From: Pseudothioclava nitratireducens
Lineage (GTDB): Bacteria > Pseudomonadota > Alphaproteobacteria > Rhodobacterales > Rhodobacteraceae
NCBI RefSeq assembly: GCF_029210495.1
Contig: NZ_JARGDK010000006.1
Location: 1 to 64,000 of the forward strand
Length of the DNA: 64,000 bases
Reading direction: 5' to 3'
Below the pieces are notes generated by a model. That model ran no database searches, was not told the origin of the DNA, and saw only the letters and a list, made by a program, of their open reading frames with translations. Position 1 is the first letter of the stretch. Every line of letters starts with the position of its first letter. This document shows, piece by piece, positions 1 to 64,000 of the stretch. The translations under genes were made by a program, and so were the position numbers.

Positions 1-78
1 CTCAGCATAACCACGAAAGCCGCCTGATCATGACCTCAGGCCATCTGGGAAATTACACCACCTTGACGGACGCTACCT
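1..78 (-). mobile_element. possible IS256-type element end (partial)
   Basis: Read on the minus strand, the segment inward from about position 75 gives GTCCGTCAAGGTGGTGTAAT. This resembles terminal inverted repeats of IS256/mutator elements, which often carry a CCGTCAAGTGGTGTA-like core. No transposase reading frame is recognisable in the 78 bases available and the rest would lie left of the window. It directly abuts the IS3-type remnant at 79-415, so one element may have inserted into or replaced part of the other. The assignment rests on one short motif and is tentative. Confidence 0.3.
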
Positions 79-415
79 CGGACGATCCATGCGCAGCCCT
101 TTCAGAAGGTAAGGATAGGTCTTGTGCCCTTTCGCCAGCCTGCTGGTGTTGGGTTTTTGGTAAATTGGCATCAGCCCCAAGAGACGCCTTCGAGACGGAC
201 CCGTTTCCATTGATGGATCATCATCGGATACACCCCGAACCGGCTCGCCAGCTCGGCCGCTGTCTCCTCACCCTTCAGGGCTTCCAGCGCGACCTTCGCC
301 TTGAACTCGGGCGCGTGTTGTTTTCGTTTCGACATCTCTGATCTCCTTCTCGTCGAAGATCAGCAGACTGCAATTCATAGCTTATGTCAGTGTCCGAATT
401 TCGGAGAGCAGCTCA
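79..415 (-). mobile_element. internally deleted IS3-family element remnant
   Basis: The minus strand holds, in order, an IS3-like left end starting at 415 (TGAGCTGCTCTCCGAAATTC), a ribosome-binding site, the start of orfA (335-171), and then, in a different frame from about 177 to 79, a piece resembling the middle of orfB (residues like MPIYQKPNTS and KGHKTYPYLLKGLR...DRP). Most of orfA and the first half of orfB are missing, so the element is a deletion derivative and cannot encode a transposase. It sits immediately downstream of the chemotaxis operon. Confidence 0.7.
171..335 (-). pseudogene. IS3-family transposase orfA, truncated
   Basis: Codes for 54 residues beginning MSKRKQHAPEFKAKVALEAL, the HTH_Tnp_1 DNA-binding start typical of IS3-family OrfA, followed by EETAAELASRFGV and MIHQWKR. 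A good ribosome-binding site (GAAGGAG) precedes the ATG. After LEGV the sequence leaves the OrfA pattern and stops at TGA, where orfB-derived sequence begins in another frame. A full OrfA is about 90-100 residues, so only the helix-turn-helix half survives and the gene is judged dead. Confidence 0.75.
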
Positions 416-445
416 GTTCTCAGCTTGGCGCAATGGTCTGAAATC

Positions 446-829
446 TTAAAACCATTGAACTTCGCCGTCGTAATCCCGCGACATCAACACAGGTTGCGCG
501 TCCGGGTCGAGATTGTTGACGAGCTCATGCAGACGTAACCGCGATAAGATAGGAACAGCATGGAGCTTGACGTCTTTGGGCATTTCACCTGAGACCGCAG
601 CCATAAGACGGCCAAGATCCTCAAGCGCCTGCGTTATACGATCGATACCCTGAAGCCCCCTGATCGCTGCTGGGTCTGTATGTTCCGCGAAATGGCACAT
701 TGAAAGTGCTTTTTGAACATCGGACGAGAGGCGGGCCAAAGTCTCGAGCTCATCTCCGATGCGGGCTGCCAGGGCGTCGAGCTCCAGGTCACGATGCGTA
801 ATTCCGGACTTTGTCTGAGAGCTTTCCAT
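446..829 (-). CDS. small protein at the end of the che operon, possible CheZ-like phosphatase
   Basis: A 127-residue, mostly helical, soluble protein without signal peptide. It is translationally coupled to the upstream cheY: the cheY stop and this start share one base (TAATG). I do not recognise it by overall similarity. Two features recall CheZ, the CheY-P phosphatase: a helix with LQGIDRITQ, giving D63-x3-Q67 like the D-x3-Q catalytic pair of CheZ, and a short acidic C-terminus ending in aromatics (DYDGEVQWF), similar in kind to the CheZ peptide that binds CheY. Position right after cheY fits. Without a structure model this stays a hypothesis. It is the last gene of the operon before the IS remnant. 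Confidence 0.75.
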   Translation of the reverse strand: MESSQTKSGITHRDLELDALAARIGDELETLARLSSDVQKALSMCHFAEHTDPAAIRGLQGIDRITQALEDLGRLMAAVSGEMPKDVKLHAVPILSRLRLHELVNNLDPDAQPVLMSRDYDGEVQWF

Positions 830-1215
830 TATAGGCGACCTACGACCGCTTCGATGCAGGCGCGTAGGTCTTGCGGTGCGAAGGGCTTCTTAAGAAAGTT
901 GTTCATGCCAAGCTTGCGCCCCGTATCGACAATCTGCTTATCCGCGCGACCAGTAATCAGAATAAATCCTATGCTGCGCGTCTTCGGTTGATTGCGCAGG
1001 GCGTGAAGTAGGTGAAGCCCGTCCATCCCTGGCATATTGTAGTCGGAAATCACCAAGTGAACCGGCGATTTTTCTAGTATTTGCAATGCGCTCGGACCAT
1101 CCGTCGCATAACCGACCTGTCTGATCCCCATTGCGTCCAACGCTTGGGTGATCAACCCGCGACTTGTCGACATATCGTCAACGACGAGAATCCTAAGCTG
1201 GTCTCTTAGTGACAT
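829..1215 (-). CDS. cheY: CheY-type response regulator
   Basis: A 128-residue single receiver domain with no output domain. The acidic pair is in ILVVDD, the phosphoacceptor Asp lies in VISDYNMPGMDG, the conserved Thr in ILITG and the Lys in FLKKPF. It would carry phosphate from CheA to the motor or act as a phosphate sink. The start at 1215 (MSLRDQLRI) is preferred over the in-frame ATG at 1416: it has AGGAG eight bases upstream and overlaps the cheR stop by ten bases, while the longer form would bury 200 bases of cheR. It is the second CheY of the operon. Confidence 0.93.
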   Translation of the reverse strand: MSLRDQLRILVVDDMSTSRGLITQALDAMGIRQVGYATDGPSALQILEKSPVHLVISDYNMPGMDGLHLLHALRNQPKTRSIGFILITGRADKQIVDTGRKLGMNNFLKKPFAPQDLRACIEAVVGRL

Positions 1216-2084
1216 GATGGAGCTCCTGATGAATTCTTGCTTTGCGCGCGACGGTATGCCGTAATTCCCGCCGGACGCAGATCGCTTCCCAAACCCAGAG
1301 GAACACGCTCTGAATGGCCGGCGAATAACCAGCCCTCCGGCTTGAGAATCTCCTCGAAGCGGCGCCACAGTCGTGCTTGCGCATCGGGTGCGAAATAGAT
1401 GACTACGTTGCGGCAAAAAATGATGTCGAACGGACCGTGAAACGGCCAGTCATGATGCAAGTTGAGTTCCTTGAAAGTCACAAGTCGCCGCAGGCAATCG
1501 TCGATCTGGCAACCACCATTCGTTTCAATGAAATAGCGCTCACGGAGCTTAACTGGAATCGAATCGATCGCGTGCGGATCGTAAAGACCAGCCTTGCCGC
1601 GTGAGATCATGCGCGGGTCGATATCCGTCGCGAGAATTCTGATGTCCAATGACTCTGCATTCGGCTCCAGATCGTGCAAAACCATTGCGATCGAGTAGGC
1701 TTCCTGACCATCCGAACTTCCGGCTGACCAGATGCGCATACGCCCACCAGCACGGGCATGCTCAATGAGTTTGGGTAGTGCTTGTTGTCTAAGTATTTCA
1801 AAATGATGATTTTCACGAAAGAAATGCGTGACGTTGGTCGTGAGTGCCGAGATCATTTCACGCAACTCGTCGCGCCCTGCGTCTGATTGGATCAGTTCAA
1901 CATAGCTCCCGTAATCGTTAAGCCCCTTTGCCCGCAAACGTTTGGCGAGTCGGGACTGCACCATTGATCCTTTCTCAGGCGAAATCACGATCCCCGAGTG
2001 ATAATGGAGAATCTCAGCAAGAGCGCGCAGATCACGCTCCTCAGGCGTCACCGCCATCATGTTGAAGTGACCTTCTTGCATCAT
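1206..2084 (-). CDS. cheR: chemotaxis protein methyltransferase CheR
   Basis: A 292-residue S-adenosylmethionine-dependent methyltransferase that methylates glutamates of chemoreceptors during adaptation. An N-terminal helical CheR_N part is followed by the Rossmann domain with IWSAGSSDGQEAYSIAM and ILATDIDPRMI at the cofactor site, and IIFCRNVVIYF late in the fold. The start overlaps the cheW stop by four bases (ATGA). A second in-frame start nine codons later (MMAVTPEERD) is possible. No cheB methylesterase gene is present in the window, so the counter-reaction must be encoded elsewhere or be lost. Confidence 0.93.
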   Translation of the reverse strand: MMQEGHFNMMAVTPEERDLRALAEILHYHSGIVISPEKGSMVQSRLAKRLRAKGLNDYGSYVELIQSDAGRDELREMISALTTNVTHFFRENHHFEILRQQALPKLIEHARAGGRMRIWSAGSSDGQEAYSIAMVLHDLEPNAESLDIRILATDIDPRMISRGKAGLYDPHAIDSIPVKLRERYFIETNGGCQIDDCLRRLVTFKELNLHHDWPFHGPFDIIFCRNVVIYFAPDAQARLWRRFEEILKPEGWLFAGHSERVPLGLGSDLRPAGITAYRRAQSKNSSGAPSCH

Positions 2085-2545
2085 ACGGCTTCGGCGACCT
2101 CGTCGGGAAGGACGGCATTGAGGTCGAGCACGCGGATCATGCGGCCCTCAACGATCGTCAGGGCGGCAATATAGCTGTGAGCACTGTCTGCGGTCAGTTC
2201 GGGCGGTGCCTGCAACTCGCTATTGGGTAAGGCCAGAATGTCGGAGACGGCATCGACCAGCAGTCCAGCGGTTTGGTTGCCGACCTGAACGACGATGATA
2301 ACGTTTCGGGCGTCGCCTTCTACTGGCGCCATGCCAAGCCGGACGGAGAGATCGACCACCGGCAGAACGGTGCCGCGCAGATTGATGACGCCGCGGACAT
2401 AGGGCGGTGCATGTGGAAGCGGCGTTGCACGGGTCCAGCCGCGAATTTCCCGAACCGACATGATGTCCACGCTATACTCTTCCTCCGCGAGGCGGAAAGA
2501 GAGCAATTCGACTTCGGCGGAGCTTTGCGTTGAAGAAGATGTCAT
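2081..2545 (-). CDS. cheW: chemotaxis adaptor protein CheW
   Basis: A 154-residue SH3-like CheW domain that couples receptors to the CheA kinase. Characteristic segments are EYSVDIMSVREIRGW, PYVRGVINLRGTVLPVVDL and GLLVDAVSDIL. It lies four bases downstream of cheA and overlaps cheR by four bases, so it is co-transcribed with both. Length and motifs are normal for the family. It completes the minimal CheA-CheW signalling core of this operon, although no receptor gene is encoded nearby. Confidence 0.95.
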   Translation of the reverse strand: MTSSSTQSSAEVELLSFRLAEEEYSVDIMSVREIRGWTRATPLPHAPPYVRGVINLRGTVLPVVDLSVRLGMAPVEGDARNVIIVVQVGNQTAGLLVDAVSDILALPNSELQAPPELTADSAHSYIAALTIVEGRMIRVLDLNAVLPDEVAEAV

Positions 2546-2549
2546 GGCG

Positions 2550-4679
2550 TTATCCTGCGAGAGAAAGTTGGTTGGCGCGCGTATGGCCTGATGCGTTCTG
2601 AACGAGATCTGCCGGGTCGAGGATCAGCGCAATCTGACCATCGCCAAGAATGGTCGCGGCCGCGACTCCCGGAATGTGGCCGTAACTGCGTTGCAGACCT
2701 TTGATCACGACCTGTCGTTGCTCCAAGATCGTATCGACGATCAGCGCGCTGCGCGCTCCGTTTTCATGCGCCGTCAACAATACGATATCGCCTTCGTAGT
2801 TTTTCTTGGGGGAACGATAACCAAGCTCGGCCCCCAGATCGTAAAGCGGCACGAATACGCCGCGAACGTGGACCACATGGGTCTCTGGTCCCAGGGATCG
2901 GATATCCTCGGCGGTGAGGGTTGCCGTTTCCAGGATCGAAGACAGCGGAACGACGAGCGTTTCATCCGCGACATTCACGACCATACCGTCAAGCACCGCG
3001 AGCGTCAGCGGCAGCGAGATCGAGAACCGCGTGCCCTTGCCGGGCTCGGACGCAATTGATATCCGCCCACCAAGTGCCTGGATGGCCGATCGCACCACGT
3101 CCATGCCGACACCGCGACCCGAAAGCGCCGAGACCTGTGACGCGGTCGAAAAGCCCGGCAGAAACAGAAGATTATCGATATCGCTGTCACTCAGGACGGC
3201 ATCTTCGGCAATCAGGCCTTTGCGGCAGGCGATCTCGCGCACTTTGGGGCGGTTGATCCCCGCGCCATCGTCGAAAATCTCGATGATCACACGGCCCGAA
3301 CGATGCTGCGCCGTGAGCGTGATGACGCCCTCTTCCGGTTTTCCCGCGGCCCGACGTTCCGACGGCGTTTCCAGGCCATGATCGACGGCGTTTCGGATCA
3401 TGTGGGTTAACGGGTCCGCAAGGCGCTCGATCACCGTTTTATCGACCTCTGTGGCCTCGCCTTCGGTCCGGAGGCGAACCTCTTTGCCGACCGCGGCTGA
3501 AGCCTCCCGCACGATCCGCGCCATGCGTTGGAAGAGCGGTTTGACCGGTTGCGCCCGGATCATCATGACGCTGTCCTGAATGTCGCGGGTCAGCATCATG
3601 AAGGCTTCGAGGCCGGTCATCACCGAGGAGTTCGGCGCCAGCCCCGCTTCGGCAACGCTCTGCGCGAGCATCGCTTGGTTTATGACAAGCTCTCCAACGA
3701 GATTGACCAGCCGGTCGATCCGGTCGAGATCAACGCGCACGGTGGCGCCCGGCTCCTTCGCCACCTCACGTGGGGCGGCGACTTCGGCGCCGCTATCGGC
3801 GGGTTCTGGAGGGACGGCTTGGGCCGGTGATTCCGCCGCGTGCAGAGGGTCCGTGATCTCTTCTGAGGGGGTGAAACCCGTGTCGAGGGGGGGGAGGGCC
3901 ATGTCGGAAAATCCGTCCTCTTGAGACGGTTCGTTCGAGAGAATATCGATGTCACAGACATCCTCGACGAAATCGAACACTTCGCGGATCTCGCCCTCGG
4001 TCAATTCGCCGGTGATCGTCGCTTCCCAGGAGAGGAGTGCTTTCTCCGGGTCGAACCCGTCCAACGTGCCAAGCCGTTCAAAGTCGCAGCGCAGCGCGCA
4101 ATCGCCAAGTTCACCGAGCGCGCGCAGCAGGTGCAGGGGTTCGTTGCCCGACGCATAGAGCGCGTCATGCGGTGTGAAACGGACACGCCATTGGTTCGGT
4201 GCGGGTGGCTCGATCGTCAGATCGCCAAAATCGAGCGCAAGACCCATGGGTTGAAAATCGGAAACCTCCTCCGCTTCGGGTGCAGGGGCAACGCCTCCGA
4301 TCAGCGCTTCAAGCTCTTGCAGGCATGTCTCGGCGTCGGCTGGCGGGGCGCCACCATCGCGTGCCGCACGAACCTGATCTTGCAACAAATCCGCAGCGTG
4401 GAAGAAAAGCTTCATCGCTTCGGGCGTAATGGCAAGGCGCCCCGCGCGCAGTTCGTCGAGGACGGTTTCATACCGATGGGCAAAACCGACCAGCGCCTCA
4501 AGGCCGAACGCGCCCGCGCCGCCCTTGATCGAATGCACCGCACGGAAGACGACATTGATCGTTTCGTCGTCATGCTGGCCCTCGTCCATTTCGGAGAGCG
4601 CATCTTGCAGGCTTTCGAGCAGTTCCTCGCATTCGACGAAGAAGGATGCCCGGATTTCTGCCATCGGGTCCGTTGCCAT
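2550..4679 (-). CDS. cheA: chemotaxis histidine kinase CheA
   Basis: A 709-residue kinase with the full CheA layout. The N-terminal Hpt domain (about 1-110) carries the phosphorylated His49 in AVHSIKGGAGAFG. An acidic, proline-rich linker with a probable CheY-binding P2 region follows (about 160-310), then the dimerisation helices (about 315-380), a HATPase domain with RNAVDHGLE, DDGAGIN and SGRGVGMDVV (about 385-560), and a C-terminal CheW-like P5 domain. It would phosphorylate the CheY proteins encoded on both sides. It lies ten bases after the upstream cheY. All catalytic motifs look intact. Confidence 0.96.
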   Translation of the reverse strand: MATDPMAEIRASFFVECEELLESLQDALSEMDEGQHDDETINVVFRAVHSIKGGAGAFGLEALVGFAHRYETVLDELRAGRLAITPEAMKLFFHAADLLQDQVRAARDGGAPPADAETCLQELEALIGGVAPAPEAEEVSDFQPMGLALDFGDLTIEPPAPNQWRVRFTPHDALYASGNEPLHLLRALGELGDCALRCDFERLGTLDGFDPEKALLSWEATITGELTEGEIREVFDFVEDVCDIDILSNEPSQEDGFSDMALPPLDTGFTPSEEITDPLHAAESPAQAVPPEPADSGAEVAAPREVAKEPGATVRVDLDRIDRLVNLVGELVINQAMLAQSVAEAGLAPNSSVMTGLEAFMMLTRDIQDSVMMIRAQPVKPLFQRMARIVREASAAVGKEVRLRTEGEATEVDKTVIERLADPLTHMIRNAVDHGLETPSERRAAGKPEEGVITLTAQHRSGRVIIEIFDDGAGINRPKVREIACRKGLIAEDAVLSDSDIDNLLFLPGFSTASQVSALSGRGVGMDVVRSAIQALGGRISIASEPGKGTRFSISLPLTLAVLDGMVVNVADETLVVPLSSILETATLTAEDIRSLGPETHVVHVRGVFVPLYDLGAELGYRSPKKNYEGDIVLLTAHENGARSALIVDTILEQRQVVIKGLQRSYGHIPGVAAATILGDGQIALILDPADLVQNASGHTRANQLSLAG

Positions 4680-4689
4680 ATCCGCCCCC

Positions 4690-5055
4690 TCAGCCTGCGA
4701 CCATCTGGAGGGCCTTGATCAGTTTGGGCGGATCGAAGGGTTTGACGATCCAGCCGGTTGCCCCGGCGGCGCGCGCGCGGGCCTTGAGCTCGGGCGCGGA
4801 TTCGGTGGTGAGCACGAGGATCGGCGTCGCCCGATGGCGATCTTGCTGGCGCACAGCCTCGATAAAGCCGAACCCGTCGAGCCGGGGCATGTTGATGTCG
4901 GAGATGATGGCGTCGGGCTCGATCCCGTCGAGCACCTCAAGCCCGTGCACCCCATCCTCGGCGAGATACAGGGTAATTCCTGCCTCTGTTAGCGCGAGAT
5001 TGAGCATGTCGCGGATCGTCCGGCTATCGTCTACAGCAAGAACTTTCAGGCTCAT
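4690..5055 (-). CDS. cheY: CheY-type response regulator
   Basis: A 121-residue single-domain receiver: acidic residues in LAVDDSRTIRDML, phosphoacceptor Asp in IISDINMPRLDGFG, Thr in LVLTTE and Lys in WIVKPFDPPKL. It is the usual CheY of such operons, placed directly before cheA. Its start overlaps the end of the upstream STAS gene by four bases (ATGA), showing tight coupling. It differs clearly from the second CheY of the operon (829-1215), suggesting one acts on the motor and one as a phosphate sink, as described for other alphaproteobacteria; which is which cannot be told here. Confidence 0.95.
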   Translation of the reverse strand: MSLKVLAVDDSRTIRDMLNLALTEAGITLYLAEDGVHGLEVLDGIEPDAIISDINMPRLDGFGFIEAVRQQDRHRATPILVLTTESAPELKARARAAGATGWIVKPFDPPKLIKALQMVAG

Positions 5056-5327
5056 GCGGCCTCCTCCGATTGAATATCGTCGAGTGAGACGCCGAAAATG
5101 GCGAGCGCCTCGTCAAATGCGGGAGAACGGGGGGAAATCGTGAGAGTGTGACCGCCAGCGCGCCAATGCCGTGCGCTGGCCGCGAGCAGTTGCAGACCAA
5201 GCCCGCCGAGATGTGTGACCTGACCGGCATCCAGCACAAGATCCGCCCCCGCATGGGCACGGATCGCGGTCGCCATATCGGAAACCTGCGTCAGGTCGAG
5301 GCGCGGCGCGAGCGTCAGACTGGTCAT
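5052..5327 (-). CDS. STAS-domain protein of the che operon
   Basis: A 91-residue STAS (anti-sigma antagonist type) domain, the first recognised gene of the chemotaxis operon and coupled to cheY by a four-base overlap. The core reads LVLDAGQVTHLGGLGLQLL. At the place where SpoIIAA-type proteins have the phosphorylated serine (D-S-S-G) this protein has glycine and leucine, so classical serine phosphorylation is unlikely. Start at 5327 (MTSLTLAPRLDL) gives the normal domain length; an ATG at 5381 would add an unlikely 18-residue tail. Such STAS proteins accompany che genes in other Proteobacteria, with unclear function. Confidence 0.82.
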   Translation of the reverse strand: MTSLTLAPRLDLTQVSDMATAIRAHAGADLVLDAGQVTHLGGLGLQLLAASARHWRAGGHTLTISPRSPAFDEALAIFGVSLDDIQSEEAA

Positions 5328-5365
5328 CGCGCACCTGCCGTGGCGGCGGAGAGAATGGTCGTCAC
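5324..5365 (-). other. possible short leader reading frame before the STAS gene
   Basis: A GTG at 5365 with a strong ribosome-binding site (AAAGGGGAAC) opens a 13-codon frame (MTTILSAATAGAR) whose TGA overlaps the ATG of the STAS gene as ATGA. The STAS start itself has only a weak ribosome-binding site, so ribosomes finishing this frame could start the STAS gene by coupling. It may be a chance arrangement or the worn-down end of a lost upstream che gene. Confidence 0.3.
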
Positions 5366-5438
5366 GATGTTCCCCTTTCATTCGAACATGAAAGAGGCTT
5401 AGGCCGAAGCCGTTAAGATTGGCTTGACGCCGGAAGAA

Positions 5439-6422
5439 TTATTGCGCGCGCAGTCTTGCGCTGAGGAAGGCTGCGCAGCCGGTCAGCGCGGCATAGTCAT
5501 CCTCGATCACCGCGACCGGGAAGGCGCGCATGAAATCGGAAAAGCGCCCCTTGCTGCACAGCGCGGTCTCAAAGCCGAACCGTTCGAGATAGGGGGTGAG
5601 GGCGCGGGCGACCCCGCCGCAGAGATAGATCCCGCCAAAGGGCAGGTGGATCAGCGCCAGATCGCCCACCACCATCCCCATCATCCGCACGAAAAGCGCC
5701 CCCGTGCGGATCGCATCGGGGGTGCCCGCCTCCATCTGTCCCATGATCTCGGCCGCGCCGCATTGGGTCGGTCGTCCCGCCTCGCGTGTCACGAACGCAT
5801 GCACCCGCTCCAGCCCGCGCCCCGAGAGCACATCCTCGACACCCGGAAACCCGTGCGCGCCCTCGACAAAGCGCATCAGCGCGATATCGGTCTCATCAAG
5901 GATCGGCAGGCTCGCATGACCACATTCCGAGGCCGCGACGAGACGCCCACCCGGCGCCTCATGCACGGGAGCGGCGTTGAAGCCCGTGCCGATCCCGATC
6001 ACAAGCTGGCTGGCTCCGTGCGGCGCTGCCTGCCCGGTCACGATCTGCCGCGTCGCGCCCTCGGGCAGCGCCCCCAGCGCATAACCCTGTGCCTGAAGAT
6101 CGTTGAGGATAAAGACCTGTTCGGCCTTGGTCGCGCGTGCGATCGGCCCCGTGCCGATGGTCCAGTCGAGATTGGTCATGGACGCGGTCTGCCCATCCAC
6201 CGCGACCGGGCCGGCCACGGCCACGCAGGCCCCCGCAAGGTCGCGCACCCCCGTGCTCTCCATATAGTCCGTCAGGATCGGCTCCAGCGCGGGTCGCCCC
6301 GCATTGGCATAGCGCGAAATGGTCTCGGGCAGCAGCCGGTCGCCTTCGGCCAGCGCGACCCGCGTGTTGGTCCCGCCGATATCGGCCAGAAGCGTGTAGC
6401 GGTTCGGGGTGGGGTCGATCAT
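5439..6422 (-). CDS. glk: glucokinase
   Basis: A 327-residue ATP-dependent glucokinase of the bacterial Glk family, turning intracellular glucose into glucose 6-phosphate. The phosphate-binding motif LLADIGGTNTR is at about 11-21, the sugar-binding segment FILNDLQAQGYAL follows, then VIGIGTGFNAA, SECGHASLP and IYLCGGVA. The start at 6422 overlaps the beta-glucosidase stop as ATGA, which favours it over the upstream ATG at 6449. As the last gene of aglR-bgl-glk it phosphorylates the glucose freed by the neighbouring glycosidases. Confidence 0.95.
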   Translation of the reverse strand: MIDPTPNRYTLLADIGGTNTRVALAEGDRLLPETISRYANAGRPALEPILTDYMESTGVRDLAGACVAVAGPVAVDGQTASMTNLDWTIGTGPIARATKAEQVFILNDLQAQGYALGALPEGATRQIVTGQAAPHGASQLVIGIGTGFNAAPVHEAPGGRLVAASECGHASLPILDETDIALMRFVEGAHGFPGVEDVLSGRGLERVHAFVTREAGRPTQCGAAEIMGQMEAGTPDAIRTGALFVRMMGMVVGDLALIHLPFGGIYLCGGVARALTPYLERFGFETALCSKGRFSDFMRAFPVAVIEDDYAALTGCAAFLSARLRAQ

Positions 6423-7750
6423 CTGCGCGCGTCCAATGCTGTCTTCCATGCGTGATAGGACGCCTTGGGGGTGCGCCGCAAGGTTTCGAAATCGACATGC
6501 ACGAGGCCGAAGCGCTTTTCATAGCCAAGCGCCCATTCGTAATTGTCGAGCAGCGACCATGCGATATAGCCCGCGACCGGCACGCCATCGGCAATCGCGG
6601 CCCGGACTTCGGCCAGATGCGTTGCGAAATACGCGATCCGGTCGTCATCGGGATGATCGGGCGACGGGTCAGGCGCGGCCATACCGTTCTCGGTGACATA
6701 GAGGGGCAGGGTGCCGGAATACTCGCGGCTCACCATGCGCAGGAAATGCCCAAGCGCCTGCGGGTCGATCTCCCAGCCCATCGCGGTTTTCGGAAGCGGG
6801 CCGGGCACCTCCTTGAGCGCGGGCCACGGGCCAGTATCGGGGGCGATCCGCTTGCAGGTGTAATAGTTCAGGCCAAGCCAGTCGAGCGGCGCCCGGATCG
6901 TGTCGAAGTCGTCCTGCCAGCCCGTCGGCAGATGCGGCCCCAGCCCCTCAAGCGCCAGATCGGGGTAGCGCCCTTTGAACAGCGCTTCGACAAAGAAACG
7001 GTTGTAATAGGCATCATAGGTCGCGGCTGCGCGCGCGGCTTCGGGGCTTTCATCGGCGGGATGCGCGAATTCGAAATTGCACACCGCCCCCAGATTGCCC
7101 ATGCCATGCCCGCGCATCACCTCAATCGCGCGCCCATGCGCGAGAAGGATGTGATGCATCGCATGGGCCGTCGCGCGAATGTCGCGCAGACCCGGTGCAT
7201 GCTGGCCGAGAAAATGGCTCAGCCAGCCGACGCACCACGGTTCATTGATGGGCGCGGCGGACCAGATCCGGTCGCCCAGACGCCGGGCCACGATCTCGGT
7301 GAAATCGGCAAAGCGGTTCGCAATCTCGCGGTTCCGCCACCCGCCCAGATCGGCGAGGGCGGCGGGAAGCTCCCAGTGATAGAGCGTGAGCGCCGGTTTC
7401 AACCCGCGCTCCAGCATCCCGTCCACCAACTGATCGTAGAAGTCGAGCCCTTCCGGGTTCACCGCCCCGCGCCCCTCGGGCTGAATCCGCGCCCAAGACG
7501 TCGAGAAGCGGTAGATATCAAAGCCTGCCCCCGCCAGCAGGTCGAGGTCTTCGGCCCAGCGATGATAATGATCGCAGGCAATCGCCCCGTTCTCCGCGCG
7601 CACCACATTTCCCGGCGTCGCGGCGAAACTGTCCCAGTGGCTCAGCCCGGCACCGCCAAAGCTCTGCCCCTCGATCTGATAGGCCGAGGTGGCGGCTCCG
7701 AACTGGAAACCGGTCGGAAAATCTGCGCGGGAAGGCAGGGTCGGGGGCAT
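6419..7750 (-). CDS. glycoside hydrolase family 1 beta-glucosidase
   Basis: A 443-residue cytoplasmic GH1 enzyme (GAATSAYQIEG near the N-terminus, no signal peptide). The acid/base catalyst is E170 in INEPW and the nucleophile E354 in YVTENG, so the retaining mechanism is intact. It would cleave terminal beta-glucosides such as cellobiose to glucose. It lies 12 bases after aglR and overlaps glk, forming aglR-bgl-glk. Its presence beside an alpha-glucoside uptake system suggests that the transporter or the regulator also handles beta-linked sugars; substrate is not provable from sequence. Confidence 0.95.
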   Translation of the reverse strand: MPPTLPSRADFPTGFQFGAATSAYQIEGQSFGGAGLSHWDSFAATPGNVVRAENGAIACDHYHRWAEDLDLLAGAGFDIYRFSTSWARIQPEGRGAVNPEGLDFYDQLVDGMLERGLKPALTLYHWELPAALADLGGWRNREIANRFADFTEIVARRLGDRIWSAAPINEPWCVGWLSHFLGQHAPGLRDIRATAHAMHHILLAHGRAIEVMRGHGMGNLGAVCNFEFAHPADESPEAARAAATYDAYYNRFFVEALFKGRYPDLALEGLGPHLPTGWQDDFDTIRAPLDWLGLNYYTCKRIAPDTGPWPALKEVPGPLPKTAMGWEIDPQALGHFLRMVSREYSGTLPLYVTENGMAAPDPSPDHPDDDRIAYFATHLAEVRAAIADGVPVAGYIAWSLLDNYEWALGYEKRFGLVHVDFETLRRTPKASYHAWKTALDARR

Positions 7751-7762
7751 GGCTGTGGTCCG

Positions 7763-8803
7763 TCACGAAGCAATGAGATGCCGCGCGGGGGCGGTGGACT
7801 GGCCCACCACCAGCACCGCTTCAAGAAGTCGCGTGGCGATCGGTGCCTCTGGTCCGGCCGCAATCCGGTCGAGCAACATTTGCGCGCAGATCCGGCCCGC
7901 CTCGCGCACCGAAGAGCGGGTTGCGGTGAAAATCGGCAATTCGGTGCCGTTCTTCATGTAGCTCAGCTCGTCATCATGCGTCAGAACCGACACATCGCGC
8001 CCCAGCGCCAGACCGCGCTCCTCTATGGCGCGCCGCACGCCCATCGCCGACAAGAGCGACGAGGTCAGAAAGGCCGTGGCGGGGTCGGGCAAGGACAGCA
8101 TCGCGCAGGCGGCATCATAGCCCTGCGCCTCGGTCATCTCGCCCGCTGTCATCAGCGCCGGGTCTCGGGCAAGCCCGCGCGCTGCCAGCGCCGCCTCATA
8201 GCCTTCACGGCGACGGGCGGCGAAATCCATGCTCTCAAGACCGTTCACCAGCGCGATCCGGCGATGCCCGAGATCGCTCAGAAAGGCGGTGCCGCGCTCG
8301 AAGGCGCGGGTGTTGTTCACGTCGACCCAGGCATAGGGCGCCGCATAGTCGCTCACGCGGCCATGCACGACATAGGGCAGGCCGAGCTCGTCCAGCAGCG
8401 CCGGACGCGGATCGCCGCGCTTGGGGCCATGCACGATCACCCCGTCCACATTCCCCTTGGAGCGCAGCGTGCGATAGGCTTGCTCTTCGTCATCATCCGC
8501 GACGATCGAGATGATCATGTCATAGCCCGCGCGGGCGTAGACCTCACCCGCGCCAGCGATGAAATCGGCGAAAACCGGGTTCACGATTTCATGCTGGGTC
8601 GAGATCGGGATCACATGGCCGATCGCCATCGCCCGCCCGGTCGCTAGTCTTTTGGCCTGCACGTTGGGATGGTAATTGTGACGCGTCGCGGCCTCGGCGA
8701 CCCGGCGGCGCGTCGACTCGGACACCTCGGGATAGCCATTGAGCGCGCGCGACACGGTGGTCGGCGACAGACCGAGTATCTGTGCAAGCTCCTTGAGCGT
8801 CAT
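7763..8803 (-). CDS. aglR: LacI-family transcriptional regulator of the alpha-glucoside locus
   Basis: A 346-residue LacI/GalR regulator. The N-terminal helix-turn-helix with hinge reads MTLKELAQILGLSPTTVSRA, then VQAKRLATGRA, followed by a periplasmic-binding-protein-like sugar-binding domain. The start at 8803 gives the standard LacI layout; an in-frame ATG at 9052 would add 83 residues with no family counterpart. It is divergent from aglEFGAK and co-directional with bgl-glk. LacI-type palindromes lie just before its own start (8811-8824) and before aglE (9002-9019), so it probably represses both directions until an alpha-glucoside binds. Confidence 0.92.
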   Translation of the reverse strand: MTLKELAQILGLSPTTVSRALNGYPEVSESTRRRVAEAATRHNYHPNVQAKRLATGRAMAIGHVIPISTQHEIVNPVFADFIAGAGEVYARAGYDMIISIVADDDEEQAYRTLRSKGNVDGVIVHGPKRGDPRPALLDELGLPYVVHGRVSDYAAPYAWVDVNNTRAFERGTAFLSDLGHRRIALVNGLESMDFAARRREGYEAALAARGLARDPALMTAGEMTEAQGYDAACAMLSLPDPATAFLTSSLLSAMGVRRAIEERGLALGRDVSVLTHDDELSYMKNGTELPIFTATRSSVREAGRICAQMLLDRIAAGPEAPIATRLLEAVLVVGQSTAPARHLIAS

Positions 8804-8810
8804 CGAGAAC

Positions 8811-8824
8811 CCAAAGCGGTTTGA
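8811..8824. promoter_or_regulatory. putative AglR operator O1
   Basis: CCAAAGCGGTTTGA is an imperfect palindrome around a central CG, the usual LacI-family layout. Its core CAAAGCGGTTTG is the exact reverse complement of the core in the second site at 9004-9017. It lies 8-21 bases upstream of the aglR start, where bound repressor would hinder aglR-bgl-glk expression. Confidence 0.6.
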
Positions 8825-8966
8825 AACAGGTTGCAGACTAGGCAGCGCAAAGAGGCGCGTCAACATGTCTTGAACTCTGATCGACCGTTCGGCTCTTGCC
8901 ACATAGGTTTCTGCGAGCGCATAATAAATCATGGGGATGGCGCTGCATGTGCGGCGTGATCGATGA

Positions 8967-8995
8967 TTGACAAGGGGCGGCGCGTTTGCAAGTTT
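8967..8995 (+). promoter_or_regulatory. possible aglE promoter
   Basis: TTGACA at 8967-8972 is a perfect -35 hexamer; 17 bases later AAGTTT (8990-8995) is a weak -10. Transcription would start near 9002, inside operator O2, which is what a LacI-repressed promoter should look like. A second TTGACA at 9046 has no -10 at suitable spacing and is too close to the aglE start. Confidence 0.4.
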
Positions 8996-9001
8996 CGCGA
9001 C

Positions 9002-9019
9002 ATCCAAACCGCTTTGGAT
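9002..9019. promoter_or_regulatory. putative AglR operator O2
   Basis: ATCCAAACCGCTTTGGAT is an 18-base palindrome with a single mismatched pair and a central CG, as expected for a LacI-family operator. It lies about 67 bases upstream of aglE and directly after a possible promoter (8967-8995), so repressor binding would cover the transcription start region. It matches site O1 in inverted orientation. Confidence 0.65.
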
Positions 9020-9085
9020 TGAGTCGCCAGCGGGCGGCTGCCGGTTTGACAATGGGGCGCGGCCCCGCTCTGGGAGGAGGATAGA

Positions 9086-10435
9086 ATGAAATCACTTTAT
9101 CTGGGCGCGGCAGCGCTGGCGCTCACGGCGGGCGCCGGTGTTGCGCAGGACCTCAAATTCGCACCGGGTGAGGATGCACGGTTCAACTGGGCGTCTTACG
9201 AGGCGCTCAAATCCATGGACTTGTCGGGGCAGACGCTGACCGTTTCGGGCCCGTGGATGTCCGCCGACCGTGATCTCGTGGAAAGCGTGATCGCCTATTT
9301 CGAAGCGGCCACGGGTGCGGATGTGCAATATGCCGGGTCCGACAGTTTCGAGCAGCAGATCGTGATTGATGCCGAAGGCGGCAGCCCGCCCGACATTGCC
9401 GTTTTCCCGCAGCCGGGCCTCGCTGCCGACCTCGCCAAGAAGGGGCTTTTGAAGCCTCTCGCAGATGGCACCGCAGACTGGGTCGCCGCCAATTATGCCG
9501 CCGGGCAAAGCTGGGCCGATCTGGGCACCTATACCGGCCCGGACGGCGCGCCGCATCACTATGCGTTCCCGTTCAAGGCCGATGTGAAATCGCTGGTCTG
9601 GTATGTGCCCGAGAATTTCGAGGATGCCGGCTATGAAGTGCCGGAGACCATGGAGGACCTCAAGGCGCTGACCGAGCAGATCGTGGCCGATGGCGGCACG
9701 CCGTGGTGCATCGGTCTGGGGTCGGGTGGCGCGACCGGCTGGCCCGCGACCGACTGGGTCGAGGACATGATGCTGCGCACCCAGACGCCCGAAGATTATG
9801 ACGCCTGGGTCAAGAACGAGCTGCGTTTCGACGATCCCAAAGTCGTCGGCGCCATCGAGGAATTCGGCTGGTTCGCGCGCAACGATGCCTTCGTGCAAGG
9901 TGGCGCGGGCGCGGTCTCGACCATCGACTTCCGGGAAAGCCCGCTGGGTCTCTTTGCGAGCCCGCCGCAATGCTACCTGCACCGTCAGGCAAGCTTCATT
10001 CCCTCCTTCTTCCCCGATGGCACCGTGATCGGGCAGGATGCCGATTTCTTCTACTTCCCCGCCTATGCCGAAAAGGATCTCGGCAAGCCGGTTCTGGGGG
10101 CCGGGACGCTTTTCGCCAAGCTCACCGACAACCCGGCCAGCGACGCGTTCATCAGCTTCCTGCAATCGCCCATCGCACATGAGGTCTGGATGGCGCAGAC
10201 CGGCTTCATCACCCCCTACACGGGCGTGAATACCGAGGTTTACGGCGATCCCACGCTCAAGAAGATGGGGGACATCCTCCTCAACGCCTCGACCTTCCGC
10301 TTCGACGGGTCGGACCTGATGCCGGGCGCGATTGGCGCGGGGGCGTTCTGGACCGGCATGGTCGATTACACGGGCGGCAAATCCGCCGAGGACGTGGCCA
10401 AGGCGATCCAGGGCACCTGGGACACGTTGAAGTAA
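9086..10435 (+). CDS. aglE: alpha-glucoside ABC transporter substrate-binding protein
   Basis: A 449-residue periplasmic solute-binding protein of the family 1 (maltose type), the receptor of the AglEFGK importer. The signal peptide MKSLYLGAAALALTAGAGVAQ is followed by DLKFAPGEDARFNW, typical of AglE. It is first in the plus-strand operon and has a strong ribosome-binding site (GGGAGGAGGAT). A stem-loop right after the gene may stabilise its message, as binding proteins are needed in excess over membrane parts. Likely ligands are sucrose, maltose, trehalose and related alpha-glucosides, by analogy with rhizobial Agl. Confidence 0.93.
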   Translation: MKSLYLGAAALALTAGAGVAQDLKFAPGEDARFNWASYEALKSMDLSGQTLTVSGPWMSADRDLVESVIAYFEAATGADVQYAGSDSFEQQIVIDAEGGSPPDIAVFPQPGLAADLAKKGLLKPLADGTADWVAANYAAGQSWADLGTYTGPDGAPHHYAFPFKADVKSLVWYVPENFEDAGYEVPETMEDLKALTEQIVADGGTPWCIGLGSGGATGWPATDWVEDMMLRTQTPEDYDAWVKNELRFDDPKVVGAIEEFGWFARNDAFVQGGAGAVSTIDFRESPLGLFASPPQCYLHRQASFIPSFFPDGTVIGQDADFFYFPAYAEKDLGKPVLGAGTLFAKLTDNPASDAFISFLQSPIAHEVWMAQTGFITPYTGVNTEVYGDPTLKKMGDILLNASTFRFDGSDLMPGAIGAGAFWTGMVDYTGGKSAEDVAKAIQGTWDTLK

Positions 10436-10443
10436 CCCAATGT

Positions 10444-10477
10444 CGCCCGCCCGTGCGCAGGCTTGCACGGGCGGGCG
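10444..10477 (+). terminator. intercistronic stem-loop between aglE and aglF
   Basis: CGCCCGCCCGTGC (10444-10456) pairs perfectly with GCACGGGCGGGCG (10465-10477) around an eight-base loop; only three T follow, so termination is likely partial. The position between binding-protein and permease genes is typical of elements that lower downstream expression or protect the upstream message from 3' decay. Confidence 0.65.
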
Positions 10478-10498
10478 TTTCCTATCCGGGGGGGCGGA

Positions 10499-11494
10499 AT
10501 GGAACAGCTAGGATTTGCCGCGGGTACGATCATCGCGGGTATGTTCGGATGCGTTGCGTGGTTCTGGGGCACGAATATGCTGCTGGACTGGGCACTGCCG
10601 CCGCGCGGGCCGCAGGCCGGACGCAACATCAACCGGGCCAACCTGATCCGGCCCTGGCTTTTCGTGGGGCCTGCGCTGCTCTGCCTCGGCGTTTATCTGG
10701 TGTATCCGGTCGTGAATTCTGTCTGGCGCTCGCTCCATGACGCGGCGGGGCAGAACTGGGTCGGGCTCGACAATTTCCGCTGGTTGCTGGGCGACGCGAA
10801 ATTCCGTGAGTCGATCTTCAACAACATGCTCTGGCTTTTGGTCGTGCCCGCGCTCTCCACGCTCTTTGGCCTGATCGCGGCGCAGGTCACCGACCGCATT
10901 CGCTGGGGCAATATGGCCAAGTCGCTGATCTTCATGCCGATGGCGATTTCCTTCGTGGGCGCGGGCGTGATCTGGAAATTCATCTACGATTATCGCGGCG
11001 CGGACCAAGAGCAGATCGGCCTTCTGAACGCCATCTGGACGAGCTTGGGCAACGATCCGCAGACATGGCTCACGCTGCCGTTCTGGAACAATTTCTTCCT
11101 GATGGCGGTGCTGATCTGGATTCAGACGGGCTTTGCCATGGTGATCCTTTCGGCCGCGCTGCGCGGCATCCCCGAGGAAACCATCGAGGCCGCGATCATC
11201 GACGGGGCGAACCCGTGGCAGCTTTTTTTCAAGATCAAGGTGCCGCAGATCTGGGGCACCATCGCCGTGGTCTGGACCACGATCACCATCGTCGTGCTCA
11301 AGGTCTTCGACATCGTCTTCGTGATGACCAACGGGCAATGGGGCACGCAGGTGCTTGCGAACCTGATGTATGACTGGATGTTCCGGGGCGCGCCCGACTA
11401 TGGCCGGGGCTCCGCGATTGCGCTGGTTATCATGCTTCTGGTGACGCCGATCATGGTCTGGAACATCCGCAACGCGCGGCGCGAGATGCGCTGA
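10499..11494 (+). CDS. aglF: alpha-glucoside ABC transporter permease AglF
   Basis: A 331-residue inner-membrane permease of the MalF type with about seven to eight membrane segments. The cytoplasmic EAA loop that docks to the ATPase is EETIEAAIIDGANPWQLFF. The start at 10499 (MEQLGFAAGT) follows GGGGGGGCGGA; an ATG at 10463 lies inside the intercistronic stem-loop and is unlikely. It pairs with AglG to form the channel and is followed by aglG after 12 bases. Confidence 0.93.
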   Translation: MEQLGFAAGTIIAGMFGCVAWFWGTNMLLDWALPPRGPQAGRNINRANLIRPWLFVGPALLCLGVYLVYPVVNSVWRSLHDAAGQNWVGLDNFRWLLGDAKFRESIFNNMLWLLVVPALSTLFGLIAAQVTDRIRWGNMAKSLIFMPMAISFVGAGVIWKFIYDYRGADQEQIGLLNAIWTSLGNDPQTWLTLPFWNNFFLMAVLIWIQTGFAMVILSAALRGIPEETIEAAIIDGANPWQLFFKIKVPQIWGTIAVVWTTITIVVLKVFDIVFVMTNGQWGTQVLANLMYDWMFRGAPDYGRGSAIALVIMLLVTPIMVWNIRNARREMR

Positions 11495-11506
11495 GGGGGA
11501 CAGGTC

Positions 11507-12640
11507 ATGGATAATATCGCCGGAACCAAATCGTGCCTCGTCTGGGCCGTCAATCTCGCAGCACTCGCGCTGGTGCTGCTCTGGACGATCCCGACCTTCG
11601 GGCTGTTGGTCTCCTCCTTCCGCGACCGGGATCAGATTTCCACCTCGGGCTGGTGGCGCGCGCCGATGAGCGCCGAGAGCACCGGCTTCGAGCGGGCGGG
11701 CACCGCCGCCGACCAGGTGGCCGAAGGCGACCTCTGGGTGATCTCGGGCGAATTGCTGCAAGAGGGGCAGGGGCTGCGCGCCTGGGGCACCTCCTCGCGC
11801 GACCCATCAGCATATACACCGGGCGAGACGGTTGCGCTTAAGGACGGGCAGGAACTCACCGTGAGCGAAACCGGCACCTACCGGCTGACCTCGCCCACAG
11901 AATTCACCGAGACCCGCGGGATGCGGATTTTCCTCACCACGCTCGACCCGCCGCGCTTCACCACAGAAAACTACGCCCGCGTGATCGGCGCCGAGGGGCT
12001 GGGGCGCGCGTTCATGAACACTTTCACGGTGACGATCCCCGCCACTGTCATCCCGATCCTGATCGCGGCCTTTGCGGCCTACGCTTTGGCGTGGATGGAG
12101 TTTCCGGGGCGCGCCCTCCTCGTCGCGGGGGTCGTGGGGCTGCTGGTGGTGCCATTGCAGCTCGCCTTGATCCCGCTCCTGAAGCTGCATAACGATATCG
12201 GGCTTGGGAAGGGCTATATGGGCATCTGGCTTGCGCATACGGGCTTTGGCCTGCCGCTCGCCATCTATCTCTTGCGCAACTACATGGTGGGCCTGCCGCG
12301 CGAGATCATCGAAAGCGCCCGCGTGGACGGCGCGACCGAGTTTCAGATCTTCCGCCGCATCATCCTGCCGCTCAGCTTCCCCGCACTCGCCAGCTTTGCG
12401 ATCTTCCAGTTCCTCTGGGTCTGGAACGATCTGCTGGTCGCCACGGTGTTCCTTGGCAACTCGTCGGATCAACTGGTGATGACGGGCGTGCTGCGCGAAT
12501 TGCTGGGCTCGCGCGGGGGCGATTGGGAAATCCTCGCGGCCTCGGCCTTCATCTCGATTGCCGTGCCGCTCTTCGTATTCTTCGCCATGCAGAAATATCT
12601 CGTCCGCGGGCTTCTCGCGGGATCGGTCAAAGGGGGCTGA
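11507..12640 (+). CDS. aglG: alpha-glucoside ABC transporter permease AglG
   Basis: A 377-residue inner-membrane permease of the MalG type. The first membrane segment (about 12-35) is followed by a large periplasmic part (about 40-150) that is characteristic of AglG-like proteins, then five more membrane segments. The EAA loop reads REIIESARVDGATEFQIFRR. It partners AglF and the ATPase AglK. The stop is two bases before the aglA start. Confidence 0.93.
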   Translation: MDNIAGTKSCLVWAVNLAALALVLLWTIPTFGLLVSSFRDRDQISTSGWWRAPMSAESTGFERAGTAADQVAEGDLWVISGELLQEGQGLRAWGTSSRDPSAYTPGETVALKDGQELTVSETGTYRLTSPTEFTETRGMRIFLTTLDPPRFTTENYARVIGAEGLGRAFMNTFTVTIPATVIPILIAAFAAYALAWMEFPGRALLVAGVVGLLVVPLQLALIPLLKLHNDIGLGKGYMGIWLAHTGFGLPLAIYLLRNYMVGLPREIIESARVDGATEFQIFRRIILPLSFPALASFAIFQFLWVWNDLLVATVFLGNSSDQLVMTGVLRELLGSRGGDWEILAASAFISIAVPLFVFFAMQKYLVRGLLAGSVKGG

Positions 12641-12641
12641 G

Positions 12642-14285
12642 TTGAACGTCTTGAAGAAAAACCCGGATTGGTGGCGCGGCGCGGTGATCTATCAGATCTA
12701 CCCGCGCAGCTATCAGGACAGCAACGGCGACGGGATCGGAGACCTTCTGGGGATCGTCCGGCGGTTGCCGCATGTCGCGTCGCTCGGCGCCGATGCGATC
12801 TGGATTTCACCCTTCTTCACCTCGCCGATGCGCGATTTCGGCTATGATGTGTCCGACTATTGCGATGTCGATCCGATGTTTGGCTCGCTTGCCGATTTCG
12901 ATCAGGTCGTGGCGACGGCCCATGCGCTTGGCCTCAAGGTGATGATCGACCTCGTGTTGTCCCACACCTCGGATCAGCACCCGTGGTTCGCGGCCAGCCG
13001 CGCGAGCCGTGATAATCCCAAATCCGACTGGTATGTCTGGGCAGACCCCAAGCCCGATGGCACGCCGCCCAATAACTGGCTGTCGATCTTCGGCGGCCCG
13101 GCCTGGCATTGGGATAGCCGGCGCGAGCAGTATTACCTGCACAATTTCCTCGTCTCGCAGCCGGACCTGAACTTCCACAATCCCGAGGTGCAGCAGGAAT
13201 TGCTGGGTGTGGCGCAGTTCTGGCTGGAGCGCGGGGTTGATGGGTTCCGCCTCGATACGATCAATTTCTACATGCATGACGAGGCGTTGCGCGACAATCC
13301 TCCGCTCGCGCCCGAGGATCGCAACGACTCTACTGCGCCGAAGGTCAATCCGTATAACCATCAGAACCACGTTTACGACAAGAACCACCCGAAGAACGTT
13401 GAATTCCTTAGGAAATTGCGCACGCTGATGAACAATTACAACGCTGCGGCCGTGGGGGAGATCGGCGATAGCCATCGCGGGCTGGAAATCCTCGGTGAAT
13501 ATACCAGCGGCGAGGACAAGATGCAGATGTCCTACGCGTTCGAGCTTTTGTCAGGCCACGCGCCGCTTTCGGCGGAATATATCGCAAGCGTGTTCGAGAA
13601 GGTCGAAACCGTCGCGCCCGAGGGCTGGGCCTGCTGGGCCTATTCCAACCACGATGTCGAGCGGCATATCTCTCGCTGGGATCTTTCTCCAGCAGCAGCA
13701 AGAGTTTATGCGACATTGATGATGTGCCTGCGTGGCTCCGTATGCCTCTATCAGGGTGAAGAGCTTGGCTTGCCCGAGGCGGAAATCGCCTATGAGGACC
13801 TGCAAGACCCCTATGGCAAAGAGTTCTGGCCCGAATTCAAGGGCCGCGACGGGTGCCGGACCCCGATGGTCTGGGAGAAGGATGCGGCCTATGGCGGGTT
13901 CTCTCAGGCGCGGCCTTGGTTGCCGGTGCCTTCGGTGCATCACTACCTCGCCGCCGATGTCGCCGAGCACGACCCCGGCGCGCTTTTGCATCACTACCGG
14001 CGTGCGATCCATTTTCGCAAACAACACAGTGCTTTGCGCGCCGGAGCTATGACGGAAGTTGAAGCGACGGACGGGCTCCTGAAATTCATCCGCTCGGACG
14101 CGCAGGAAACGATCCTGTGCTATTTCAACCTCTCCGATCACCCGATCAATGTGACCGTTCCGGCGGGGCATTGGGTGACGATCGGCGGCGAGCTGGGCTC
14201 GATCACACCGATGCCCGATCACACGCTGCACCTAGGCCCGTGGCAGCCAAGTATTCTTATTCTCGATGGAGGCCGCGATGGCTGA
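12642..14285 (+). CDS. aglA: GH13 alpha-glucosidase
   Basis: A 547-residue cytoplasmic family 13 enzyme that hydrolyses imported alpha-glucosides to glucose. The catalytic triad is visible: nucleophile D205 in GVDGFRLDTINF, acid/base E273 in AVGEIGDS and D338 in YSNHDVERH. The beta-alpha barrel opens with WWRGAVIYQIYPRSYQDSNG. The best start is TTG at 12642 with AAAGGGGGC upstream, directly after the aglG stop; an ATG at 12558 would overlap aglG by 83 bases. Its end overlaps aglK by eight bases. Confidence 0.93.
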   Translation: MNVLKKNPDWWRGAVIYQIYPRSYQDSNGDGIGDLLGIVRRLPHVASLGADAIWISPFFTSPMRDFGYDVSDYCDVDPMFGSLADFDQVVATAHALGLKVMIDLVLSHTSDQHPWFAASRASRDNPKSDWYVWADPKPDGTPPNNWLSIFGGPAWHWDSRREQYYLHNFLVSQPDLNFHNPEVQQELLGVAQFWLERGVDGFRLDTINFYMHDEALRDNPPLAPEDRNDSTAPKVNPYNHQNHVYDKNHPKNVEFLRKLRTLMNNYNAAAVGEIGDSHRGLEILGEYTSGEDKMQMSYAFELLSGHAPLSAEYIASVFEKVETVAPEGWACWAYSNHDVERHISRWDLSPAAARVYATLMMCLRGSVCLYQGEELGLPEAEIAYEDLQDPYGKEFWPEFKGRDGCRTPMVWEKDAAYGGFSQARPWLPVPSVHHYLAADVAEHDPGALLHHYRRAIHFRKQHSALRAGAMTEVEATDGLLKFIRSDAQETILCYFNLSDHPINVTVPAGHWVTIGGELGSITPMPDHTLHLGPWQPSILILDGGRDG

Positions 14286-15366
14286 TCTGACGCTCACCGA
14301 TGTTGCGAAATCCTATGGAGAAGTGAATGTTCTCAAAGAGATCAATCTCGATATTAAAGCCGGAGAGCTGATCGTTTTCGTTGGTCCGTCGGGCTGTGGG
14401 AAATCGACATTGCTGCGCATGATCGCAGGTCTTGAGAAAATCTCGGGCGGGACGCTGACGATCGACGGGCAGGTGATGAACGATGTGCCGCCCGCGCAAC
14501 GAGGGATCGCCATGGTGTTCCAGTCCTATGCGCTTTACCCGCATATGACGGTGCGCGAGAACATGGCCTTCGCGCTGCGCATTGCCAAGAAGTCGCAAGC
14601 CGAGATCGACGCCTCGGTCGAAAACGCGGCGCGTATCCTGCAACTGACCGATTATCTTGATCGGTTGCCCAAGGCGCTTTCTGGCGGGCAGCGTCAGCGC
14701 GTCGCCATCGGGCGCGCCATTGTGCGCGACCCCAAGGTTTATCTGTTCGACGAGCCGCTCTCCAATCTCGACGCGGCGCTGCGAGTTGCCACCCGGATCG
14801 AGATCGCCCAGCTCAAGGAAGCGATGCCCGAGCGCACGATGATCTACGTCACCCACGATCAGGTCGAGGCGATGACGCTGGCCTCGCGGATCGTGGTTTT
14901 GGCCAACAAGGGGATCGCGCAGGTCGGCACCCCGCTGGAGCTGTATGAACGCCCCGAAAACGAGTTCGTCGCGCAGTTCATCGGCAGCCCGGCGATGAAC
15001 CTGATGCCAGGCAAGATCACCGCCACCGGCGCGCAGACCGAGGTCACACTCGATACGGGCGTGCGGGCGATTTCGGCGGTGCCGACGCGGGCCGAGGATA
15101 TGGGGATGGCGGTCAATATCGGCATCCGCCCCGAGGATTTCACCCCCTGCGAGCCCGATCAGGCAAGCTATGTCGGCACTGTCCAGATCACCGAGAAACT
15201 GGGAGAGGTGACGCTTCTCTATTTCGCGCCGCAAGGCGGGCGCGAGCCGGTGATCGCCAAGCTGCCGGGCATCCATAACGGCATGCGCGGCTCCGAAGTG
15301 ACCCTGCGCGCGGCACCTGAAAAGGTGCATCTCTTCGCGCAGGGACGGTCGCTTCTATATCGCTGA
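14278..15366 (+). CDS. aglK: alpha-glucoside ABC transporter ATP-binding protein
   Basis: A 362-residue ATPase of the MalK/UgpC type that drives AglEFG import. Walker A is GPSGCGKST (36-44), the signature LSGGQRQR, Walker B VYLFDEPLS, switch His in YVTHDQ, and a C-terminal TOBE-type regulatory part follows from about residue 235. The start at 14278 has GGAGG seven bases upstream and overlaps aglA by eight bases; the ATG at 14266 overlaps that ribosome-binding site. It is the last gene of aglEFGAK. Confidence 0.94.
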   Translation: MADLTLTDVAKSYGEVNVLKEINLDIKAGELIVFVGPSGCGKSTLLRMIAGLEKISGGTLTIDGQVMNDVPPAQRGIAMVFQSYALYPHMTVRENMAFALRIAKKSQAEIDASVENAARILQLTDYLDRLPKALSGGQRQRVAIGRAIVRDPKVYLFDEPLSNLDAALRVATRIEIAQLKEAMPERTMIYVTHDQVEAMTLASRIVVLANKGIAQVGTPLELYERPENEFVAQFIGSPAMNLMPGKITATGAQTEVTLDTGVRAISAVPTRAEDMGMAVNIGIRPEDFTPCEPDQASYVGTVQITEKLGEVTLLYFAPQGGREPVIAKLPGIHNGMRGSEVTLRAAPEKVHLFAQGRSLLYR

Positions 15367-15438
15367 TGTCGGAATCCGCGCACGGCGCCGCGCGCATCTT
15401 GGATAAAACGGGATGACAGGGCACCAGCGGAGGGCGCA

Positions 15439-17007
15439 ATGAGCGATTTGGACATGGCGGAACAGGCACCGGAACGTGCAGGGCGGCGGGGTCGCGGCGG
15501 CGGCGGTGCTGCGCGTCGCGCAGAGCGCACCGGGCCGAAGTTGGAATTTGCGCGTTTCATCGAGCGCAATGTCCCCAATTTCGAGATCCTCAACGAAGAG
15601 GCGCTCGAGATCATCGAATACAACGCCGAGACGGTGCTGGAAGAGATCGGCGTCAACTTCGTCGAGAACCCGGCCGCGCTCGAGCGTTGGCGTCAGGCGG
15701 GGGCCGATGTTCAGGGTGAGCGCGTGCGCATTCCGCGCGGTCTCGCTCGTCAACTCTGCGCCACCGCGCCCAGCCAGTTCACCCAGCACGCGCGCAATTC
15801 CGAGCGTAACGTTGTCATCGGCGGCAAGAACCTCGTTCTGGCCCCGGTCTACGGCCCGCCCTTCGTGCGCGATCTGAACGGCGGTCGCCGGTATGCGACC
15901 ATCGCGGACTTCCGCAACTTCGTGAAGCTCGGCCAGATGTCCAAATGGCTGCACCATTCGGGCGGCACCGTCTGCGAGCCGACCGACGTGCCGGTGAACA
16001 AGCGTCACCTCGACATGCTCTACGCGCATATGACGCTCTCGGACAAACCTTTCATGGGCTCGGTCACGGAACCGTCGCGCGCCGCAGACTCGGTCGAGAT
16101 GGCCAAGGTGCTCTTCGGCGATCAATTCGTTGACGATAACACCGTGATGACCTCGCTGGTGAACATCAACTCGCCGCTGACCTTCGACAGCGTGATGATG
16201 GGCGCGCTCGAAGTCTACGCGGCCGCCAATCAGGCCTGCATCATTTCGCCCTTCATCGTGGGCGGTGCCATGGCGCCGGTTTCGGTCGCGGGGACGCTCA
16301 CGCAGGTGCTGGCCGAGGTGCTGGCGGGCGTGGCTTATAGCCAGCTTATCCGTCCGGGCGCGCCGGTGATCTTCGGGGCCTTCGTGACCTCGATCGACAT
16401 GAACTCGGGCGCACCGACCTTCGGCACCCCCGAGGCCGCTCAGATCACGCTGGGCGCAGGGCAACTCGCCCGCCGCCTGAACCTGCCGTATCGATCGGCT
16501 GGCTCGTTCTGCGGCTCCAAGCTGCCCGACGCTCAGGCCGCCTATGAGACCGCCAACTCGCTCAATATCGGCCTTCTGTCGGGCGTGAACTTCATGCTCC
16601 ACGCCTGTGGATGGCTCGAAGGCGGCCTCGTCTCGTCCTACGAGAAATTCGTGATGGATGCCGACCAGCTTGGCGTGCTGCATCGGCTCGCCGCCGGGAT
16701 CGATATGTCCGAGAACGGGCAGGGCATGGACGCGATCCGCGAAGTCGGCCCGGGCGGCCACTACCTCGGCTGTGCCCACACGCAGGCGAATTTCAAGGAT
16801 GCTTTCTGGAAGACGAGTGTGCTCGACTACAAGCCCTTCGAGACCTGGGAAGAAGAAGGCGCGCGTGACACCGTGGCGCTGGCTTCGGCCCGCGTTCAGA
16901 AGATGCTCGGCGAGTATCAGCCTCCGGCGATTGATCCCGGCGTGGTCGAAGCGCTCGACGCGTTTGTGGCCAAGAAGAAGGCAGCCGAGCCCGACTCCTT
17001 CATGTGA
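15439..17007 (+). CDS. MttB-family (trimethylamine methyltransferase-like) protein
   Basis: A 522-residue member of the MttB superfamily. True trimethylamine methyltransferases contain pyrrolysine; here the frame is open through the whole barrel with no internal TAG, so it belongs to the non-pyrrolysine branch, some of which demethylate glycine betaine or other quaternary amines with a corrinoid protein. The N-terminus is Gly/Arg-rich (AGRRGRGGGGAARRAERT). Neither corrinoid protein nor reductive activator is adjacent. A ribosome-binding site (GGAGGG) precedes the start and a strong terminator follows. The substrate cannot be told from sequence. Confidence 0.88.
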   Translation: MSDLDMAEQAPERAGRRGRGGGGAARRAERTGPKLEFARFIERNVPNFEILNEEALEIIEYNAETVLEEIGVNFVENPAALERWRQAGADVQGERVRIPRGLARQLCATAPSQFTQHARNSERNVVIGGKNLVLAPVYGPPFVRDLNGGRRYATIADFRNFVKLGQMSKWLHHSGGTVCEPTDVPVNKRHLDMLYAHMTLSDKPFMGSVTEPSRAADSVEMAKVLFGDQFVDDNTVMTSLVNINSPLTFDSVMMGALEVYAAANQACIISPFIVGGAMAPVSVAGTLTQVLAEVLAGVAYSQLIRPGAPVIFGAFVTSIDMNSGAPTFGTPEAAQITLGAGQLARRLNLPYRSAGSFCGSKLPDAQAAYETANSLNIGLLSGVNFMLHACGWLEGGLVSSYEKFVMDADQLGVLHRLAAGIDMSENGQGMDAIREVGPGGHYLGCAHTQANFKDAFWKTSVLDYKPFETWEEEGARDTVALASARVQKMLGEYQPPAIDPGVVEALDAFVAKKKAAEPDSFM

Positions 17008-17055
17008 GCTCTGGCCGCGCGGGGCGCGCCTCGCAAGTGACACTGCGAAGACAGG

Positions 17056-17080
17056 AAAGGGGGGCCATGCCCCCCTTTTT
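17056..17080 (+). terminator. intrinsic terminator after the MttB-family gene
   Basis: AAAGGGGGGC (17056-17065) pairs with GCCCCCCTTT (17069-17078) around a three-base loop and runs into TTTTT. Read on the other strand it also has an A/T-flanked stem, so it may serve the convergent CNNM gene ending at 17080 as well. Confidence 0.88.
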
Positions 17081-18402
17081 CACGCCGGATGCGAAAGAAG
17101 CGGCCGGATCTTGAGCATGGTGATCCGGTTATCCTTGCGCGTCACCACCTCGAAGCGGAAGCCGTGGAACGAGAAGACCTGCCCCTCGGTCGGGATGGTC
17201 TGTGCTTCGTGGATGACCAGACCCGCGATCGTATTGGCCTCGTCATCGGGCAGCGTCCAGTCGGTCTCGCGGTTGAGGTCGCGGATCGTCATCGCGCCTT
17301 CGACGAAATAGTCGCCCGACTCGGTCGGCTTCAGCCGTTTCTCGGCCTTGGGGTCGAACTCATCGGCAATCTCGCCCACGATTTCCTCGAGAATATCCTC
17401 AAGCGTCAGCAACCCCTGCAATTCGCCATATTCGTCCACAACCAGGGCGAAATGCGTGTGACGCTTGAGAAACTCACGCATCTGCTCGTCCAGAGGCGTG
17501 GTCTCGGGGATGAAATAGGGCTTCATCGCCACCTTGGTGACATCGAGATCCGAGATACTCTCCAGCGTGCCGTCACCCCCCCGCACGACCTTTTCGACCG
17601 CGCGCAGCAGGTCCTTGGCGTGGATCACACCGATCACGTTTTCCCGCTCGCCGCGATAGATCGGCAGGCGCGTATGGGCCGAGCCCAGCACCGCCGTGAG
17701 GATCGTGTCAGGATCGGCTTCGGCGTCGATCATCTCGATCTGGCTGCGGTGCAGCATGATCTCCTCGACGGTGCGTTCACCCAGATCGAGCGCGCCCAGA
17801 AGCCGGTCGCGGTCTTCCTTGTCCACCGTGCCCTCGGAGGCGCCGATGGCCAGCGCGCCCGCGATTTCCTCGTGGATCGAAAACATGTGCTGGTTCGCAT
17901 CCGTGCGCATGCCAAAGGCCCAGAGAATGCCGCGCACGATGGTGCGCACCACAGTCACGATCGGCGCGAGAATGAGCGTCAGGACGCCGATGGGACGGGC
18001 CACGCGGGCGGCGACGGTCTCGGGCAGGGTGATTGCATAAGTCTTGGGCAGAACCTCGGAAAAGACCAGCACCAGTGCGGTCATCCCAAGCGTCGCCAGC
18101 GCCACACCGGAATCGCCGAAAAGCCGCGTCAGCAGCGCCGTCGCCAGCGAGGCCGAGAGGATGTTGACGACGTTATTGCCCAGAAGGATCGCGCCGATAA
18201 GCCGCTCGCTATCCTCGGTCACGCTCAGAGCGCGCTCTGCGCCACGATCGCCCTTGTCGGCGCGCGCACGCAATTTGGCCCGGCTGGCCGCGGTCAGCGC
18301 GGTCTCGGACCCAGAGAAAAAGGCCGATAGTAAAAGCAGCCCCGCAATCGCGGCGGCGGTCAACCAAAAGGCGGCGTCGAGGAAGGTTTCTGTCTGATCC
18401 AT
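17080..18402 (-). CDS. CNNM/CorC-family membrane protein (DUF21, CBS pair, CorC_HlyC)
   Basis: A 440-residue inner-membrane protein of the HlyC/CorC (CNNM) group, linked to magnesium or cobalt homeostasis. The N-terminal DUF21 domain (about 5-190) has around four hydrophobic segments including LLLSAFFSGSETALTAASRAKL; a CBS pair follows (about 205-330), then a CorC_HlyC domain. The start at 18402 (MDQTETFLDA) places the first membrane segment near the N-terminus; an ATG at 18489 would overlap xerD by 56 bases. It lies 31 bases downstream of xerD. The old label hemolysin is not supported by any toxin feature. Confidence 0.9.
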   Translation of the reverse strand: MDQTETFLDAAFWLTAAAIAGLLLLSAFFSGSETALTAASRAKLRARADKGDRGAERALSVTEDSERLIGAILLGNNVVNILSASLATALLTRLFGDSGVALATLGMTALVLVFSEVLPKTYAITLPETVAARVARPIGVLTLILAPIVTVVRTIVRGILWAFGMRTDANQHMFSIHEEIAGALAIGASEGTVDKEDRDRLLGALDLGERTVEEIMLHRSQIEMIDAEADPDTILTAVLGSAHTRLPIYRGERENVIGVIHAKDLLRAVEKVVRGGDGTLESISDLDVTKVAMKPYFIPETTPLDEQMREFLKRHTHFALVVDEYGELQGLLTLEDILEEIVGEIADEFDPKAEKRLKPTESGDYFVEGAMTIRDLNRETDWTLPDDEANTIAGLVIHEAQTIPTEGQVFSFHGFRFEVVTRKDNRITMLKIRPLLSHPA

Positions 18403-18433
18403 CGCCTTGTTATGGGGCTCTGCCCCGGACCAT

Positions 18434-19396
18434 TCAAGAGGGGCTGCGCTTGAGGATGTCTTGCGCCAGCGGATGATGCTCCAGCACAAGAGATTTCAGC
18501 CGCTCATCAAGGACATGGGTGTAAATCTCGGTGGTCGATAGATCGGCATGACCCAGAAGTGTCTGGATCGCCCGCAGATCGGCGCCGCCTTGCAAGAGAT
18601 GCGTGGCAAAGGCGTGGCGCAGGACGTGGGGTGTGACACGGGCTGGCGAGATACCCGCCGCAACGGCGAGATCCTTCAGCATCCGATGAAATCCCTGCCG
18701 GGTCAGATGGCCTTCCTTGCCGCTCGACGGGAACAGAAACCGTGAGGGCGGCGCGCGGCGTTTCAGTCGGGCCTCTTCCTCGGCGGCATCGCGCGCCGCC
18801 AGCCAGTCGGCCAGCGCCGCACGGGCCGGTGGGCTGAGCGGCACCATCCGCTCCTTGTCACCCTTGCCCCGGATCAAGAGCATCTGTGGATTGCCTCGCG
18901 CCGCCGCGACGGGCAGCGAGACCAGCTCCGACACCCGCATCCCTGTCGCATAGAGCAGTTCCATAAGACAGCGGTTGCGGATCTGCTCGGGGGCCGAGCG
19001 TCCCTGATCGCAGGCGGCTTCGAGCAGCGCCTCGACCTCGTCGATATCGAGCGTCTTGGGCAGACGTTTGGCCTTGCCCGGCCCCGAGATGCGGATGGCC
19101 GGGTTATCCGCGCGCCAACCTTCTTCATAGGCGAACCGGTAGAGTTGACGGATCGCTGACAGACGCCGCGCGCGGGTCGATTTCGCCAGCCCCTCGGCCT
19201 CGCATCGGATCAGATAGGCTTCGATATCGTCGCGGCTGAGTGTCTCGAACGCATGACCTTTAGCCTCAACAAAGCCGTAGAAGTCATTGAGATCGAGCGC
19301 ATAACTGTTGATCGTGTTCGGCGCTGCCCCGCGCTCGGCGGCAAGTGCCTCTAGGAAGGTGCCGATCCAGCGGATATCGGGCGGCGCTGTGCTCAT
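18434..19396 (-). CDS. xerD: tyrosine recombinase XerD
   Basis: A 320-residue site-specific recombinase. The N-terminal SAM-like core-binding domain (about 8-95) is followed by the catalytic domain with the full set R154 (TGMRVSEL), K178 (RGKGDKER), H257 and R260 (HVLRHAFATH), H283 (LGHADLSTTE) and the nucleophile Y292. This fits XerD, which with XerC resolves chromosome dimers at dif. It overlaps the upstream gene by four bases. Nothing around it resembles an integrated element, so it is the housekeeping copy rather than a phage integrase. Confidence 0.93.
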   Translation of the reverse strand: MSTAPPDIRWIGTFLEALAAERGAAPNTINSYALDLNDFYGFVEAKGHAFETLSRDDIEAYLIRCEAEGLAKSTRARRLSAIRQLYRFAYEEGWRADNPAIRISGPGKAKRLPKTLDIDEVEALLEAACDQGRSAPEQIRNRCLMELLYATGMRVSELVSLPVAAARGNPQMLLIRGKGDKERMVPLSPPARAALADWLAARDAAEEEARLKRRAPPSRFLFPSSGKEGHLTRQGFHRMLKDLAVAAGISPARVTPHVLRHAFATHLLQGGADLRAIQTLLGHADLSTTEIYTHVLDERLKSLVLEHHPLAQDILKRSPS

Positions 19397-20976
19397 CCGC
19401 GCCGCTCGAGAATGATAAGCTCTAGCGCCGCGCGCCGCGCCACGTCCTCCAACCCGGCCAGACGCAGCATCCGCAAGCCGTTGGCGGCCCGCGGATAATC
19501 GCCGCGCGCGCCTTCGGTCACATCGTCGATCGCCGCCAGCAGCATCAGCCCAAGCTCGCCGCCTGCGCGATCCGCATAGGGCGCGGGCACTGTATCCGGC
19601 ACGCTGTCGAACACCGATTTGAGCATCAGCCCAAGCTGGTCCTGTGCTTCGACAGGGCCGGTCTGCCCACGCGCGATCCCGATCAGCAGGGCATCATCGC
19701 GGTCATGGACCCGGTGCGCTCGTGCGACGCTTTCATAGCTTTCCCCAAGCAGGCCAAGCCGGAATGCAATCTCACCGGCGTCACCCTCCATCCCCAGCCC
19801 GGCAAGTTGCGCGCCCCACAGCGTGGCGAGCACCATCTCGAGCTGTTCTTCCTCCATCAGCCGATAGGCCTCGGGCAGGGTGGCCGCAATCATTGTGCGG
19901 TCGGAGGCGGTGATGGCACGGTCGAGCGTGGCAATCGCGCGGGCGCGATCCCAGATCCGGCCCGAAGGCGCCTTTTCATTCTCGGTATAAAGACCCAAAA
20001 GCTGATTGGCGTCGATGGCACCGCTGCGCGCGAGACGCTCGGCCGCTTCGATCCGGGCTTTCCAGCCGGTATTCGCCCGCAGATCCGCCTGCGCGAAGGC
20101 AACAGGCAGGGGACCGGTCGGCATCGGCTGCCCAATCGCCTCCATCATCCGAAAGATCAGCGGCGAAGGGCGCGAGGGCGGCGGCAGGTCTCCTCCGTCA
20201 TCAAGCTCCGGGTCGAGGAAGCGCTCCAGCACGGTCTCCATTTCGGGCTCGATCTGGCCGATCGCGCGTCCGGTGCCAAAGGTCAGGATCGCCGTATCCC
20301 AATCGCCGCCCCGCGCAAGGCAAAACACGCGGGTCGCATAGGCGGGCGCGATGGAGGGGGTGTCGCGCAGCGCATCGCAGGCGCGGTTTTCTTCGCCGAG
20401 CAGCAGCGCCACGTCAAAGCGGCGACGGAAGATCTCGGGGTCGGTGGCATCAGCCTGTTCCAGAAGCGCGAGCGCAGGCTCCAGCGCGCCCAGTTCCAGC
20501 AGCTTGTCCACGCGCGCCAGAAACAGCACGGGCCGACCGCCGGGCGCCGTGATCGCTGGCGGCGCAAGCTCTGCAAGCGCGAGCTTGAGCAAGAGCCCCT
20601 GCATCGCGGGCAGCATTTCGAACCGTTCACGGCGCAGCGCTTCGGCCAGTTCCGTTTCCGGCGTCACCCCCCACAGATCGCGGGGCAAGCCGGTGCGCGA
20701 CACCGGCAACAACCCGATCGCATTGGCCGAGGGCTTGTCGAGCGAAATCACCGAGACATCGCCCACCGTGGCCCCGCTCGAGACCGGTGGCTCGCCGGGC
20801 AGAGGCGGCAAGATCGCCCGGCTTCCACCGGGCTGTGGCGCGATGGCCGCGGGCGTCACCACGGAATTGGACAGCCAGTCGATCGCTGACATCGGCGCAT
20901 CTTCGGCGAAGGCGGGCGTCAGGCAAATCGACGCGGCGAGTGCGACCCCGCCGAAAGGCGCGCGCTTAGCTGCCAC
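19393..20976 (-). CDS. conserved envelope protein of unknown function
   Basis: A 527-residue protein starting with GTG at 20976 and a clear signal peptide (VAAKRAPFGGVALAASICLTP then AFAEDAP), so it is exported. The mature part is Ala/Leu-rich and helical with a loose repeat character (blocks such as GALEPALALLEQADATDP and RRRFDVALLLGEENRACDAL) that suggests TPR-like helical repeats. No catalytic motif is seen. It overlaps the small membrane protein gene upstream by 11 bases and xerD downstream by four, giving small protein-this gene-xerD as one transcript divergent from aroK. I do not know its function. Confidence 0.82.
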   Translation of the reverse strand: MAAKRAPFGGVALAASICLTPAFAEDAPMSAIDWLSNSVVTPAAIAPQPGGSRAILPPLPGEPPVSSGATVGDVSVISLDKPSANAIGLLPVSRTGLPRDLWGVTPETELAEALRRERFEMLPAMQGLLLKLALAELAPPAITAPGGRPVLFLARVDKLLELGALEPALALLEQADATDPEIFRRRFDVALLLGEENRACDALRDTPSIAPAYATRVFCLARGGDWDTAILTFGTGRAIGQIEPEMETVLERFLDPELDDGGDLPPPSRPSPLIFRMMEAIGQPMPTGPLPVAFAQADLRANTGWKARIEAAERLARSGAIDANQLLGLYTENEKAPSGRIWDRARAIATLDRAITASDRTMIAATLPEAYRLMEEEQLEMVLATLWGAQLAGLGMEGDAGEIAFRLGLLGESYESVARAHRVHDRDDALLIGIARGQTGPVEAQDQLGLMLKSVFDSVPDTVPAPYADRAGGELGLMLLAAIDDVTEGARGDYPRAANGLRMLRLAGLEDVARRAALELIILERRG

Positions 20977-21112
20977 TCGTGCCTCCGGGCAGGGTGATCT
21001 CGATCCTCTGCTCCTCGGTCCGCGGCGCCATATCGCCCAGATAGGCATATCCCGCCACACCGATAGCGCCCAGAATGACAAGGATTGCGATGGCCTTCAG
21101 GATGCGCCCCAT
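20966..21112 (-). CDS. small single-span membrane protein
   Basis: A 48-residue protein with one hydrophobic segment (ILKAIAILVILGAIGVAGYAYL), then a short polar tail APRTEEQRIEITLP rich in charges and ending GGTSGS. The start at 21112 (MGRILK) has AAGAGA upstream; a longer frame from 21166 adds a polar stretch without a ribosome-binding site. It is the first gene of the transcript leading to the exported helical protein and xerD, and is divergent from aroK. Its coupling with the next gene suggests a joint envelope role; no function is known to me. Confidence 0.72.
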   Translation of the reverse strand: MGRILKAIAILVILGAIGVAGYAYLGDMAPRTEEQRIEITLPGGTSGS

Positions 21113-21304
21113 AACGTCTCTTTTCTTTCTGCTCTGATGTTGGCCTTGACGCGAAGCGCCGGCCAAACTGGTCTAATCACGTCGATTATATATGGCAATT
21201 CCCGGAAGTTCACGCCATTCAGGGGGGCAGAGTTCACGATTGCGCAACCGACCGCCGATCAGCGGGGTCTTGCGCAGCGATACAGGCGCGAGACGGGGCT
21301 GGCG

Positions 21305-21874
21305 GTGCAGCAGACGGGGCAAAAGACGGGCAGGTTGCGCAAATCCATCGTTCTGGTCGGGATGATGGGGGCGGGCAAGACGGCGGTCGGCACGGCGCTT
21401 GCGCGGCAGTTGGGCGTGGCCTTTCTTGACAGCGACGAAGAGATCGTACGCGCCGCCCAGATGAGCGTGGCCGAGATTTTCGCCCGCGACGGGGAGCCGT
21501 TCTTTCGAGCGCGCGAATCGGAAGTGATCGAGCGGCTGATGTCCGGCCCGCCCGCCGTTGTCTCGACCGGGGGCGGGGCATTCCTGTTCGAAAACAACCG
21601 TGAAACGATTGGGCGAATGGGGGTCTCTGTCTGGTTGCGTGCCGATCTGGACCTCCTGTGGAACCGGGTCAAACACAAGAATACCCGCCCACTCCTGCGC
21701 ACCAGCGACCCAAAGGCGACGCTGCGCGATTTGCTGGCGGCCCGCGAGCCAAGCTATGGGCTTGCGCAGGTCGTGGTCGATGCCGAGCCCGCCCTGTCGG
21801 TCGAGGAAATGGCCACCAAGGTGGCGCAGGCGCTCAAGGGGGTGCCGGGCCTGATGGAAGAGGAAGAGACCTGA
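21305..21874 (+). CDS. aroK: shikimate kinase
   Basis: About 189 residues; phosphorylates shikimate at O3 with ATP in the aromatic amino acid pathway. The P-loop is VLVGMMGAGKTAVG (about 17-30), the shikimate-binding Asp is in FLDSDEEI, Arg in EPFFRARESEV, the GGG motif in VVSTGGGAF and the lid Arg in NTRPLL. No ATG lies in a plausible place; GTG at 21305 or TTG at 21335 give a normal family length. The stop overlaps the aroB start by one base (TGATG), so aroK-aroB is an operon. Confidence 0.9.
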   Translation: MQQTGQKTGRLRKSIVLVGMMGAGKTAVGTALARQLGVAFLDSDEEIVRAAQMSVAEIFARDGEPFFRARESEVIERLMSGPPAVVSTGGGAFLFENNRETIGRMGVSVWLRADLDLLWNRVKHKNTRPLLRTSDPKATLRDLLAAREPSYGLAQVVVDAEPALSVEEMATKVAQALKGVPGLMEEEET

Positions 21875-22983
21875 TGCGCAACACGATCCATGTTCCCCTC
21901 GGTGCGCGCGCCTATGACGTGCGGATCGGCACCGGACTGATCGCCAATGCCGGGGCGGAAATCGCGCCGCTCTTGCGCCGGCCGCGCGTGGCGGTGGTCT
22001 CGGATGAAACCGTGAGTGCGCTGCATCTCGACGCGTTGCGCGCGGGTCTGGGCGGGGTCGAGATGGTCCATCTCGCTTTGCCCGCCGGAGAGTCCACGAA
22101 AAGCTGGCCGCAGTTCACGCGCACGGTCGAATGGCTGCTCGAACAAAAGGTCGAGCGCAAGGATATCGTGATCGCCTTTGGCGGCGGGGTGATCGGCGAT
22201 CTGGTGGGTTTTGCGGCCGCCGTGCTGCGGCGGGGTGTGCGCTTCGTGCAGATCCCGACCTCGCTTCTGGCACAGGTGGACAGTTCTGTCGGGGGCAAGA
22301 CCGGGATCAATGCGCCGCAAGGCAAGAACCTGATCGGCGCCTTTCATCAGCCAAGCCTTGTCCTCGCAGATATCGAGGTGCTGGGCACGCTCACCGAGCG
22401 GGATTTTCTCGCCGGTTATGGTGAGGTCGCCAAATACGGGCTTTTGGGCGACGCGGCGTTTTTCGAGTGGCTCGAAGCGAACGGTCCGGCGCTGGCGGCG
22501 GGGGACCTTGAGAAACGGCTGCATGCGGTGACCCGCTCGGTCGAGATGAAGGCCGAGATCGTGGCGCGCGACGAGACCGAAGAGGGCGACCGTGCGCTCT
22601 TGAACCTTGGGCACACCTTCTGCCATGCGCTCGAAGCTGCGACCGGCTATTCCGACCGTTTGCTGCATGGCGAGGGCGTGGCGATCGGCTGCGCGCTGGC
22701 CTTTGAGCTTAGCCAGCGGCTTGGCCTGTGCAGCCAAGAGGCGCCCTCGCGCGTCCGAGCCCATCTGCGCGATATGAAGATGAAGGTGGATCTGTCTGAT
22801 ATTGATGGGGATTTGCCGGATGCAGATGCGCTGATCGGCCTCATGGCACAGGACAAGAAAGTGCTCGACGGACAGATGCGCTTCATCCTCGCGCGCGGCA
22901 TCGGCGCGGCGTTTGTCACGGCGGACGTGCCGCGCGATGTGCTCAAGACCGTGCTGGAGCAGGCGCTGGCCGCGCGACGTTGA
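21874..22983 (+). CDS. aroB: 3-dehydroquinate synthase
   Basis: A 369-residue NAD- and metal-dependent enzyme turning DAHP into 3-dehydroquinate. The nucleotide-binding loop reads AFGGGVIGDLVGFAA; metal ligands lie in GYGEVAKYG (Glu), LNLGHTFCHALE (His) and LLHGEGVAIG (His). It is translationally coupled to aroK. With aroG at 32674 the window holds the first, second and fifth steps of the shikimate pathway. It ends two bases before the convergent fusion gene. Confidence 0.95.
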   Translation: MRNTIHVPLGARAYDVRIGTGLIANAGAEIAPLLRRPRVAVVSDETVSALHLDALRAGLGGVEMVHLALPAGESTKSWPQFTRTVEWLLEQKVERKDIVIAFGGGVIGDLVGFAAAVLRRGVRFVQIPTSLLAQVDSSVGGKTGINAPQGKNLIGAFHQPSLVLADIEVLGTLTERDFLAGYGEVAKYGLLGDAAFFEWLEANGPALAAGDLEKRLHAVTRSVEMKAEIVARDETEEGDRALLNLGHTFCHALEAATGYSDRLLHGEGVAIGCALAFELSQRLGLCSQEAPSRVRAHLRDMKMKVDLSDIDGDLPDADALIGLMAQDKKVLDGQMRFILARGIGAAFVTADVPRDVLKTVLEQALAARR

Positions 22984-22985
22984 TC

Positions 22986-23747
22986 TCAGGCGAGCCGTTC
23001 GAAAGCCGGGTGCCAGCTGTGGTCACGCCCGTTGAGCGGGGTGGTACGGAAATTGCGCGCGATCAACCGGGTTTTCACGGACGGGCTTCGATAGCTTGCC
23101 GCATCCTCGAGCGTGAAGCCAAAACGCTTGAAAAAGGGCTGCTCGGAGGGCGAGAGGATGGCATCGACACCCTTCTCCCGCGCGATCTCGAGCGCGGCTT
23201 CGACCAGCGCGGTGCCCACCCCCTGATTACGGCAGCTGTCCCGCACCACCACCGGCGCAAGCGCCCAGACCTTGGGCGCGCCGATCATCGGGGTGAAGGC
23301 CACATGCCCCAGATAGGCACGGCCCAGCCGGGCCACGACCGAGAGCACCAGATCACCCGCCGCGCGCAGATCGTCGACGAACTTGGCCTCATCCTCACGC
23401 CCGAACCCGTCCCGATGCAGCAGATAGATTGCTTTCGCATCGCCCTCGGCTTCGGTGGTGATCTCTGCGCGGGCGCTGCTTTTGACATAGTCGCGGGCGA
23501 TGTCCCGGGTTTGCGCGAACCACGCGCTGTCCCGCGTCCGGCTCTGATGGGCATCAAAGGCGGCCTCGCTCGCAAACCCTTCGCACACCTCCCAGATCAT
23601 CGGGTCAGCGCTCTGGGTGACATCGAAATACAGGCATCCCGGCTCGCGCAGCGTCGCGCGCATATGCTCGGGCAGGGCGCGCAGGACCGCGCGGCGTTGC
23701 TCGGCGCTGGCGCATATCAAGCGCCCCTTGAGCGTGACCAAAGCCAT
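22986..23747 (-). CDS. ABM monooxygenase-like domain fused to GNAT acetyltransferase
   Basis: A 253-residue two-domain protein. Residues about 1-100 (MALVTLKGRLICASAEQRRA, then LREPGCLYFDVTQSADP) resemble the small antibiotic biosynthesis monooxygenase domain found in quinol monooxygenases. Residues about 115-250 form a GNAT acetyltransferase with the acetyl-CoA loop RNQGVGTALV and a typical FFKRFGF late strand. The start at 23747 begins the ABM fold; an ATG at 23801 adds an unlikely tail. The open frame is continuous, so the fusion is real unless a sequencing error joined two genes. Substrates are unknown. It is convergent with aroB. Confidence 0.85.
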   Translation of the reverse strand: MALVTLKGRLICASAEQRRAVLRALPEHMRATLREPGCLYFDVTQSADPMIWEVCEGFASEAAFDAHQSRTRDSAWFAQTRDIARDYVKSSARAEITTEAEGDAKAIYLLHRDGFGREDEAKFVDDLRAAGDLVLSVVARLGRAYLGHVAFTPMIGAPKVWALAPVVVRDSCRNQGVGTALVEAALEIAREKGVDAILSPSEQPFFKRFGFTLEDAASYRSPSVKTRLIARNFRTTPLNGRDHSWHPAFERLA

Positions 23748-23876
23748 TGAACGGGGTCTCCTTTCCTGCGGATCACAACCCGCGAACCGATACAGATACA
23801 AGCCCGAAGGCGGGGCAGAGATAACGCGCGGATCGTGGCAATTTCAAGGAGCGGCGGATCGCGCCGCCCCGGACAG

Positions 23877-23899
23877 GAAAAGACCGCCCGAAGGCGGTC
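23877..23899 (-). terminator. intrinsic terminator after guaA
   Basis: On the minus strand GACCGCC and GGCGGTC pair around a TTCG tetraloop and are followed by TTTTCC. It lies nine bases past the guaA stop and fits a strong Rho-independent terminator. Confidence 0.88.
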
Positions 23900-23908
23900 C
23901 AATCAGGG

Positions 23909-25474
<1,566 letters not shown>

Positions 25475-25508
25475 GTGCGGGGAATAGGCGCGGCGCGGGC
25501 CAAAAGCA

Positions 25509-25539
25509 AGAGGTCCGGCAGCCAAGCCACCGGACCTCT
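25509..25539 (-). terminator. intrinsic terminator after livM
   Basis: AGAGGTCCGG (25509-25518) pairs with CCGGACCTCT (25530-25539) around an 11-base loop. On the minus strand TTGCTTTTGG follows; on the plus strand a T-run also follows three bases on. It closes the liv operon just upstream of guaA. Confidence 0.8.
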
Positions 25540-25568
25540 GGAGTTTTTCGACAGGCACGACGCGCCGG

Positions 25569-26900
25569 TCACTTTTCGGGCAGCAAACCACGCGGGCTGA
25601 AGCGCAGAACCAGAAGCAGGATCAGACCCATCGTCAGCAACCGCATATGCGCCGCCGAATCGATCAGGTGTTGCTTGAGGCTGCCCTCGGACATTTGCGC
25701 GGTGACAAATTCCATCATATCGGGCCCCCAGGCCTCGGCCTTGATCCAGAGATACCAGATCAACACGCCACCCAGCACCGAACCCCAGTTATTGCCGGAG
25801 CCGCCCACGATCACCATCACCCAGATCAGGAAGGTATAGCGCAGCGGGTTGTAAGACGACGGCGTCATCTGCCCGTCAAGCGTGATCATCATCGCGCCCG
25901 CGAGACCACAGACCGCCGAGCCGAGGATGAAGATTTGCAGATGCCGCTTGGTGACATGCTTGCCCATCGCCGCCGCCGAAATCTCGTTATCGCGGATCGC
26001 GCGCATCATCCGGCCCCAAGGCGATTTCAGCGCCATTTCAGAGGCCCAGATCAGCGCCAGAAGGATCACGGCAAAAAGGCCCGTGTAAAGGAGTTTCACG
26101 AGGATCGTGGAGCCCGTCACCGGATCGAGGCCGAAGCTTGCCATACGCTCGACGAAGCCCGGATCGTTTTGCAGGTCGATCTCATAGGGGACAGGCCAGG
26201 GGCGGGGGATGCCGTTCACGTTCATCACGCCCCGGCCCAGCCATTCCTCGTTGCGCAGGACGGAAACGATGATCTCACCAATCCCGAGCGTCGCAATAGC
26301 AAGGTAGTCAGAGCGCAGCCCGAGAGCGGTCTTGCCGATCGCCCATGCAGCCGCAGCCGCCATCAGCGCACCCACGGGCCATGCGATCAGCGTCGGCCAG
26401 CCCAACCCACCGAGATAGCCGGTGGCCGAGGGGTTGATCGCCTCGATCATCGCCACTGCCGGGTCGAGAAGCGCCCGGTAGGCAAAGAACCCCGCGATCA
26501 GCGCCGCCGGAATGGCGATCAGCCGAATGCGCTTGGCCTGCGTCTTGTTGATCCAGACGGCCAGGCCAAGCGTGACGATGGCAACCGCCAGCGCGAGCAG
26601 AACACCCAGACCGCCCGCCTTGAACGCGCCGGGGGTGGGGGGCATTGCGATCAGCACAGGTGCCAGACCGCCAAGCGCGACGAAGCCGACAACACCCACG
26701 TTGAACAGCCCCGCATAGCCCCATTGTACATTCACCCCGAGCGCGAGGATCGCCGAGATAAGGCCCATGTTGATGATGCCGAGCGCGCCGTTCCAGCCGT
26801 TGCTCAGGCCCTCGAACACGAGGAGCGCGGCCATGATCGCAAAGAGAACGGGTGCGCGCCACTGGCCGCCCCAGGCTTCCTTGGGTTGATGCTGGCTCAT
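25569..26900 (-). CDS. livM: branched-chain amino acid type ABC permease LivM
   Basis: A 443-residue inner-membrane permease of the LivM group with about ten hydrophobic segments. It is longer than the about 330 residues of short LivM proteins because of an extended N-terminal half, which is common in alphaproteobacteria. The conserved region [18 protein letters not shown] and the segment [19 protein letters not shown] near the ATPase contact are present. It overlaps livH by four bases and is the last gene of the operon. Substrate could be branched-chain amino acids or another small amide. Confidence 0.93.
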
Positions 26901-27907
26901 ACCGATTTCCCCTTGAACAGGCCGGTCGGCTTGAACAGCAGAACGGCAATCAGGATGACGAAGCTCACCGCGAATTTATATTCGGTCGAGAGCAATTGCA
27001 GCAGCCCGTCGGGCTCGAAGGCGGGCAAGAGATAGCCCGCCACCTTTTTCCACGCATAGGTCACGCCGATCTCGGAAAAGGCGATGACGAAACCACCAGC
27101 AATGGCGCCCAGCGGATTGCCCAGACCGCCGAGGATTGCCGAGGCGAAGATCGGCAGCAGCAGGTGGAAATAGTTGAAGGCCTTGAAGCTCTTGTCGAGC
27201 CCGTAAAGCACGCCCGCCGTAGTCGCCAGCGCCGCCGCGATGATCCAGGTGACCGCGACCACGCGGCTCGGATTGATCCCCGACAAAAGCGCCAGATCCT
27301 CGTTATCCGAAAACGCCCGCATGGATTTCCCGGTGCGCGTGCGGTTGAGGAACCAGAACAAGGCCGCCACGATCAGCGCGGCCATGACGATGGTGATGAT
27401 CTGGCTCGAGCGGATCGGCAGGGGCTCTGCCAGCCCGGTCATGTCGCGGAACTCGCGCGCGGTGATGACGAACCGTGCCCCGTCGGCAAAGTTGATGTCA
27501 TCCACCCCGATCAGAAACCGGGTCAGCGCGTTCATCATGAACATGACACCGACCGAGACCATCACGATCACGACCGGCGCCGCGCGCACCCGGCGGTAAT
27601 AGCTATAGACGAGCTTGTCGGTTGCCAGCACCAGAACCGCCGTGGCCGCAATCCCCACAGGCAGCGCCAGAAGGGCCGTCGGCAGCGGGCCAAAGCTGAC
27701 ACCCATCGCCTGAAGCCCCCAGGTCACCATGATGGTGATCGCGGTGCCAAAGGCCATCGTGTCGCCATGGGCAAAGTTCGAGAAGCGCAAGATCCCGTAG
27801 ATCAGCGTCACCCCAAGCGCGCCGAGCGCAAGCTGCGAGCCATAGGCCGTCGCGGGGATCAGAATATAGTTGGTGATCGCCACCAGAGCGTTGAGGATAT
27901 CCATCAC
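26897..27907 (-). CDS. livH: branched-chain amino acid type ABC permease LivH
   Basis: A 336-residue permease of the LivH group with about eight membrane segments. The N-terminal ALGVTLIYGILRFSNFAHGD and the late GLGNPLGAIAGGFVIAF segments are typical. It forms the channel with LivM. Its start overlaps the extra periplasmic gene by four bases (ATGA) and its stop overlaps livM by four, so translation of all three is coupled. Confidence 0.94.
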   Translation of the reverse strand: MMDILNALVAITNYILIPATAYGSQLALGALGVTLIYGILRFSNFAHGDTMAFGTAITIMVTWGLQAMGVSFGPLPTALLALPVGIAATAVLVLATDKLVYSYYRRVRAAPVVIVMVSVGVMFMMNALTRFLIGVDDINFADGARFVITAREFRDMTGLAEPLPIRSSQIITIVMAALIVAALFWFLNRTRTGKSMRAFSDNEDLALLSGINPSRVVAVTWIIAAALATTAGVLYGLDKSFKAFNYFHLLLPIFASAILGGLGNPLGAIAGGFVIAFSEIGVTYAWKKVAGYLLPAFEPDGLLQLLSTEYKFAVSFVILIAVLLFKPTGLFKGKSV

Positions 27908-28341
27908 TCCGCCTCCTCGCAGGTGCCTTCATAATAGAGCGCAAGCCCTTCATCGACCATGTGGACCGAGTAGCGCCCGGTGCCGCCCGACATGGTCAAG
28001 AGCCGCTGCGTGCGCTCTGCATTGAAGGCGGTAAAACCAAAAAGTCGCGCGCCAAAGCTGCCATCCGTGATCGGGGCCGCCTTGAAGTCGCCCGTCACAT
28101 CGCTCACCTCGACGGTGAAGATATCGGGCGGCGCCGTTTCCGGATCGGCGGGGACATAGGTGTTCGGGTCGGGGACGTATCGGATCGTCATCTGGTAATC
28201 CGTGTCCTGACAGCCATCGGTGCCGATACATTCGGTGGTGAACCGACAGGTGATCTCTTGCAGGCCGGTGTCGGCCAGCGCGAGGCCGGGCAGGGCGGTC
28301 GCCAGTGTCAGGGCGGTCAGGCTCAGCAGCGGTTTCGCCAT
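27904..28341 (-). CDS. exported protein of unknown function inside the liv operon
   Basis: A 145-residue protein with a clear signal peptide (MAKPLLSLTALTLATALPGLALA) and a mature part of about 122 residues containing three cysteines early (ITCRFTTECIGTDGCQDTD) and one near the end (GTCEEAE), so one or two disulfides are likely in the periplasm. The rest is predicted beta-rich. It lies between livF and livH with a three-base gap on one side and a four-base overlap on the other, so it is an integral operon member. I do not recognise the family. An accessory role in uptake is inferred from position only. Confidence 0.8.
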   Translation of the reverse strand: MAKPLLSLTALTLATALPGLALADTGLQEITCRFTTECIGTDGCQDTDYQMTIRYVPDPNTYVPADPETAPPDIFTVEVSDVTGDFKAAPITDGSFGARLFGFTAFNAERTQRLLTMSGGTGRYSVHMVDEGLALYYEGTCEEAE

Positions 28342-28344
28342 GAC

Positions 28345-29049
28345 TCAGCCCCCCAGGAAGGTGCGGCGCACCTCCGGATCGGCCATCAGCGCGGCCCCGG
28401 TATCGGTATATTTGTTCGCGCCCTGCACCAGAACATAGCCGCGATCCGCGATCTCCAGCGCCTGCCGGGCGTTCTGTTCAACCATGAGGATCGAGATGCC
28501 GGTGCGGGCGACCTCGATGATACGGTCGAACAACTCGTCCATAACGATGGGCGACACGCCCGCCGTCGGCTCGTCGAGCATCAGGAGTTTCGGCTTCGTC
28601 ATCAGCGCGCGACCGACCGCGACCTGCTGGCGCTGGCCGCCGGACAATTCGCCGGCATTCTGATGCCGTTTGTCGCGCAGGATCGGGAACAGCTCATAGA
28701 CCTGCTCCATCGTGTCGGTGAAGTCATCTTCGCGGATGAAGGCCCCCATTTCGAGGTTCTCCTCGACCGACATCGTCGGGAAGACGTTGTTGACCTGCGG
28801 CACGAAGCCCATGCCCTTTTTCACGCGCTCTTGCGGCGACAGGGCCGTGATATCCTCGCCATCAAGCTTCACATGGCCCTCGCGCAGGTTCAGCATGCCG
28901 AACACCGCCTTCATCGCGGTCGATTTGCCCGCCCCGTTCGGGCCGACGATGACCGCGATCTGGCCTTTCTCGACCTGAAGCGTGCAGCCATGCAGGATGT
29001 TGGTGGCGCCATAGCCGCCCACCATGTCCGATGCGTCCAGAAAGCTCAT
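28345..29049 (-). CDS. livF: branched-chain amino acid type ABC ATPase LivF
   Basis: A 234-residue ATPase: Walker A GPNGAGKST, signature LSGGQRQQVA, Walker B KLLMLDEPTAG and the LivF-typical ILMVEQNARQAL switch region. It overlaps livG by four bases. LivF and LivG form the heterodimeric motor of the importer. Length is normal. Confidence 0.95.
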   Translation of the reverse strand: MSFLDASDMVGGYGATNILHGCTLQVEKGQIAVIVGPNGAGKSTAMKAVFGMLNLREGHVKLDGEDITALSPQERVKKGMGFVPQVNNVFPTMSVEENLEMGAFIREDDFTDTMEQVYELFPILRDKRHQNAGELSGGQRQQVAVGRALMTKPKLLMLDEPTAGVSPIVMDELFDRIIEVARTGISILMVEQNARQALEIADRGYVLVQGANKYTDTGAALMADPEVRRTFLGG

Positions 29050-29906
29050 GCTGCGCCCCCATGTCCTGCTTCATCGCCAAGTCCGGGCTGTGCGCCGTGG
29101 CTTTCATGGCGGGCGGTTTCGCTGTCGATCTCGGCCTTGACCTTGTTCTTGAGGCCGCGACCCAGATAGGCTTCGATGACTGCCTCGTTCTGCATGATCG
29201 TTTCCGCGGAACCTTCGGCGAGCACCTTGCCCTCGGCCATGACGATCACCGGGTCGCACAGGCGCCCGATGAAATCCATGTCGTGCTCGATCACGCAGAA
29301 AGTATAGCCGCGCTCTTTGTTCAGACGCACGATCGCGTCGCCGATCGTGTTGAGAAGGGTGCGGTTCACGCCCGCGCCGACCTCATCGAGGAACACGATC
29401 TTGGCTTCGACCATCATCGTCCGGCCAAGTTCCAGAAGCTTCTTCTGCCCGCCCGAGAGGTTCCCGGCCTTTTCATCCTTGAGATGCGAAATGGTCAGAA
29501 AATCAAGAACTTCATCGGCCTTCTTAAGAAGCGCAGCCTCTTCCTGTGCGATGCGGGAGCGGTGGAACCACGTATTCCAAAGGCTCTCCCCCGACTGATC
29601 GCCCGGCACCATCATCAGGTTCTCGCGCACGGTCATCGAGGGGAATTCATGCGCGATCTGGAACGTGCGCAGCAGCCCCTTGTGGAACAGCTCATGCGGG
29701 GCAAGCCCGGTGATATCCTCGCCATCCATCGTCACCGTGCCTGAGGTCGGTTTATGAACCCCGGCGATCACGTTGAACAAGGTGGATTTTCCGGCACCGT
29801 TCGGGCCGATAAGCCCGGTGATGGAGCCGGTTGCGATCTCGAGCGATGCATTGTCGACAGCGCGGAAGCCGCCGAAATGCTTATGCAGGTTTTCGACCCT
29901 GATCAT
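29046..29906 (-). CDS. livG: branched-chain amino acid type ABC ATPase LivG
   Basis: A 286-residue ATPase with Walker A GPNGAGKST, signature NLSGGQKKLLELGR, Walker B IVFLDEVGAGVN and switch region CVIEHDMDFI. The C-terminus extends about 35 residues beyond short LivG proteins with a polar tail. Start at 29906 (MIRVENLHKHF) follows AGGGGA; an ATG at 29924 is possible. It is separated from the binding-protein gene upstream by a hairpin terminator at 29967, which would lower its expression relative to that gene. Confidence 0.94.
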   Translation of the reverse strand: MIRVENLHKHFGGFRAVDNASLEIATGSITGLIGPNGAGKSTLFNVIAGVHKPTSGTVTMDGEDITGLAPHELFHKGLLRTFQIAHEFPSMTVRENLMMVPGDQSGESLWNTWFHRSRIAQEEAALLKKADEVLDFLTISHLKDEKAGNLSGGQKKLLELGRTMMVEAKIVFLDEVGAGVNRTLLNTIGDAIVRLNKERGYTFCVIEHDMDFIGRLCDPVIVMAEGKVLAEGSAETIMQNEAVIEAYLGRGLKNKVKAEIDSETARHESHGAQPGLGDEAGHGGAA

Positions 29907-29966
29907 GCAGTCCCCTGACTTCATGCGTTACATGAAGAATGCCTCTTTGGGCGTTGTTATTAATGC

Positions 29967-29994
29967 GAAACAGCCCGGTTTCCCGGGCTGTTTC
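29967..29994 (-). terminator. stem-loop after the liv substrate-binding protein gene
   Basis: GAAACAGCCCGG (29967-29978) pairs perfectly with CCGGGCTGTTTC (29983-29994) around a four-base loop. It lies 16 bases past the binding-protein stop and upstream of livG. Partial read-through would yield the usual excess of binding protein over membrane components. Confidence 0.82.
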
Positions 29995-30010
29995 ATCTCT
30001 GATATGCGTC

Positions 30011-31195
30011 TTAGCGATACTTGACGGTTTCGATCACGCCGTCCTTGATTTCGATTTCGCGGAAGGTGCCGGCGGATTCACCCGCGCCGATCAGCTCGAC
30101 CGAGGACGCGCCGATATAGTCGATATCGGTGCCCGCGGCGATCAGTTCGAGCGCTTTGCCCAGCTCACCTGCGAGGATCGGCTCGCCCGGTGCGTTGGCG
30201 ATATCCATGACCTTGTCCTTGTAGACGCCCGGATCGGTCGTCCCGGCCGCGGCCATCGAGAGCAGGATCAGCGCAGCGGCGTCATAGGCTTCGCCCGCGT
30301 AAACGTCCGAGCCATTGAAGCCCGCCGCTTCCGCCAGCGCCATGAACTTGTCCTTGCCTTCGCCTTCAGCCGAAGGAATCTGACCGAACGAGCCGTTCAC
30401 TTCCGCGCCGAAATTCTCTTGCAGCTTGTCGCCAACCATGCCGTCCGGGAAGACGAAGGTCGAGAAAGCGCCCGAGTCGATCGCGCCACGCGTGATGGCC
30501 GAACCGCCTTGGTCAACATAGCCCGCCACCACGAGCGCCTCGCCACCAGCGGATGCCAGCGCGCCGACTTCGGCGGCGTAGTCCGACTTGCCATCGTCAT
30601 GCGCGGCGTTGATCGTGACTTTGCCGCCCGCGGCCTCGAAGGCTGCCTGGAAGCTGTCGGCAAGACCCTTGCCATAGTCGTTGTTGGTATAGGTCACGGC
30701 GACTTCCTTGATGCCGTGCTCCATGATGATCTCGGTCATCACTTCGGACTGACGGGCATCCGACGGTGCGGTGCGGAAGAACAAGCCGTTATCTTCGAGC
30801 GACGAGAGCGCGGGCGAGGTCGCCGAGGGCGAGATCATCACCATGCCATTCGGCATCGCGACGTTTTGCAGCGAGGCGGTGGTTTCGCCCGAGCACATGC
30901 CGCCGACGATCCCTTTGACGCCTTCGGTGGTCACCAGACGCTCAACCGTCGCGGTGGCCGCGGCGGCATCGGCGCAGGTCGAGTCGCCGCGCACGGGGGT
31001 CACGGTCGCGCCGCCCATGAACTTGCCCGAGTCGCTGACCTCTTTCATCGCCAGTTCGGCGCCGGCAGCCATCGCCGGCGACATCGATTCCAGCGGACCG
31101 GTAAAGCCCAGCGAAATCCCGATCTTCACATCCTCTGCGAATGCCCCACCGGCGGACAGCGCAACGGTGGCGGTGGCAAGAAGCAGTTTTTTCAT
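30011..31195 (-). CDS. branched-chain amino acid type ABC substrate-binding protein
   Basis: A 394-residue periplasmic binding protein of the LivJ/BraC (Peripla_BP_6) family. The signal peptide MKKLLLATATVALSAGGAFA is followed by EDVKIGISLGFTGPLESM, the usual start of the mature domain. SPSATSPALSSLEDNGLFFRT and VTYTNNDYGKGLADSF are family hallmarks. The start at 31195 fits the signal peptide; an ATG at 31249 does not. It heads the liv operon. The ligand, amino acid or amide, cannot be decided from sequence. Confidence 0.93.
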   Translation of the reverse strand: MKKLLLATATVALSAGGAFAEDVKIGISLGFTGPLESMSPAMAAGAELAMKEVSDSGKFMGGATVTPVRGDSTCADAAAATATVERLVTTEGVKGIVGGMCSGETTASLQNVAMPNGMVMISPSATSPALSSLEDNGLFFRTAPSDARQSEVMTEIIMEHGIKEVAVTYTNNDYGKGLADSFQAAFEAAGGKVTINAAHDDGKSDYAAEVGALASAGGEALVVAGYVDQGGSAITRGAIDSGAFSTFVFPDGMVGDKLQENFGAEVNGSFGQIPSAEGEGKDKFMALAEAAGFNGSDVYAGEAYDAAALILLSMAAAGTTDPGVYKDKVMDIANAPGEPILAGELGKALELIAAGTDIDYIGASSVELIGAGESAGTFREIEIKDGVIETVKYR

Positions 31196-31290
31196 ATGTT
31201 TCACTCCCGTGTTGGAACAGTGTCCTGCGCGAAGGTTAGTGCGGACCATGGCAAAAGAAAATAGCAGGCTCTTGCTTAGTCAGCGTCATT

Positions 31291-31307
31291 TTGACCCTTG
31301 GGTCGAA
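31291..31307. promoter_or_regulatory. inverted repeat upstream of the liv operon
   Basis: TTGACCCTTGGGTCGAA contains the arms GACCC and GGGTC around TT. It lies about 95 bases upstream of the substrate-binding protein start, in the 178-base gap that must hold the liv promoter. It could be an operator. No convincing -35/-10 pair was found in the same gap. Confidence 0.3.
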
Positions 31308-31373
31308 GATTCTTGCGCGCAGGCGGATTATCCCGAATTTTCTGCGCGAGAAAGGGTGACGTTGCGCCGGTCG

Positions 31374-32492
31374 TCACTCTGGCAGATCATCCAGCGGGAA
31401 GCCGATCTCGAAGCCTTCGGCCATCGCGTCAAGCGCCTCGCCTGCGCTAACAGCATCGCTGCCAGCCGCAGCGCCCGAGGTGCCGCGCTCCCGGTAAGGC
31501 GTCGTCTGGTAATGCGCCCGATAGCATTTCGAGAAATGCGACGGCGAGGCAAAGCCACAGGCCAGCGCCACGTTGATCACGCTCATTTCCGTTTGCATCA
31601 ACAGGTTACGCGCCTTTTGCAGGCGGATTTCCATGTAATAGCGCTTGGGGCTGCGGTTCAGGTAGCGCCGGAACAAACGTTCGAGCTGCCGGGTGGACAT
31701 GCCGACCTCTTCCGCCAGTCGGGAGGGGCTGATCGGCTCTTCGATATTGGCCTCCATCCGGCCGATGACCTGGCTCAGCTTGGGGTGACGCACGCCGATC
31801 CGCGTCGGGATCGACAGGCGTTGGCTGTCCTGATCGGTGCGAATCGAGTTATAGATCAGCTGATCGGCCACCGTATTGGCCAGCGCCTCGCCGTGGTCGC
31901 GTGCGATCAGCCGCAGCATCAGGTCGATCGAGGCCATGCCGCCCGCCGTGGTCAGCCGGTTGCCGTCGATCACGAAAACCGATTTGGTCAGCAGAACTTC
32001 CTCGAAATCCTCGAGAAAGGCGTCCTGATTTTCCCAGTGGATCGTGGCGCGTTTGCCATCCAGCAGCCCCGCCTTGGCCACGGCCCAGGCGCCGGTGCAC
32101 AGACCGCCAACCGCCGCGCCCCGCCGCGCCTCCCGCCGGAGCCAGTTCAGGATCGGTTTCGAGGTCGCCTCGACCACGTCGATCCCGCCACAAACCAACA
32201 CGGTGTCATCGCGTGTCACCTCGTCGAGCCCCATGTCAACGCGCACCCGCACACCGTTGGAGCAGGTGGCCTCGTCGCCGGCCTCACTGGCCAGCCGCCA
32301 ATCATAAAGCTTGGCCCCCGCCACCTGATTGGCCAGACGCAACGGCTCGATCGCCGAGGTAAAGGCCATCATCGTGAACCGGTCGAGCAGCAAAAAGATG
32401 AAGCGGCGCGGTTTGGACGGTGGCGTGATCTTCATCGCGCCATGGGAGGGGGCCGGGCGGGCCGTTTTCTTGATGGGGGTGGATTTGCGCAT
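31374..32492 (-). CDS. GlxA-family transcriptional regulator (DJ-1/PfpI plus AraC)
   Basis: A 372-residue regulator. The N-terminal domain (about 30-200) has the DJ-1/PfpI fold with VLVCGGIDV and the nucleophile-elbow region GGLCTGAWAVAKAG; the C-terminal AraC domain (about 245-345) has two helix-turn-helix units, including SRLAEEVGMSTRQLERLFRRY and VALACGFASPSHFSKCYRAH. Such proteins control use of betaines, carnitine or other amines in many Proteobacteria. It stands alone between the liv operon and aroG, so neither target nor inducer follows from position. The start at 32492 could also be residue 20 (MKITPPSKPR). Confidence 0.9.
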   Translation of the reverse strand: MRKSTPIKKTARPAPSHGAMKITPPSKPRRFIFLLLDRFTMMAFTSAIEPLRLANQVAGAKLYDWRLASEAGDEATCSNGVRVRVDMGLDEVTRDDTVLVCGGIDVVEATSKPILNWLRREARRGAAVGGLCTGAWAVAKAGLLDGKRATIHWENQDAFLEDFEEVLLTKSVFVIDGNRLTTAGGMASIDLMLRLIARDHGEALANTVADQLIYNSIRTDQDSQRLSIPTRIGVRHPKLSQVIGRMEANIEEPISPSRLAEEVGMSTRQLERLFRRYLNRSPKRYYMEIRLQKARNLLMQTEMSVINVALACGFASPSHFSKCYRAHYQTTPYRERGTSGAAAGSDAVSAGEALDAMAEGFEIGFPLDDLPE

Positions 32493-32609
32493 TTGCGACC
32501 CGCATTGAATGATACCGACCTAAACAATCAGGGAACCCGGTCGCTCGCAAGAGGCGATTGAGCGGGCTGAATGGGAGCATGGGCCGCGGCAAAAAAGTGA
32601 AAATCGGGT

Positions 32610-32638
32610 TTGTTCTCGCTAACGGAGCCGCGTATAAG
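32610..32638 (+). promoter_or_regulatory. probable aroG promoter
   Basis: TTGTTC (32610-32615), a 17-base spacer and TATAAG (32633-32638) form a good housekeeping-type promoter. Transcription would start near 32645, about 29 bases before the aroG start, which has a strong ribosome-binding site (GGAGGAGAAG). Confidence 0.6.
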
Positions 32639-32673
32639 CGCGTCCTGATGCATCAAAACGCTCGGAGGAGAAG

Positions 32674-34047
32674 ATGGGCAAGGGGTGGACGAAATCGGAC
32701 TGGCGCGCGAAACCGCGGGTGCAGATGCCGGACTATCCCGACGCGGGCGCTCTGAACGCGGTCGAGGGCACGCTGGCGAAAATGCCGCCGCTGGTCTTTG
32801 CCGGCGAGGCGCGGCGCCTGAAATCCGATCTGGCCAAAGCCGCGCGTGGCGAGGCGTTCCTGCTGCAAGGCGGTGACTGCGCCGAGAGCTTTGGCGAGTT
32901 TTCCGCAGACAATATCCGCGACACGTTCAAGGTCATGCTGCAAATGGCCATCGTGCTCACCTGGGGCGCGAAGGTTCCGGTGATCAAGGTGGGGCGCATG
33001 GCGGGTCAGTTCGCCAAGCCGCGCTCCGCACCAACCGAGGTGATCGGCGGGGTGGAATACCCGAGCTACCGCGGCGACATCATCAACGGTTTCGACGCCA
33101 CGATGGAGGCGCGCCAGCCCGATCCGGCCCGGATGCTGCAAGCCTACACGCAGGCAGCGGCCTCGCTGAACCTGCTGCGCGCGTTTTCGACGGGCGGTTT
33201 CGCGGATATTCACCGCGTGCAAAGCTGGATTTCGGGCTTCACCGATGCCGATGAAGCCGAGCGCTATCGCAAGGTCGCGGATCAGATCTCGGAGGCGATG
33301 GATTTCATGGCGGCTGCGGGCGTGACCTCGGACACCGCGCATGAGCTGGGCACGGTCGATTTCTACACCTCGCATGAGGCGCTGCTCCTCGAGTATGAAG
33401 AGGCCCTGTGCCGCACCGATACCACGACCGGCCTGCCGATCGCGGGCTCGGGCCACATGCTGTGGATCGGGGACCGCACCCGCCAGCCGGACGGCGCGCA
33501 TGTCGAATTCTGCCGCGGCGTCCAGAACCCGATCGGGCTCAAATGCGGGCCGACGACCACGGCGGACGATCTCAAGGTGCTGATGGCCAAGCTCAATCCC
33601 GAGAACGAGGCCGGGCGTCTGACGCTGATCGCACGTTTCGGCGCGGGCAAGGTCGGCGAGCACCTGCCGCGTCTGGTGCAGGCGGTTAAGACCGAGGGCG
33701 CGAATGTCGTCTGGTCCTGCGATCCGATGCACGGCAACACCATCAAATCGGCCTCGGGCTACAAGACGCGGCCTTTCGACTCGGTGCTGCAAGAGGTGCG
33801 CGAGTTCTTCGCGGTGCATAATGCCGAAGGGACGATCCCGGGCGGCGTGCATTTCGAGATGACCGGCAAGGACGTGACCGAATGCACCGGCGGCGTGCGT
33901 GCCGTTTCCGACGAGGACCTGTCGAGCCGTTACCACACGGCCTGCGACCCGCGTCTGAACGCCTCGCAATCGCTGGAGCTGGCGTTCCTCGTCGCAGAGG
34001 AATTGCAAGCGCGGCGTGCCACGCAGAAATCCGCTGCAAGCATGTGA
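32674..34047 (+). CDS. aroG: class II 3-deoxy-7-phosphoheptulonate synthase
   Basis: A 457-residue class II (plant-type) DAHP synthase joining phosphoenolpyruvate and erythrose 4-phosphate, first step of the shikimate pathway. Family segments include [26 protein letters not shown], the metal Cys region in GGDCAES, and [11 protein letters not shown] near the C-terminal active site. Length is normal. It has its own promoter and an intrinsic terminator, so it is monocistronic. It feeds aroB and aroK encoded at 21.3-23.0 kb. Confidence 0.96.
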
Positions 34048-34072
34048 TCGCCGCAGCACCTACAACACGCAG

Positions 34073-34105
34073 AAGGCCCGCTCCAACCGAGCGGGCCTTT
34101 TCTTT
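34073..34105 (+). terminator. intrinsic terminator after aroG
   Basis: AAGGCCCGCTC (34073-34083) pairs with GAGCGGGCCTT (34089-34099) and runs into TTTTCTTTT. It is a textbook Rho-independent terminator and probably also limits the convergent gene ending at 34118. Confidence 0.9.
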
Positions 34106-34117
34106 TACATCAATCTG

Positions 34118-34849
34118 TTACGCGTCACTCTTCACAAGCTTGAACATCGCCCGACGCTCATCCGGGGAGAGTGCCTGCGCCGGTCGGTCATCAGCGCGGC
34201 GGCCGCGTGTCAGATGCGGAAAGAGCGGCTCGAACCCCTCCGGCGCCTCTGCGAAACCAAGCGCTTGCGGTCGGGGCGGTGCAGGGGTTTCGCGCGGCGT
34301 GGGGGCGCCCGGCTTGATTGGGGTCACCGTGGCTGCGGCCACTTCGAAGCGGCGCGGCGTGCGACCGATCTCGCCGGTGGCGATCAGGCAACCAAGCGCG
34401 CGGGTGACATCGCCCAGATCGGATTGCAGCGGCAAGATCAACAGCTTGGCGGTCATTTCGGGCTTGCCGATCATGGTTTCGGCGCGCAGCTCAACTTCGA
34501 CCACTGCCGGCTCCTGAAACATCGCCTCGTTGATCTCGGCGATCCGTTTGCGCCCGGCCGGGGCAAACAGCGCCGTGAGCGGCATGCCCCGCACCTCCAT
34601 GCCCATCAGGTCGTTCAGATGCATTCCCGCCAGCCGGAACCGCCCCATGCCGGGCGCGACACGTTCGAGGATGAACGCGTATTCCAGCGCACGCTCGATC
34701 CCTCTAGGGTCCACATCGGTGCGCGAGGGCACAAGCCGACCGCGGCGCAACCCTTCCCAATAGCCACGCAGCTCGTTGATGATCTGATCGGGACGGGGGC
34801 CGATCCCAAGATCGAGCACATTCCCAAACCGGTCGTTATCGCGTTTCAT
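34118..34849 (-). CDS. PAS-domain protein (PAS_5 type)
   Basis: A 243-residue cytoplasmic protein. Residues about 20-165 form a PAS_5-type domain (RPDQIINELRGYWEGLRRG, FRLAGMHLNDLMGMEVRGM) common in alphaproteobacteria as a stand-alone sensor of unknown ligand. A Pro-rich linker (PIKPGAPTPRETPAPPRP) leads to a short charged C-terminus. The start at 34849 (MKRDNDRFG) has GAGGTGGG upstream. No output domain is present, so it must act through a partner. It is transcribed alone, convergent with aroG. Confidence 0.82.
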   Translation of the reverse strand: MKRDNDRFGNVLDLGIGPRPDQIINELRGYWEGLRRGRLVPSRTDVDPRGIERALEYAFILERVAPGMGRFRLAGMHLNDLMGMEVRGMPLTALFAPAGRKRIAEINEAMFQEPAVVEVELRAETMIGKPEMTAKLLILPLQSDLGDVTRALGCLIATGEIGRTPRRFEVAAATVTPIKPGAPTPRETPAPPRPQALGFAEAPEGFEPLFPHLTRGRRADDRPAQALSPDERRAMFKLVKSDA

Positions 34850-35011
34850 GATCCCACCTCGATGACACGCACCCAGAGCACAGGTCTCGGGGTCACTGAC
34901 TAGCACTCCTGCCTTCGGCGGATTTGGGTCTTTCGGTTGACCCCGGGAGCGAAATGATTACTGAACTCTTAATACGCCTTTTTTCTGCCACATGGGGAAC
35001 TAAAGTCTTAA

Positions 35012-35926
35012 ATGGTTAACTCCGACATTGCGTTGCGCACGGTCTCGATGACCGGTTTCGCCTCAGGCCAGGGCGCCGGGCTCGGCCATGAGTGGAGCTG
35101 GGATATCCGCTCGGTCAATGGCAAGGGGTTTGACCTGCGGTTGCGGCTGCCCGAGATCGAGGGGCTTGAGGCGGCGGTGCGCGAGGCCGTCGCACAGCGC
35201 GCCAAACGTGGCAATATCACCCTCAATCTCCGGCTGTCGCGCAAGGAAGCGGGCGAGGGGCTGCGGCTCAGCAAGTCGGGGCTGGAGGCCGCGATCGAAG
35301 CCGTGGTCAAGGTCGAGATCGCTGCCAAGGATCGCGGCATCACCTTCGTTCCGCCGACGCCCACGGATATTCTGGCGCTGCGCGGCGTGATCGAACAAGG
35401 CGCGCCCGAGATCGAGGACCCGGCCGGATTGCGCGCAGCTTTGCTTGCGGATCTTAACGCTATTCTGGGCGCGTTTGTGGCAATGCGCCGTGCGGAAGGG
35501 GCTCAGATTGGGGCCGTTGTGGCCGCGCAGATCGACACCGTCGAAGCTTTGACGACGCAGGCCGAAGCCCTGGCCGAGGCCCGCCGTCCGCAAGCCGCCG
35601 AAGCGCTGAAAGCGGCGCTCGCACGGGTGCTCGACGGCGCGCCTGGCGCCGATCCCGACCGCATCGCACAGGAACTCGCGCTGCTTGCTGTCAAATCCGA
35701 CGTCACCGAAGAAATCGACCGGCTCCGTGCCCATATCGTCGCCGCCCGCGCCCTTCTGGCCGAAGACGGCCCCGTCGGGCGCAAGTTCGAATTCCTCGCG
35801 CAGGAATTCGTGCGCGAAGCCAACACGCTCTGCTCGAAATCCGGGAATGCCGCATTGACCCAGGTCGGGCTGGACCTGAAATATGCCATCGACCAGATGC
35901 GCGAGCAGATCATGAATGTGGAGTGA
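35012..35926 (+). CDS. YicC-family endoribonuclease-like protein
   Basis: A 304-residue YicC protein. The N-terminal part opens with LRTVSMTGFASGQGAGLGHEWSW and SVNGKGFDLRLRLPEIEGL; the C-terminal DUF1732 region contains LALLAVKSDVTEEIDRLRAH and ends GREQ-like with EFLAQEFVREANTLCSK. E. coli YicC has been described as an RNase. It is followed after three bases by gmk, a pairing conserved in many bacteria, so both are one transcript with the genes up to 37268. Confidence 0.93.
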   Translation: MVNSDIALRTVSMTGFASGQGAGLGHEWSWDIRSVNGKGFDLRLRLPEIEGLEAAVREAVAQRAKRGNITLNLRLSRKEAGEGLRLSKSGLEAAIEAVVKVEIAAKDRGITFVPPTPTDILALRGVIEQGAPEIEDPAGLRAALLADLNAILGAFVAMRRAEGAQIGAVVAAQIDTVEALTTQAEALAEARRPQAAEALKAALARVLDGAPGADPDRIAQELALLAVKSDVTEEIDRLRAHIVAARALLAEDGPVGRKFEFLAQEFVREANTLCSKSGNAALTQVGLDLKYAIDQMREQIMNVE

Positions 35927-35929
35927 GAG

Positions 35930-36574
35930 ATGACCGAGATCCAGCGCCGTGGGCTGCTGATCATCCTGTCCTCGCCCTCGGGGGCGGGCAAATCGACGCT
36001 GTCGCGGCGGTTGATGCAATGGGATGAGACCCTGAAATTCTCGGTCTCCGCGACCACCCGCGCGCCGCGACCCGGCGAGACGGATGGGGTCGAATATTAC
36101 TTCAAATCGAAGCCCGAATTCGAAGCAATGGTCGCGGCGGGCGAGATGCTCGAACACGCCGAGGTGTTCGGCAATTACTACGGCACGCCGAAAGGTCCGG
36201 TCGAGGCCGCCATGTCTGAGGGGCGCGACACGCTGTTCGACATCGACTGGCAGGGCGGGCAGCAGATTCGGAACTCCTCGCTTGGCAAGGATGTGGTCTC
36301 GATCTTCATCCTGCCGCCCTCGATTGCCGCATTGGAATCGCGGCTGCACACTCGCGCGCAGGACAGCGACGAGGTGATCGCGGGTCGGATGGCGAAATCT
36401 CAGGCCGAGATCAGCCATTGGGCGGAATATGATTATGTTCTGGTGAACGACGATCTGGACAAGGCCGAGGCCGAGCTCAAGACGATCCTGATGGCCGAAC
36501 GCATGCGCCGCGACCGCCAGCCGGGCCTGACTGATTTCGTCCGGGGCCTCAATAAGGAGTTTGACGCGCGATGA
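35930..36574 (+). CDS. gmk: guanylate kinase
   Basis: A 214-residue enzyme phosphorylating GMP to GDP with ATP. The P-loop [10 protein letters not shown] is at about 13-22, followed by the GMP-binding segment [21 protein letters not shown] and the lid region [15 protein letters not shown]. It follows yicC and overlaps the carbonic anhydrase gene by four bases. Together with guaA it gives two successive steps of guanine nucleotide synthesis in this window, from separate operons. Confidence 0.96.
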
Positions 36575-37101
36575 TCTATGAACTTGACGGGATTGCCCCC
36601 GAAATCGCGGCCGACGCCTGGGTGGCACCTGATGCCAACCTGATCGGCAAGGTGGTGCTCGAGGCCGAGGCCTCGGTCTGGTTCGGCTGCACACTGCGCG
36701 GCGATAACGAGGAAATCCGCGTGGGCCGCGGTTCCAATGTGCAGGAAAACGTGGTGATCCACACCGATATGGGCTTTCCGCTGGTGATCGGCGCGCATTG
36801 CACGATCGGCCATAAGGCCATGCTCCACGGCTGCATCATTGGCGAAGGCAGCCTGATCGGGATGGGCGCGACGATCCTGAACGGGGCGAAGATCGGCAAG
36901 GGATGTCTTATCGGCGCAGGGGCGCTCGTGACCGAGGGCAAGGACATCCCCGATGGCAGCCTTGTCATGGGCGCGCCCGGCAAGGTGGTGCGGACCCTCG
37001 ATGCAGCGGCGCAAGAGCGGCTTCTGGCATCCGCCGCACATTACCGCGAAAACGCCGCGCGCTACCGTGCGGGTTTGCGCGCGATCGGCGGTGCCGCATG
37101 A
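36571..37101 (+). CDS. gamma-class carbonic anhydrase-like protein
   Basis: A 176-residue left-handed beta-helix protein built of hexapeptide repeats. The zinc-binding histidines of the gamma carbonic anhydrase family are in [10 protein letters not shown] and [15 protein letters not shown]. The ending with a C-terminal helix ([21 protein letters not shown]) is usual. Activity as anhydrase or as an acyl-carrier-type homologue cannot be separated by sequence. Overlaps of four bases on both sides tie it to gmk and the small membrane protein. Confidence 0.92.
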
Positions 37102-37268
37102 TCCTCGATCCGCAAAGCCGCTATCTGCGTCCGCTCTGGGTGCGTATCGCCGTGGTCGCCGTGCCGCTTATCGCCGCCGCCGCCGCTTTCGATCAGGGCT
37201 ATGTCTTCGTTGGCGCCGGTTTGGCGCTGGTGAGCGGCTTCGTCTTTCGGCGTCTGTTCCTGCCCTGA
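37098..37268 (+). CDS. small membrane protein
   Basis: A 56-residue protein ([20 protein letters not shown] at the start) with two hydrophobic stretches (about 15-29 and 34-51) and a short basic end FRRLFLP. The ATG overlaps the stop of the carbonic anhydrase gene as ATGA, which supports real translation. It is the last gene of yicC-gmk-gamma-CA. The family is unknown to me. Confidence 0.7.
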
Positions 37269-37281
37269 CGAGACGCGCGGA

Positions 37282-37683
37282 TCACTCCGCCCCAAGCGCC
37301 GGCACTTCGAAAATCTCGAAATCCAGTTCGGGCCAGATATGTGCGACCTCGCCCCGCACAAGGCGCGTATTGGGCAGCGGGCGGCAATAGGCGCGCAGGG
37401 CCCCTTTGAAGCCGAGCTCTTGCAACCGCCGCGTCAGATCGAGCACGTCGTAATCCTGACCGACCAGCGGCGCGAGGATCGCATCGGGGCGGCTGTCGGC
37501 CAGATATCCCGCATCGAGCGCGCCAAAACGCCCGATCGTGAGCATCACCCCCTGAACCCCACGCAACAGGTCGGGCAAGGTATGGGTCGGATCAAGCAGA
37601 AGGACACGGCGCCCGGCCAAGGCGGCACCAAGCGTCTCTACCGTGGAGGGGCCCTGACTGGACGGCGTCGTCGGTTTCGACAT
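37282..37683 (-). CDS. conserved cytoplasmic protein, receiver-like fold possible
   Basis: A 133-residue protein. After a polar N-terminus the pattern RRVLLLDPTHTL, GVMLTIGRFGALDAGYL, PDAILAPLVGQDYDVLDLTR and ALRAYCRPLP alternates strands and helices like a response-regulator fold, but no phosphoacceptor Asp is in the expected place. The start at 37683 (MSKPTTPSSQ) is more plausible than the upstream ATG at 37770. It is divergent from the PhoR-like kinase gene. Function unknown. Confidence 0.7.
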   Translation of the reverse strand: MSKPTTPSSQGPSTVETLGAALAGRRVLLLDPTHTLPDLLRGVQGVMLTIGRFGALDAGYLADSRPDAILAPLVGQDYDVLDLTRRLQELGFKGALRAYCRPLPNTRLVRGEVAHIWPELDFEIFEVPALGAE

Positions 37684-37901
37684 GCGTGACCCCTGCGCAA
37701 TTCGGGATGCGGTTTCTCTCGACTGTCGCAAAATGCGACACACGCATAGGTTTAGCCCTGCGCGGGCCACCTCTCAAGCAAAAAGCCGCGGATTTCGCGG
37801 TTATGGTAAAAATGTCTGTCATCGGCGCGTTACACTCTTGGCCCTGTTTACTCGGGCTGCTGAATCGGTTGAATTCACAGGCATTGCAGGAGGCTGAGAC
37901 C

Positions 37902-38951
37902 ATGGCAGAAGACCAGTTCAGGGCGTTGATCGAGGCGATGCCGCTCCCGGTTCTGGTCGTCAGCCGCGAGGAGCGGATCATGCAGGCCAATGCCCCGGCG
38001 CGCGCCATGCTGGGCGAGGGGCTCGAAGGGCGCACCTTTGTCACCGTCTTGCGCCAGCCCGCGATCGGGCAGGCGCTCGATCAGGCCTTGGCGGGCGGTC
38101 GCGCGGAAACCGGGCAGGTGACGATCACCACGCGCGAGCGCGAGATTTCCGCGCGCATCCATGCCGCGCCTCTGCCACCGGGCAGCGCTTTGCCGGGGGG
38201 CGGGGCGGTGCTCTCGGTCGAGGATGTCACAGCTCTTGAGAACGCCGAGGAGATGCGGCGTGATTTCGTCGCCAATGTCAGCCACGAGCTGCGCACGCCA
38301 CTGACCGCGCTCATGGGGTTTATCGAGACTCTGACCGGATTCGCCAAGGATGACCCCAAGGCGCGGGAGCGTTTTTTGGGGATCATGGCACGCGAGGCCT
38401 CGCGGATGAACCGGCTGGTGGGCGATTTGCTGTCGCTGAGCCGGGTGGAATCCGACGAGCGCCGCCGCCCCGATGCCACCGTCGATCTGAGCGCGGTGCT
38501 CAGGGGGGCGACGCAAACCCTTCAGGGCGTGGCCGAGGCCCAGAATGTGCAGCTTTTGCGCAGCGGCGAGGCGGGGCCGCTGCGGATCAAGGGCGATGCG
38601 GATCAACTGACCCAGGTCTTTTCCAACCTGATCGAGAACGCCATCAAATATGGTGGCTCGGGCGGTGAGGTGCGCGTCGATGTCGAACGGATCGCGCATG
38701 AGCCGGTGCTGCGCGGCCCGGCGCTCCGGGTCAGCGTGATCGACAAGGGCGAGGGGATCGACCCGCGCCACCTGCCGCGCCTGACCGAGCGCTTCTACCG
38801 CGTCGATACCCACCGCTCGCGCGAACAGGGCGGCACCGGGCTTGGCCTTGCCATCGTCAAGCATATCGTCAACCGCCATCGGGGACGGCTGCGTATCGAA
38901 AGCGCGAAGGGCGAGGGCGCGCGCTTTATCGTCACTTTGCCCGAGACTTAG
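37902..38951 (+). CDS. PhoR-like sensor histidine kinase without membrane segments
   Basis: A 349-residue kinase: PAS domain (about 5-115, AMPLPVLVVSREERIMQANA), HisKA with H128 in FVANVSHELRTPLTALMGF, and HATPase_c with IENAIKYGGSG, VIDKGEGIDP and GGTGLGLAIVKHIV. This domain order and sequence match PhoR of the phosphate regulon. Canonical PhoR has N-terminal membrane segments; none is encoded here and the open frame upstream to 37686 has no convincing start. The start at 37902 has GCAGGAGG. The usual partners phoB, phoU and pst genes are not adjacent; pgm follows. Confidence 0.88.
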   Translation: MAEDQFRALIEAMPLPVLVVSREERIMQANAPARAMLGEGLEGRTFVTVLRQPAIGQALDQALAGGRAETGQVTITTREREISARIHAAPLPPGSALPGGGAVLSVEDVTALENAEEMRRDFVANVSHELRTPLTALMGFIETLTGFAKDDPKARERFLGIMAREASRMNRLVGDLLSLSRVESDERRRPDATVDLSAVLRGATQTLQGVAEAQNVQLLRSGEAGPLRIKGDADQLTQVFSNLIENAIKYGGSGGEVRVDVERIAHEPVLRGPALRVSVIDKGEGIDPRHLPRLTERFYRVDTHRSREQGGTGLGLAIVKHIVNRHRGRLRIESAKGEGARFIVTLPET

Positions 38952-39061
38952 GCGAGATCGGCGGAAAGGCTCCGACGGGTGGGCGCGGACGCCCGTGGTC
39001 GCCTTGTAAATCCCGCAGCTTTCGCTGAAACTTCAACAAGATGACCCTGTAAGGATGTGCC

Positions 39062-40687
39062 ATGAATACGATCGCCACGACCCCGATTGACGGCCAGAAA
39101 CCCGGCACCTCGGGGTTGCGCAAGAAGACGCCGGTCTTCATGGGGCCGCATTATCTCGAGAACTTTGTGCAGGCGACCTTCGACGCGATTGGCGGGGTGG
39201 CGGGCAAGACGCTCGTCTTGGGCGGGGATGGGCGCTATTTCGGCGCTGAGGCTGCGCAGGTCATCCTCAAGATGGCGGCGGCGAACGGCGCCGCGCGGGT
39301 CATCGTCGGGCAGGGCGCGTGGCTCTCGACGCCGGCTGCCTCGAACCTCATCCGTCAGCGCGAGGCCGATGGTGGCCTGATCCTCTCGGCGAGCCACAAT
39401 CCGGGCGGGCCGAACGAAGATTTCGGCGTGAAATACAACATGGCGAATGGCGGCCCCGCGCCCGAGGCGGTGACCGCGGCCATCCATGCCCGCACGCTGG
39501 AAATCACCGAATACGCCAAGCTACAGGCCCCTGACGTGAACCTGACCGCCATTGGCGAAAGTCACCTCGGCCCGATGGTCGTCGAAGTCGTCGATCCAGT
39601 TATGGCCTATGCCGACCTGATGGAAACCCTGTTCGATTTCAAAGCGTTGCGTGGCCTTTTTCACGAAGGATTCACGATGCGCATGGACAGCATGTGCGCG
39701 ATCACCGGCCCCTATGCGGTCGAGATCCTCGAAAACCGGCTGGGCGCGCCCGAAGGCACAGTCACCCATGAACAGCCCTTGCCCGATTTCGGCGGGATGC
39801 ATCCCGATCCGAACCCCACCTGGGCGCATGAGCTGATGTCCGAGATGATGGCCGAGGATGGCCCCGATTTCGGCGCGGCCTCGGACGGGGATGGCGATCG
39901 CAACATGATCCTCGGGCGACAGGTCTATGTCTCGCCCTCGGATAGCCTCGCCGTGCTTGCGGCCAATGCACATCTGGTGCCGGGCTACAAGGACGGGCTG
40001 AAGGGGGTCGCGCGTTCGATGCCGACCTCGGCCGCCGTGGATCGGGTCGCGGCGGCGATGGGTCTCGACTGCTACGAGACGCCCACCGGCTGGAAGTTCT
40101 TCGGCAACCTGATGGATGCGGGCCGGGTGAGCCTCTGTGGCGAGGAAAGCTTCGGCACCGGCTCCGATCACGTCCGCGAAAAGGACGGGCTTTGGGCGGT
40201 GCTGATGTGGCTCAATATCATCGCGGCACGTGGGCAGGGCGTGGCCGAAATCATGGCCGATCATTTCGCGCGCTTCGGGCGCAATTACTACTCTCGCCAC
40301 GATTACGAGGCACTCCCCGTGGCGATGGCCGATGCGATGCTGGGCGATTTGCGGGACCGTCTGGCGGACCTGCCGGGGCAGGCCGTCGAGGGACTGCGGA
40401 TCGAGACCGCGGATGAGTTCAGCTATACCGACCCGGTCGATGGCTCTGTCTCCGCGCAGCAGGGCTTCCGTATTCTCTTTGAGGGCGGCTCACGCGTGGT
40501 TCTGCGGCTTTCGGGGACGGGCACCGAGGGGGCGACGCTCCGGGTCTATCTCGAGCGCTTCGCGCCGGGGCCGGACGGGCTAGACCTCGACCCGCAACAG
40601 GCGCTCGCCCCGATCATCGCGGCGACCGAAGCGCTGGTCGGCATTCGGGCGCGCTCTGGCCGCAAAGGGCCGGACGTCATCACCTGA
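39062..40687 (+). CDS. pgm: phosphoglucomutase, alpha-D-glucose phosphate-specific
   Basis: A 541-residue enzyme interconverting glucose 1- and 6-phosphate. The phosphoserine is S111 in LILSASHNPGGPNEDFG; the metal loop is SDGDGDRNMI; the sugar-binding loop GEESFGTGSDH and the phosphate-binding C-terminal LSGTGTEGATLRVYLE are present. It links glucose 6-phosphate from the glk branch to glycogen and polysaccharide precursors. A 110-base gap separates it from the kinase gene; no obvious terminator lies there. Confidence 0.96.
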   Translation: MNTIATTPIDGQKPGTSGLRKKTPVFMGPHYLENFVQATFDAIGGVAGKTLVLGGDGRYFGAEAAQVILKMAAANGAARVIVGQGAWLSTPAASNLIRQREADGGLILSASHNPGGPNEDFGVKYNMANGGPAPEAVTAAIHARTLEITEYAKLQAPDVNLTAIGESHLGPMVVEVVDPVMAYADLMETLFDFKALRGLFHEGFTMRMDSMCAITGPYAVEILENRLGAPEGTVTHEQPLPDFGGMHPDPNPTWAHELMSEMMAEDGPDFGAASDGDGDRNMILGRQVYVSPSDSLAVLAANAHLVPGYKDGLKGVARSMPTSAAVDRVAAAMGLDCYETPTGWKFFGNLMDAGRVSLCGEESFGTGSDHVREKDGLWAVLMWLNIIAARGQGVAEIMADHFARFGRNYYSRHDYEALPVAMADAMLGDLRDRLADLPGQAVEGLRIETADEFSYTDPVDGSVSAQQGFRILFEGGSRVVLRLSGTGTEGATLRVYLERFAPGPDGLDLDPQQALAPIIAATEALVGIRARSGRKGPDVIT

Positions 40688-40728
40688 GACTTAGGTCTAA
40701 TTCCCAACCTCGCGCGCGCGGATAGGCT

Positions 40729-42795
40729 ATGACCATGATCCGCGCATGTCTTCTTTGGCTGTTGCTTGCAACGCCGCTTTTCGCGGCGCCGCTGACGCGT
40801 GACGACATCGCCGGGATGATCGTCGCGCCCTATGCGTTAGGGGAGGCGGTCAACGACAAGGGCGTGTGGGTGCTTTTGAACTCGGGCGGCGGCGAGGCGG
40901 GATTCGTCTTTGAAACGGGCGAACTGGCACCGCTTCCGGGCTTTTCGGGGCAACCGATCAACATCCTCGTCATGCTCGACCGCGAGGGCCGCTTCATCGA
41001 CACGCGGCTGCTGGCGCAGAACGAGCCGATCTTCGTTTCGGGTCTGGGCGAGGCGCCCTTGCGCGATTTTCTGACGCAATATCAGGGCCATTCGATTTCC
41101 GAGACTCTGGTCGTGGGTACCCCCTATGGCGGGGGCGGTGCGGGGTCGGACCTGACCTATCTGGCGGGGGTGACCAAGGCGACCGCGAGCGTCCGGATCG
41201 CGCATGAGTCGATCCTCGCTGCGACGCTCGCGGTGGCGCGTGAGAAGATGCAGGGCGTGAGCGCGGGGCCGCCGCCGCGCCCTGATCCGGACCACGACGA
41301 AGCGATCACCTGGGAGAGTGCGCTCGCGGATGGGCTTGTGCGGCATCTGCGGGTGAGCAATGCCGAGCTGGATGCCGCCTTCGCGGGGTCAATCTGGGCC
41401 GATGACGACCCCGAGGCGCAGGCTGACCCGGATGCCGCCTATCTTGACCTCTATGCCATTGACCTCGGCCCGCCGGCCCTTGCGCGCGCTGTGCTCGCCC
41501 CTGAAACGCTAGCCGAAATCGCGCGATTTGCGGCCCGCGCCCCCGATGACGAATTGATCCTGCTGATCGAGGCCGGACGGCACGGGATCGTCTCTGAAGA
41601 GTTCGTGCGCAACACCGCGCCGGACCGGGTGGCGGCGACGCAAGACGGGCTGCCCCTGGCGCTGCGCGACGCCGATATTCTGCCGCGCCTCCACCCCGAT
41701 CTGCCCGAGGCCTTGCAGGACGCCACCGCGATGGTCCTCCGTCTCGACCGCCGTCTGGGCTTCGATCCAAGCCGCGACTGGGCGCTCGAAGCGCAGGCGC
41801 TGCGGCTCCACGGCATGTTCCAGCCCGAACCCGGCTCGCGCCATTTCTCCCTCGCCATGGGCCTGCCCGAGCGCTTCTTCCTGCGCCCCGAAGCACCGGT
41901 GCAGCGCCCGCCTTGGCTTGAAGCGGCCATCAACCGGCAGGCGGATTTGTGGCTTCTGGCCGGGGCCCTAGTGATCCTCTTCGCGGCGCTTGCCCGGCAA
42001 TCCTGGCTCGCAGGACTGCGCCAGTTCACACCGATCCGGCTTGGCATTCTTGCTATCGTCACCGGCTTCATCGGCTTCTGGGGGCAGGGGCAGCTTTCAA
42101 TCGTCACACCGCTGGCCGTGATCCGAGGGCTGGTGCAGGGCGGCGGGCTGGAGGTGCTTCTCTATGACCCGTTCTCGCTGATCCTCTGGGCGGCTGCGAT
42201 CCTTGGGTTCGTGCTCTGGGGGCGCGGGTTTTTCTGCGGCTGGCTTTGCCCCTTCGGCGCGCTTCAGGAATTCGCCCATCACCTCGGTCGTGCGCTGCGC
42301 CTTCCAGAATGGGAGCCGCCGCAAAGCCTTGGTCGCGCGCTCCTTTGGACAGGACCGGTGGCCTTGGTGGCGCTCGTCCTCGTCGCTTTCGCCGCCCCGG
42401 AACACGCGGAAACCGTGGCCGAGATCGAGCCGTTCAAGACCGCGATCACGATGCAGTTCGACCGGCCCTGGCCCTATGTGCTCTGGGCAGGTGGGTGGCT
42501 CGCCGTGTCGATGGTCTGGTTCAAGGGCTTCTGCCGCTCGATCTGCCCCTTGGGCGCGCTGATGCGGCTGGGCGGGCTGTTGCGCCTGCGCCGCTGGATA
42601 CCCCGTCGCGTCGAATGCGGCAGCCCGTGCCAGCTTTGCCGCGTGCGCTGCCGTTACGGCGCGATCCAGAAGCAAGGCGCGATCCGCTATTCCGAGTGTT
42701 TCCAATGCCTCGACTGCGTAACGATCCACGACGATCCCGCGCAATGTGTGCCGTTGATCCTCAAGGCGCGCAAAGCCGAAAGGAAGGCCGCATGA
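40729..42795 (+). CDS. NosR-like membrane flavoprotein with polyferredoxin end
   Basis: A 688-residue protein. A signal peptide (about 1-19) leads to a periplasmic FMN-binding-like domain; VTKATAS with T152 fits the site flavinylated by ApbE. About five membrane segments follow (405-605), with the NosR/NapH-type motifs C503-x3-C507-P and C602-x3-C606-P. The cytoplasmic end has two cysteine groups (630/634/637/641 and 657/660/663/673) fit for two [4Fe-4S] clusters. Such proteins move electrons across the membrane. No nosZ or other denitrification gene is nearby; apbE overlaps by four bases. A start at 40735 is equally possible. Confidence 0.88.
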   Translation: MTMIRACLLWLLLATPLFAAPLTRDDIAGMIVAPYALGEAVNDKGVWVLLNSGGGEAGFVFETGELAPLPGFSGQPINILVMLDREGRFIDTRLLAQNEPIFVSGLGEAPLRDFLTQYQGHSISETLVVGTPYGGGGAGSDLTYLAGVTKATASVRIAHESILAATLAVAREKMQGVSAGPPPRPDPDHDEAITWESALADGLVRHLRVSNAELDAAFAGSIWADDDPEAQADPDAAYLDLYAIDLGPPALARAVLAPETLAEIARFAARAPDDELILLIEAGRHGIVSEEFVRNTAPDRVAATQDGLPLALRDADILPRLHPDLPEALQDATAMVLRLDRRLGFDPSRDWALEAQALRLHGMFQPEPGSRHFSLAMGLPERFFLRPEAPVQRPPWLEAAINRQADLWLLAGALVILFAALARQSWLAGLRQFTPIRLGILAIVTGFIGFWGQGQLSIVTPLAVIRGLVQGGGLEVLLYDPFSLILWAAAILGFVLWGRGFFCGWLCPFGALQEFAHHLGRALRLPEWEPPQSLGRALLWTGPVALVALVLVAFAAPEHAETVAEIEPFKTAITMQFDRPWPYVLWAGGWLAVSMVWFKGFCRSICPLGALMRLGGLLRLRRWIPRRVECGSPCQLCRVRCRYGAIQKQGAIRYSECFQCLDCVTIHDDPAQCVPLILKARKAERKAA

Positions 42796-43652
42796 AGCGC
42801 AGACGGTTCTTGCAGATCGTGGGCGCGGCGGCGCTGTGCGGGACCGGTGCGCGGGCGGCCACATGGCAGGGCCGCGCGCTCGGGGCGGAGGCCGGGATCA
42901 CGCTACGCGGAGGGGCTTTGCCCAAAGAAACGCTTGCGCACATCCGGGCGGAGCTTGCCCGGATCGAAGCGGTGTTCTCGCTCCATCAACCGTCCGAACT
43001 CACGCAGTTGAACGCCACGGGCAGGGCGGCAGTCTCGCCCGCATTGCGCGCGGTTCTGGACGAGGCGCTCATGGTGCACGAGGCCACGGATGGGGCCTTC
43101 GACCCATCGGTGCAGCCCGTGTGGGCGGCGCTGGCCGCAGGCCGCGCGCCTGCGGCGTTGCGCCATCGTCTCCACGACATCAAGATCGGCCATGACATCC
43201 GCCTCGCTGCCGGTCAGGCCCTTACGCTGAACGGGATCGCGCAGGGTTATGCGACCGACCGGATCGCGGCGCTGCTGGCATCTGCGGGCTATCGGGACTG
43301 CCTGATCAATATCGGCGAGTTCGCCGCGCTTGGCGGCGATTTCCGGCTTGGGATCGAGGACCCGGAAGCCGGGATTCTGGGGCAGATCACTCTGCGGGCA
43401 GGGCGCGCGGTTGCGACCTCTGCGCCGGGGGCGTTGCGGTTCACAGACGGGCAGGGGCATATCCTTGGTCCGGACGGTCAGCGCCCGCGCTGGTCATCGG
43501 TGACGGTGGAGGCACGAACCGCCATGCGCGCGGATGCAGCCTCGACCGGCTTCGTTCTCATGGAGAGGCCCGCAATCGAACGGGCCAAGGCGCGGCTTGG
43601 CCTTGGCCCGGTGCGTCTGGTCGATGCCGAAGGTGGGTTGGTGACGCTCTGA
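42792..43652 (+). CDS. apbE: ApbE-family flavin transferase
   Basis: A 286-residue FAD:protein FMN transferase that attaches FMN to a threonine of partner flavoproteins in the periplasm. The N-terminus MKRRRFLQIVGAAALCGTGA looks like a Tat signal. TDGAFDPSVQPVWAAL and LINIGEFAALGG are the conserved FAD- and metal-site regions. The ATGA overlap with the NosR-like gene points to that protein (T152) as the substrate. It is three bases from the convergent XoxJ-like gene. Confidence 0.92.
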   Translation: MKRRRFLQIVGAAALCGTGARAATWQGRALGAEAGITLRGGALPKETLAHIRAELARIEAVFSLHQPSELTQLNATGRAAVSPALRAVLDEALMVHEATDGAFDPSVQPVWAALAAGRAPAALRHRLHDIKIGHDIRLAAGQALTLNGIAQGYATDRIAALLASAGYRDCLINIGEFAALGGDFRLGIEDPEAGILGQITLRAGRAVATSAPGALRFTDGQGHILGPDGQRPRWSSVTVEARTAMRADAASTGFVLMERPAIERAKARLGLGPVRLVDAEGGLVTL

Positions 43653-43655
43653 GGC

Positions 43656-44588
43656 CTAGCGTTCCGGCGGCATGAAATCGACACCGTATCGCGCAAAAAT
43701 CCCGGCGATCCGCCCATCGGCCAGCCCTGCTGCAATGGCGTCATCGACCGCATAGCCCAAAGGCCGATGCTGGAACGACAACGCCGCCCCTACGGTCCAT
43801 TTCGACCGCGCAAGCCCCAGAAGCGGCGGCTCATGCACGAGCAACCCTTCGGCAAGCCCCGCCTCAAGCTCGGCGCGCGGCCCCATCACCGCCATCACCT
43901 CGCCGCCCGCCAGACCCGCCATCGCATCAAGCGTGGTCGGATAGCGATGCACCTTGTCAGCCGTGGCCCCATGCGCGACCGACGTCAGGTAAAAATCCGA
44001 GATCGAGTCATTCTCGACCCCCACCGGATCATAGCGGAACACGGCGGGGACCGGCCCTTTCTCGGGGTAATCCGCCGCACGATAGGCAATCGCCAGCCGC
44101 TCCTGCGCATATTGCCCGGTGAAGGTGACCTGATCGAAGCGGCAGGCATAATCCACGTCATAGGGCACATGGAGCATCAGGTTCGACACCCGCCCGCCAA
44201 CCGTGGCGCCGCGATAAACGTAATTGAGAAGATCCTGATCGAGCGTTTCTCCGGGCTGCACGAACCGGATACGCGCCTCGACGCCAAGTTCCTGCGCGAT
44301 CAGATCCGCGATCTCGACATCAATGCCGCGCGGCTGGCCCGCTTCTTCCCAGGACCAGGGCGCAAAATTCTCGTAGACGGCCACCTCGATCCAGCCATCT
44401 TCGACGATCTGGTCGTAGGAGCGCCCGATATCCTGCGGCGCGGTGTTTTGCAGACGTTGCTCGGGGGGCACGCCTTCACAAGCGGCCAAAGCGGGGCGCG
44501 GTCCCATCACCGCAACCCCGCACAGGCTCAGGACCAGAGCACCGGCCAGGCCCCGAAACCTGGCCAGCCCGCCCCGCGCCCGCATCAA
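43656..44588 (-). CDS. quinoprotein dehydrogenase-associated binding protein (XoxJ/MxaJ-like)
   Basis: A 310-residue periplasmic protein of the solute-binding type (SBP_bac_3 fold) found with PQQ alcohol dehydrogenases as MxaJ or XoxJ. A signal peptide (about 1-35) precedes the mature sequence with WIEVAVYENFAPWSW, GIDVEIADLIAQELGV and RVSNLMLHVPYDVDYAC. No ABC partner is coded beside it. XoxJ proteins are thought to help dehydrogenase maturation or activation. The start overlaps the cytochrome gene by four bases, giving cytochrome-xoxJ. Confidence 0.87.
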   Translation of the reverse strand: MMRARGGLARFRGLAGALVLSLCGVAVMGPRPALAACEGVPPEQRLQNTAPQDIGRSYDQIVEDGWIEVAVYENFAPWSWEEAGQPRGIDVEIADLIAQELGVEARIRFVQPGETLDQDLLNYVYRGATVGGRVSNLMLHVPYDVDYACRFDQVTFTGQYAQERLAIAYRAADYPEKGPVPAVFRYDPVGVENDSISDFYLTSVAHGATADKVHRYPTTLDAMAGLAGGEVMAVMGPRAELEAGLAEGLLVHEPPLLGLARSKWTVGAALSFQHRPLGYAVDDAIAAGLADGRIAGIFARYGVDFMPPER

Positions 44589-45271
44589 TGCGCCGCCGAA
44601 AGGCCGATCGTGAGCAATTCGGCCGCGTGTTTGAAGCTCTCGGGATCAGCGCTAAGCGCATGGGCCGCGCGCGACACCGCGCTGTCGGCCACCGGCGCAC
44701 CGGAAGCGGTCGGCACCTGTCCCGCGATCTCGGCGAGTTCCGCCTTGAGCGCTTCGCCGTCGCCCTGACCCGCTGCCAGCTCATCCCGGATCGCCTTGAG
44801 CCGCGTGCCATGATCGTCGAGCGCGCCATCGTCGGGGCGGGTCTCGATATAGGTGCGGATCGCCCAGGCCGCCTTCTGACCCAGAACCTCGCCAAAAGCG
44901 GGCATCTTGGTGATGCCGTTCTGGGTCATGCCGTGGCGGAAGCGCTCGATATACCACTCATCGCCATATTCCTCGGCTTCGAGATAGCGCAAATCGGGGG
45001 CGAGACCGCCCGAGACGGCGCCCAGACCATGGCAGCGCGCGCAGTTCTGGTTGAAGCCGGAATCGCCGATCTGAACGGCTTTCGACCAGACCTCGTCCCC
45101 GGCGGCCTCGGCGCGATAGGGGTTTTCGGTCAGCCACTCTTCGCCGACCTCCGGCAGAGCATCGGTATTGACCGCCTGCGGCGCGACATCGCCATGGGCG
45201 AACACCTGCATCGGGGTGATGGTGACCAGCGTCAGCACGCCGATCATCCGGCGGGTACGGGCGTCGAGCAT
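44585..45271 (-). CDS. c-type cytochrome, PedF-like (cytochrome c550)
   Basis: A 228-residue periplasmic monohaem cytochrome. After a signal peptide the mature start HGDVAPQAVNTDALPEVGEEW is typical of PedF, the electron acceptor of PQQ ethanol dehydrogenases. Haem attaches at C77-x2-C80-H81 (NCARCH) and the distal Met lies in ITKMPAFG. An extra C-terminal helical tail of about 80 residues exceeds short cytochromes. It is the first gene of cytochrome-xoxJ, divergent from the NitT/TauT-type importer, and has a GACCAA-type box upstream. Confidence 0.88.
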   Translation of the reverse strand: MLDARTRRMIGVLTLVTITPMQVFAHGDVAPQAVNTDALPEVGEEWLTENPYRAEAAGDEVWSKAVQIGDSGFNQNCARCHGLGAVSGGLAPDLRYLEAEEYGDEWYIERFRHGMTQNGITKMPAFGEVLGQKAAWAIRTYIETRPDDGALDDHGTRLKAIRDELAAGQGDGEALKAELAEIAGQVPTASGAPVADSAVSRAAHALSADPESFKHAAELLTIGLSAAH

Positions 45272-45330
45272 CTTCTCCTCCCTCGTGAAAAGCTCCTTGC
45301 CTCTGGTCTAGCCGCAGCGCAGCACGCCCG

Positions 45331-45397
45331 CCATTCGACCTTGGTATCGGGTCGGGCGGGCCCACGCCGGATCGCTCTACGCCTTTGGTCGAATAGG
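45331..45397. promoter_or_regulatory. paired GACC boxes between cytochrome and importer genes
   Basis: Plus-strand CCATTCGACCTTGG (45331-45344) and minus-strand CCTATTCGACCAAAGG (rev. comp. of 45383-45398) share ATTCGACC and face opposite directions. They resemble boxes before the dehydrogenase (53245) and cytochrome (52733). They may bind the LuxR-type regulator at 55270. A possible -10 (TAGGCT, 45416-45421) for the importer lies downstream. Confidence 0.4.
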
Positions 45398-45469
45398 CGG
45401 GGCGGGGGGCGCGTTCTAGGCTTGGGACGAGGCTCGCGCATCTTTGCTCGTGCGAGTGTGAGGGAGGAT

Positions 45470-46438
45470 ATGATGGCAATCACCACGATGGCCCGCGCGC
45501 TTGGCGCGGCAGTGGCGCTTTGGGCCGGGCTGGCCAGCGCCGAACCGGTTCTCAAACTGGCGACGCTCGAGGGCGGCACGGTGACATGGGAACTCGACAC
45601 GATCACCCATTACGGGCTCGACACGGCGGCGGGGTTCACGCTCGAGGTGATGCCGGTCGCGGGCAAATCCGCATCCAGCGTGGCGCTTCAGGCTGGCGAG
45701 GTGGACGCGATCGTCACCGATTGGCTTTGGGTCGCGCGGATGCGCGCCGAGGGCGAGGATTACCGTTTCATCCCCTATTCGAAATCGGTGGGCGGGCTGG
45801 TTGTGCGCCCCGAGGCGGGGCTGAGCACGCTGGCCGATCTCAAGGGCAAGAAAATCGGCATCGCCGGCGGGCCGCTCGACAAGAGCTGGCTGATCCTTCA
45901 GGCCTGGGCGCAGAAAGAGGCGGGTTTCGATCTGGCCGCCGAGACCGAGCAAGTGTTTGGCGCACCGCCCCTGATCATGGAGGCTGCCCTTTCGGGCGAG
46001 GTCGATGCCGCGATCAATTTCTGGCATTTTCAGGCCAAGATGGAAGCCGCGGGCATGACCACGCTGCTGTCGGTCGCCGAGGCCGCAAGCGATCTGGGGC
46101 TGGACCCCGAGACCCCGCTTCTGGGCTATGTCCTGCGCGGTGATTTCGTCGATCAGAACCCGGACCTCACGGCGGCTCTGGCGGGGGCTTCGCGCGCCGC
46201 CAAGGACAAGCTCGCCACCGATGAGGCGGCGTTCGACCGCTTGCGCCCGATCATGCGTGCGAAATCCGATGCGCAGTTCGAGGCGCTCAAGGCAGGCTAC
46301 CGCGCAGGTATCCCCTCGGCGGCAGCGGTTGATCTCGAGGCTGCGGACCGGATGCTGGGGCTGATGGTGGAACTGGGCGGCGCAAAGCTGATGGGGCCTG
46401 CGCGCACAGTGCCGCCGGGCACGTTCCTGTCTTACTGA
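45470..46438 (+). CDS. NitT/TauT-type ABC substrate-binding protein in the alcohol-oxidation island
   Basis: A 322-residue periplasmic binding protein with signal peptide (to about residue 24, GLASAEPVLKLATLEGGTVTW). The domain resembles SsuA/TauA proteins (VALQAGEVDAIVTDWLWVAR, LKGKKIGIAGGPLDKSW, LSGEVDAAINFWHFQAKM). AGGGAGG precedes the tandem ATG start. With permease and ATPase it forms a complete importer expressed divergently from the PedF-like cytochrome. The ligand is unknown; a compound needed by the dehydrogenase system is an inference from position. Confidence 0.85.
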   Translation: MMAITTMARALGAAVALWAGLASAEPVLKLATLEGGTVTWELDTITHYGLDTAAGFTLEVMPVAGKSASSVALQAGEVDAIVTDWLWVARMRAEGEDYRFIPYSKSVGGLVVRPEAGLSTLADLKGKKIGIAGGPLDKSWLILQAWAQKEAGFDLAAETEQVFGAPPLIMEAALSGEVDAAINFWHFQAKMEAAGMTTLLSVAEAASDLGLDPETPLLGYVLRGDFVDQNPDLTAALAGASRAAKDKLATDEAAFDRLRPIMRAKSDAQFEALKAGYRAGIPSAAAVDLEAADRMLGLMVELGGAKLMGPARTVPPGTFLSY

Positions 46439-46441
46439 CCC

Positions 46442-47260
46442 ATGCGCCTGAGCGGGGTGGATCACAGATCAGGCATCGAGCGCGGCGTGCAGATGCCGCA
46501 GATCGACGCTCCGGGCGTGCCGCGCCCGGTCGCGCTCGTCTCGGTGCTGCTGCTGCTCGGGCTGTGGTGGGCAATCGCGGCGTGGCTTGGCGATCCGCGT
46601 CACGCGCCCGGCCCCGATCTGGTTTTGCCGCGTCTGTGGGAGGGGGTCGTGACCGGCACGATGCTGCCCGATCTGGGGGCGACGCTGGGGCGGGTGGTGA
46701 TCGCCTTTGCCATCGCCATGGGGATCGGCACCGCGCTGGGGCTGCTGCTCGGCGTAATGCCCGCGCTTGATCGCTGGCTTGATCCGTGGCTGACCATTGC
46801 GCTCAACATTCCCGCGCTGGTGACGATCGTGCTGTGCTACCTGTGGATCGGGCTGAACGAAACCGCGGCGATCGCGGCGGTGGCGATCAACAAGATCCCG
46901 ATGGTGGCGGTGATGCTGCGCGAAGGCGCACGAGCGCGCGATCCGGCGCTTGGCGATCTGGCGCGCCTCCACCAGATGCCCGCGCTCGCGCGGCTTCGCC
47001 ATATCCTGCTTCCACAGCTCGCCCCGCATCTGAGCGCCGCCGCAAGAGCCGGTATCGCGCTGATCTGGAAGATCGTTCTCGTCGTCGAATTTCTGGGCCG
47101 TTCCAATGGGATAGGGTTCAGGATTCATCTCGACTTTCAAATGTTCGATATCGCTGGCGTGCTGGCCCATGCGCTGGCCTTCGTGGCCATCATGCTGGCT
47201 GTCGAATGGCTGCTTCTCGCCCCGCTCGCGCGGCGGGCCAACCGCTGGAGGCAGCCATGA
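46442..47260 (+). CDS. NitT/TauT-type ABC permease
   Basis: A 272-residue inner-membrane permease of the BPD_transp_1 type with about six segments, starting with VALVSVLLLLGLWWAIAAWL after a polar N-terminus. The ATPase-contact loop is REGARARDPALGDLARLHQM. It overlaps the ATPase by four bases and follows the binding protein after three bases. A start at 46493 (MPQIDAPGVPRP) would also give a normal length. Confidence 0.88.
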   Translation: MRLSGVDHRSGIERGVQMPQIDAPGVPRPVALVSVLLLLGLWWAIAAWLGDPRHAPGPDLVLPRLWEGVVTGTMLPDLGATLGRVVIAFAIAMGIGTALGLLLGVMPALDRWLDPWLTIALNIPALVTIVLCYLWIGLNETAAIAAVAINKIPMVAVMLREGARARDPALGDLARLHQMPALARLRHILLPQLAPHLSAAARAGIALIWKIVLVVEFLGRSNGIGFRIHLDFQMFDIAGVLAHALAFVAIMLAVEWLLLAPLARRANRWRQP

Positions 47261-47874
47261 TTTCACTCGATCTGCGAAGCAAGGCACATGGCAGGACGCA
47301 GGTCCTCGGGCCAATGCGGATCGAGGTCGCGCCGGGCGAGGTGCTTGGGATCTCCGGCCCGTCGGGCATCGGCAAAAGCACGCTTCTGCGCATCGTCGCA
47401 GGGCTCGACACCCGCTTTGACGGACGGCTCGACGCGCCTGCGGAACGGGCGATGGTGTTTCAGTCGCCCACGCTGCTGCCGTGGCGCAGCGTGTTGGACA
47501 ATATCACCATCCCCACACAATGCCGCCCCGAGGCCGCCCGCGCCATGCTTGCCCGTGTCGGGCTTGCCGGGCATGAGGCGGCTTGGCCCGGTCAGTTGTC
47601 GCTGGGCCAGGCGCGGCGCGTCGCACTGGCGCGCGCTTTCGTCGGAACACCGCGTATGCTCTTGATGGATGAGCCTTTTTCGTCGCTCGACGCGGACCGG
47701 ATCAGCGATCTTCTGACCCTGACCCAGGACCTCATCGCGCAGCATCGACCTGCGGTCATTCTGGCCTCGCACAGCGCCGCCGAACTGGACGCACTGGCAA
47801 CCCGGCGTGCGCATCTAAGTGGCCGGCCGGCCCATCTCGACTATCTCGAAACGCGGCTGCGTGCCGGCTCATAA
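47257..47874 (+). CDS. NitT/TauT-type ABC ATPase
   Basis: A 205-residue ATPase: Walker A GPSGIGKST, Q-loop VFQSPTLLPWRSV, signature LSLGQARRVALARA, Walker B RMLLMDEPFSSLD and switch His in ILASHSAAEL. It is shorter than usual (about 250) at the N-terminal edge and C-terminus but complete in motifs. The 3' end overlaps the convergent exporter permease gene by 34 bases. Confidence 0.88.
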   Translation: MISLDLRSKAHGRTQVLGPMRIEVAPGEVLGISGPSGIGKSTLLRIVAGLDTRFDGRLDAPAERAMVFQSPTLLPWRSVLDNITIPTQCRPEAARAMLARVGLAGHEAAWPGQLSLGQARRVALARAFVGTPRMLLMDEPFSSLDADRISDLLTLTQDLIAQHRPAVILASHSAAELDALATRRAHLSGRPAHLDYLETRLRAGS

Positions 47875-48629
47875 CCCCAGACAGCGAGCCCGAAAAACAC
47901 GATCAAGGCCAACACCGTCCAGCCGAGGGCGGGCAGGTTGAGCTGCCCATAAAGCGCGAACCGGATCAACTCTACCGCGTGGGTGAACGGGTTGACCCGG
48001 CAGAGCCACGCCAGAAACTCCGAGCTTTCCTGCATTTTCCACAGCGGATAGAGGGCCGTGGACAGAAAGAACATCGGGAAGATCACGAAATTCATCACCC
48101 CGGCAAAATTCTCAAGCTGGCGCACGCGCGCTGAAAGCAGGAGCCCCAAGGCGCACAGCATCAACGCGCAAAGGATCAGGGCGGGAAGTGCGGAAATCAC
48201 CCCAATCCACGTAAGCTTTATTCCGTAAAGCGCTGCGATTAAAAGAAAAGCCGCAACCTGAACCAGCCCGACCACCGCGCCCGCCAAAAGCTTTGCGCCC
48301 AGCAGAAACCAACGCGGCAAGGGCGCGGTGAGCAAAAGCCGCATCGCGCCGCTCTCGCGGTCATGGACGAGGCTGAGCGAGCTTTGCATCCCCGAGAACA
48401 GCAAGATCATTCCGCAGAGGCCCGGCAGAATATAGGTCTCGTAGGTGATGTAGGTCTGATACGGCGCGATGATCGAGAGGCCAAGCGCTGCCCGAAAACC
48501 CGCCGCAAAGACCAGAAGCCAGATCAAGGGGCGCACCAACGCGGCGAGGAAACGGGCGCGCTGGCTGAGATACCGGCGTAGCTCGCGCGTCACGATTGCG
48601 CCGACCGCTCGGGCAGGGTGGGCTAGCAT
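47841..48629 (-). CDS. ABC-2 type permease of the PQQ alcohol dehydrogenase system (PedC-like)
   Basis: A 262-residue ABC-2 permease with six membrane segments; RYLSQRARFLAALVRPLIWLL and MQSSLSLVHDRESGAMRLLL match the permease that accompanies PQQ ethanol dehydrogenases (PedC in Pseudomonas). It probably exports a toxic substrate or intermediate, as ABC-2 systems mostly act outward. It overlaps its ATPase gene by seven bases and ends inside the convergent importer ATPase gene. Confidence 0.87.
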   Translation of the reverse strand: MLAHPARAVGAIVTRELRRYLSQRARFLAALVRPLIWLLVFAAGFRAALGLSIIAPYQTYITYETYILPGLCGMILLFSGMQSSLSLVHDRESGAMRLLLTAPLPRWFLLGAKLLAGAVVGLVQVAAFLLIAALYGIKLTWIGVISALPALILCALMLCALGLLLSARVRQLENFAGVMNFVIFPMFFLSTALYPLWKMQESSEFLAWLCRVNPFTHAVELIRFALYGQLNLPALGWTVLALIVFFGLAVWGYEPARSRVSR

Positions 48630-49345
48630 GGCATCGCCCCCGTTTCGCGCAGCATCCAGTCCGACAGTGCACTGCCCGCGCGCAACGCTCCCGCCGTCCC
48701 ATCAGCCTGCAACCGCCCCTGATGCAGCAAGACCACCTGATCCGAGTCGCGGATCTCGTCGCTCAGATGGGTGGCCCAGAGCACCGACACGCCGTGCCCG
48801 GTGAGGTCATGAACATGATCAGTGATCGCGCGGCGGGCAGGCGCATCCAGACCAACAGTCGGCTCGTCAAGGATCAGAAGTGCCGGACGATGCAAGAGCG
48901 CCCGCGCGATTTCCATGCGCCGCCGATGCCCGCCATTGAGATCGCGCACCCGCTCCCGCGCTCGTTCGCGCATGTCCAGACGATCCAGCGCCTCGTCGAT
49001 CCGCTGACTTGAAGTTTTCCGGTCAAGCCCCTGTAAAGACGCAAAATATCGCAGGTTGGACAGGACGCTCAACTCTGCGTCATAGGTTGCGCTTTGAAAC
49101 ACGACCCCGATCTGCGCCAGCGCGGCACGAGGCGCGCGCGCCAGATCGATGCCGCCGATCTCCACCCGTCCGGGGCGCGGACGGATCAACCCGGTCAGGA
49201 CCGAAATCAGCGTCGATTTGCCCGCGCCATTCGGGCCGAGCAACGCTGAGAAACGCCCCCGTGCCACCCGAAACCCGACCCCGTCCAACGCCGACTTGCG
49301 GCCCCAGGCATGGCTCAGATCGCGGATGGCGAGCGCGTCAGTCAA
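48623..49345 (-). CDS. ABC ATPase of the PQQ alcohol dehydrogenase system
   Basis: A 240-residue ATPase partner of the ABC-2 permease. Walker A is GPNGAGKST, the signature NGGHRRRMEIARAL departs from the usual LSGGQ, Walker B is ALLILDEPTVGLD and the switch His is in LWATHL. The modified signature (NGGHRRR) is seen in this exporter class. It overlaps both neighbours, so beta-propeller, cupredoxin-like protein, ATPase and permease are co-expressed. Confidence 0.9.
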   Translation of the reverse strand: MTDALAIRDLSHAWGRKSALDGVGFRVARGRFSALLGPNGAGKSTLISVLTGLIRPRPGRVEIGGIDLARAPRAALAQIGVVFQSATYDAELSVLSNLRYFASLQGLDRKTSSQRIDEALDRLDMRERARERVRDLNGGHRRRMEIARALLHRPALLILDEPTVGLDAPARRAITDHVHDLTGHGVSVLWATHLSDEIRDSDQVVLLHQGRLQADGTAGALRAGSALSDWMLRETGAMPC

Positions 49346-49766
49346 TCGTGATCTCCAGCCGTTGATCGTCGCCGCGCGCGCCCGGTATCTCGAGACTGTA
49401 GCGCCCCGGTTTCACCGCGACGAAGCCAATCTCCATCGTGCCGGGCTGATCGAACTCGACCGAGTGCAAGCCGGTGGGTCGAATCTCCAATCCCTCGATG
49501 ACGATCTCGTCGATCCAGATCGCCCGGAAGAAGTCGCCCCCCTGAAGCCCGATCTCTCCCGAGCCGTCCGAGGTGATCTCAACCTCGTAATAGGCCCCGG
49601 ATTTAAGTGCCCAAGGCCCGCCAAGAGGCTCTCCGACCGACAGGATCATTTCGGGCAGATCGTGTTTGTTCGGACCGGCCAGAAGGCCCGCCGGGGCGGC
49701 ATCGCCATCGGCAACGGCGGGAAGGGCGGCGCAGAGCGCAGCGGCGAGGGTCAGGGAAAATTTCAT
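49338..49766 (-). CDS. exported beta-rich protein, cupredoxin-like without copper ligands
   Basis: A 142-residue periplasmic protein with signal peptide MKFSLTLAAALCAALPAVA. The mature part is beta-rich and ends IGFVAVKPGRYSLEIPG, a pattern like the last strands of cupredoxins. The mature part has no Cys and its single His (HDLPE, HSVEF) positions do not form a copper site, so copper binding is unlikely. It overlaps the ATPase gene by eight bases and follows the beta-propeller after 21. Function unknown; perhaps a chaperone or scaffold of the exporter. Confidence 0.78.
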   Translation of the reverse strand: MKFSLTLAAALCAALPAVADGDAAPAGLLAGPNKHDLPEMILSVGEPLGGPWALKSGAYYEVEITSDGSGEIGLQGGDFFRAIWIDEIVIEGLEIRPTGLHSVEFDQPGTMEIGFVAVKPGRYSLEIPGARGDDQRLEITID

Positions 49767-49787
49767 TGGATCAGGCTCCTGTGCAGA

Positions 49788-50747
49788 TCACGGGGTCGGA
49801 CGGGCGGCTGCGCCCCAGGGAAAGCGCCCGACCTTGATGGATTTGATGGGTTCAAGCGTCGCCAGATCGATCACCGTCACATCGCCCGAGACACCGTTCG
49901 TGGTGAACAGCTTGGTCTGATCGGGCGAGATCGCCATGTGCCAGACGCGCCGCCCGACAAGGATATATCGCTCGACCGCGTAGCTTTGCGCATCGACCAC
50001 AGCGATATGGTTAGCCGGGCCAAGCGCGACAAAAACCTTCGTGGCATCGGGCGAGAATTTCATTCCGACCGGTTGCAGCTTTTCGGCGCGAATATTCGGA
50101 ATTTCGAAACGGATCTTGCCAACCTCTGCCTTTGTTTCCACATCGAACACAGTCACGGTCCCGCCAATCTCGGAACTGACCCAAAGCACCTGCCCGTCAG
50201 GGCTGAACTCGGCATGGCGCGGGCGCGAGTCGACCAGCGAATTCGCCACGATCTTATGCGTCGTGGTGTCGATCCAATGCGCCATGTTGGTGGTTTCGGA
50301 GGTGGTCACCTGAAGCGTCCCATCAGGAGAAATCCCCATGCCTTCAGGCTCGACCCCGACATCAATTTGCGCGACGACCTTGCGGGTCTCGGTATCGACG
50401 ACGGTGGTGATCGCATCATCCTCATTGGCGATGTAGAGAAGGCGGTCATCCGGGGCGATCACGAATTGCTCTGGGTCTTCGCCGGAGGGCAGCTCGTGCA
50501 GGATGTCGCCGGTATCTGGGTCCATGACCTGCACCGCATCCGAGTCGGAGGCGCAGATATAGAGCCGCTTGAAGTCGCGGCTGAAGGTCACCCCGCGCGG
50601 ACGCTCCCCGGTCGGGTAGGTCGCCTTGACCTCCAGCGTGGTGACGTCGATCACGCTGACCGTGTCGTCCATTTCATTCGTCACCCAGATTTCGTCAGCG
50701 GCGGCGGGCAGACTAAGGGCAGTGCAAAGCAGAAGCGTGCGGATCAT
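49788..50747 (-). CDS. PQQ-dependent catabolism-associated beta-propeller protein
   Basis: A 319-residue periplasmic YVTN-type beta-propeller. The signal peptide MIRTLLLCTALSLPAAA is followed by repeats such as WVTNEMDDTVSVIDVTTLEV, YICASDSDAVQVMDPDTGD and LYIANEDDAITTVVDTETRKV, about seven blades. This family is regularly coded beside PQQ alcohol dehydrogenase ABC genes. It contains no haem motif. It overlaps the binding-protein gene by four bases. Confidence 0.9.
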   Translation of the reverse strand: MIRTLLLCTALSLPAAADEIWVTNEMDDTVSVIDVTTLEVKATYPTGERPRGVTFSRDFKRLYICASDSDAVQVMDPDTGDILHELPSGEDPEQFVIAPDDRLLYIANEDDAITTVVDTETRKVVAQIDVGVEPEGMGISPDGTLQVTTSETTNMAHWIDTTTHKIVANSLVDSRPRHAEFSPDGQVLWVSSEIGGTVTVFDVETKAEVGKIRFEIPNIRAEKLQPVGMKFSPDATKVFVALGPANHIAVVDAQSYAVERYILVGRRVWHMAISPDQTKLFTTNGVSGDVTVIDLATLEPIKSIKVGRFPWGAAARPTP

Positions 50748-51916
50748 CGGGTTTCTCCAAAGGCGGTGCAGGGGCTTTCAGGCGCGTCAAAGCCCAGCGT
50801 GTCGAGTTCGGAATTCTGGTGCAAAAAGCCTTCGAGCGGCGCGAGCGCGACCACAGCACGCTCGGTCACAAGCGGGATCGGCTGGCGCATCTGGCCGTTC
50901 CACGCGCGGAAAGACAAAGGCGTGCCGAGGAACCCGGCGAGCCGGAACTCCCCCGAGAGCAGATAGCCGCGCAACCCCTCGGCCTCGCGCGCGCCAGAGC
51001 GCGTCGCCGCCTCGCCAAGCGCGGCGATCGCGGCCCAGCCTGCATAATCGGTCGCGCGCATCTCGCGCCCCGACAGGTCACGGAAGCGGTTTTGCAACTG
51101 CGCCGCACCATGCTGTTCGACGACGCCCGACCAGCCGCGCGGCTGAACGCCCTCGGACCCGGCCAGAGGGCGCGGTTCCCAGGTGTTATAGGCGATGTAG
51201 CGGGCGAAATCGCCGCGCTCATCGGCGACGAGAAGGAGGTCGTGATCGGGCAGGTCCTGCGTGAACAGAGGCACCTCGGCACTCGCCGCACGGCGCATAT
51301 TCGCATCGAACGCCCATGTTTTCTCGCCCTTGATCTCAAAGCCGAACTTGAGGACAGAGGCCCGCAGCGCATCCGCGAATTCGACATCCTCTGGGTAACT
51401 GCCCGCGATCAGCGCGACATCGGTCCAGCGCTTCCAAAGCGCGAACTGCGCCAGCGCATCCGCGCGCATCGCCGTGCTCGGAACCGTGTGCAACATGTTG
51501 GCCCGGCACTCTTCGGCACGCAGGTCGCGCTCGGGCGCGGCGATATTGAAGATGAGCGCATCTTGCGCCTCGGGCAGGTCGGCAAGCGCCAGAAGATCCG
51601 CGGCGGGCGCGTTCACGATCAACACGCGCGCCCCGGTTTCAAGCAGCGCGCGAGCGGCGGGCAGAAATTCTGCCTCGGGCGGCACCTGTGTCACTTCGAG
51701 CCAATAATCGATGCCCGTGAACCGTCCGGTCGTGGCGATGTCCTCAAGACCCAGACGCGCGCCCGCAAGCCCCAGATCCTCGGGCAGGGCGGACATATTC
51801 GACAGCACCGGCGGCTGCGTCACCTGACGCTCGAGATAGTCGAAGCGCAACGCCTCGGCCATGGCCGGGCTGCCAAGCCAAAGGCAAAGCGCCATCATGG
51901 ACCACGCTAACCGCAT
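50744..51916 (-). CDS. ABC substrate-binding protein of the PQQ alcohol dehydrogenase system
   Basis: A 390-residue periplasmic binding protein of the LivJ-like fold with signal peptide MRLAWSMMALCLWLGSPAMA. The sequence (FDYLERQVTQPPVLSNM near the start, VLIVNAPAADLLALAD) matches the branch linked to PQQ alcohol dehydrogenases (PedA-like). The start at 51916 has GGGAGGAG upstream. It is the first gene of binding protein-propeller-cupredoxin-like-ATPase-permease, divergent from the Sel1-like gene, with a strong inverted repeat in between. Confidence 0.88.
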   Translation of the reverse strand: MRLAWSMMALCLWLGSPAMAEALRFDYLERQVTQPPVLSNMSALPEDLGLAGARLGLEDIATTGRFTGIDYWLEVTQVPPEAEFLPAARALLETGARVLIVNAPAADLLALADLPEAQDALIFNIAAPERDLRAEECRANMLHTVPSTAMRADALAQFALWKRWTDVALIAGSYPEDVEFADALRASVLKFGFEIKGEKTWAFDANMRRAASAEVPLFTQDLPDHDLLLVADERGDFARYIAYNTWEPRPLAGSEGVQPRGWSGVVEQHGAAQLQNRFRDLSGREMRATDYAGWAAIAALGEAATRSGAREAEGLRGYLLSGEFRLAGFLGTPLSFRAWNGQMRQPIPLVTERAVVALAPLEGFLHQNSELDTLGFDAPESPCTAFGETR

Positions 51917-51962
51917 CACTCCTCCCGGTATTTTCGCTCCCCGGCTCAACCTGCGGGCGCGG

Positions 51963-51983
51963 GGTCGTAGTCGCAATACGACC
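51963..51983. promoter_or_regulatory. GGTCGTA-N7-TACGACC inverted repeat
   Basis: Perfect seven-base arms GGTCGTA (51963-51969) and TACGACC (51977-51983) are separated by seven bases and followed by AATG. The right arm matches the TACGACCAA/TAAGACCAA boxes before the cytochrome (52733) and dehydrogenase (53245). It lies midway between two divergent operons and is a likely activator site for both. Confidence 0.5.
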
Positions 51984-52030
51984 AATGTCTAGGGCCGGGC
52001 AGCGCCGCCGGGCGCGCCGGTGACGTGGGG

Positions 52031-52046
52031 CTGTGTTAGGCTGGGA
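52031..52046 (+). promoter_or_regulatory. TTAGGCTGGGACGA promoter-like motif before the Sel1-like gene
   Basis: TTAGGCTGGGAC occurs here and, nearly identical, before the response regulator (55224-55237, CTAGGCTGGGACCA) and the importer (45415-45429, CTAGGCTTGGGACGA). The TAGGCT part could be a -10. No -35 is obvious, consistent with activator dependence. Confidence 0.35.
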
Positions 52047-52076
52047 CGAACCCCGTGGCTTCGAAGGGAGGACAAG

Positions 52077-52622
52077 ATGCGTTACTGGATGGTCGCGGCG
52101 CTTGGCGCCTGCATCGCACTGCCCACCTGGGCCGAGGAAGATATTGCCGCACTTGGCGATCTGAACCGCGAGGAACTCTCGCTCAACCGCATGATGGAAA
52201 ATATCGCGCGGGGCGAGACCTCGATGACGACCTGCGCGACGGGGTATTTCATCACCAAATCAGGCCGTCACGGGATGGCGCGCGAGCTGTTCGAGCGCTG
52301 CGCCGAGGACGGCTGGACGGGGGCGATGACATGGATGAGCCAGCTTGACGAGAATGGGCTTGGCGCGCCCTCGGACCCGAAAGCCGCCGCCGAATGGGAC
52401 CGGCGCGCCGCCGAAGCGGGCGATCCGGTCGGGCAATTCAATTTCGGCCTTGATCTGCTGCGCGGGCGCGGCGTGGCGCGTGACGAGGTGGCTGGTCGTG
52501 CCCTCATCGACGAGGCCGCGCGGGCGGGGCTTCCGGTGGCGCGCCGCTTGCAGGGCGCGGATTATGACCTCGACGAGGTCACGCCCGATGCCGATGAATG
52601 GCGCTACATCCCGCTGTCCTGA
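52077..52622 (+). CDS. exported Sel1-like repeat protein
   Basis: A 181-residue periplasmic protein with signal peptide (MRYWMVAALGACIALPTWA). Two to three Sel1-type helical repeats are visible: TGAMTWMSQLDENGLGAPSD, then AEAGDPVGQFNFGLDLLRGRG and DEAARAGLPVARRL. Such repeats usually mediate protein contacts. AGGGAGG precedes the start. It stands between the exporter operon and the cytochrome-dehydrogenase genes, followed by a strong stem-loop. A scaffold role for the oxidation complex is only a guess. Confidence 0.82.
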   Translation: MRYWMVAALGACIALPTWAEEDIAALGDLNREELSLNRMMENIARGETSMTTCATGYFITKSGRHGMARELFERCAEDGWTGAMTWMSQLDENGLGAPSDPKAAAEWDRRAAEAGDPVGQFNFGLDLLRGRGVARDEVAGRALIDEAARAGLPVARRLQGADYDLDEVTPDADEWRYIPLS

Positions 52623-52664
52623 CGGGACCACGGCTCGACAGGGCGCTCGGGGCCCATGTCGCAG

Positions 52665-52709
52665 CGGGCGGCCGGACGCCTCCCTCTTCCAACCTCGTCC
52701 GGCCGCCCG
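52665..52709 (+). terminator. long GC-rich stem-loop after the Sel1-like gene
   Basis: A 14-base-pair perfect stem (52665-52678 with 52696-52709, core GGGCGGCCGGAC) encloses a 17-base loop. No T-run follows, so it may be an RNA-stabilising or Rho-assisted 3' end rather than an intrinsic terminator. It isolates the Sel1-like gene from the cytochrome promoter. Confidence 0.5.
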
Positions 52710-52732
52710 ATATCGCCAGCAAACCCCGCGCC

Positions 52733-52756
52733 TTACGACCAAAGTGCAATAGACCG
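52733..52756 (+). promoter_or_regulatory. TACGACCAAAG box and promoter before the cytochrome c gene
   Basis: TTACGACCAAAGTGCAATAG aligns without gaps with the segment before the dehydrogenase (53244-53267), including a CAATA(G/T)A element 14 bases after the TA that could be the -10. It lies about 80 bases before the cytochrome start. The arrangement suggests an activator box overlapping the -35 position. Confidence 0.5.
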
Positions 52757-52830
52757 TTTGACCTGCATCAACCCCTGATGCGGGCTGCGGCGCGAAAGTC
52801 GGGCCGAACGTCAAGCGACAGGAGAACGAG

Positions 52831-53214
52831 ATGACTCGCACCATGATGATTGCCGCCACAGCAGCGCTGCTGGCCGCCCCGGCCTTTGCCGATGCGATCG
52901 ACCGGATCAAGATCGACGCGGGCGAGAGCCTGTTCGATGCCCAATGCCGCCGCTGCCATGCGGTCGATGCGACCGATCCGAGCTATGGCCCCTTGCTCGA
53001 CGGGATCGTCGGGCGCAAGGCGGGCACCTTCGAAGGCTATGAGTATTCCGAGGCGCTGGCCGGGGCGGGCTTTGCCTGGACCGCGGGCGCGCTGCGGGCG
53101 TGGATGGAGGATAACGATGCCTTCGTGCCCGGCACCAAGATGCGCCATGTCGGCATCACCGATCCGACCGTGCAGGATTTCATCGTCTCCTATCTCGCCT
53201 CGGTCGGGCACTGA
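52831..53214 (+). CDS. small c-type cytochrome
   Basis: A 127-residue periplasmic class I cytochrome c. The signal peptide ends at about AFA (20), haem binds at C39-x2-C42-H43 (CRRCH), and the distal Met is in GTKMRHVGI. The fold resembles mitochondrial-type cytochrome c2 (GPLLDGIVGRKAGTFEGYEYS). It lies just upstream of the dehydrogenase with its own promoter box and would take electrons from it or pass them to an oxidase. It is distinct from the PedF-like cytochrome. Confidence 0.92.
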   Translation: MTRTMMIAATAALLAAPAFADAIDRIKIDAGESLFDAQCRRCHAVDATDPSYGPLLDGIVGRKAGTFEGYEYSEALAGAGFAWTAGALRAWMEDNDAFVPGTKMRHVGITDPTVQDFIVSYLASVGH

Positions 53215-53240
53215 GGCCGCAGCTCGGGGCGCGGGGGCCG

Positions 53241-53267
53241 GGTCGTAAGACCAATGGACAATATACG
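53241..53267 (+). promoter_or_regulatory. TAAGACCAATG box and promoter before the dehydrogenase gene
   Basis: GGTCGTAAGACCAATGG contains a GGTC-GTAA-GACC inverted repeat; GTAAGACCAATGGACAATAT aligns ungapped with 52733-52752. The CAATATA part (53259-53265) may be the -10, about 90 bases before the dehydrogenase start. Confidence 0.5.
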
Positions 53268-53353
53268 TCCGCGCCTGCGCCTCGATACTTGTCCCGATGC
53301 CCCCGCGTGGAACGAACCGCGCGCGGGCGCTGACTTATCGGGAGGAGACAGCG

Positions 53354-55120
53354 ATGAACCGTTTCGTGCTGGCCGCAGTCGTGGCCATGACCTGTGCCGG
53401 AGCCGCCCATGCGGGCGTGACCGAGCAAGACCTGCTGGAGGATGCGACCTCCACGCATAACGTGCTGACCAACGGCATGGGGCGCGATCTTCAGCGCTTC
53501 AGCCCGCTGACCATGCTCAACAAGGACAACGTCAAGAACCTCGTCCCGGCCTGGGCCTTCAGCCTTGGCGGCGAGAAACAGCGCGGGCAGGAAAGCCAGC
53601 CGCTGATCCATGACGGCGTGATGTATATCACCGGCTCCTATTCCCGGATGTATGCCATCGACCTCGCCACCGGCAAGGAGATCTGGCAATACGACGCGCG
53701 CCTGCCGGAAGGTATCCTGCCCTGCTGTGACGTGATCAACCGCGGTGGCGCGATCTATGGCGACAACATCTATTTCGGCACGCTGGACGCGCGCATCGTG
53801 GCGCTGGACCTGAAGACCGGCGACGTGAAATGGAACAAGAAGATCGCCGATTACAAAGAGGGGTACTCCTACACCGCCGCGCCGCTGATCGTGAACGGTC
53901 TGGTCATCACCGGCAACTCGGGCGGTGAATTCGGTATCGTCGGCGAAGTGCAGGCGCGCGACGCCGAGACCGGCGAGCTGGTCTGGACCCGCCCGGTGAT
54001 CGAGGGCCATATGGGCACGTTCAAGGGCGAGGAAAGCACCATGACCGGGACGCTCAACGCGACCTGGCCCGGCGATATGTGGAAAACCGGGGGCGGCGCG
54101 ACCTGGCTTGGTGGCTCCTATGACGCGGACACCAATACGCTGGTCTTTGGCGCGGGCAACCCGGCCCCCTGGAACTCGCATCTGCGCAACGCGGGCACGC
54201 CCGTCGAGGGCAATACGGGCGACAACCTCTATGCCGCCTCGCGTCTCGGGATCGACCCCGAGAATGGCGAGATCAAATGGCACTTCCAGACCACCCCGCG
54301 CGAGGGCTGGGACTTTGACGGGGTGAACGAAGTGGTCGCGTTCGTCGACAAGGACGGCAACAAGCGCTTCGCCACCGCCGACCGCAACGGCTTCTTCTAC
54401 ATCCTCAACCGCGAAGACGGCAAATTCGTCGCCGCCTATCCCTTCGTGAAGGACATCACCTGGGCCAGCGGCATCGACGAGAATGGCCGCCCGATCTACA
54501 ACGAGGACAACCGTCCCGGCGCGCCCGATGCGGCAGCCGAAGGCGGTAAGGGCCAGCAAGTCTTTGCCGTGCCCTCCTTCCTTGGCGGCAAGAACTGGAT
54601 GCCGATGGCGCATAGCCCGAAAACCGGCCTGTTCTACGTGCCTTCGAACGAATGGGGCATGGATATCTGGAACGAGCCGATCTCCTATAAGAAGGGCGCG
54701 GCCTATCTGGGCGCGGGCTTCACCATCAAGCCGCTCTTCGAGGATTACATCGGCTCGCTCAAGGCGATGGACCCGAATACCGGCGAGGTGAAATGGGAGT
54801 TCAAGAACGAGGCCCCGCTCTGGGGTGGCGTGATGACGACCGCGGGCGGCCTTGTCTTTACCGGCACGCCCGAGGGTGAGTTCATCGCCTTCGACGACGA
54901 GACCGGAGAGAAGCTCTGGTCGTTCCAGACCGGGTCGGGCATCGTCGGCCAGCCGATCACCTGGGATCAGGATGGCGAGCAATATGTCTCGGTCATCTCG
55001 GGCTGGGGCGGTGCGGTTCCGCTCTGGGGTGGCGAAGTCGCCAAAAAGGTGAACTACCTCAACCAGGGTGGCGTCGTCTGGACCTTCAAACTGCCGAAAC
55101 AGCTCGCCTCGGCGAACTGA
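53354..55120 (+). CDS. exaA: PQQ-dependent alcohol dehydrogenase, ExaA/PedH type with lanthanide signature
   Basis: A 588-residue periplasmic quinoprotein with signal peptide (to about residue 20) and an eight-bladed propeller. The vicinal disulfide is C124-C125 ([10 protein letters not shown]); the catalytic Asp is D320 in GWDFDGVNE and is followed two residues on by D322, the extra acid that marks lanthanide-dependent enzymes (XoxF, PedH); calcium enzymes have a small residue there. Sequences such as [20 protein letters not shown] and [15 protein letters not shown] are closer to ethanol (ExaA/PedE/PedH) than to methanol dehydrogenases. It oxidises primary alcohols and passes electrons to cytochrome c. 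PQQ synthesis genes are not in the window. Confidence 0.93.
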
Positions 55121-55146
55121 TCGCAACACCGGAACACGCGACCGGG

Positions 55147-55177
55147 CGGGCGCGGGGGGAACCCTCGCGCCCGTTTT
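55147..55177 (+). terminator. intrinsic terminator after the dehydrogenase gene
   Basis: CGGGCGCG (55147-55154) pairs with CGCGCCCG (55166-55173), with further pairing inside, and is followed by TTTTCC. It ends the dehydrogenase transcript ahead of the regulator gene. Confidence 0.78.
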
Positions 55178-55187
55178 CCTGCGCCTC

Positions 55188-55237
55188 CGACTTATGGACA
55201 GTTTCCCTTGCGACTTGCGCCGGGCTAGGCTGGGACC
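55188..55237 (+). promoter_or_regulatory. possible control region of the response-regulator gene
   Basis: CGACTTATGGACAGTT (55188-55203) is a degenerate relative of the GACCAATGGACAATAT box before the dehydrogenase (12 of 16 bases from GAC agree). CTAGGCTGGGACCA (55224-55237) repeats the motif seen before the Sel1-like and importer genes. Self-regulation is possible. Confidence 0.3.
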
Positions 55238-55269
55238 ACAGAGAGAGACTTTAGCCCAAGGGCCGCCAG

Positions 55270-55980
55270 ATGCATATTCAGACCCCCCGTTCCGGCACCC
55301 GCGCCGAATTTCGACGCGCCATGATCGTCGAAGACCACCCGCTGTTTTGCGACGCCCTCGCGATGACGCTTCAGGCTGTGGCCGGGATTGAGCAGGTCGA
55401 CCATGCGGACCGGCTCGCGGCGGCGGTCGAGATGATCGAGGCGGGCGTGACACCGGATGTCATCGTGCTGGACCTGAACCTGCCGGATGTGAACGGGCTT
55501 GATGGGCTGATGCGGCTGCGGCTGGCGGCCCCCAGCCTGCCGATCGTGGTGGTGTCCTCCATCGACGAGCCCCGCGTGATCCGCTCGGCCATACTGGCGG
55601 GCGCGGCGGGGTTCGTGCCGAAGCACTCGCGCCGGGAACTTTTCCGCGCGGCCTTTGCCGCGATCGCGCGGGGCGAGGTCTTTGTGCCGGAATCGAACGG
55701 CGAGGCTTTGGCCGAGGGCAATGGCATGAGCGCGCAGGACGAGGCGATCCGCCGCCTGAGCCAGCTCACCCGCCAGCAGGCGAAGATCCTTGAGCAGATC
55801 TGCGAGGGCAAGATGAACAAGCAGATCGCCTTCGACCTCTCGATAGCCGAGACCACCGTCAAGGCGCATGTCACCGCCATCATGCGCAAGCTGGGCGTCT
55901 ATTCGCGCACGCAAGCCGTTCTGATTGCCCGCGAAGCGCAGGCCACCGGGCCATTGCCCGAGACGTGGCGGAACGGCTAA
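55270..55980 (+). CDS. LuxR-type response regulator of the alcohol-oxidation island
   Basis: A 236-residue NarL-family regulator. The receiver domain (about 16-135) has the acidic pair in MIVEDHPLF and the phosphoacceptor D68 in IVLDLNLPDVNG; the LuxR helix-turn-helix (about 165-228) reads KQIAFDLSIAETTVKAHVTAIMRKLG. It resembles regulators such as AgmR/ErdR that control PQQ ethanol oxidation. Directly followed by the FIST and hybrid kinase genes, it is the probable last step of their signal chain and the best candidate to bind the GACCAA-type boxes. Confidence 0.9.
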   Translation: MHIQTPRSGTRAEFRRAMIVEDHPLFCDALAMTLQAVAGIEQVDHADRLAAAVEMIEAGVTPDVIVLDLNLPDVNGLDGLMRLRLAAPSLPIVVVSSIDEPRVIRSAILAGAAGFVPKHSRRELFRAAFAAIARGEVFVPESNGEALAEGNGMSAQDEAIRRLSQLTRQQAKILEQICEGKMNKQIAFDLSIAETTVKAHVTAIMRKLGVYSRTQAVLIAREAQATGPLPETWRNG

Positions 55981-56001
55981 GCTTCGGTCCGGGAGGATCG
56001 C

Positions 56002-57180
56002 ATGACCGCTACGCAGACCGAAGACCGTCGCACCGCGCCGGGCGGGCAGGGGCCATGCCCGCGCCGCGCCTGCGCCCCCGCGCGCGCAGACGACGCGCTT
56101 GACCGGCTGGTCGCCGGGCTGGGACCGGGACCGTTTGCGCTCGTGCTGATCTTCGCCAGCCCCGAAGCCGATCTGGAGAGCCTCACGCAAACCGCGCAAA
56201 TCGCGTTCCCGCGCACGACGATCTGCGGCTGCACCACCGCCGGCGAGATCACGGATGCGGGCTATGACAGCGGGCAGATCGTGGCCTTTGCCTTTCCGCA
56301 GCAGGGCTTCGAGGTGGAAGCGCTGCTGATCGAGGGGATCGAGGATCTCGACACGCGGGCCTTGATCGCCGACCTTCTGCGCGCGCGCCAGTCGCTTGCA
56401 CGGCGCGGCGAGGGGATGCCGAATGAATTCGCCCTGCTGTTGGTCGACGGGCTCTCGGGACAGGAGGACGCGCTGGTCGCGGCGCTCTCGGGGGGGCTTG
56501 GCCCGGTGCCGATGGTTGGCGGCTCTGCGGGGGACGGAAATGCGTTCCGGCGCACGCTTCTTTCCTTTAACGGCAAGATCCATGAGAACGCTGCCGTCCT
56601 GTGCCTTATGCGCGGGCTGTGCGAAGTGCGGACCTTCTCGCTCGACAACACCCGACCGACCGAGGCGCGCATGGTGGTGACCCGCGCCGACCCCCGGCAC
56701 CGGCTGGTGGCGCGGATCAATGACGAACCGGCGGCCGAGGAATATGCGCGCTTGCTGGGGCTTATGCCCGAACAGCTCTCGCCCTTCGTTTTCGCCGCGC
56801 ATCCGGTTCTGGTGCGCGCAGGCGGACGCCACCATGTCCGCGCAATCCAGGGCGTCGGGCCGGAAAACTCGCTGATCTTCTTTGCCGCCATCGACGAGGG
56901 GCTGGTGCTCACCATCGCCGACCCTGCCGATATCGCCGACCACCTAGAGGCGGAACTCTCAAGCCTCTCGCGCATCCAGCCGCCAAGCGCGATCCTCGGT
57001 TTCGACTGCTTCTTCCGCCGGATTGAGGCGGAGGGGCGTCAGAAGGTTGGGCAGGTCTCGCAGATCCTTGCGCGGCACCGGGTTGCGGGCTTCTCGACCT
57101 ATGGCGAACAGATCGGGGCGATGCATGTGAACCAGACCATGACCGGCGTCGCCTTCTACCCGCCGGAGCCGCGCCGATGA
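56002..57180 (+). CDS. FIST-domain sensory protein
   Basis: A 392-residue cytoplasmic protein with FIST_N (about 45-225, CGCTTAGEITDAGYDSGQ) and FIST_C (about 230-370) domains, which bind small ligands in signalling proteins. The N-terminus has several Cys (CPRRACAPAR). It has no output domain and overlaps the hybrid kinase by four bases (ATGA), so it likely hands its ligand state to that kinase. Possible ligands (alcohol, aldehyde or a metal complex) are inference from context. Confidence 0.88.
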   Translation: MTATQTEDRRTAPGGQGPCPRRACAPARADDALDRLVAGLGPGPFALVLIFASPEADLESLTQTAQIAFPRTTICGCTTAGEITDAGYDSGQIVAFAFPQQGFEVEALLIEGIEDLDTRALIADLLRARQSLARRGEGMPNEFALLLVDGLSGQEDALVAALSGGLGPVPMVGGSAGDGNAFRRTLLSFNGKIHENAAVLCLMRGLCEVRTFSLDNTRPTEARMVVTRADPRHRLVARINDEPAAEEYARLLGLMPEQLSPFVFAAHPVLVRAGGRHHVRAIQGVGPENSLIFFAAIDEGLVLTIADPADIADHLEAELSSLSRIQPPSAILGFDCFFRRIEAEGRQKVGQVSQILARHRVAGFSTYGEQIGAMHVNQTMTGVAFYPPEPRR

Positions 57181-59417
57181 GCGCGCCCGACCTGCACGCC
57201 GCGCTGCCACCCCGGCTTTCCTCGCTGGTGGCGCCCGGCGACAGTCACGAACGGCAGAACCAGAAGCTCCTCGCCATCGCCGAGGTGCTGATCCGCCATG
57301 CGGAGGAGATGACCGAGGATCGCGGCGCGGGCTATGCGCAGTTTCAGCGCGCCGCCATGCTCGAAGATCAGGTCCGCGAACGCACCCGCGACCTCGAACG
57401 CGCGCTCGATTTGCTCAATGTCTCGAACGCGCGGCTTGCGGATGCGAACCGCGAAACCGAACTCGCGCGGCAAAACCTCGCCGCCGCGATCGAGACCGTG
57501 CAGGAGGGTTTTGCACTCTTTGACGCGAATGACGTGCTCGTCATGTGCAATTCGCGCTTCAACGCGCTCTTGCCCGATATCCGCGATCAGCTCGTGCCGG
57601 GGCTGCCCTTCGACACCTATATCCAGATCGCCGCGCAATCGGCGCATCTGGGCATGCCCGAGGGCATGACCGCCGATGACTGGCGCGAAATGCGACTCAA
57701 GCGCCACCTCGAACACCATTTCATCCTGACTCAGCAGATGGGCGAGGATCGCTGGATGCAGGTCTCCGAGCATCGCACGCTCGATGGTGGCACGGTGATC
57801 TTGCAGACCGAGGTGACCGACCTGATCCGCGCCGAGCGGGAGGAGCGCGGGCGGATGCTCGACGATCAGGCCCGCATCCTGCGCGCGACGCTCGAACATC
57901 TCAAGCTCGGCGTCTGTATTTTCGACGCGCGGCTGCAATTGCTCGGTTGGAACGAGCGGCTGGCAGAGTTTCTGACGCTGCCGCGCACCCGGCTTCGGCT
58001 GGGAATGCATTTCGACACGCTGCTTGAACAGGTGCGAGACCAGTTCGTCTTTCCGCATGGGCTGAGCGCCTATCGCCTGTCGGACTGGGTGCGCCGGGTG
58101 CGCCGCAAGGATCAGTTCTCGATGGAGGTCACGCGCGAGAACGGTCAGGTCTATGAAATCTTCGCGCAGGAAATGCCCGATGGCGGCTTCGTGATGTCGC
58201 TGGCCGATATGTCGGCGGAACGGCAGGCGCTGGCTGCGCTCTCCAAGGCGAACGAGACGCTCGAGGCGCGCGTGATGGAGCGCACGCTGGAGCTTGAGGA
58301 TGCGTTGGGCCGGGCAGAGCGGGCCAATGCCTCGCGCGCGCGTTTCGTCGCCGCCGCAAGCCACGATCTCCTGCAACCGCTTTCGGCGGCCAAGCTCTAT
58401 CTCGCCTCGCTGGGCGACGACATGGTCGATCCGCGTGCGCAACGCACGCTCGACAAGGTGCAAAGCGCGCTCGGCTCGGTCGAGGGCATCCTTGGCGCGC
58501 TGCTCGACATTTCGCGGCTCGAAAGCGCGTCTGTCTCGGTCGATATGGGGCCTGTGGCGCTTGGGCCGATGTTCCGGCAACTGGCCGACGAATTCACACC
58601 GATTGCCGCGCTCAAGGGGCTGGAGCTGATCATTCGACCGACCGAGCTCACGGTCATCTCGGATCGCAGTTACCTGCGTCGCATTTTGCAAAACCTGATC
58701 TCGAACGCAATCCGCTACACAGAGGCGGGGCGGGTTTACGTTTGCCTGCGTCGGCGCGGTGCCTTTCATGTCGTCGAGGTGCGCGACAGCGGACCGGGTA
58801 TCGCCGAGGAGGATCAGGATCAGATTTTCCGCGAATTCCACCGGCTCAATGCACGCGCCTCGGCTTCTGAAGGGATGGGGCTTGGCCTTGCGATCGTGGA
58901 CCGTGCCGCCTCGTTGCTGGGACACCCGCTCGAATTGCGTTCGGCACCCGGACGCGGCTCCACCTTTGCCATTGGTCTGCGCCCGGCGCGCGATGCCCAG
59001 CCGCGTGCCGAGGAAACCCTCTCGCCTGAAGGCGTGCGGCCCGATACCGGGGAAATCCTCGCGCTGCTGGTTGAAAACGATGCCGAACTGTCGCGCGCCA
59101 TGACACAACTCCTTGAGAAATGGGGGGTGACGGTCTTCGATGTTGCCTCGGGCGAGGAAGCCCTGGAGCTGATCGAGGCGACCGGGCTCGAACCCGATAT
59201 TTTCCTGCTCGATTACCAGCTTGGGGCGGGGATGAACGGGCTTGACCTGCTGCGGGAACTACGCCGCCGTTTCGGTGAGGACATCGCCGCGCGGCTGGTC
59301 ACCGCCGCCCGCTCCGCGGCGCTGCGGGACGAGGCGCGGGCCTTGCGCGCCGAGATCCTCGCCAAGCCGATCCCCCCCGCCGCACTCGCCGCTTTCCTGT
59401 TTGGCACACGCCGCTAA
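57177..59417 (+). CDS. hybrid sensor histidine kinase with two PAS domains
   Basis: A 746-residue soluble kinase. An N-terminal coiled coil (about 55-105), PAS (105-215) and second PAS (240-345), another coiled coil, HisKA with H396 in AAASHDLLQPLSAAKLYL, HATPase (NLISNAIRYTEAG, GMGLGLAIVDRA) and a C-terminal receiver (about 626-740) with D679 in FLLDYQLGAGMNG. The HDLLQPL H-box is that of NahK/ErcS'-type hybrid kinases, ErcS' being tied to ethanol oxidation control in Pseudomonas. No membrane segment, so it senses inside the cell, probably through the FIST protein. Confidence 0.92.
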   Translation: MSAPDLHAALPPRLSSLVAPGDSHERQNQKLLAIAEVLIRHAEEMTEDRGAGYAQFQRAAMLEDQVRERTRDLERALDLLNVSNARLADANRETELARQNLAAAIETVQEGFALFDANDVLVMCNSRFNALLPDIRDQLVPGLPFDTYIQIAAQSAHLGMPEGMTADDWREMRLKRHLEHHFILTQQMGEDRWMQVSEHRTLDGGTVILQTEVTDLIRAEREERGRMLDDQARILRATLEHLKLGVCIFDARLQLLGWNERLAEFLTLPRTRLRLGMHFDTLLEQVRDQFVFPHGLSAYRLSDWVRRVRRKDQFSMEVTRENGQVYEIFAQEMPDGGFVMSLADMSAERQALAALSKANETLEARVMERTLELEDALGRAERANASRARFVAAASHDLLQPLSAAKLYLASLGDDMVDPRAQRTLDKVQSALGSVEGILGALLDISRLESASVSVDMGPVALGPMFRQLADEFTPIAALKGLELIIRPTELTVISDRSYLRRILQNLISNAIRYTEAGRVYVCLRRRGAFHVVEVRDSGPGIAEEDQDQIFREFHRLNARASASEGMGLGLAIVDRAASLLGHPLELRSAPGRGSTFAIGLRPARDAQPRAEETLSPEGVRPDTGEILALLVENDAELSRAMTQLLEKWGVTVFDVASGEEALELIEATGLEPDIFLLDYQLGAGMNGLDLLRELRRRFGEDIAARLVTAARSAALRDEARALRAEILAKPIPPAALAAFLFGTRR

Positions 59418-59484
59418 ACCCTCGGTTTACACACCCCGCGCAAGCGTGCCAAATGCGCCGGCGAACAGGCCAGAGGAGAATGCC

Positions 59485-60096
59485 ATGAGCGACGACATCA
59501 ACAGCCGCCACCGCGAAAAGATGAAGAAAATCAAAGCGGCGCGCGACAAGATCATGGCCACCAAGACCGAGGAAAAGGGCCTGATCATCGTCCATGACGG
59601 AAACGGCAAGGGCAAATCCTCGTCGGGATTCGGGATGATCATGCGCGCCATCGGCCACGGTATGCCCTGCGCGGTCGTCCAGTTCATCAAAGGCACCTGG
59701 ATCACCGGCGAAGGCGAGCTGTTGCGCAAGCGCTTTGCCGAGGAATGCACCTTCGTGATTTCGGGCGAGGGCTTCACTTGGGACACGCAGGACCGCGAGC
59801 GCGACATCGCCGCCGCCCGTGCGGGCTGGGAGCGCGCCAAGGAAATCATCCGCGACCCGCGCTATCAATTCGTGCTGCTGGACGAGATCAACATCGCGCT
59901 GCGCTATGATTATCTCGATATCGACGAGGTGGTGGAGTTCCTGCTGACCGAGAAGCCGCACATGACCCATGTCTGCCTGACGGGCCGAAACGCCAAGCCC
60001 GAGCTGATCGAGGCCGCCGATCTGGTGACCGAGATGACGCTGGTGAAGCACCCGTTCAAGGACGGGGTGAAGGCGCAAAAAGGCGTGGAGTTCTGA
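59485..60096 (+). CDS. cobO: cob(I)yrinic acid a,c-diamide adenosyltransferase
   Basis: A 203-residue CobO/BtuR (CobA-type) enzyme that transfers the adenosyl group of ATP to the corrin cobalt. The P-loop GNGKGKSSSGFG is at about 41-52; FIKGTWITGEGE and LLDEINIALRYDYLD follow. The start at 59485 has AGAGGAG upstream; the open frame reaches further back inside the kinase gene but without family counterpart. It is followed after three bases by cobQ. Confidence 0.95.
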   Translation: MSDDINSRHREKMKKIKAARDKIMATKTEEKGLIIVHDGNGKGKSSSGFGMIMRAIGHGMPCAVVQFIKGTWITGEGELLRKRFAEECTFVISGEGFTWDTQDRERDIAAARAGWERAKEIIRDPRYQFVLLDEINIALRYDYLDIDEVVEFLLTEKPHMTHVCLTGRNAKPELIEAADLVTEMTLVKHPFKDGVKAQKGVEF

Positions 60097-60099
60097 TCC

Positions 60100-61545
60100 A
60101 TGCCCGCGATCATGGTGCAGGGCACGGGCTCGAATGTCGGCAAATCCATGCTGGTGGCGGGCCTGTGCCGGGCGGCGCTGCGTCGCGGGATCAAGGTGGC
60201 GCCGTTCAAGCCGCAAAACATGTCGAACAACGCGGCCGTAACCGAGGATGGCGGCGAAATCGGGCGCGCGCAGGCGCTTCAGGCCCGCGCCTGTGGTCTG
60301 CGTCCGATGACCGACATGAACCCGGTGCTGCTCAAGCCCGAGACCGATATCGGCGCGCAGGTCGTGGTGCAGGGGCGGCGACTGACCTCGACGGCCGCCG
60401 CCGACTATCCGGCGCTGAAACCGCGCCTGATGGACGCGGTTCTTGAGAGCTTTCAAAGGCTTGAAGCTGCCCATGATCTGGTGATCGTGGAAGGGGCCGG
60501 CAGCCCCGCCGAGGTGAACCTGCGCGCCAATGACATCGCCAATATGGGCTTTGCCCGCGCCGTGGGCTGCCCGGTTCTTCTGGTCGGCGATATTGATCGT
60601 GGCGGCGTCATCGCGCAGATCGTCGGCACCAAGGCGGTGCTCGACCCGGCTGATGCGGATATGATTAAAGGATTTGCGATCAACAAGTTCCGAGGCGATC
60701 CTCGACTGTTTGACGATGGCTATGCGCTGATTTCCGAACAGACCGGCTGGCCCGGATTCGGTGTGGCCCCGTGGTTCTACGATGCGTGGAAGCTGCCCGC
60801 CGAAGATGCGGTGGACCTTGAGGCACCGGGTGCGGCGGACGGTTTCCATATCGTTTGCCTGTGCTTCTCACGGATTGCGAATTTCGACGATCTGGACCCG
60901 CTGGGCCAAGAGCCAAATGTCCGCGTCACGATGCTCGGGCCGGGACGCCCGATCCCGGCAGATGCCGATCTGGTGATCTTGCCGGGGACGAAATCGACGC
61001 GCGGCGATCTGGCGTTCATGCGCGCGCAGCGCTGGGATATCGACCTTTTGGCGCATCATCGCAGAGGCGGGCGCATCTTGGGGATTTGCGGTGGATATCA
61101 GATGCTTGGGACCCGTATTTCAGACCCGGAGGGGATCGAAGGTGCGCCTGGCGAAAGCGCTGGCCTCGGCCTGCTGCAAATCGAGACGGTGATGACGGGC
61201 GACAAGCGGTTGACAGAGACCCGGGCGATCCACGTTCCGACCGGGCACCAGATGGCGGGCTATGAAATCCATATCGGGCGCAGCGAGGGGCCCGATCGTG
61301 CACGTCCCTTTGCGCGGATAGGCACCGAGAACGAGGGCGCCATCAGCCCGGATGGCCGGGTGCAGGGCAGCTATCTGCACGGCATGTTTTCCGATGACGG
61401 GTTTCGGCGCGCGTGGCTCGGGGGGCTCAATGTGCAAGCGAGCGGAGAACGTTACGAGGCAGGTGTCGATGCGGCGCTTGACGCCTTGGCCGACCATCTC
61501 GAGACGCATCTGGATGTCGCGGGCATCCTTTCACTCGCGCGCTAA
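60100..61545 (+). CDS. cobQ: cobyric acid synthase
   Basis: A 481-residue glutamine-dependent amidase that converts adenosylcobyrinic acid a,c-diamide to cobyric acid. The N-terminal synthetase domain opens with [18 protein letters not shown] and KPQNMSNNA; the C-terminal glutamine amidotransferase domain has the nucleophile Cys in [11 protein letters not shown] and His in GSYLHGMF. Family length is normal. It overlaps the convergent cobD gene by 15 bases. Confidence 0.96.
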
Positions 61546-62520
61546 GGCGCGGGTAAGGCGCTCCCACTGCGCCTCTGTGCCGGGGAGACCAAGCCGAATC
61601 CATTGTTTTGAATAGGGAAATATCCGGGTCCAGAGATGAGCACGCGCAAGACGGTCTTGCGTGGCTTGGGCATCGGGACAGGCATAGGTGCGAAACAGCG
61701 AGGTGCCGCCGACAAGCTGCCAACCCGCACTTTGCGCGAGCTGGTCAAGCCGCGCGCTGGCAGCCCGAAGGCGAAGACACGTTTGGCCATGCCAGAAACG
61801 GTCTGCAAGCGCTTGTTCTGCAATGGAAATCGCAGGACCCGCCACGGGCCATGGCCCAGCCATTCGGGTGATATCCATCACCAATTCCGGCGCGCCAATG
61901 GCGAAGCCAAGCCGCAGACCCGCCAGCCCATAGAATTTCCCAAAAGACCGCAAAATCAATATATTGGATGGCAAGTCTAAAGTGCCGCAAAGACTTAGGT
62001 CCGGAGTCGGGTCGGCAAAACTCTCATCCACTACCAAGAGCCCGACTGTCTTGGCGAGGGCTTGCAATGCCTTGGGTGGATAGTGTTTCCCATCGGGGTT
62101 GTTGGGATTGACGACCACGGCGAGATCGGCGCCCGCAAGCGCATCCAGCGTCGGGCACTCGGTCACCTGCCAGCCCGCCCCGCGCAGCGCGCCCGCATGC
62201 TCGTTATAGGTGGGCGCAAGAACCCGCGCCTGCCCTGCGGCGCGCAGGTAGGGCACGATCTGAATGGCGCCCTGCGCACCGGCTAAAGGCGCGATGGCGA
62301 GTTGGGTGCCATAGGCGGCTCGCGCAGCCTCGATCAGCCGATCCATCTCACGCCGCCGCGGCAGGGCCGCCCATGCATCCGCGGGGATCTCGGGGATCGG
62401 ATAGGGGCAGGGGTTGATCCCGGTCGAGAGGTCGATCCAATCCCCAAGCGCGCCGCCAAAGCGCGCCTGCGCCGCGTCGAGATTGCCACCGTGATCGCGT
62501 GGAAGGGTTAGGTGCGTCAT
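61531..62520 (-). CDS. cobD: threonine-phosphate decarboxylase
   Basis: A 329-residue PLP enzyme of the aminotransferase class I fold (CobD of Salmonella, CobC of Pseudomonas denitrificans) making aminopropanol phosphate for the cobalamin lower loop. [14 protein letters not shown] opens the fold, VVNPNNPDG is conserved and the PLP lysine is in [17 protein letters not shown]. The start at 62520 lies eight bases after cbiB; an ATG at 62646 would overlap cbiB. The phosphothreonine substrate may come from the adjacent BluE-like kinase. Confidence 0.93.
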
Positions 62521-62528
62521 AGGCCGGG

Positions 62529-63467
62529 TTAAAGCAGGGCCAGCGCCGCCAAGGCAAGCACCATCAGCGCCATTGCACGGCGATAAAGCGACAGCCCGCG
62601 CGCAAGATCGCCAGGCGTCGGGTCGGGGGCCTTGGGGTTCAGCCACGGCTCCTCGGAGATATGGGTTCCGTAGACGCGCGGCCCCGAGAGCCGCACATTC
62701 AGCGCGCCCGCCATCGCGCCCTCGGGCCAGCCCGCATTGGGCGAGCGATGCGCGTGCGCGTCGCGGGCCATAACGCGGAGTGCACGCGCGGCATGGCGCC
62801 CGGATGCCAAAGCAAACAGCCCTCCGGTCAGCCGCGCAGGCACCCAGTTCACGACATCGTCGAGGCGCGCGGCGATCTTGCCAAAGGCCTCGTAGCGGTC
62901 ATTCCGATGGCCGATCATCGAATCCATCGTGTTGATCGCCTTGTAGGCGGCCAAACCCGGCAAGCCCGCCACCGCGCCCCAAAAGATCGGCGCAACGATC
63001 CCGTCCGAGCTGTTTTCCGCAAGGCTTTCAAGGGCCGCCCGCGCGATGCCCGGCGCATCGAGCTGCGCCGGATCCCGCCCGACGATCATCGACACCGCAT
63101 GGCGCGCGGAGTCCAGATCGTCGCCCAGCAGCGGCTTTGCCACCGCCGCCACATGATCGTGCATCGAGCGCAGTGCGAGCAGGGGCCACGCCAGCACGGC
63201 TCCGATGACGAGACCTGCACTCCCGGGCGGGAACATGCTCTGAAGCAGCCAGGCGGGCAGGGCGGCCAAGACCACGATCAGCACCACGGTCACGCCGCCC
63301 ATCGCGATCTTCTGCGCGCGCGTGCCCTGATTGAGGCACCCCTCCAGCGCCGAGATTGCGCGGCCAAGCCACGTCACCGGGTGACCGATTCGACGATAGA
63401 GCCGGTCCGGCCAGCCCAGACCCGCGTCGATCAGCGCGGCCAGTGCGATCATGCCGGCAAAGCTCAT
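62529..63467 (-). CDS. cbiB: adenosylcobinamide-phosphate synthase
   Basis: A 312-residue inner-membrane protein (CbiB; CobD in Pseudomonas denitrificans) that attaches aminopropanol phosphate to cobyric acid. DRLYRRIGHPVTWLGRAISALE, RDPAQLDAPGIARAALESLAENSSDG and AYKAINTMDSMIGHRN are diagnostic. About four to five hydrophobic segments are seen. It overlaps the kinase gene upstream by four bases and is followed by cobD, so kinase-cbiB-cobD is one operon for the linker. Confidence 0.95.
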   Translation of the reverse strand: MSFAGMIALAALIDAGLGWPDRLYRRIGHPVTWLGRAISALEGCLNQGTRAQKIAMGGVTVVLIVVLAALPAWLLQSMFPPGSAGLVIGAVLAWPLLALRSMHDHVAAVAKPLLGDDLDSARHAVSMIVGRDPAQLDAPGIARAALESLAENSSDGIVAPIFWGAVAGLPGLAAYKAINTMDSMIGHRNDRYEAFGKIAARLDDVVNWVPARLTGGLFALASGRHAARALRVMARDAHAHRSPNAGWPEGAMAGALNVRLSGPRVYGTHISEEPWLNPKAPDPTPGDLARGLSLYRRAMALMVLALAALALL

Positions 63468-64000
63468 GCGCTGGCTCCGGATTGAAACTGCACAAGGTCA
63501 CGTAGCCCGGCCTCGGCCAAGGCTTCAGCCGCGCTCTGGGGCACTGTGCCGACGGCAAAGATCAGCCCGCGCGCAGACCCGGTATGCGCGCGCACCCAGC
63601 CAAGCGCGCCAAGGCTCCGGACGAGATCAGCCGCCGGATCACCGGCTGGACCACGGGCCGCTGTGCAGGCTTGGGCAGAAGCACTGGAGAGCGCGGCCAA
63701 TCGCCCAAGATCACCGACTTTCGCGGCCGCCACCCACTCTTTCACGAGATCGGAAATGTCTGGAAAGTCATTGTCTTGCGCGCGCGTTTTAATGTGATCA
63801 CCCCAGAAACCGCCGATGACCTCGCAAACGGGCGGTGCGGTCAGTTGTGTCAGAACGCGCCCCTCGCGCGAGGCCCAGAGCACCTGATCGGGGGCGGGCA
63901 GCATCAGCGGATCACTCGCCCCCTCGGTGGCCAGACAGGCGGCGATCAGATCCTCGGTCCGGCCGTCAAATCCGGCGGCTCGCGCAATGGCGATCAGTGT
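63464..64000 (-). CDS. bluE: BluE/PduX-like L-threonine kinase, 3' part
   Basis: The C-terminal 178 residues of a GHMP-type kinase; the frame stays open to the window edge, so the start lies outside. VCEVIGGFWGDHIKTRAQDNDFPDISDLV and the stretch before it match the C-terminal part of PduX/BluE threonine kinases; in Rhodobacter capsulatus BluE serves cobalamin assembly. The phosphothreonine made would feed CobD. The four-base overlap with cbiB supports the assignment. The GHMP ATP motif is not in the visible part, so confidence in function is moderate. Confidence 0.75.
   Translation of the reverse strand, partial: TLIAIARAAGFDGRTEDLIAACLATEGASDPLMLPAPDQVLWASREGRVLTQLTAPPVCEVIGGFWGDHIKTRAQDNDFPDISDLVKEWVAAAKVGDLGRLAALSSASAQACTAARGPAGDPAADLVRSLGALGWVRAHTGSARGLIFAVGTVPQSAAEALAEAGLRDLVQFQSGASA

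Follow-up and report, generated by a model that had tools for sequence, protein, structure and literature searches.

A NosR-type membrane protein encoded with ApbE at the head of a PQQ alcohol-oxidation island of Pseudothioclava nitratireducens probably passes electrons across the membrane

NosR, together with NosX/ApbE, is the characterised system of the architecture described here, combining an FMN_bind domain, two CxxxCP motifs and an eight-cysteine ferredoxin-type part in this order with an apbE partner. The FMN_bind fold is shared with RnfG and NqrC, which are separate subunits of ion-pumping complexes and have no ferredoxin tail. A link to alcohol oxidation has been proposed by Méheust et al. 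(2021), who found NapH-like and ApbE genes clustered with that of an ethanol oxidase (172 genomes) and suggest electron transfer out of the alcohol oxidase, the flavin taking the role of a cytochrome and the association with exaA occurring several times independently (PMC8238504). For the Pseudomonas ped/exa cluster (PedA1A2BC, PedF, PedG, PedH), the passages of the ped review considered here name no NosR/ApbE pair and give the acceptor of PedF in P. putida as unknown (PMC12997753). In the open-licence literature, including PMC11334425, PMC5398030, PMC5934484 and PMC11102522, we found no experiments on NosR-type proteins encoded in PQQ alcohol clusters, and a literature search for MauM/MauN parallels returned nothing useful.

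The window, i.e. the whole analysed stretch of 64,000 nucleotides, comprises positions 1 to 64,000 of the forward strand of contig NZ_JARGDK010000006.1 from P. nitratireducens (assembly GCF_029210495.1). Its plus strand encodes at 40729..42795 a NosR-type membrane flavo-iron-sulphur protein of 688 amino acids, which aligns over residues 35-682 with the NCBIfam NosR model, scoring 420 bits and not reaching the equivalog cut-off of 1000. The protein has the NosR-type architecture, i.e. an N-terminal FMN-binding domain (residues 19-185; 40783..41283, plus strand), periplasmic by homology with NosR, two CxxxCP motifs (C503-P508, 42235..42252, and C602-P607, 42532..42549, both plus strand) and a C-terminal two-cluster ferredoxin-type part with eight cysteines (C630-C673; 42616..42747, plus strand) in the groups 630/634/637/641 and 657/660/663/673, presumably cytoplasmic by analogy with NosR (PMC7660919). 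All 12 of these positions are Cys in each of 111 aligned rows (109 distinct), showing that the NosR-like motifs and cysteine groups named in the sequence-only reading are both present and invariant. Thr152 (codon 41182-41184, plus strand), which stands at the same alignment position as the Thr of NosR, is conserved in 110 of the 111 rows, the remaining one having a gap. The following apbE (42792..43652, plus strand; PF02424, 140 bits), coding for an FAD:protein FMN transferase, starts with an ATG at 42792 and thereby indeed overlaps the upstream stop codon TGA at 42793-42795 as first read; it is the sole PF02424 match in the genome (E<=0.001), and apbE is present in 73 of 80 named loci.

The presumed flavinylation site A-G-V-T-K-A-T152-A-S (41164..41190, plus strand) was assigned by alignment and by the published ApbE motif D-x-x-[S/T]-G-A-[S/T] (PMC12052999). 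It reads A146-G-V-T-K-A-T152, K150 replacing the motif Gly and A146 the Asp, so that the earlier suggestion of an ApbE-type site at T152 holds for the Thr and Ala, which are kept, but not for the Gly and Asp, which are lost. The Gly-to-Lys exchange occurs in nearly the whole subfamily, whereas the Asp-to-Ala exchange is unique to the P. nitratireducens protein among the 111 rows. The Lys in place of Gly counts against the flavinylation step considered below, and this copy lacks the Asp as well. Since the full-length AlphaFold2 model is weak at the site (pLDDT <50 for residues 128-155), the FMN domain was modelled separately with 61 diverse sequences, resulting in a pLDDT of 88.6 and a pTM of 0.83. 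The top structural matches of the predicted domain in the PDB are RnfG and NqrC (Z 13.8 to 9.0), RnfG superposing with Z 13.8 over 137 residues at an rmsd of 2.8, so that the structure prediction put forward as a check supports the presence of an FMN-binding fold. A profile search against PDB sequences gave sub-threshold matches only (best E 0.055 for a complex I subunit, E 0.14-0.15 for RnfG). PF04205 at E<=0.1 matches 59 of 61 aligned members but not the P. nitratireducens protein; a search of its genome with this model therefore misses even the known domain, and the absence of other FMN_bind matches does not prove a single ApbE target. The missing PF04205 match and the two deviations from D-x-x-[S/T]-G-A-T at A146 and K150 would fit a protein that is unflavinylated or decaying. 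We consider this very unlikely, the frame being open with 82% identity to the orthologue of a sister genome and all cysteines and Thr152 being retained, and replacement of the Asp by Ala having mattered little in the fumarate reductase model of K. pneumoniae (PMC12052999).

The NosR-type gene is the first of a ped-type PQQ alcohol-dehydrogenase island, the PQQ-alcohol genes following apbE, which bears out the view that the pair opens an alcohol-oxidation island. Next to apbE, the minus strand encodes an SBP_bac_3 protein (43656..44588; PF00497; no NCBIfam match at E<=1e-8), which we take to be of the pedG/xoxJ type from its gene position, and the cytochrome c-550 PedF (44585..45271; TIGR04494, 192.6 bits, cut-off 122). 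An ABC importer on the plus strand consists of an NMT1/SsuA-like substrate-binding protein (45470..46438; assigned by family matches), a permease (46442..47260; PF00528) and an ATPase (47257..47874; PF00005, start picked by eye). The minus strand continues with a PedC-type alcohol ABC permease (47841..48629; TIGR03861, 415 bits, cut-off 241), the ATPase of a PQQ-alcohol ABC system (48623..49345; TIGR03864, 322 bits, cut-off 302), a conserved small island protein without family match, having the same neighbours in relatives by tblastn (49338..49766), a PQQ-associated beta-propeller protein (49788..50747; TIGR03866, 514 bits, cut-off 287) and the substrate-binding protein of the PQQ-alcohol ABC system (50744..51985; TIGR03863, 471 bits, cut-off 414). 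Back on the plus strand are a second small c-type cytochrome (52831..53214; CycA-type match of 68 bits, cut-off 240), the PQQ alcohol dehydrogenase (53297..55120), which is the sole TIGR03075 match in the genome, and an ErdR-like response regulator, a NosP-like FIST protein and an NahK/ErcS'-like hybrid kinase (55270..59417), the matches of these regulators all being below equivalog cut-offs. Scans for promoters and terminators gave nothing beyond the level of shuffles. PedF, PedC, the PQQ ABC ATPase, the TIGR03866 and TIGR03863 proteins and the PQQ alcohol dehydrogenase thus occur together, and the island resembles the Pseudomonas ped/exa cluster in PedF, PedC, the ATPase, the propeller and substrate-binding proteins, the PedH-like enzyme and the ErdR/NahK-like regulators.

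Lanthanide-type PQQ alcohol dehydrogenases are marked by an Asp two residues past the catalytic Asp. The enzyme of the island has this +2 Asp within WDFDGVN, as do 6zcv/6zcw, which we take to be PedH, while 1flg, presumably ExaA, has WDFSGNN; judged by this motif the enzyme is PedH-like and of the predicted lanthanide type. Scanning 135 loci, the +2 Asp was found in 41 of 42 loci with a first-pattern motif match (41 distinct sequences), the exception G002 being the one examined of two Rhodobacteraceae genomes bearing pedF but no orthologue of the NosR-type protein. A strict pairing of the NosR-type protein with lanthanide-type enzymes is weakened by G317, the island stretch of which is ended by a contig edge and holds WDFSGNN only, by G427, carrying enzymes of both types, and by G356, G420 and G663, in which lanthanide-type (PedH-type) enzymes or islands are found with no match to the NosR-type protein.

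Sequence comparison indicates that proteins having KAT where NosR has GAT are a discrete subfamily of the NosR family, marked by Lys in place of Gly and differing from NosR further by an identity of about 30% and by location at a PQQ alcohol island and not at nosZ. The split from NosR has a branch support of 100/100 with the motif masked (45 rows drawn from 85) and an SH-aLRT of 100 with the motif unmasked (85 rows), and the P. nitratireducens protein falls apart from nosZ-linked NosR. In the 85-row tree, L136 and L137 (MAT) and L128, which lacks a motif match, fall on the side of KAT without being counted as such; for the 45-row tree, L136 and L137 were placed in the KAT group. The gene of one deep-branching KAT member is flanked by that of the PQQ enzyme and by genes that we read as pqqBCDE. 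Two plasmid records name the protein merely '4Fe-4S binding protein'.

The association with the island extends across genomes. Among 295 Rhodobacteraceae genomes, pedF is present in 57 of 60 with the orthologue compared to 2 of 235 others (p=1e-54; clade A cut at >=49% identity, G133 and G198 counted from fragments; ancestry is not taken into account in the co-occurrence tests), and conversely 57 of the 59 pedF carriers possess the orthologue. The three orthologue-bearing genomes without pedF or TIGR03866, i.e. G020, G098 and G198, have a completeness of 95, 84 and 81%. Within 398 Pseudomonadota genomes, the island marker TIGR03866 is present in all 16 KAT genomes (7 family codes), in 5 of 46 NosR-only genomes and in 61 overall, 45 of these 61 having no KAT protein; the p-value for this count is partly circular, as the KAT rule was spotted on loci that are also included in it. 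For this assignment G363 (TSAT) was counted as KAT, G442, G641 and G023 were left as 'other' for want of a motif match, and L229 (G396) has no usable ORF. Locally, pedF lies within the 20-kb stretches of 16 of 19 relatives, and of the 59 named loci spanning 20 kb or more, 52 hold an island gene and 7 hold no core island gene. The least circular part of the count is formed by six KAT genomes from two family codes, in which the island is absent from the 20-kb stretch of the gene and is found elsewhere in all six; one of these families (f44) also includes G356, G420, G478 and G435, having the island and no KAT match. Linkage and co-occurrence with pedF and TIGR03866 together support the tie to the quinoprotein side suggested in the sequence-only reading.

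That reading had described the pair as lacking denitrification genes. This is true locally but not for the genome, in which contig C11 carries a Sec-dependent (clade II) nosZ (TIGR04246, 869 bits, cut-off 625) with NapG/NapH-type genes and a nosD (390 bits, cut-off 300). None of the 80 named loci shows a nosZ or nosD match. This nos cluster has no NosR match and the genome no other of NosR length, and for clusters that lack NosR a homologue encoded at another site has been called likely (PMC7660919), raising the question whether the KAT protein is the NosR serving this N2O reductase. We judge a role in the nos system to be highly improbable: nosZ shows no association with the protein (18 of 60 orthologue-bearing versus 59 of 235 other Rhodobacteraceae genomes, p=0.51), 42 of the 60 having no nosZ match at E<=1e-40; three genomes (G003, G064, G225) carry the same nosZ type by score with no NosR-type match at E<=1e-20; the cluster on C11 has NapG/NapH-type genes of its own; and a methanotroph nos cluster without nosR and nosX has been described (PMC11102522).

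The protein might instead serve another part of the island, i.e. the NMT1-type importer, the permease of which is often the divergent neighbour of the NosR-type gene, or an adjacent molybdenum hydroxylase, as some relatives have Cox-type molybdenum-hydroxylase genes with apbE (or the NosR-type gene) on one side and the pedG-position gene on the other (L044 by Pfam, L046 and L053 by eye, L265 by annotation). This appears improbable to us, as the P. nitratireducens locus and L039-L042 keep the NosR-type gene with no hydroxylase genes in this position, and no importer match is found in the 20-kb stretches of L048, L049, L050 and L055, all having the NosR-type protein.

In the model that we favour, the NosR-type protein probably passes electrons across the membrane in alcohol oxidation. 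ApbE of the overlapping gene would put FMN on Thr152 of the periplasmic domain, and this FMN, together with the CxxxCP segments and the 4Fe-4S ferredoxin part, would form an electron path linking the membrane with the periplasmic PQQ enzyme or with the cytochrome serving it. Most likely, some of the electrons released by alcohol oxidation would thereby reach the quinone pool beside cytochrome PedF. We give about an even chance to the full reading that a distinct NosR subfamily serves the periplasmic ped system and not an N2O reductase, with electrons likely flowing inward in parallel to PedF. The characterised protein with this architecture, NosR, is considered to donate outward, which counts against inward flow, and with PedF retained an extra electron exit is not strictly needed. 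The same conduit may also run in reverse, with quinol or cytoplasmic electrons that move outward serving to mature the PQQ enzyme or its cytochromes, to activate them or to protect them, and we regard this as possible, if distinctly less probable. It draws on the view that NosR supplies N2O reductase with electrons (PMC7660919, PMC12052999) and on the retention of PedF, the known acceptor, in 57 of 60 genomes, which makes the NosR-type protein an addition and not a replacement. Against it, an alcohol-oxidising system yields electrons. We further know of no demonstrated maturation step of a PQQ alcohol dehydrogenase needing a membrane reductant.

The claim that such a role had not been described for NosR was too strong, as a role with an alcohol oxidase was proposed before (PMC8238504). 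The flavinylated NapH-like proteins near exaA reported there, being ApbE-linked membrane proteins beside an ethanol oxidase, are very probably of the same kind as the KAT proteins. Unlike in that proposal, the cytochrome PedF is kept here, and the sampled proteins of this type with NosR architecture form one branch. What is new is that the subfamily is discrete, carries the KAT motif and is tied to the ped island, and that PedF is accompanied rather than replaced. More tentatively, KAT proteins could be an old NosR branch co-evolved with lanthanide-type PQQ oxidation, having a dedicated ApbE for the Lys motif and providing a second route at the quinone level; in ApbE proteins encoded with KAT (91 rows) or with NosR (5 rows), the majority residues at positions conserved in both sets differ only at 191 and 211, which says little with five NosR rows.

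The KAT motif is a simple separator from NosR and should make it rarer that a potential for N2O reduction is wrongly assigned. Extensive lanthanide-dependent oxidation of alcohols has been reported for the ocean (PMC11996626), and the entry of alcohol electrons into respiration past cytochrome c-550 is described as partly unknown (PMC12997753). The KAT protein is a concrete candidate gene for this step and, if the model is true, would provide a second, quinone-level path for alcohol electrons besides cytochrome c-550.

We establish the architecture, predicted fold, subfamily, linkage and co-occurrence of the NosR-type protein encoded at 40729-42795, a 688-residue protein matching the NosR model over nearly its full length (420 bits, cut-off 1000). 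The apbE gene overlaps it, as the sequence-only reading had stated, the ATG at 42792 running into the stop codon at 42793-42795, and is the sole PF02424 match (E≤0.001) in the 3.0-Mb genome. In a 111-row alignment of NosR-type proteins (109 rows distinct), 12 of its Cys residues are Cys in all rows and Thr152 is kept in 110, the remaining row having a gap there. Structure prediction for residues 19-185 with 61 diverse sequences (pLDDT 88.6, pTM 0.83) bears out the FMN-binding fold proposed around Thr152: RnfG, NqrC and the CbFMN4 domain (8p2b) fill the top 17 rows of the structural comparison, led by 7zc6_G (Z 13.8, rmsd 2.8, 137 residues), with IscU rows starting at Z 7.3. Foldseek gave Rnf and Nqr chains in the first 18 rows, two at E≤0.001. 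PF04205 matches 59 of the 61 members at E≤0.1 and, at the same threshold, does not match the window protein's own domain.

The published ApbE motif is D-x-x-[S/T]-G-A-[S/T] (PMC12052999), from which the window protein departs at the Gly and Asp positions. Position 150 is Lys in 91 of the 111 rows, Gly in 16, Met in two, Ser in one and a gap in one; Ala at the Asp position (41164-41166) occurs in the window protein alone, its 82% identical orthologue in a sister genome having Asp. In one model protein, Asp-to-Ala had a minor effect on flavinylation and Gly-to-Ala about halved it, and the part of this review's account drawn on here does not include Lys at the Gly position (PMC12052999).

Proteins with Lys-Ala-Thr (KAT) and Gly-Ala-Thr (GAT) at residues 150-152 separate completely in an 85-row tree, with 25/25 KAT and 53/53 GAT on opposite sides of one branch (SH-aLRT 100; 7 rows carry neither label). 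With the motif masked, a 45-row tree supports the branch at 100/100 and places KAT/GAT as a single change in every one of 200 bootstrap trees. Since the trees are unrooted, they show two groups and not which is older. The KAT proteins form a genuine subfamily of their own, linked to PQQ alcohol oxidation. Members from Hyphomicrobiales/Methyloligella MAGs (L136, L137) carry MAT in place of KAT; their stretches (10 kb for L136, 22 kb for L137) yielded no core island gene.

Profile matches identify the rest of the locus as a PQQ alcohol-dehydrogenase island, in line with the alcohol-oxidation genes initially read there: the PedF cytochrome, PedC permease, PQQ ABC ATPase, TIGR03866 propeller and TIGR03863 binding protein all score above cut-offs, and the island contains a small c-type cytochrome gene. 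Its quinoprotein, the genome's sole TIGR03075 match at E≤1e-20, is closest among solved structures to 6zcv/6zcw (868 and 855 bits), which we take to be PedH, followed by 1flg (681 bits), presumably ExaA; it shares WDFDGVN with the former, 1flg having WDFSGNN. The second Asp of such a motif marks lanthanide use. PqqE had no match above cut-off in the whole genome, though the PQQ enzyme is present; the organism may rely on imported PQQ, or the gene may have been missed by the assembly or model. The propeller at 49788-50747 matches the clade III lactonase-type NosZ model (67 bits, E 1e-18, cut-off 700), so that PQQ-associated propellers could be miscalled as NosZ. Beside the island, a NosP-like nitric-oxide-sensing FIST protein and a NahK/ErcS'-like hybrid kinase (56002-59417), scoring below cut-offs, raise the possibility of NO control of alcohol oxidation; an ErdR-like regulator at 55270 also scores below cut-off.

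Among 19 relatives taken as 20-kb stretches, pedF is present in 16 and apbE can be recognised in 17. In the named loci, the best 80 of 590 relatives, apbE occurs in 73 and at least one core island gene in 61; of those loci spanning at least 20 kb, 52/59 have a core island gene and 7/59 none. Seven stretches without a KAT gene, taken from the class or family to which the window belongs (L257-L263), had no pedF match; four have a 34-40% identical quinoprotein and three none. A deep-branching KAT gene in L178 has the PQQ-enzyme gene on one side and, on the other, putative pqqBCDE genes: Pfam gives a metallo-beta-lactamase fold for pqqB, a TENA/PQQC protein for pqqC and a radical-SAM protein for pqqE; pqqD was picked out by eye. 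Carriers among the matches listed include Paracoccus, Sulfitobacter, Ruegeria, Leisingera, Shinella, Neorhizobium and Allorhizobium. Matches at E≤1e-100 also come from 71 plasmid records; the two examined label the protein only as '4Fe-4S binding protein'. In Sedimentitalea xiamensis (L131, 8772-9656), a pqqB-like gene (metallo-beta-lactamase fold, Pfam) is divergent from the adjoining NosR-type gene. CoxG/S/L/M-like molybdenum-hydroxylase genes, possibly for an aldehyde oxidase, adjoin the NosR-type gene or apbE in L044 (7078-11428; Pfam), L265 (annotation), L046, L053 and L131 (by eye). Split tblastn matches for both the NosR-type and PQQ-enzyme genes of Paracoccus methylarcula (L128) suggest frame breaks or sequencing errors.

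Across 295 Rhodobacteraceae genomes from 294 genera, about one per genus, an orthologue (at least 49% identity) occurs in 60, pedF in 59 and both in 57 (p=1e-54, p-values here ignoring ancestry and horizontal transfer); of the 57 pairs, 45 are separated by no more than 20 kb, 6 share a contig at greater distance and 6 are split between contigs. nosZ showed no association (18/60 orthologue-bearing versus 59/235 other genomes, p=0.51), and is present in 54/63 genomes having only a more distant NosR-type match. Among 398 Pseudomonadota genomes, 66 have a NosR-type match, 65 being classified (16 KAT, 46 GAT only, 3 other). TIGR03866 (E≤1e-60) occurs in 16/16 KAT genomes (61/398 overall, p=1e-14) and 5/46 GAT-only genomes (p=0.51); in six KAT genomes where the 20 kb surrounding the gene lacked the island, it was found elsewhere in every case. 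The KAT protein is absent from 45/61 island genomes, making it an optional addition to the island.

The supposed lack of denitrification genes holds close to the gene, nosZ/nosD also matching in 0/80 of the best named loci, but fails for the genome as a whole: another contig (C11; L038 8491-18870), outside the view of the sequence-only reading, carries a Sec-dependent (clade II) nosZ (869 bits, cut-off 625) and nosD (390 bits, cut-off 300). It also has a NapH-type gene, which passes the NapH/MauN subfamily cut-off, and a NapG-type gene, which stays under its own cut-offs. On inspection by eye, further ORFs were read as nosB, nosF, nosL, nosY and nor genes, names that lack support from NCBIfam, which at E≤1e-20 gave no match save general ABC-ATPase matches for nosF. 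By score (E≤1e-40), 5/295 sampled Rhodobacteraceae genomes have a nosZ of this type. A protein search of the genome found no other NosR-length match. The window protein is unlikely to play a nos role: no NosR-type match (E≤1e-20) turned up in three further genomes that share this low-scoring nosZ type, and a nos cluster lacking nosR and nosX has been reported from a methanotroph (PMC11102522).

In our model, FMN would be covalently bound at Thr152 and electrons would cross the membrane along a path linking FMN and 4Fe-4S, the putative partner being the PQQ enzyme or one of its cytochromes. The potentials of PQQ and ubiquinone lie close together. A reductive service to the alcohol system, with outward flow as in NosR, would also fit, but that system supplies electrons; on both grounds we slightly prefer a parallel quinone-level route for alcohol electrons. 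A literature search among open-licence papers found no experiment on a NosR-type protein in a PQQ alcohol cluster. Such a role, initially read as not described, had already been proposed: Méheust et al. (PMC8238504) suggested that electrons from an extracytosolic alcohol oxidase pass through a flavinylated NapH-like protein, a step that cytochrome c performs in other microbes, and counted an ethanol oxidase next to such genes in 172 genomes. Whereas the flavin protein there stands in place of cytochrome c, PedF is retained in 57/60 orthologue-bearing genomes, so mere replacement of the cytochrome does not account for this lineage. The study also suggests repeated independent exaA associations, whereas the KAT type is one branch among the NosR-architecture proteins sampled here. 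The alcohol-oxidase role of such proteins is in print as a general idea; a discrete subfamily is added here.
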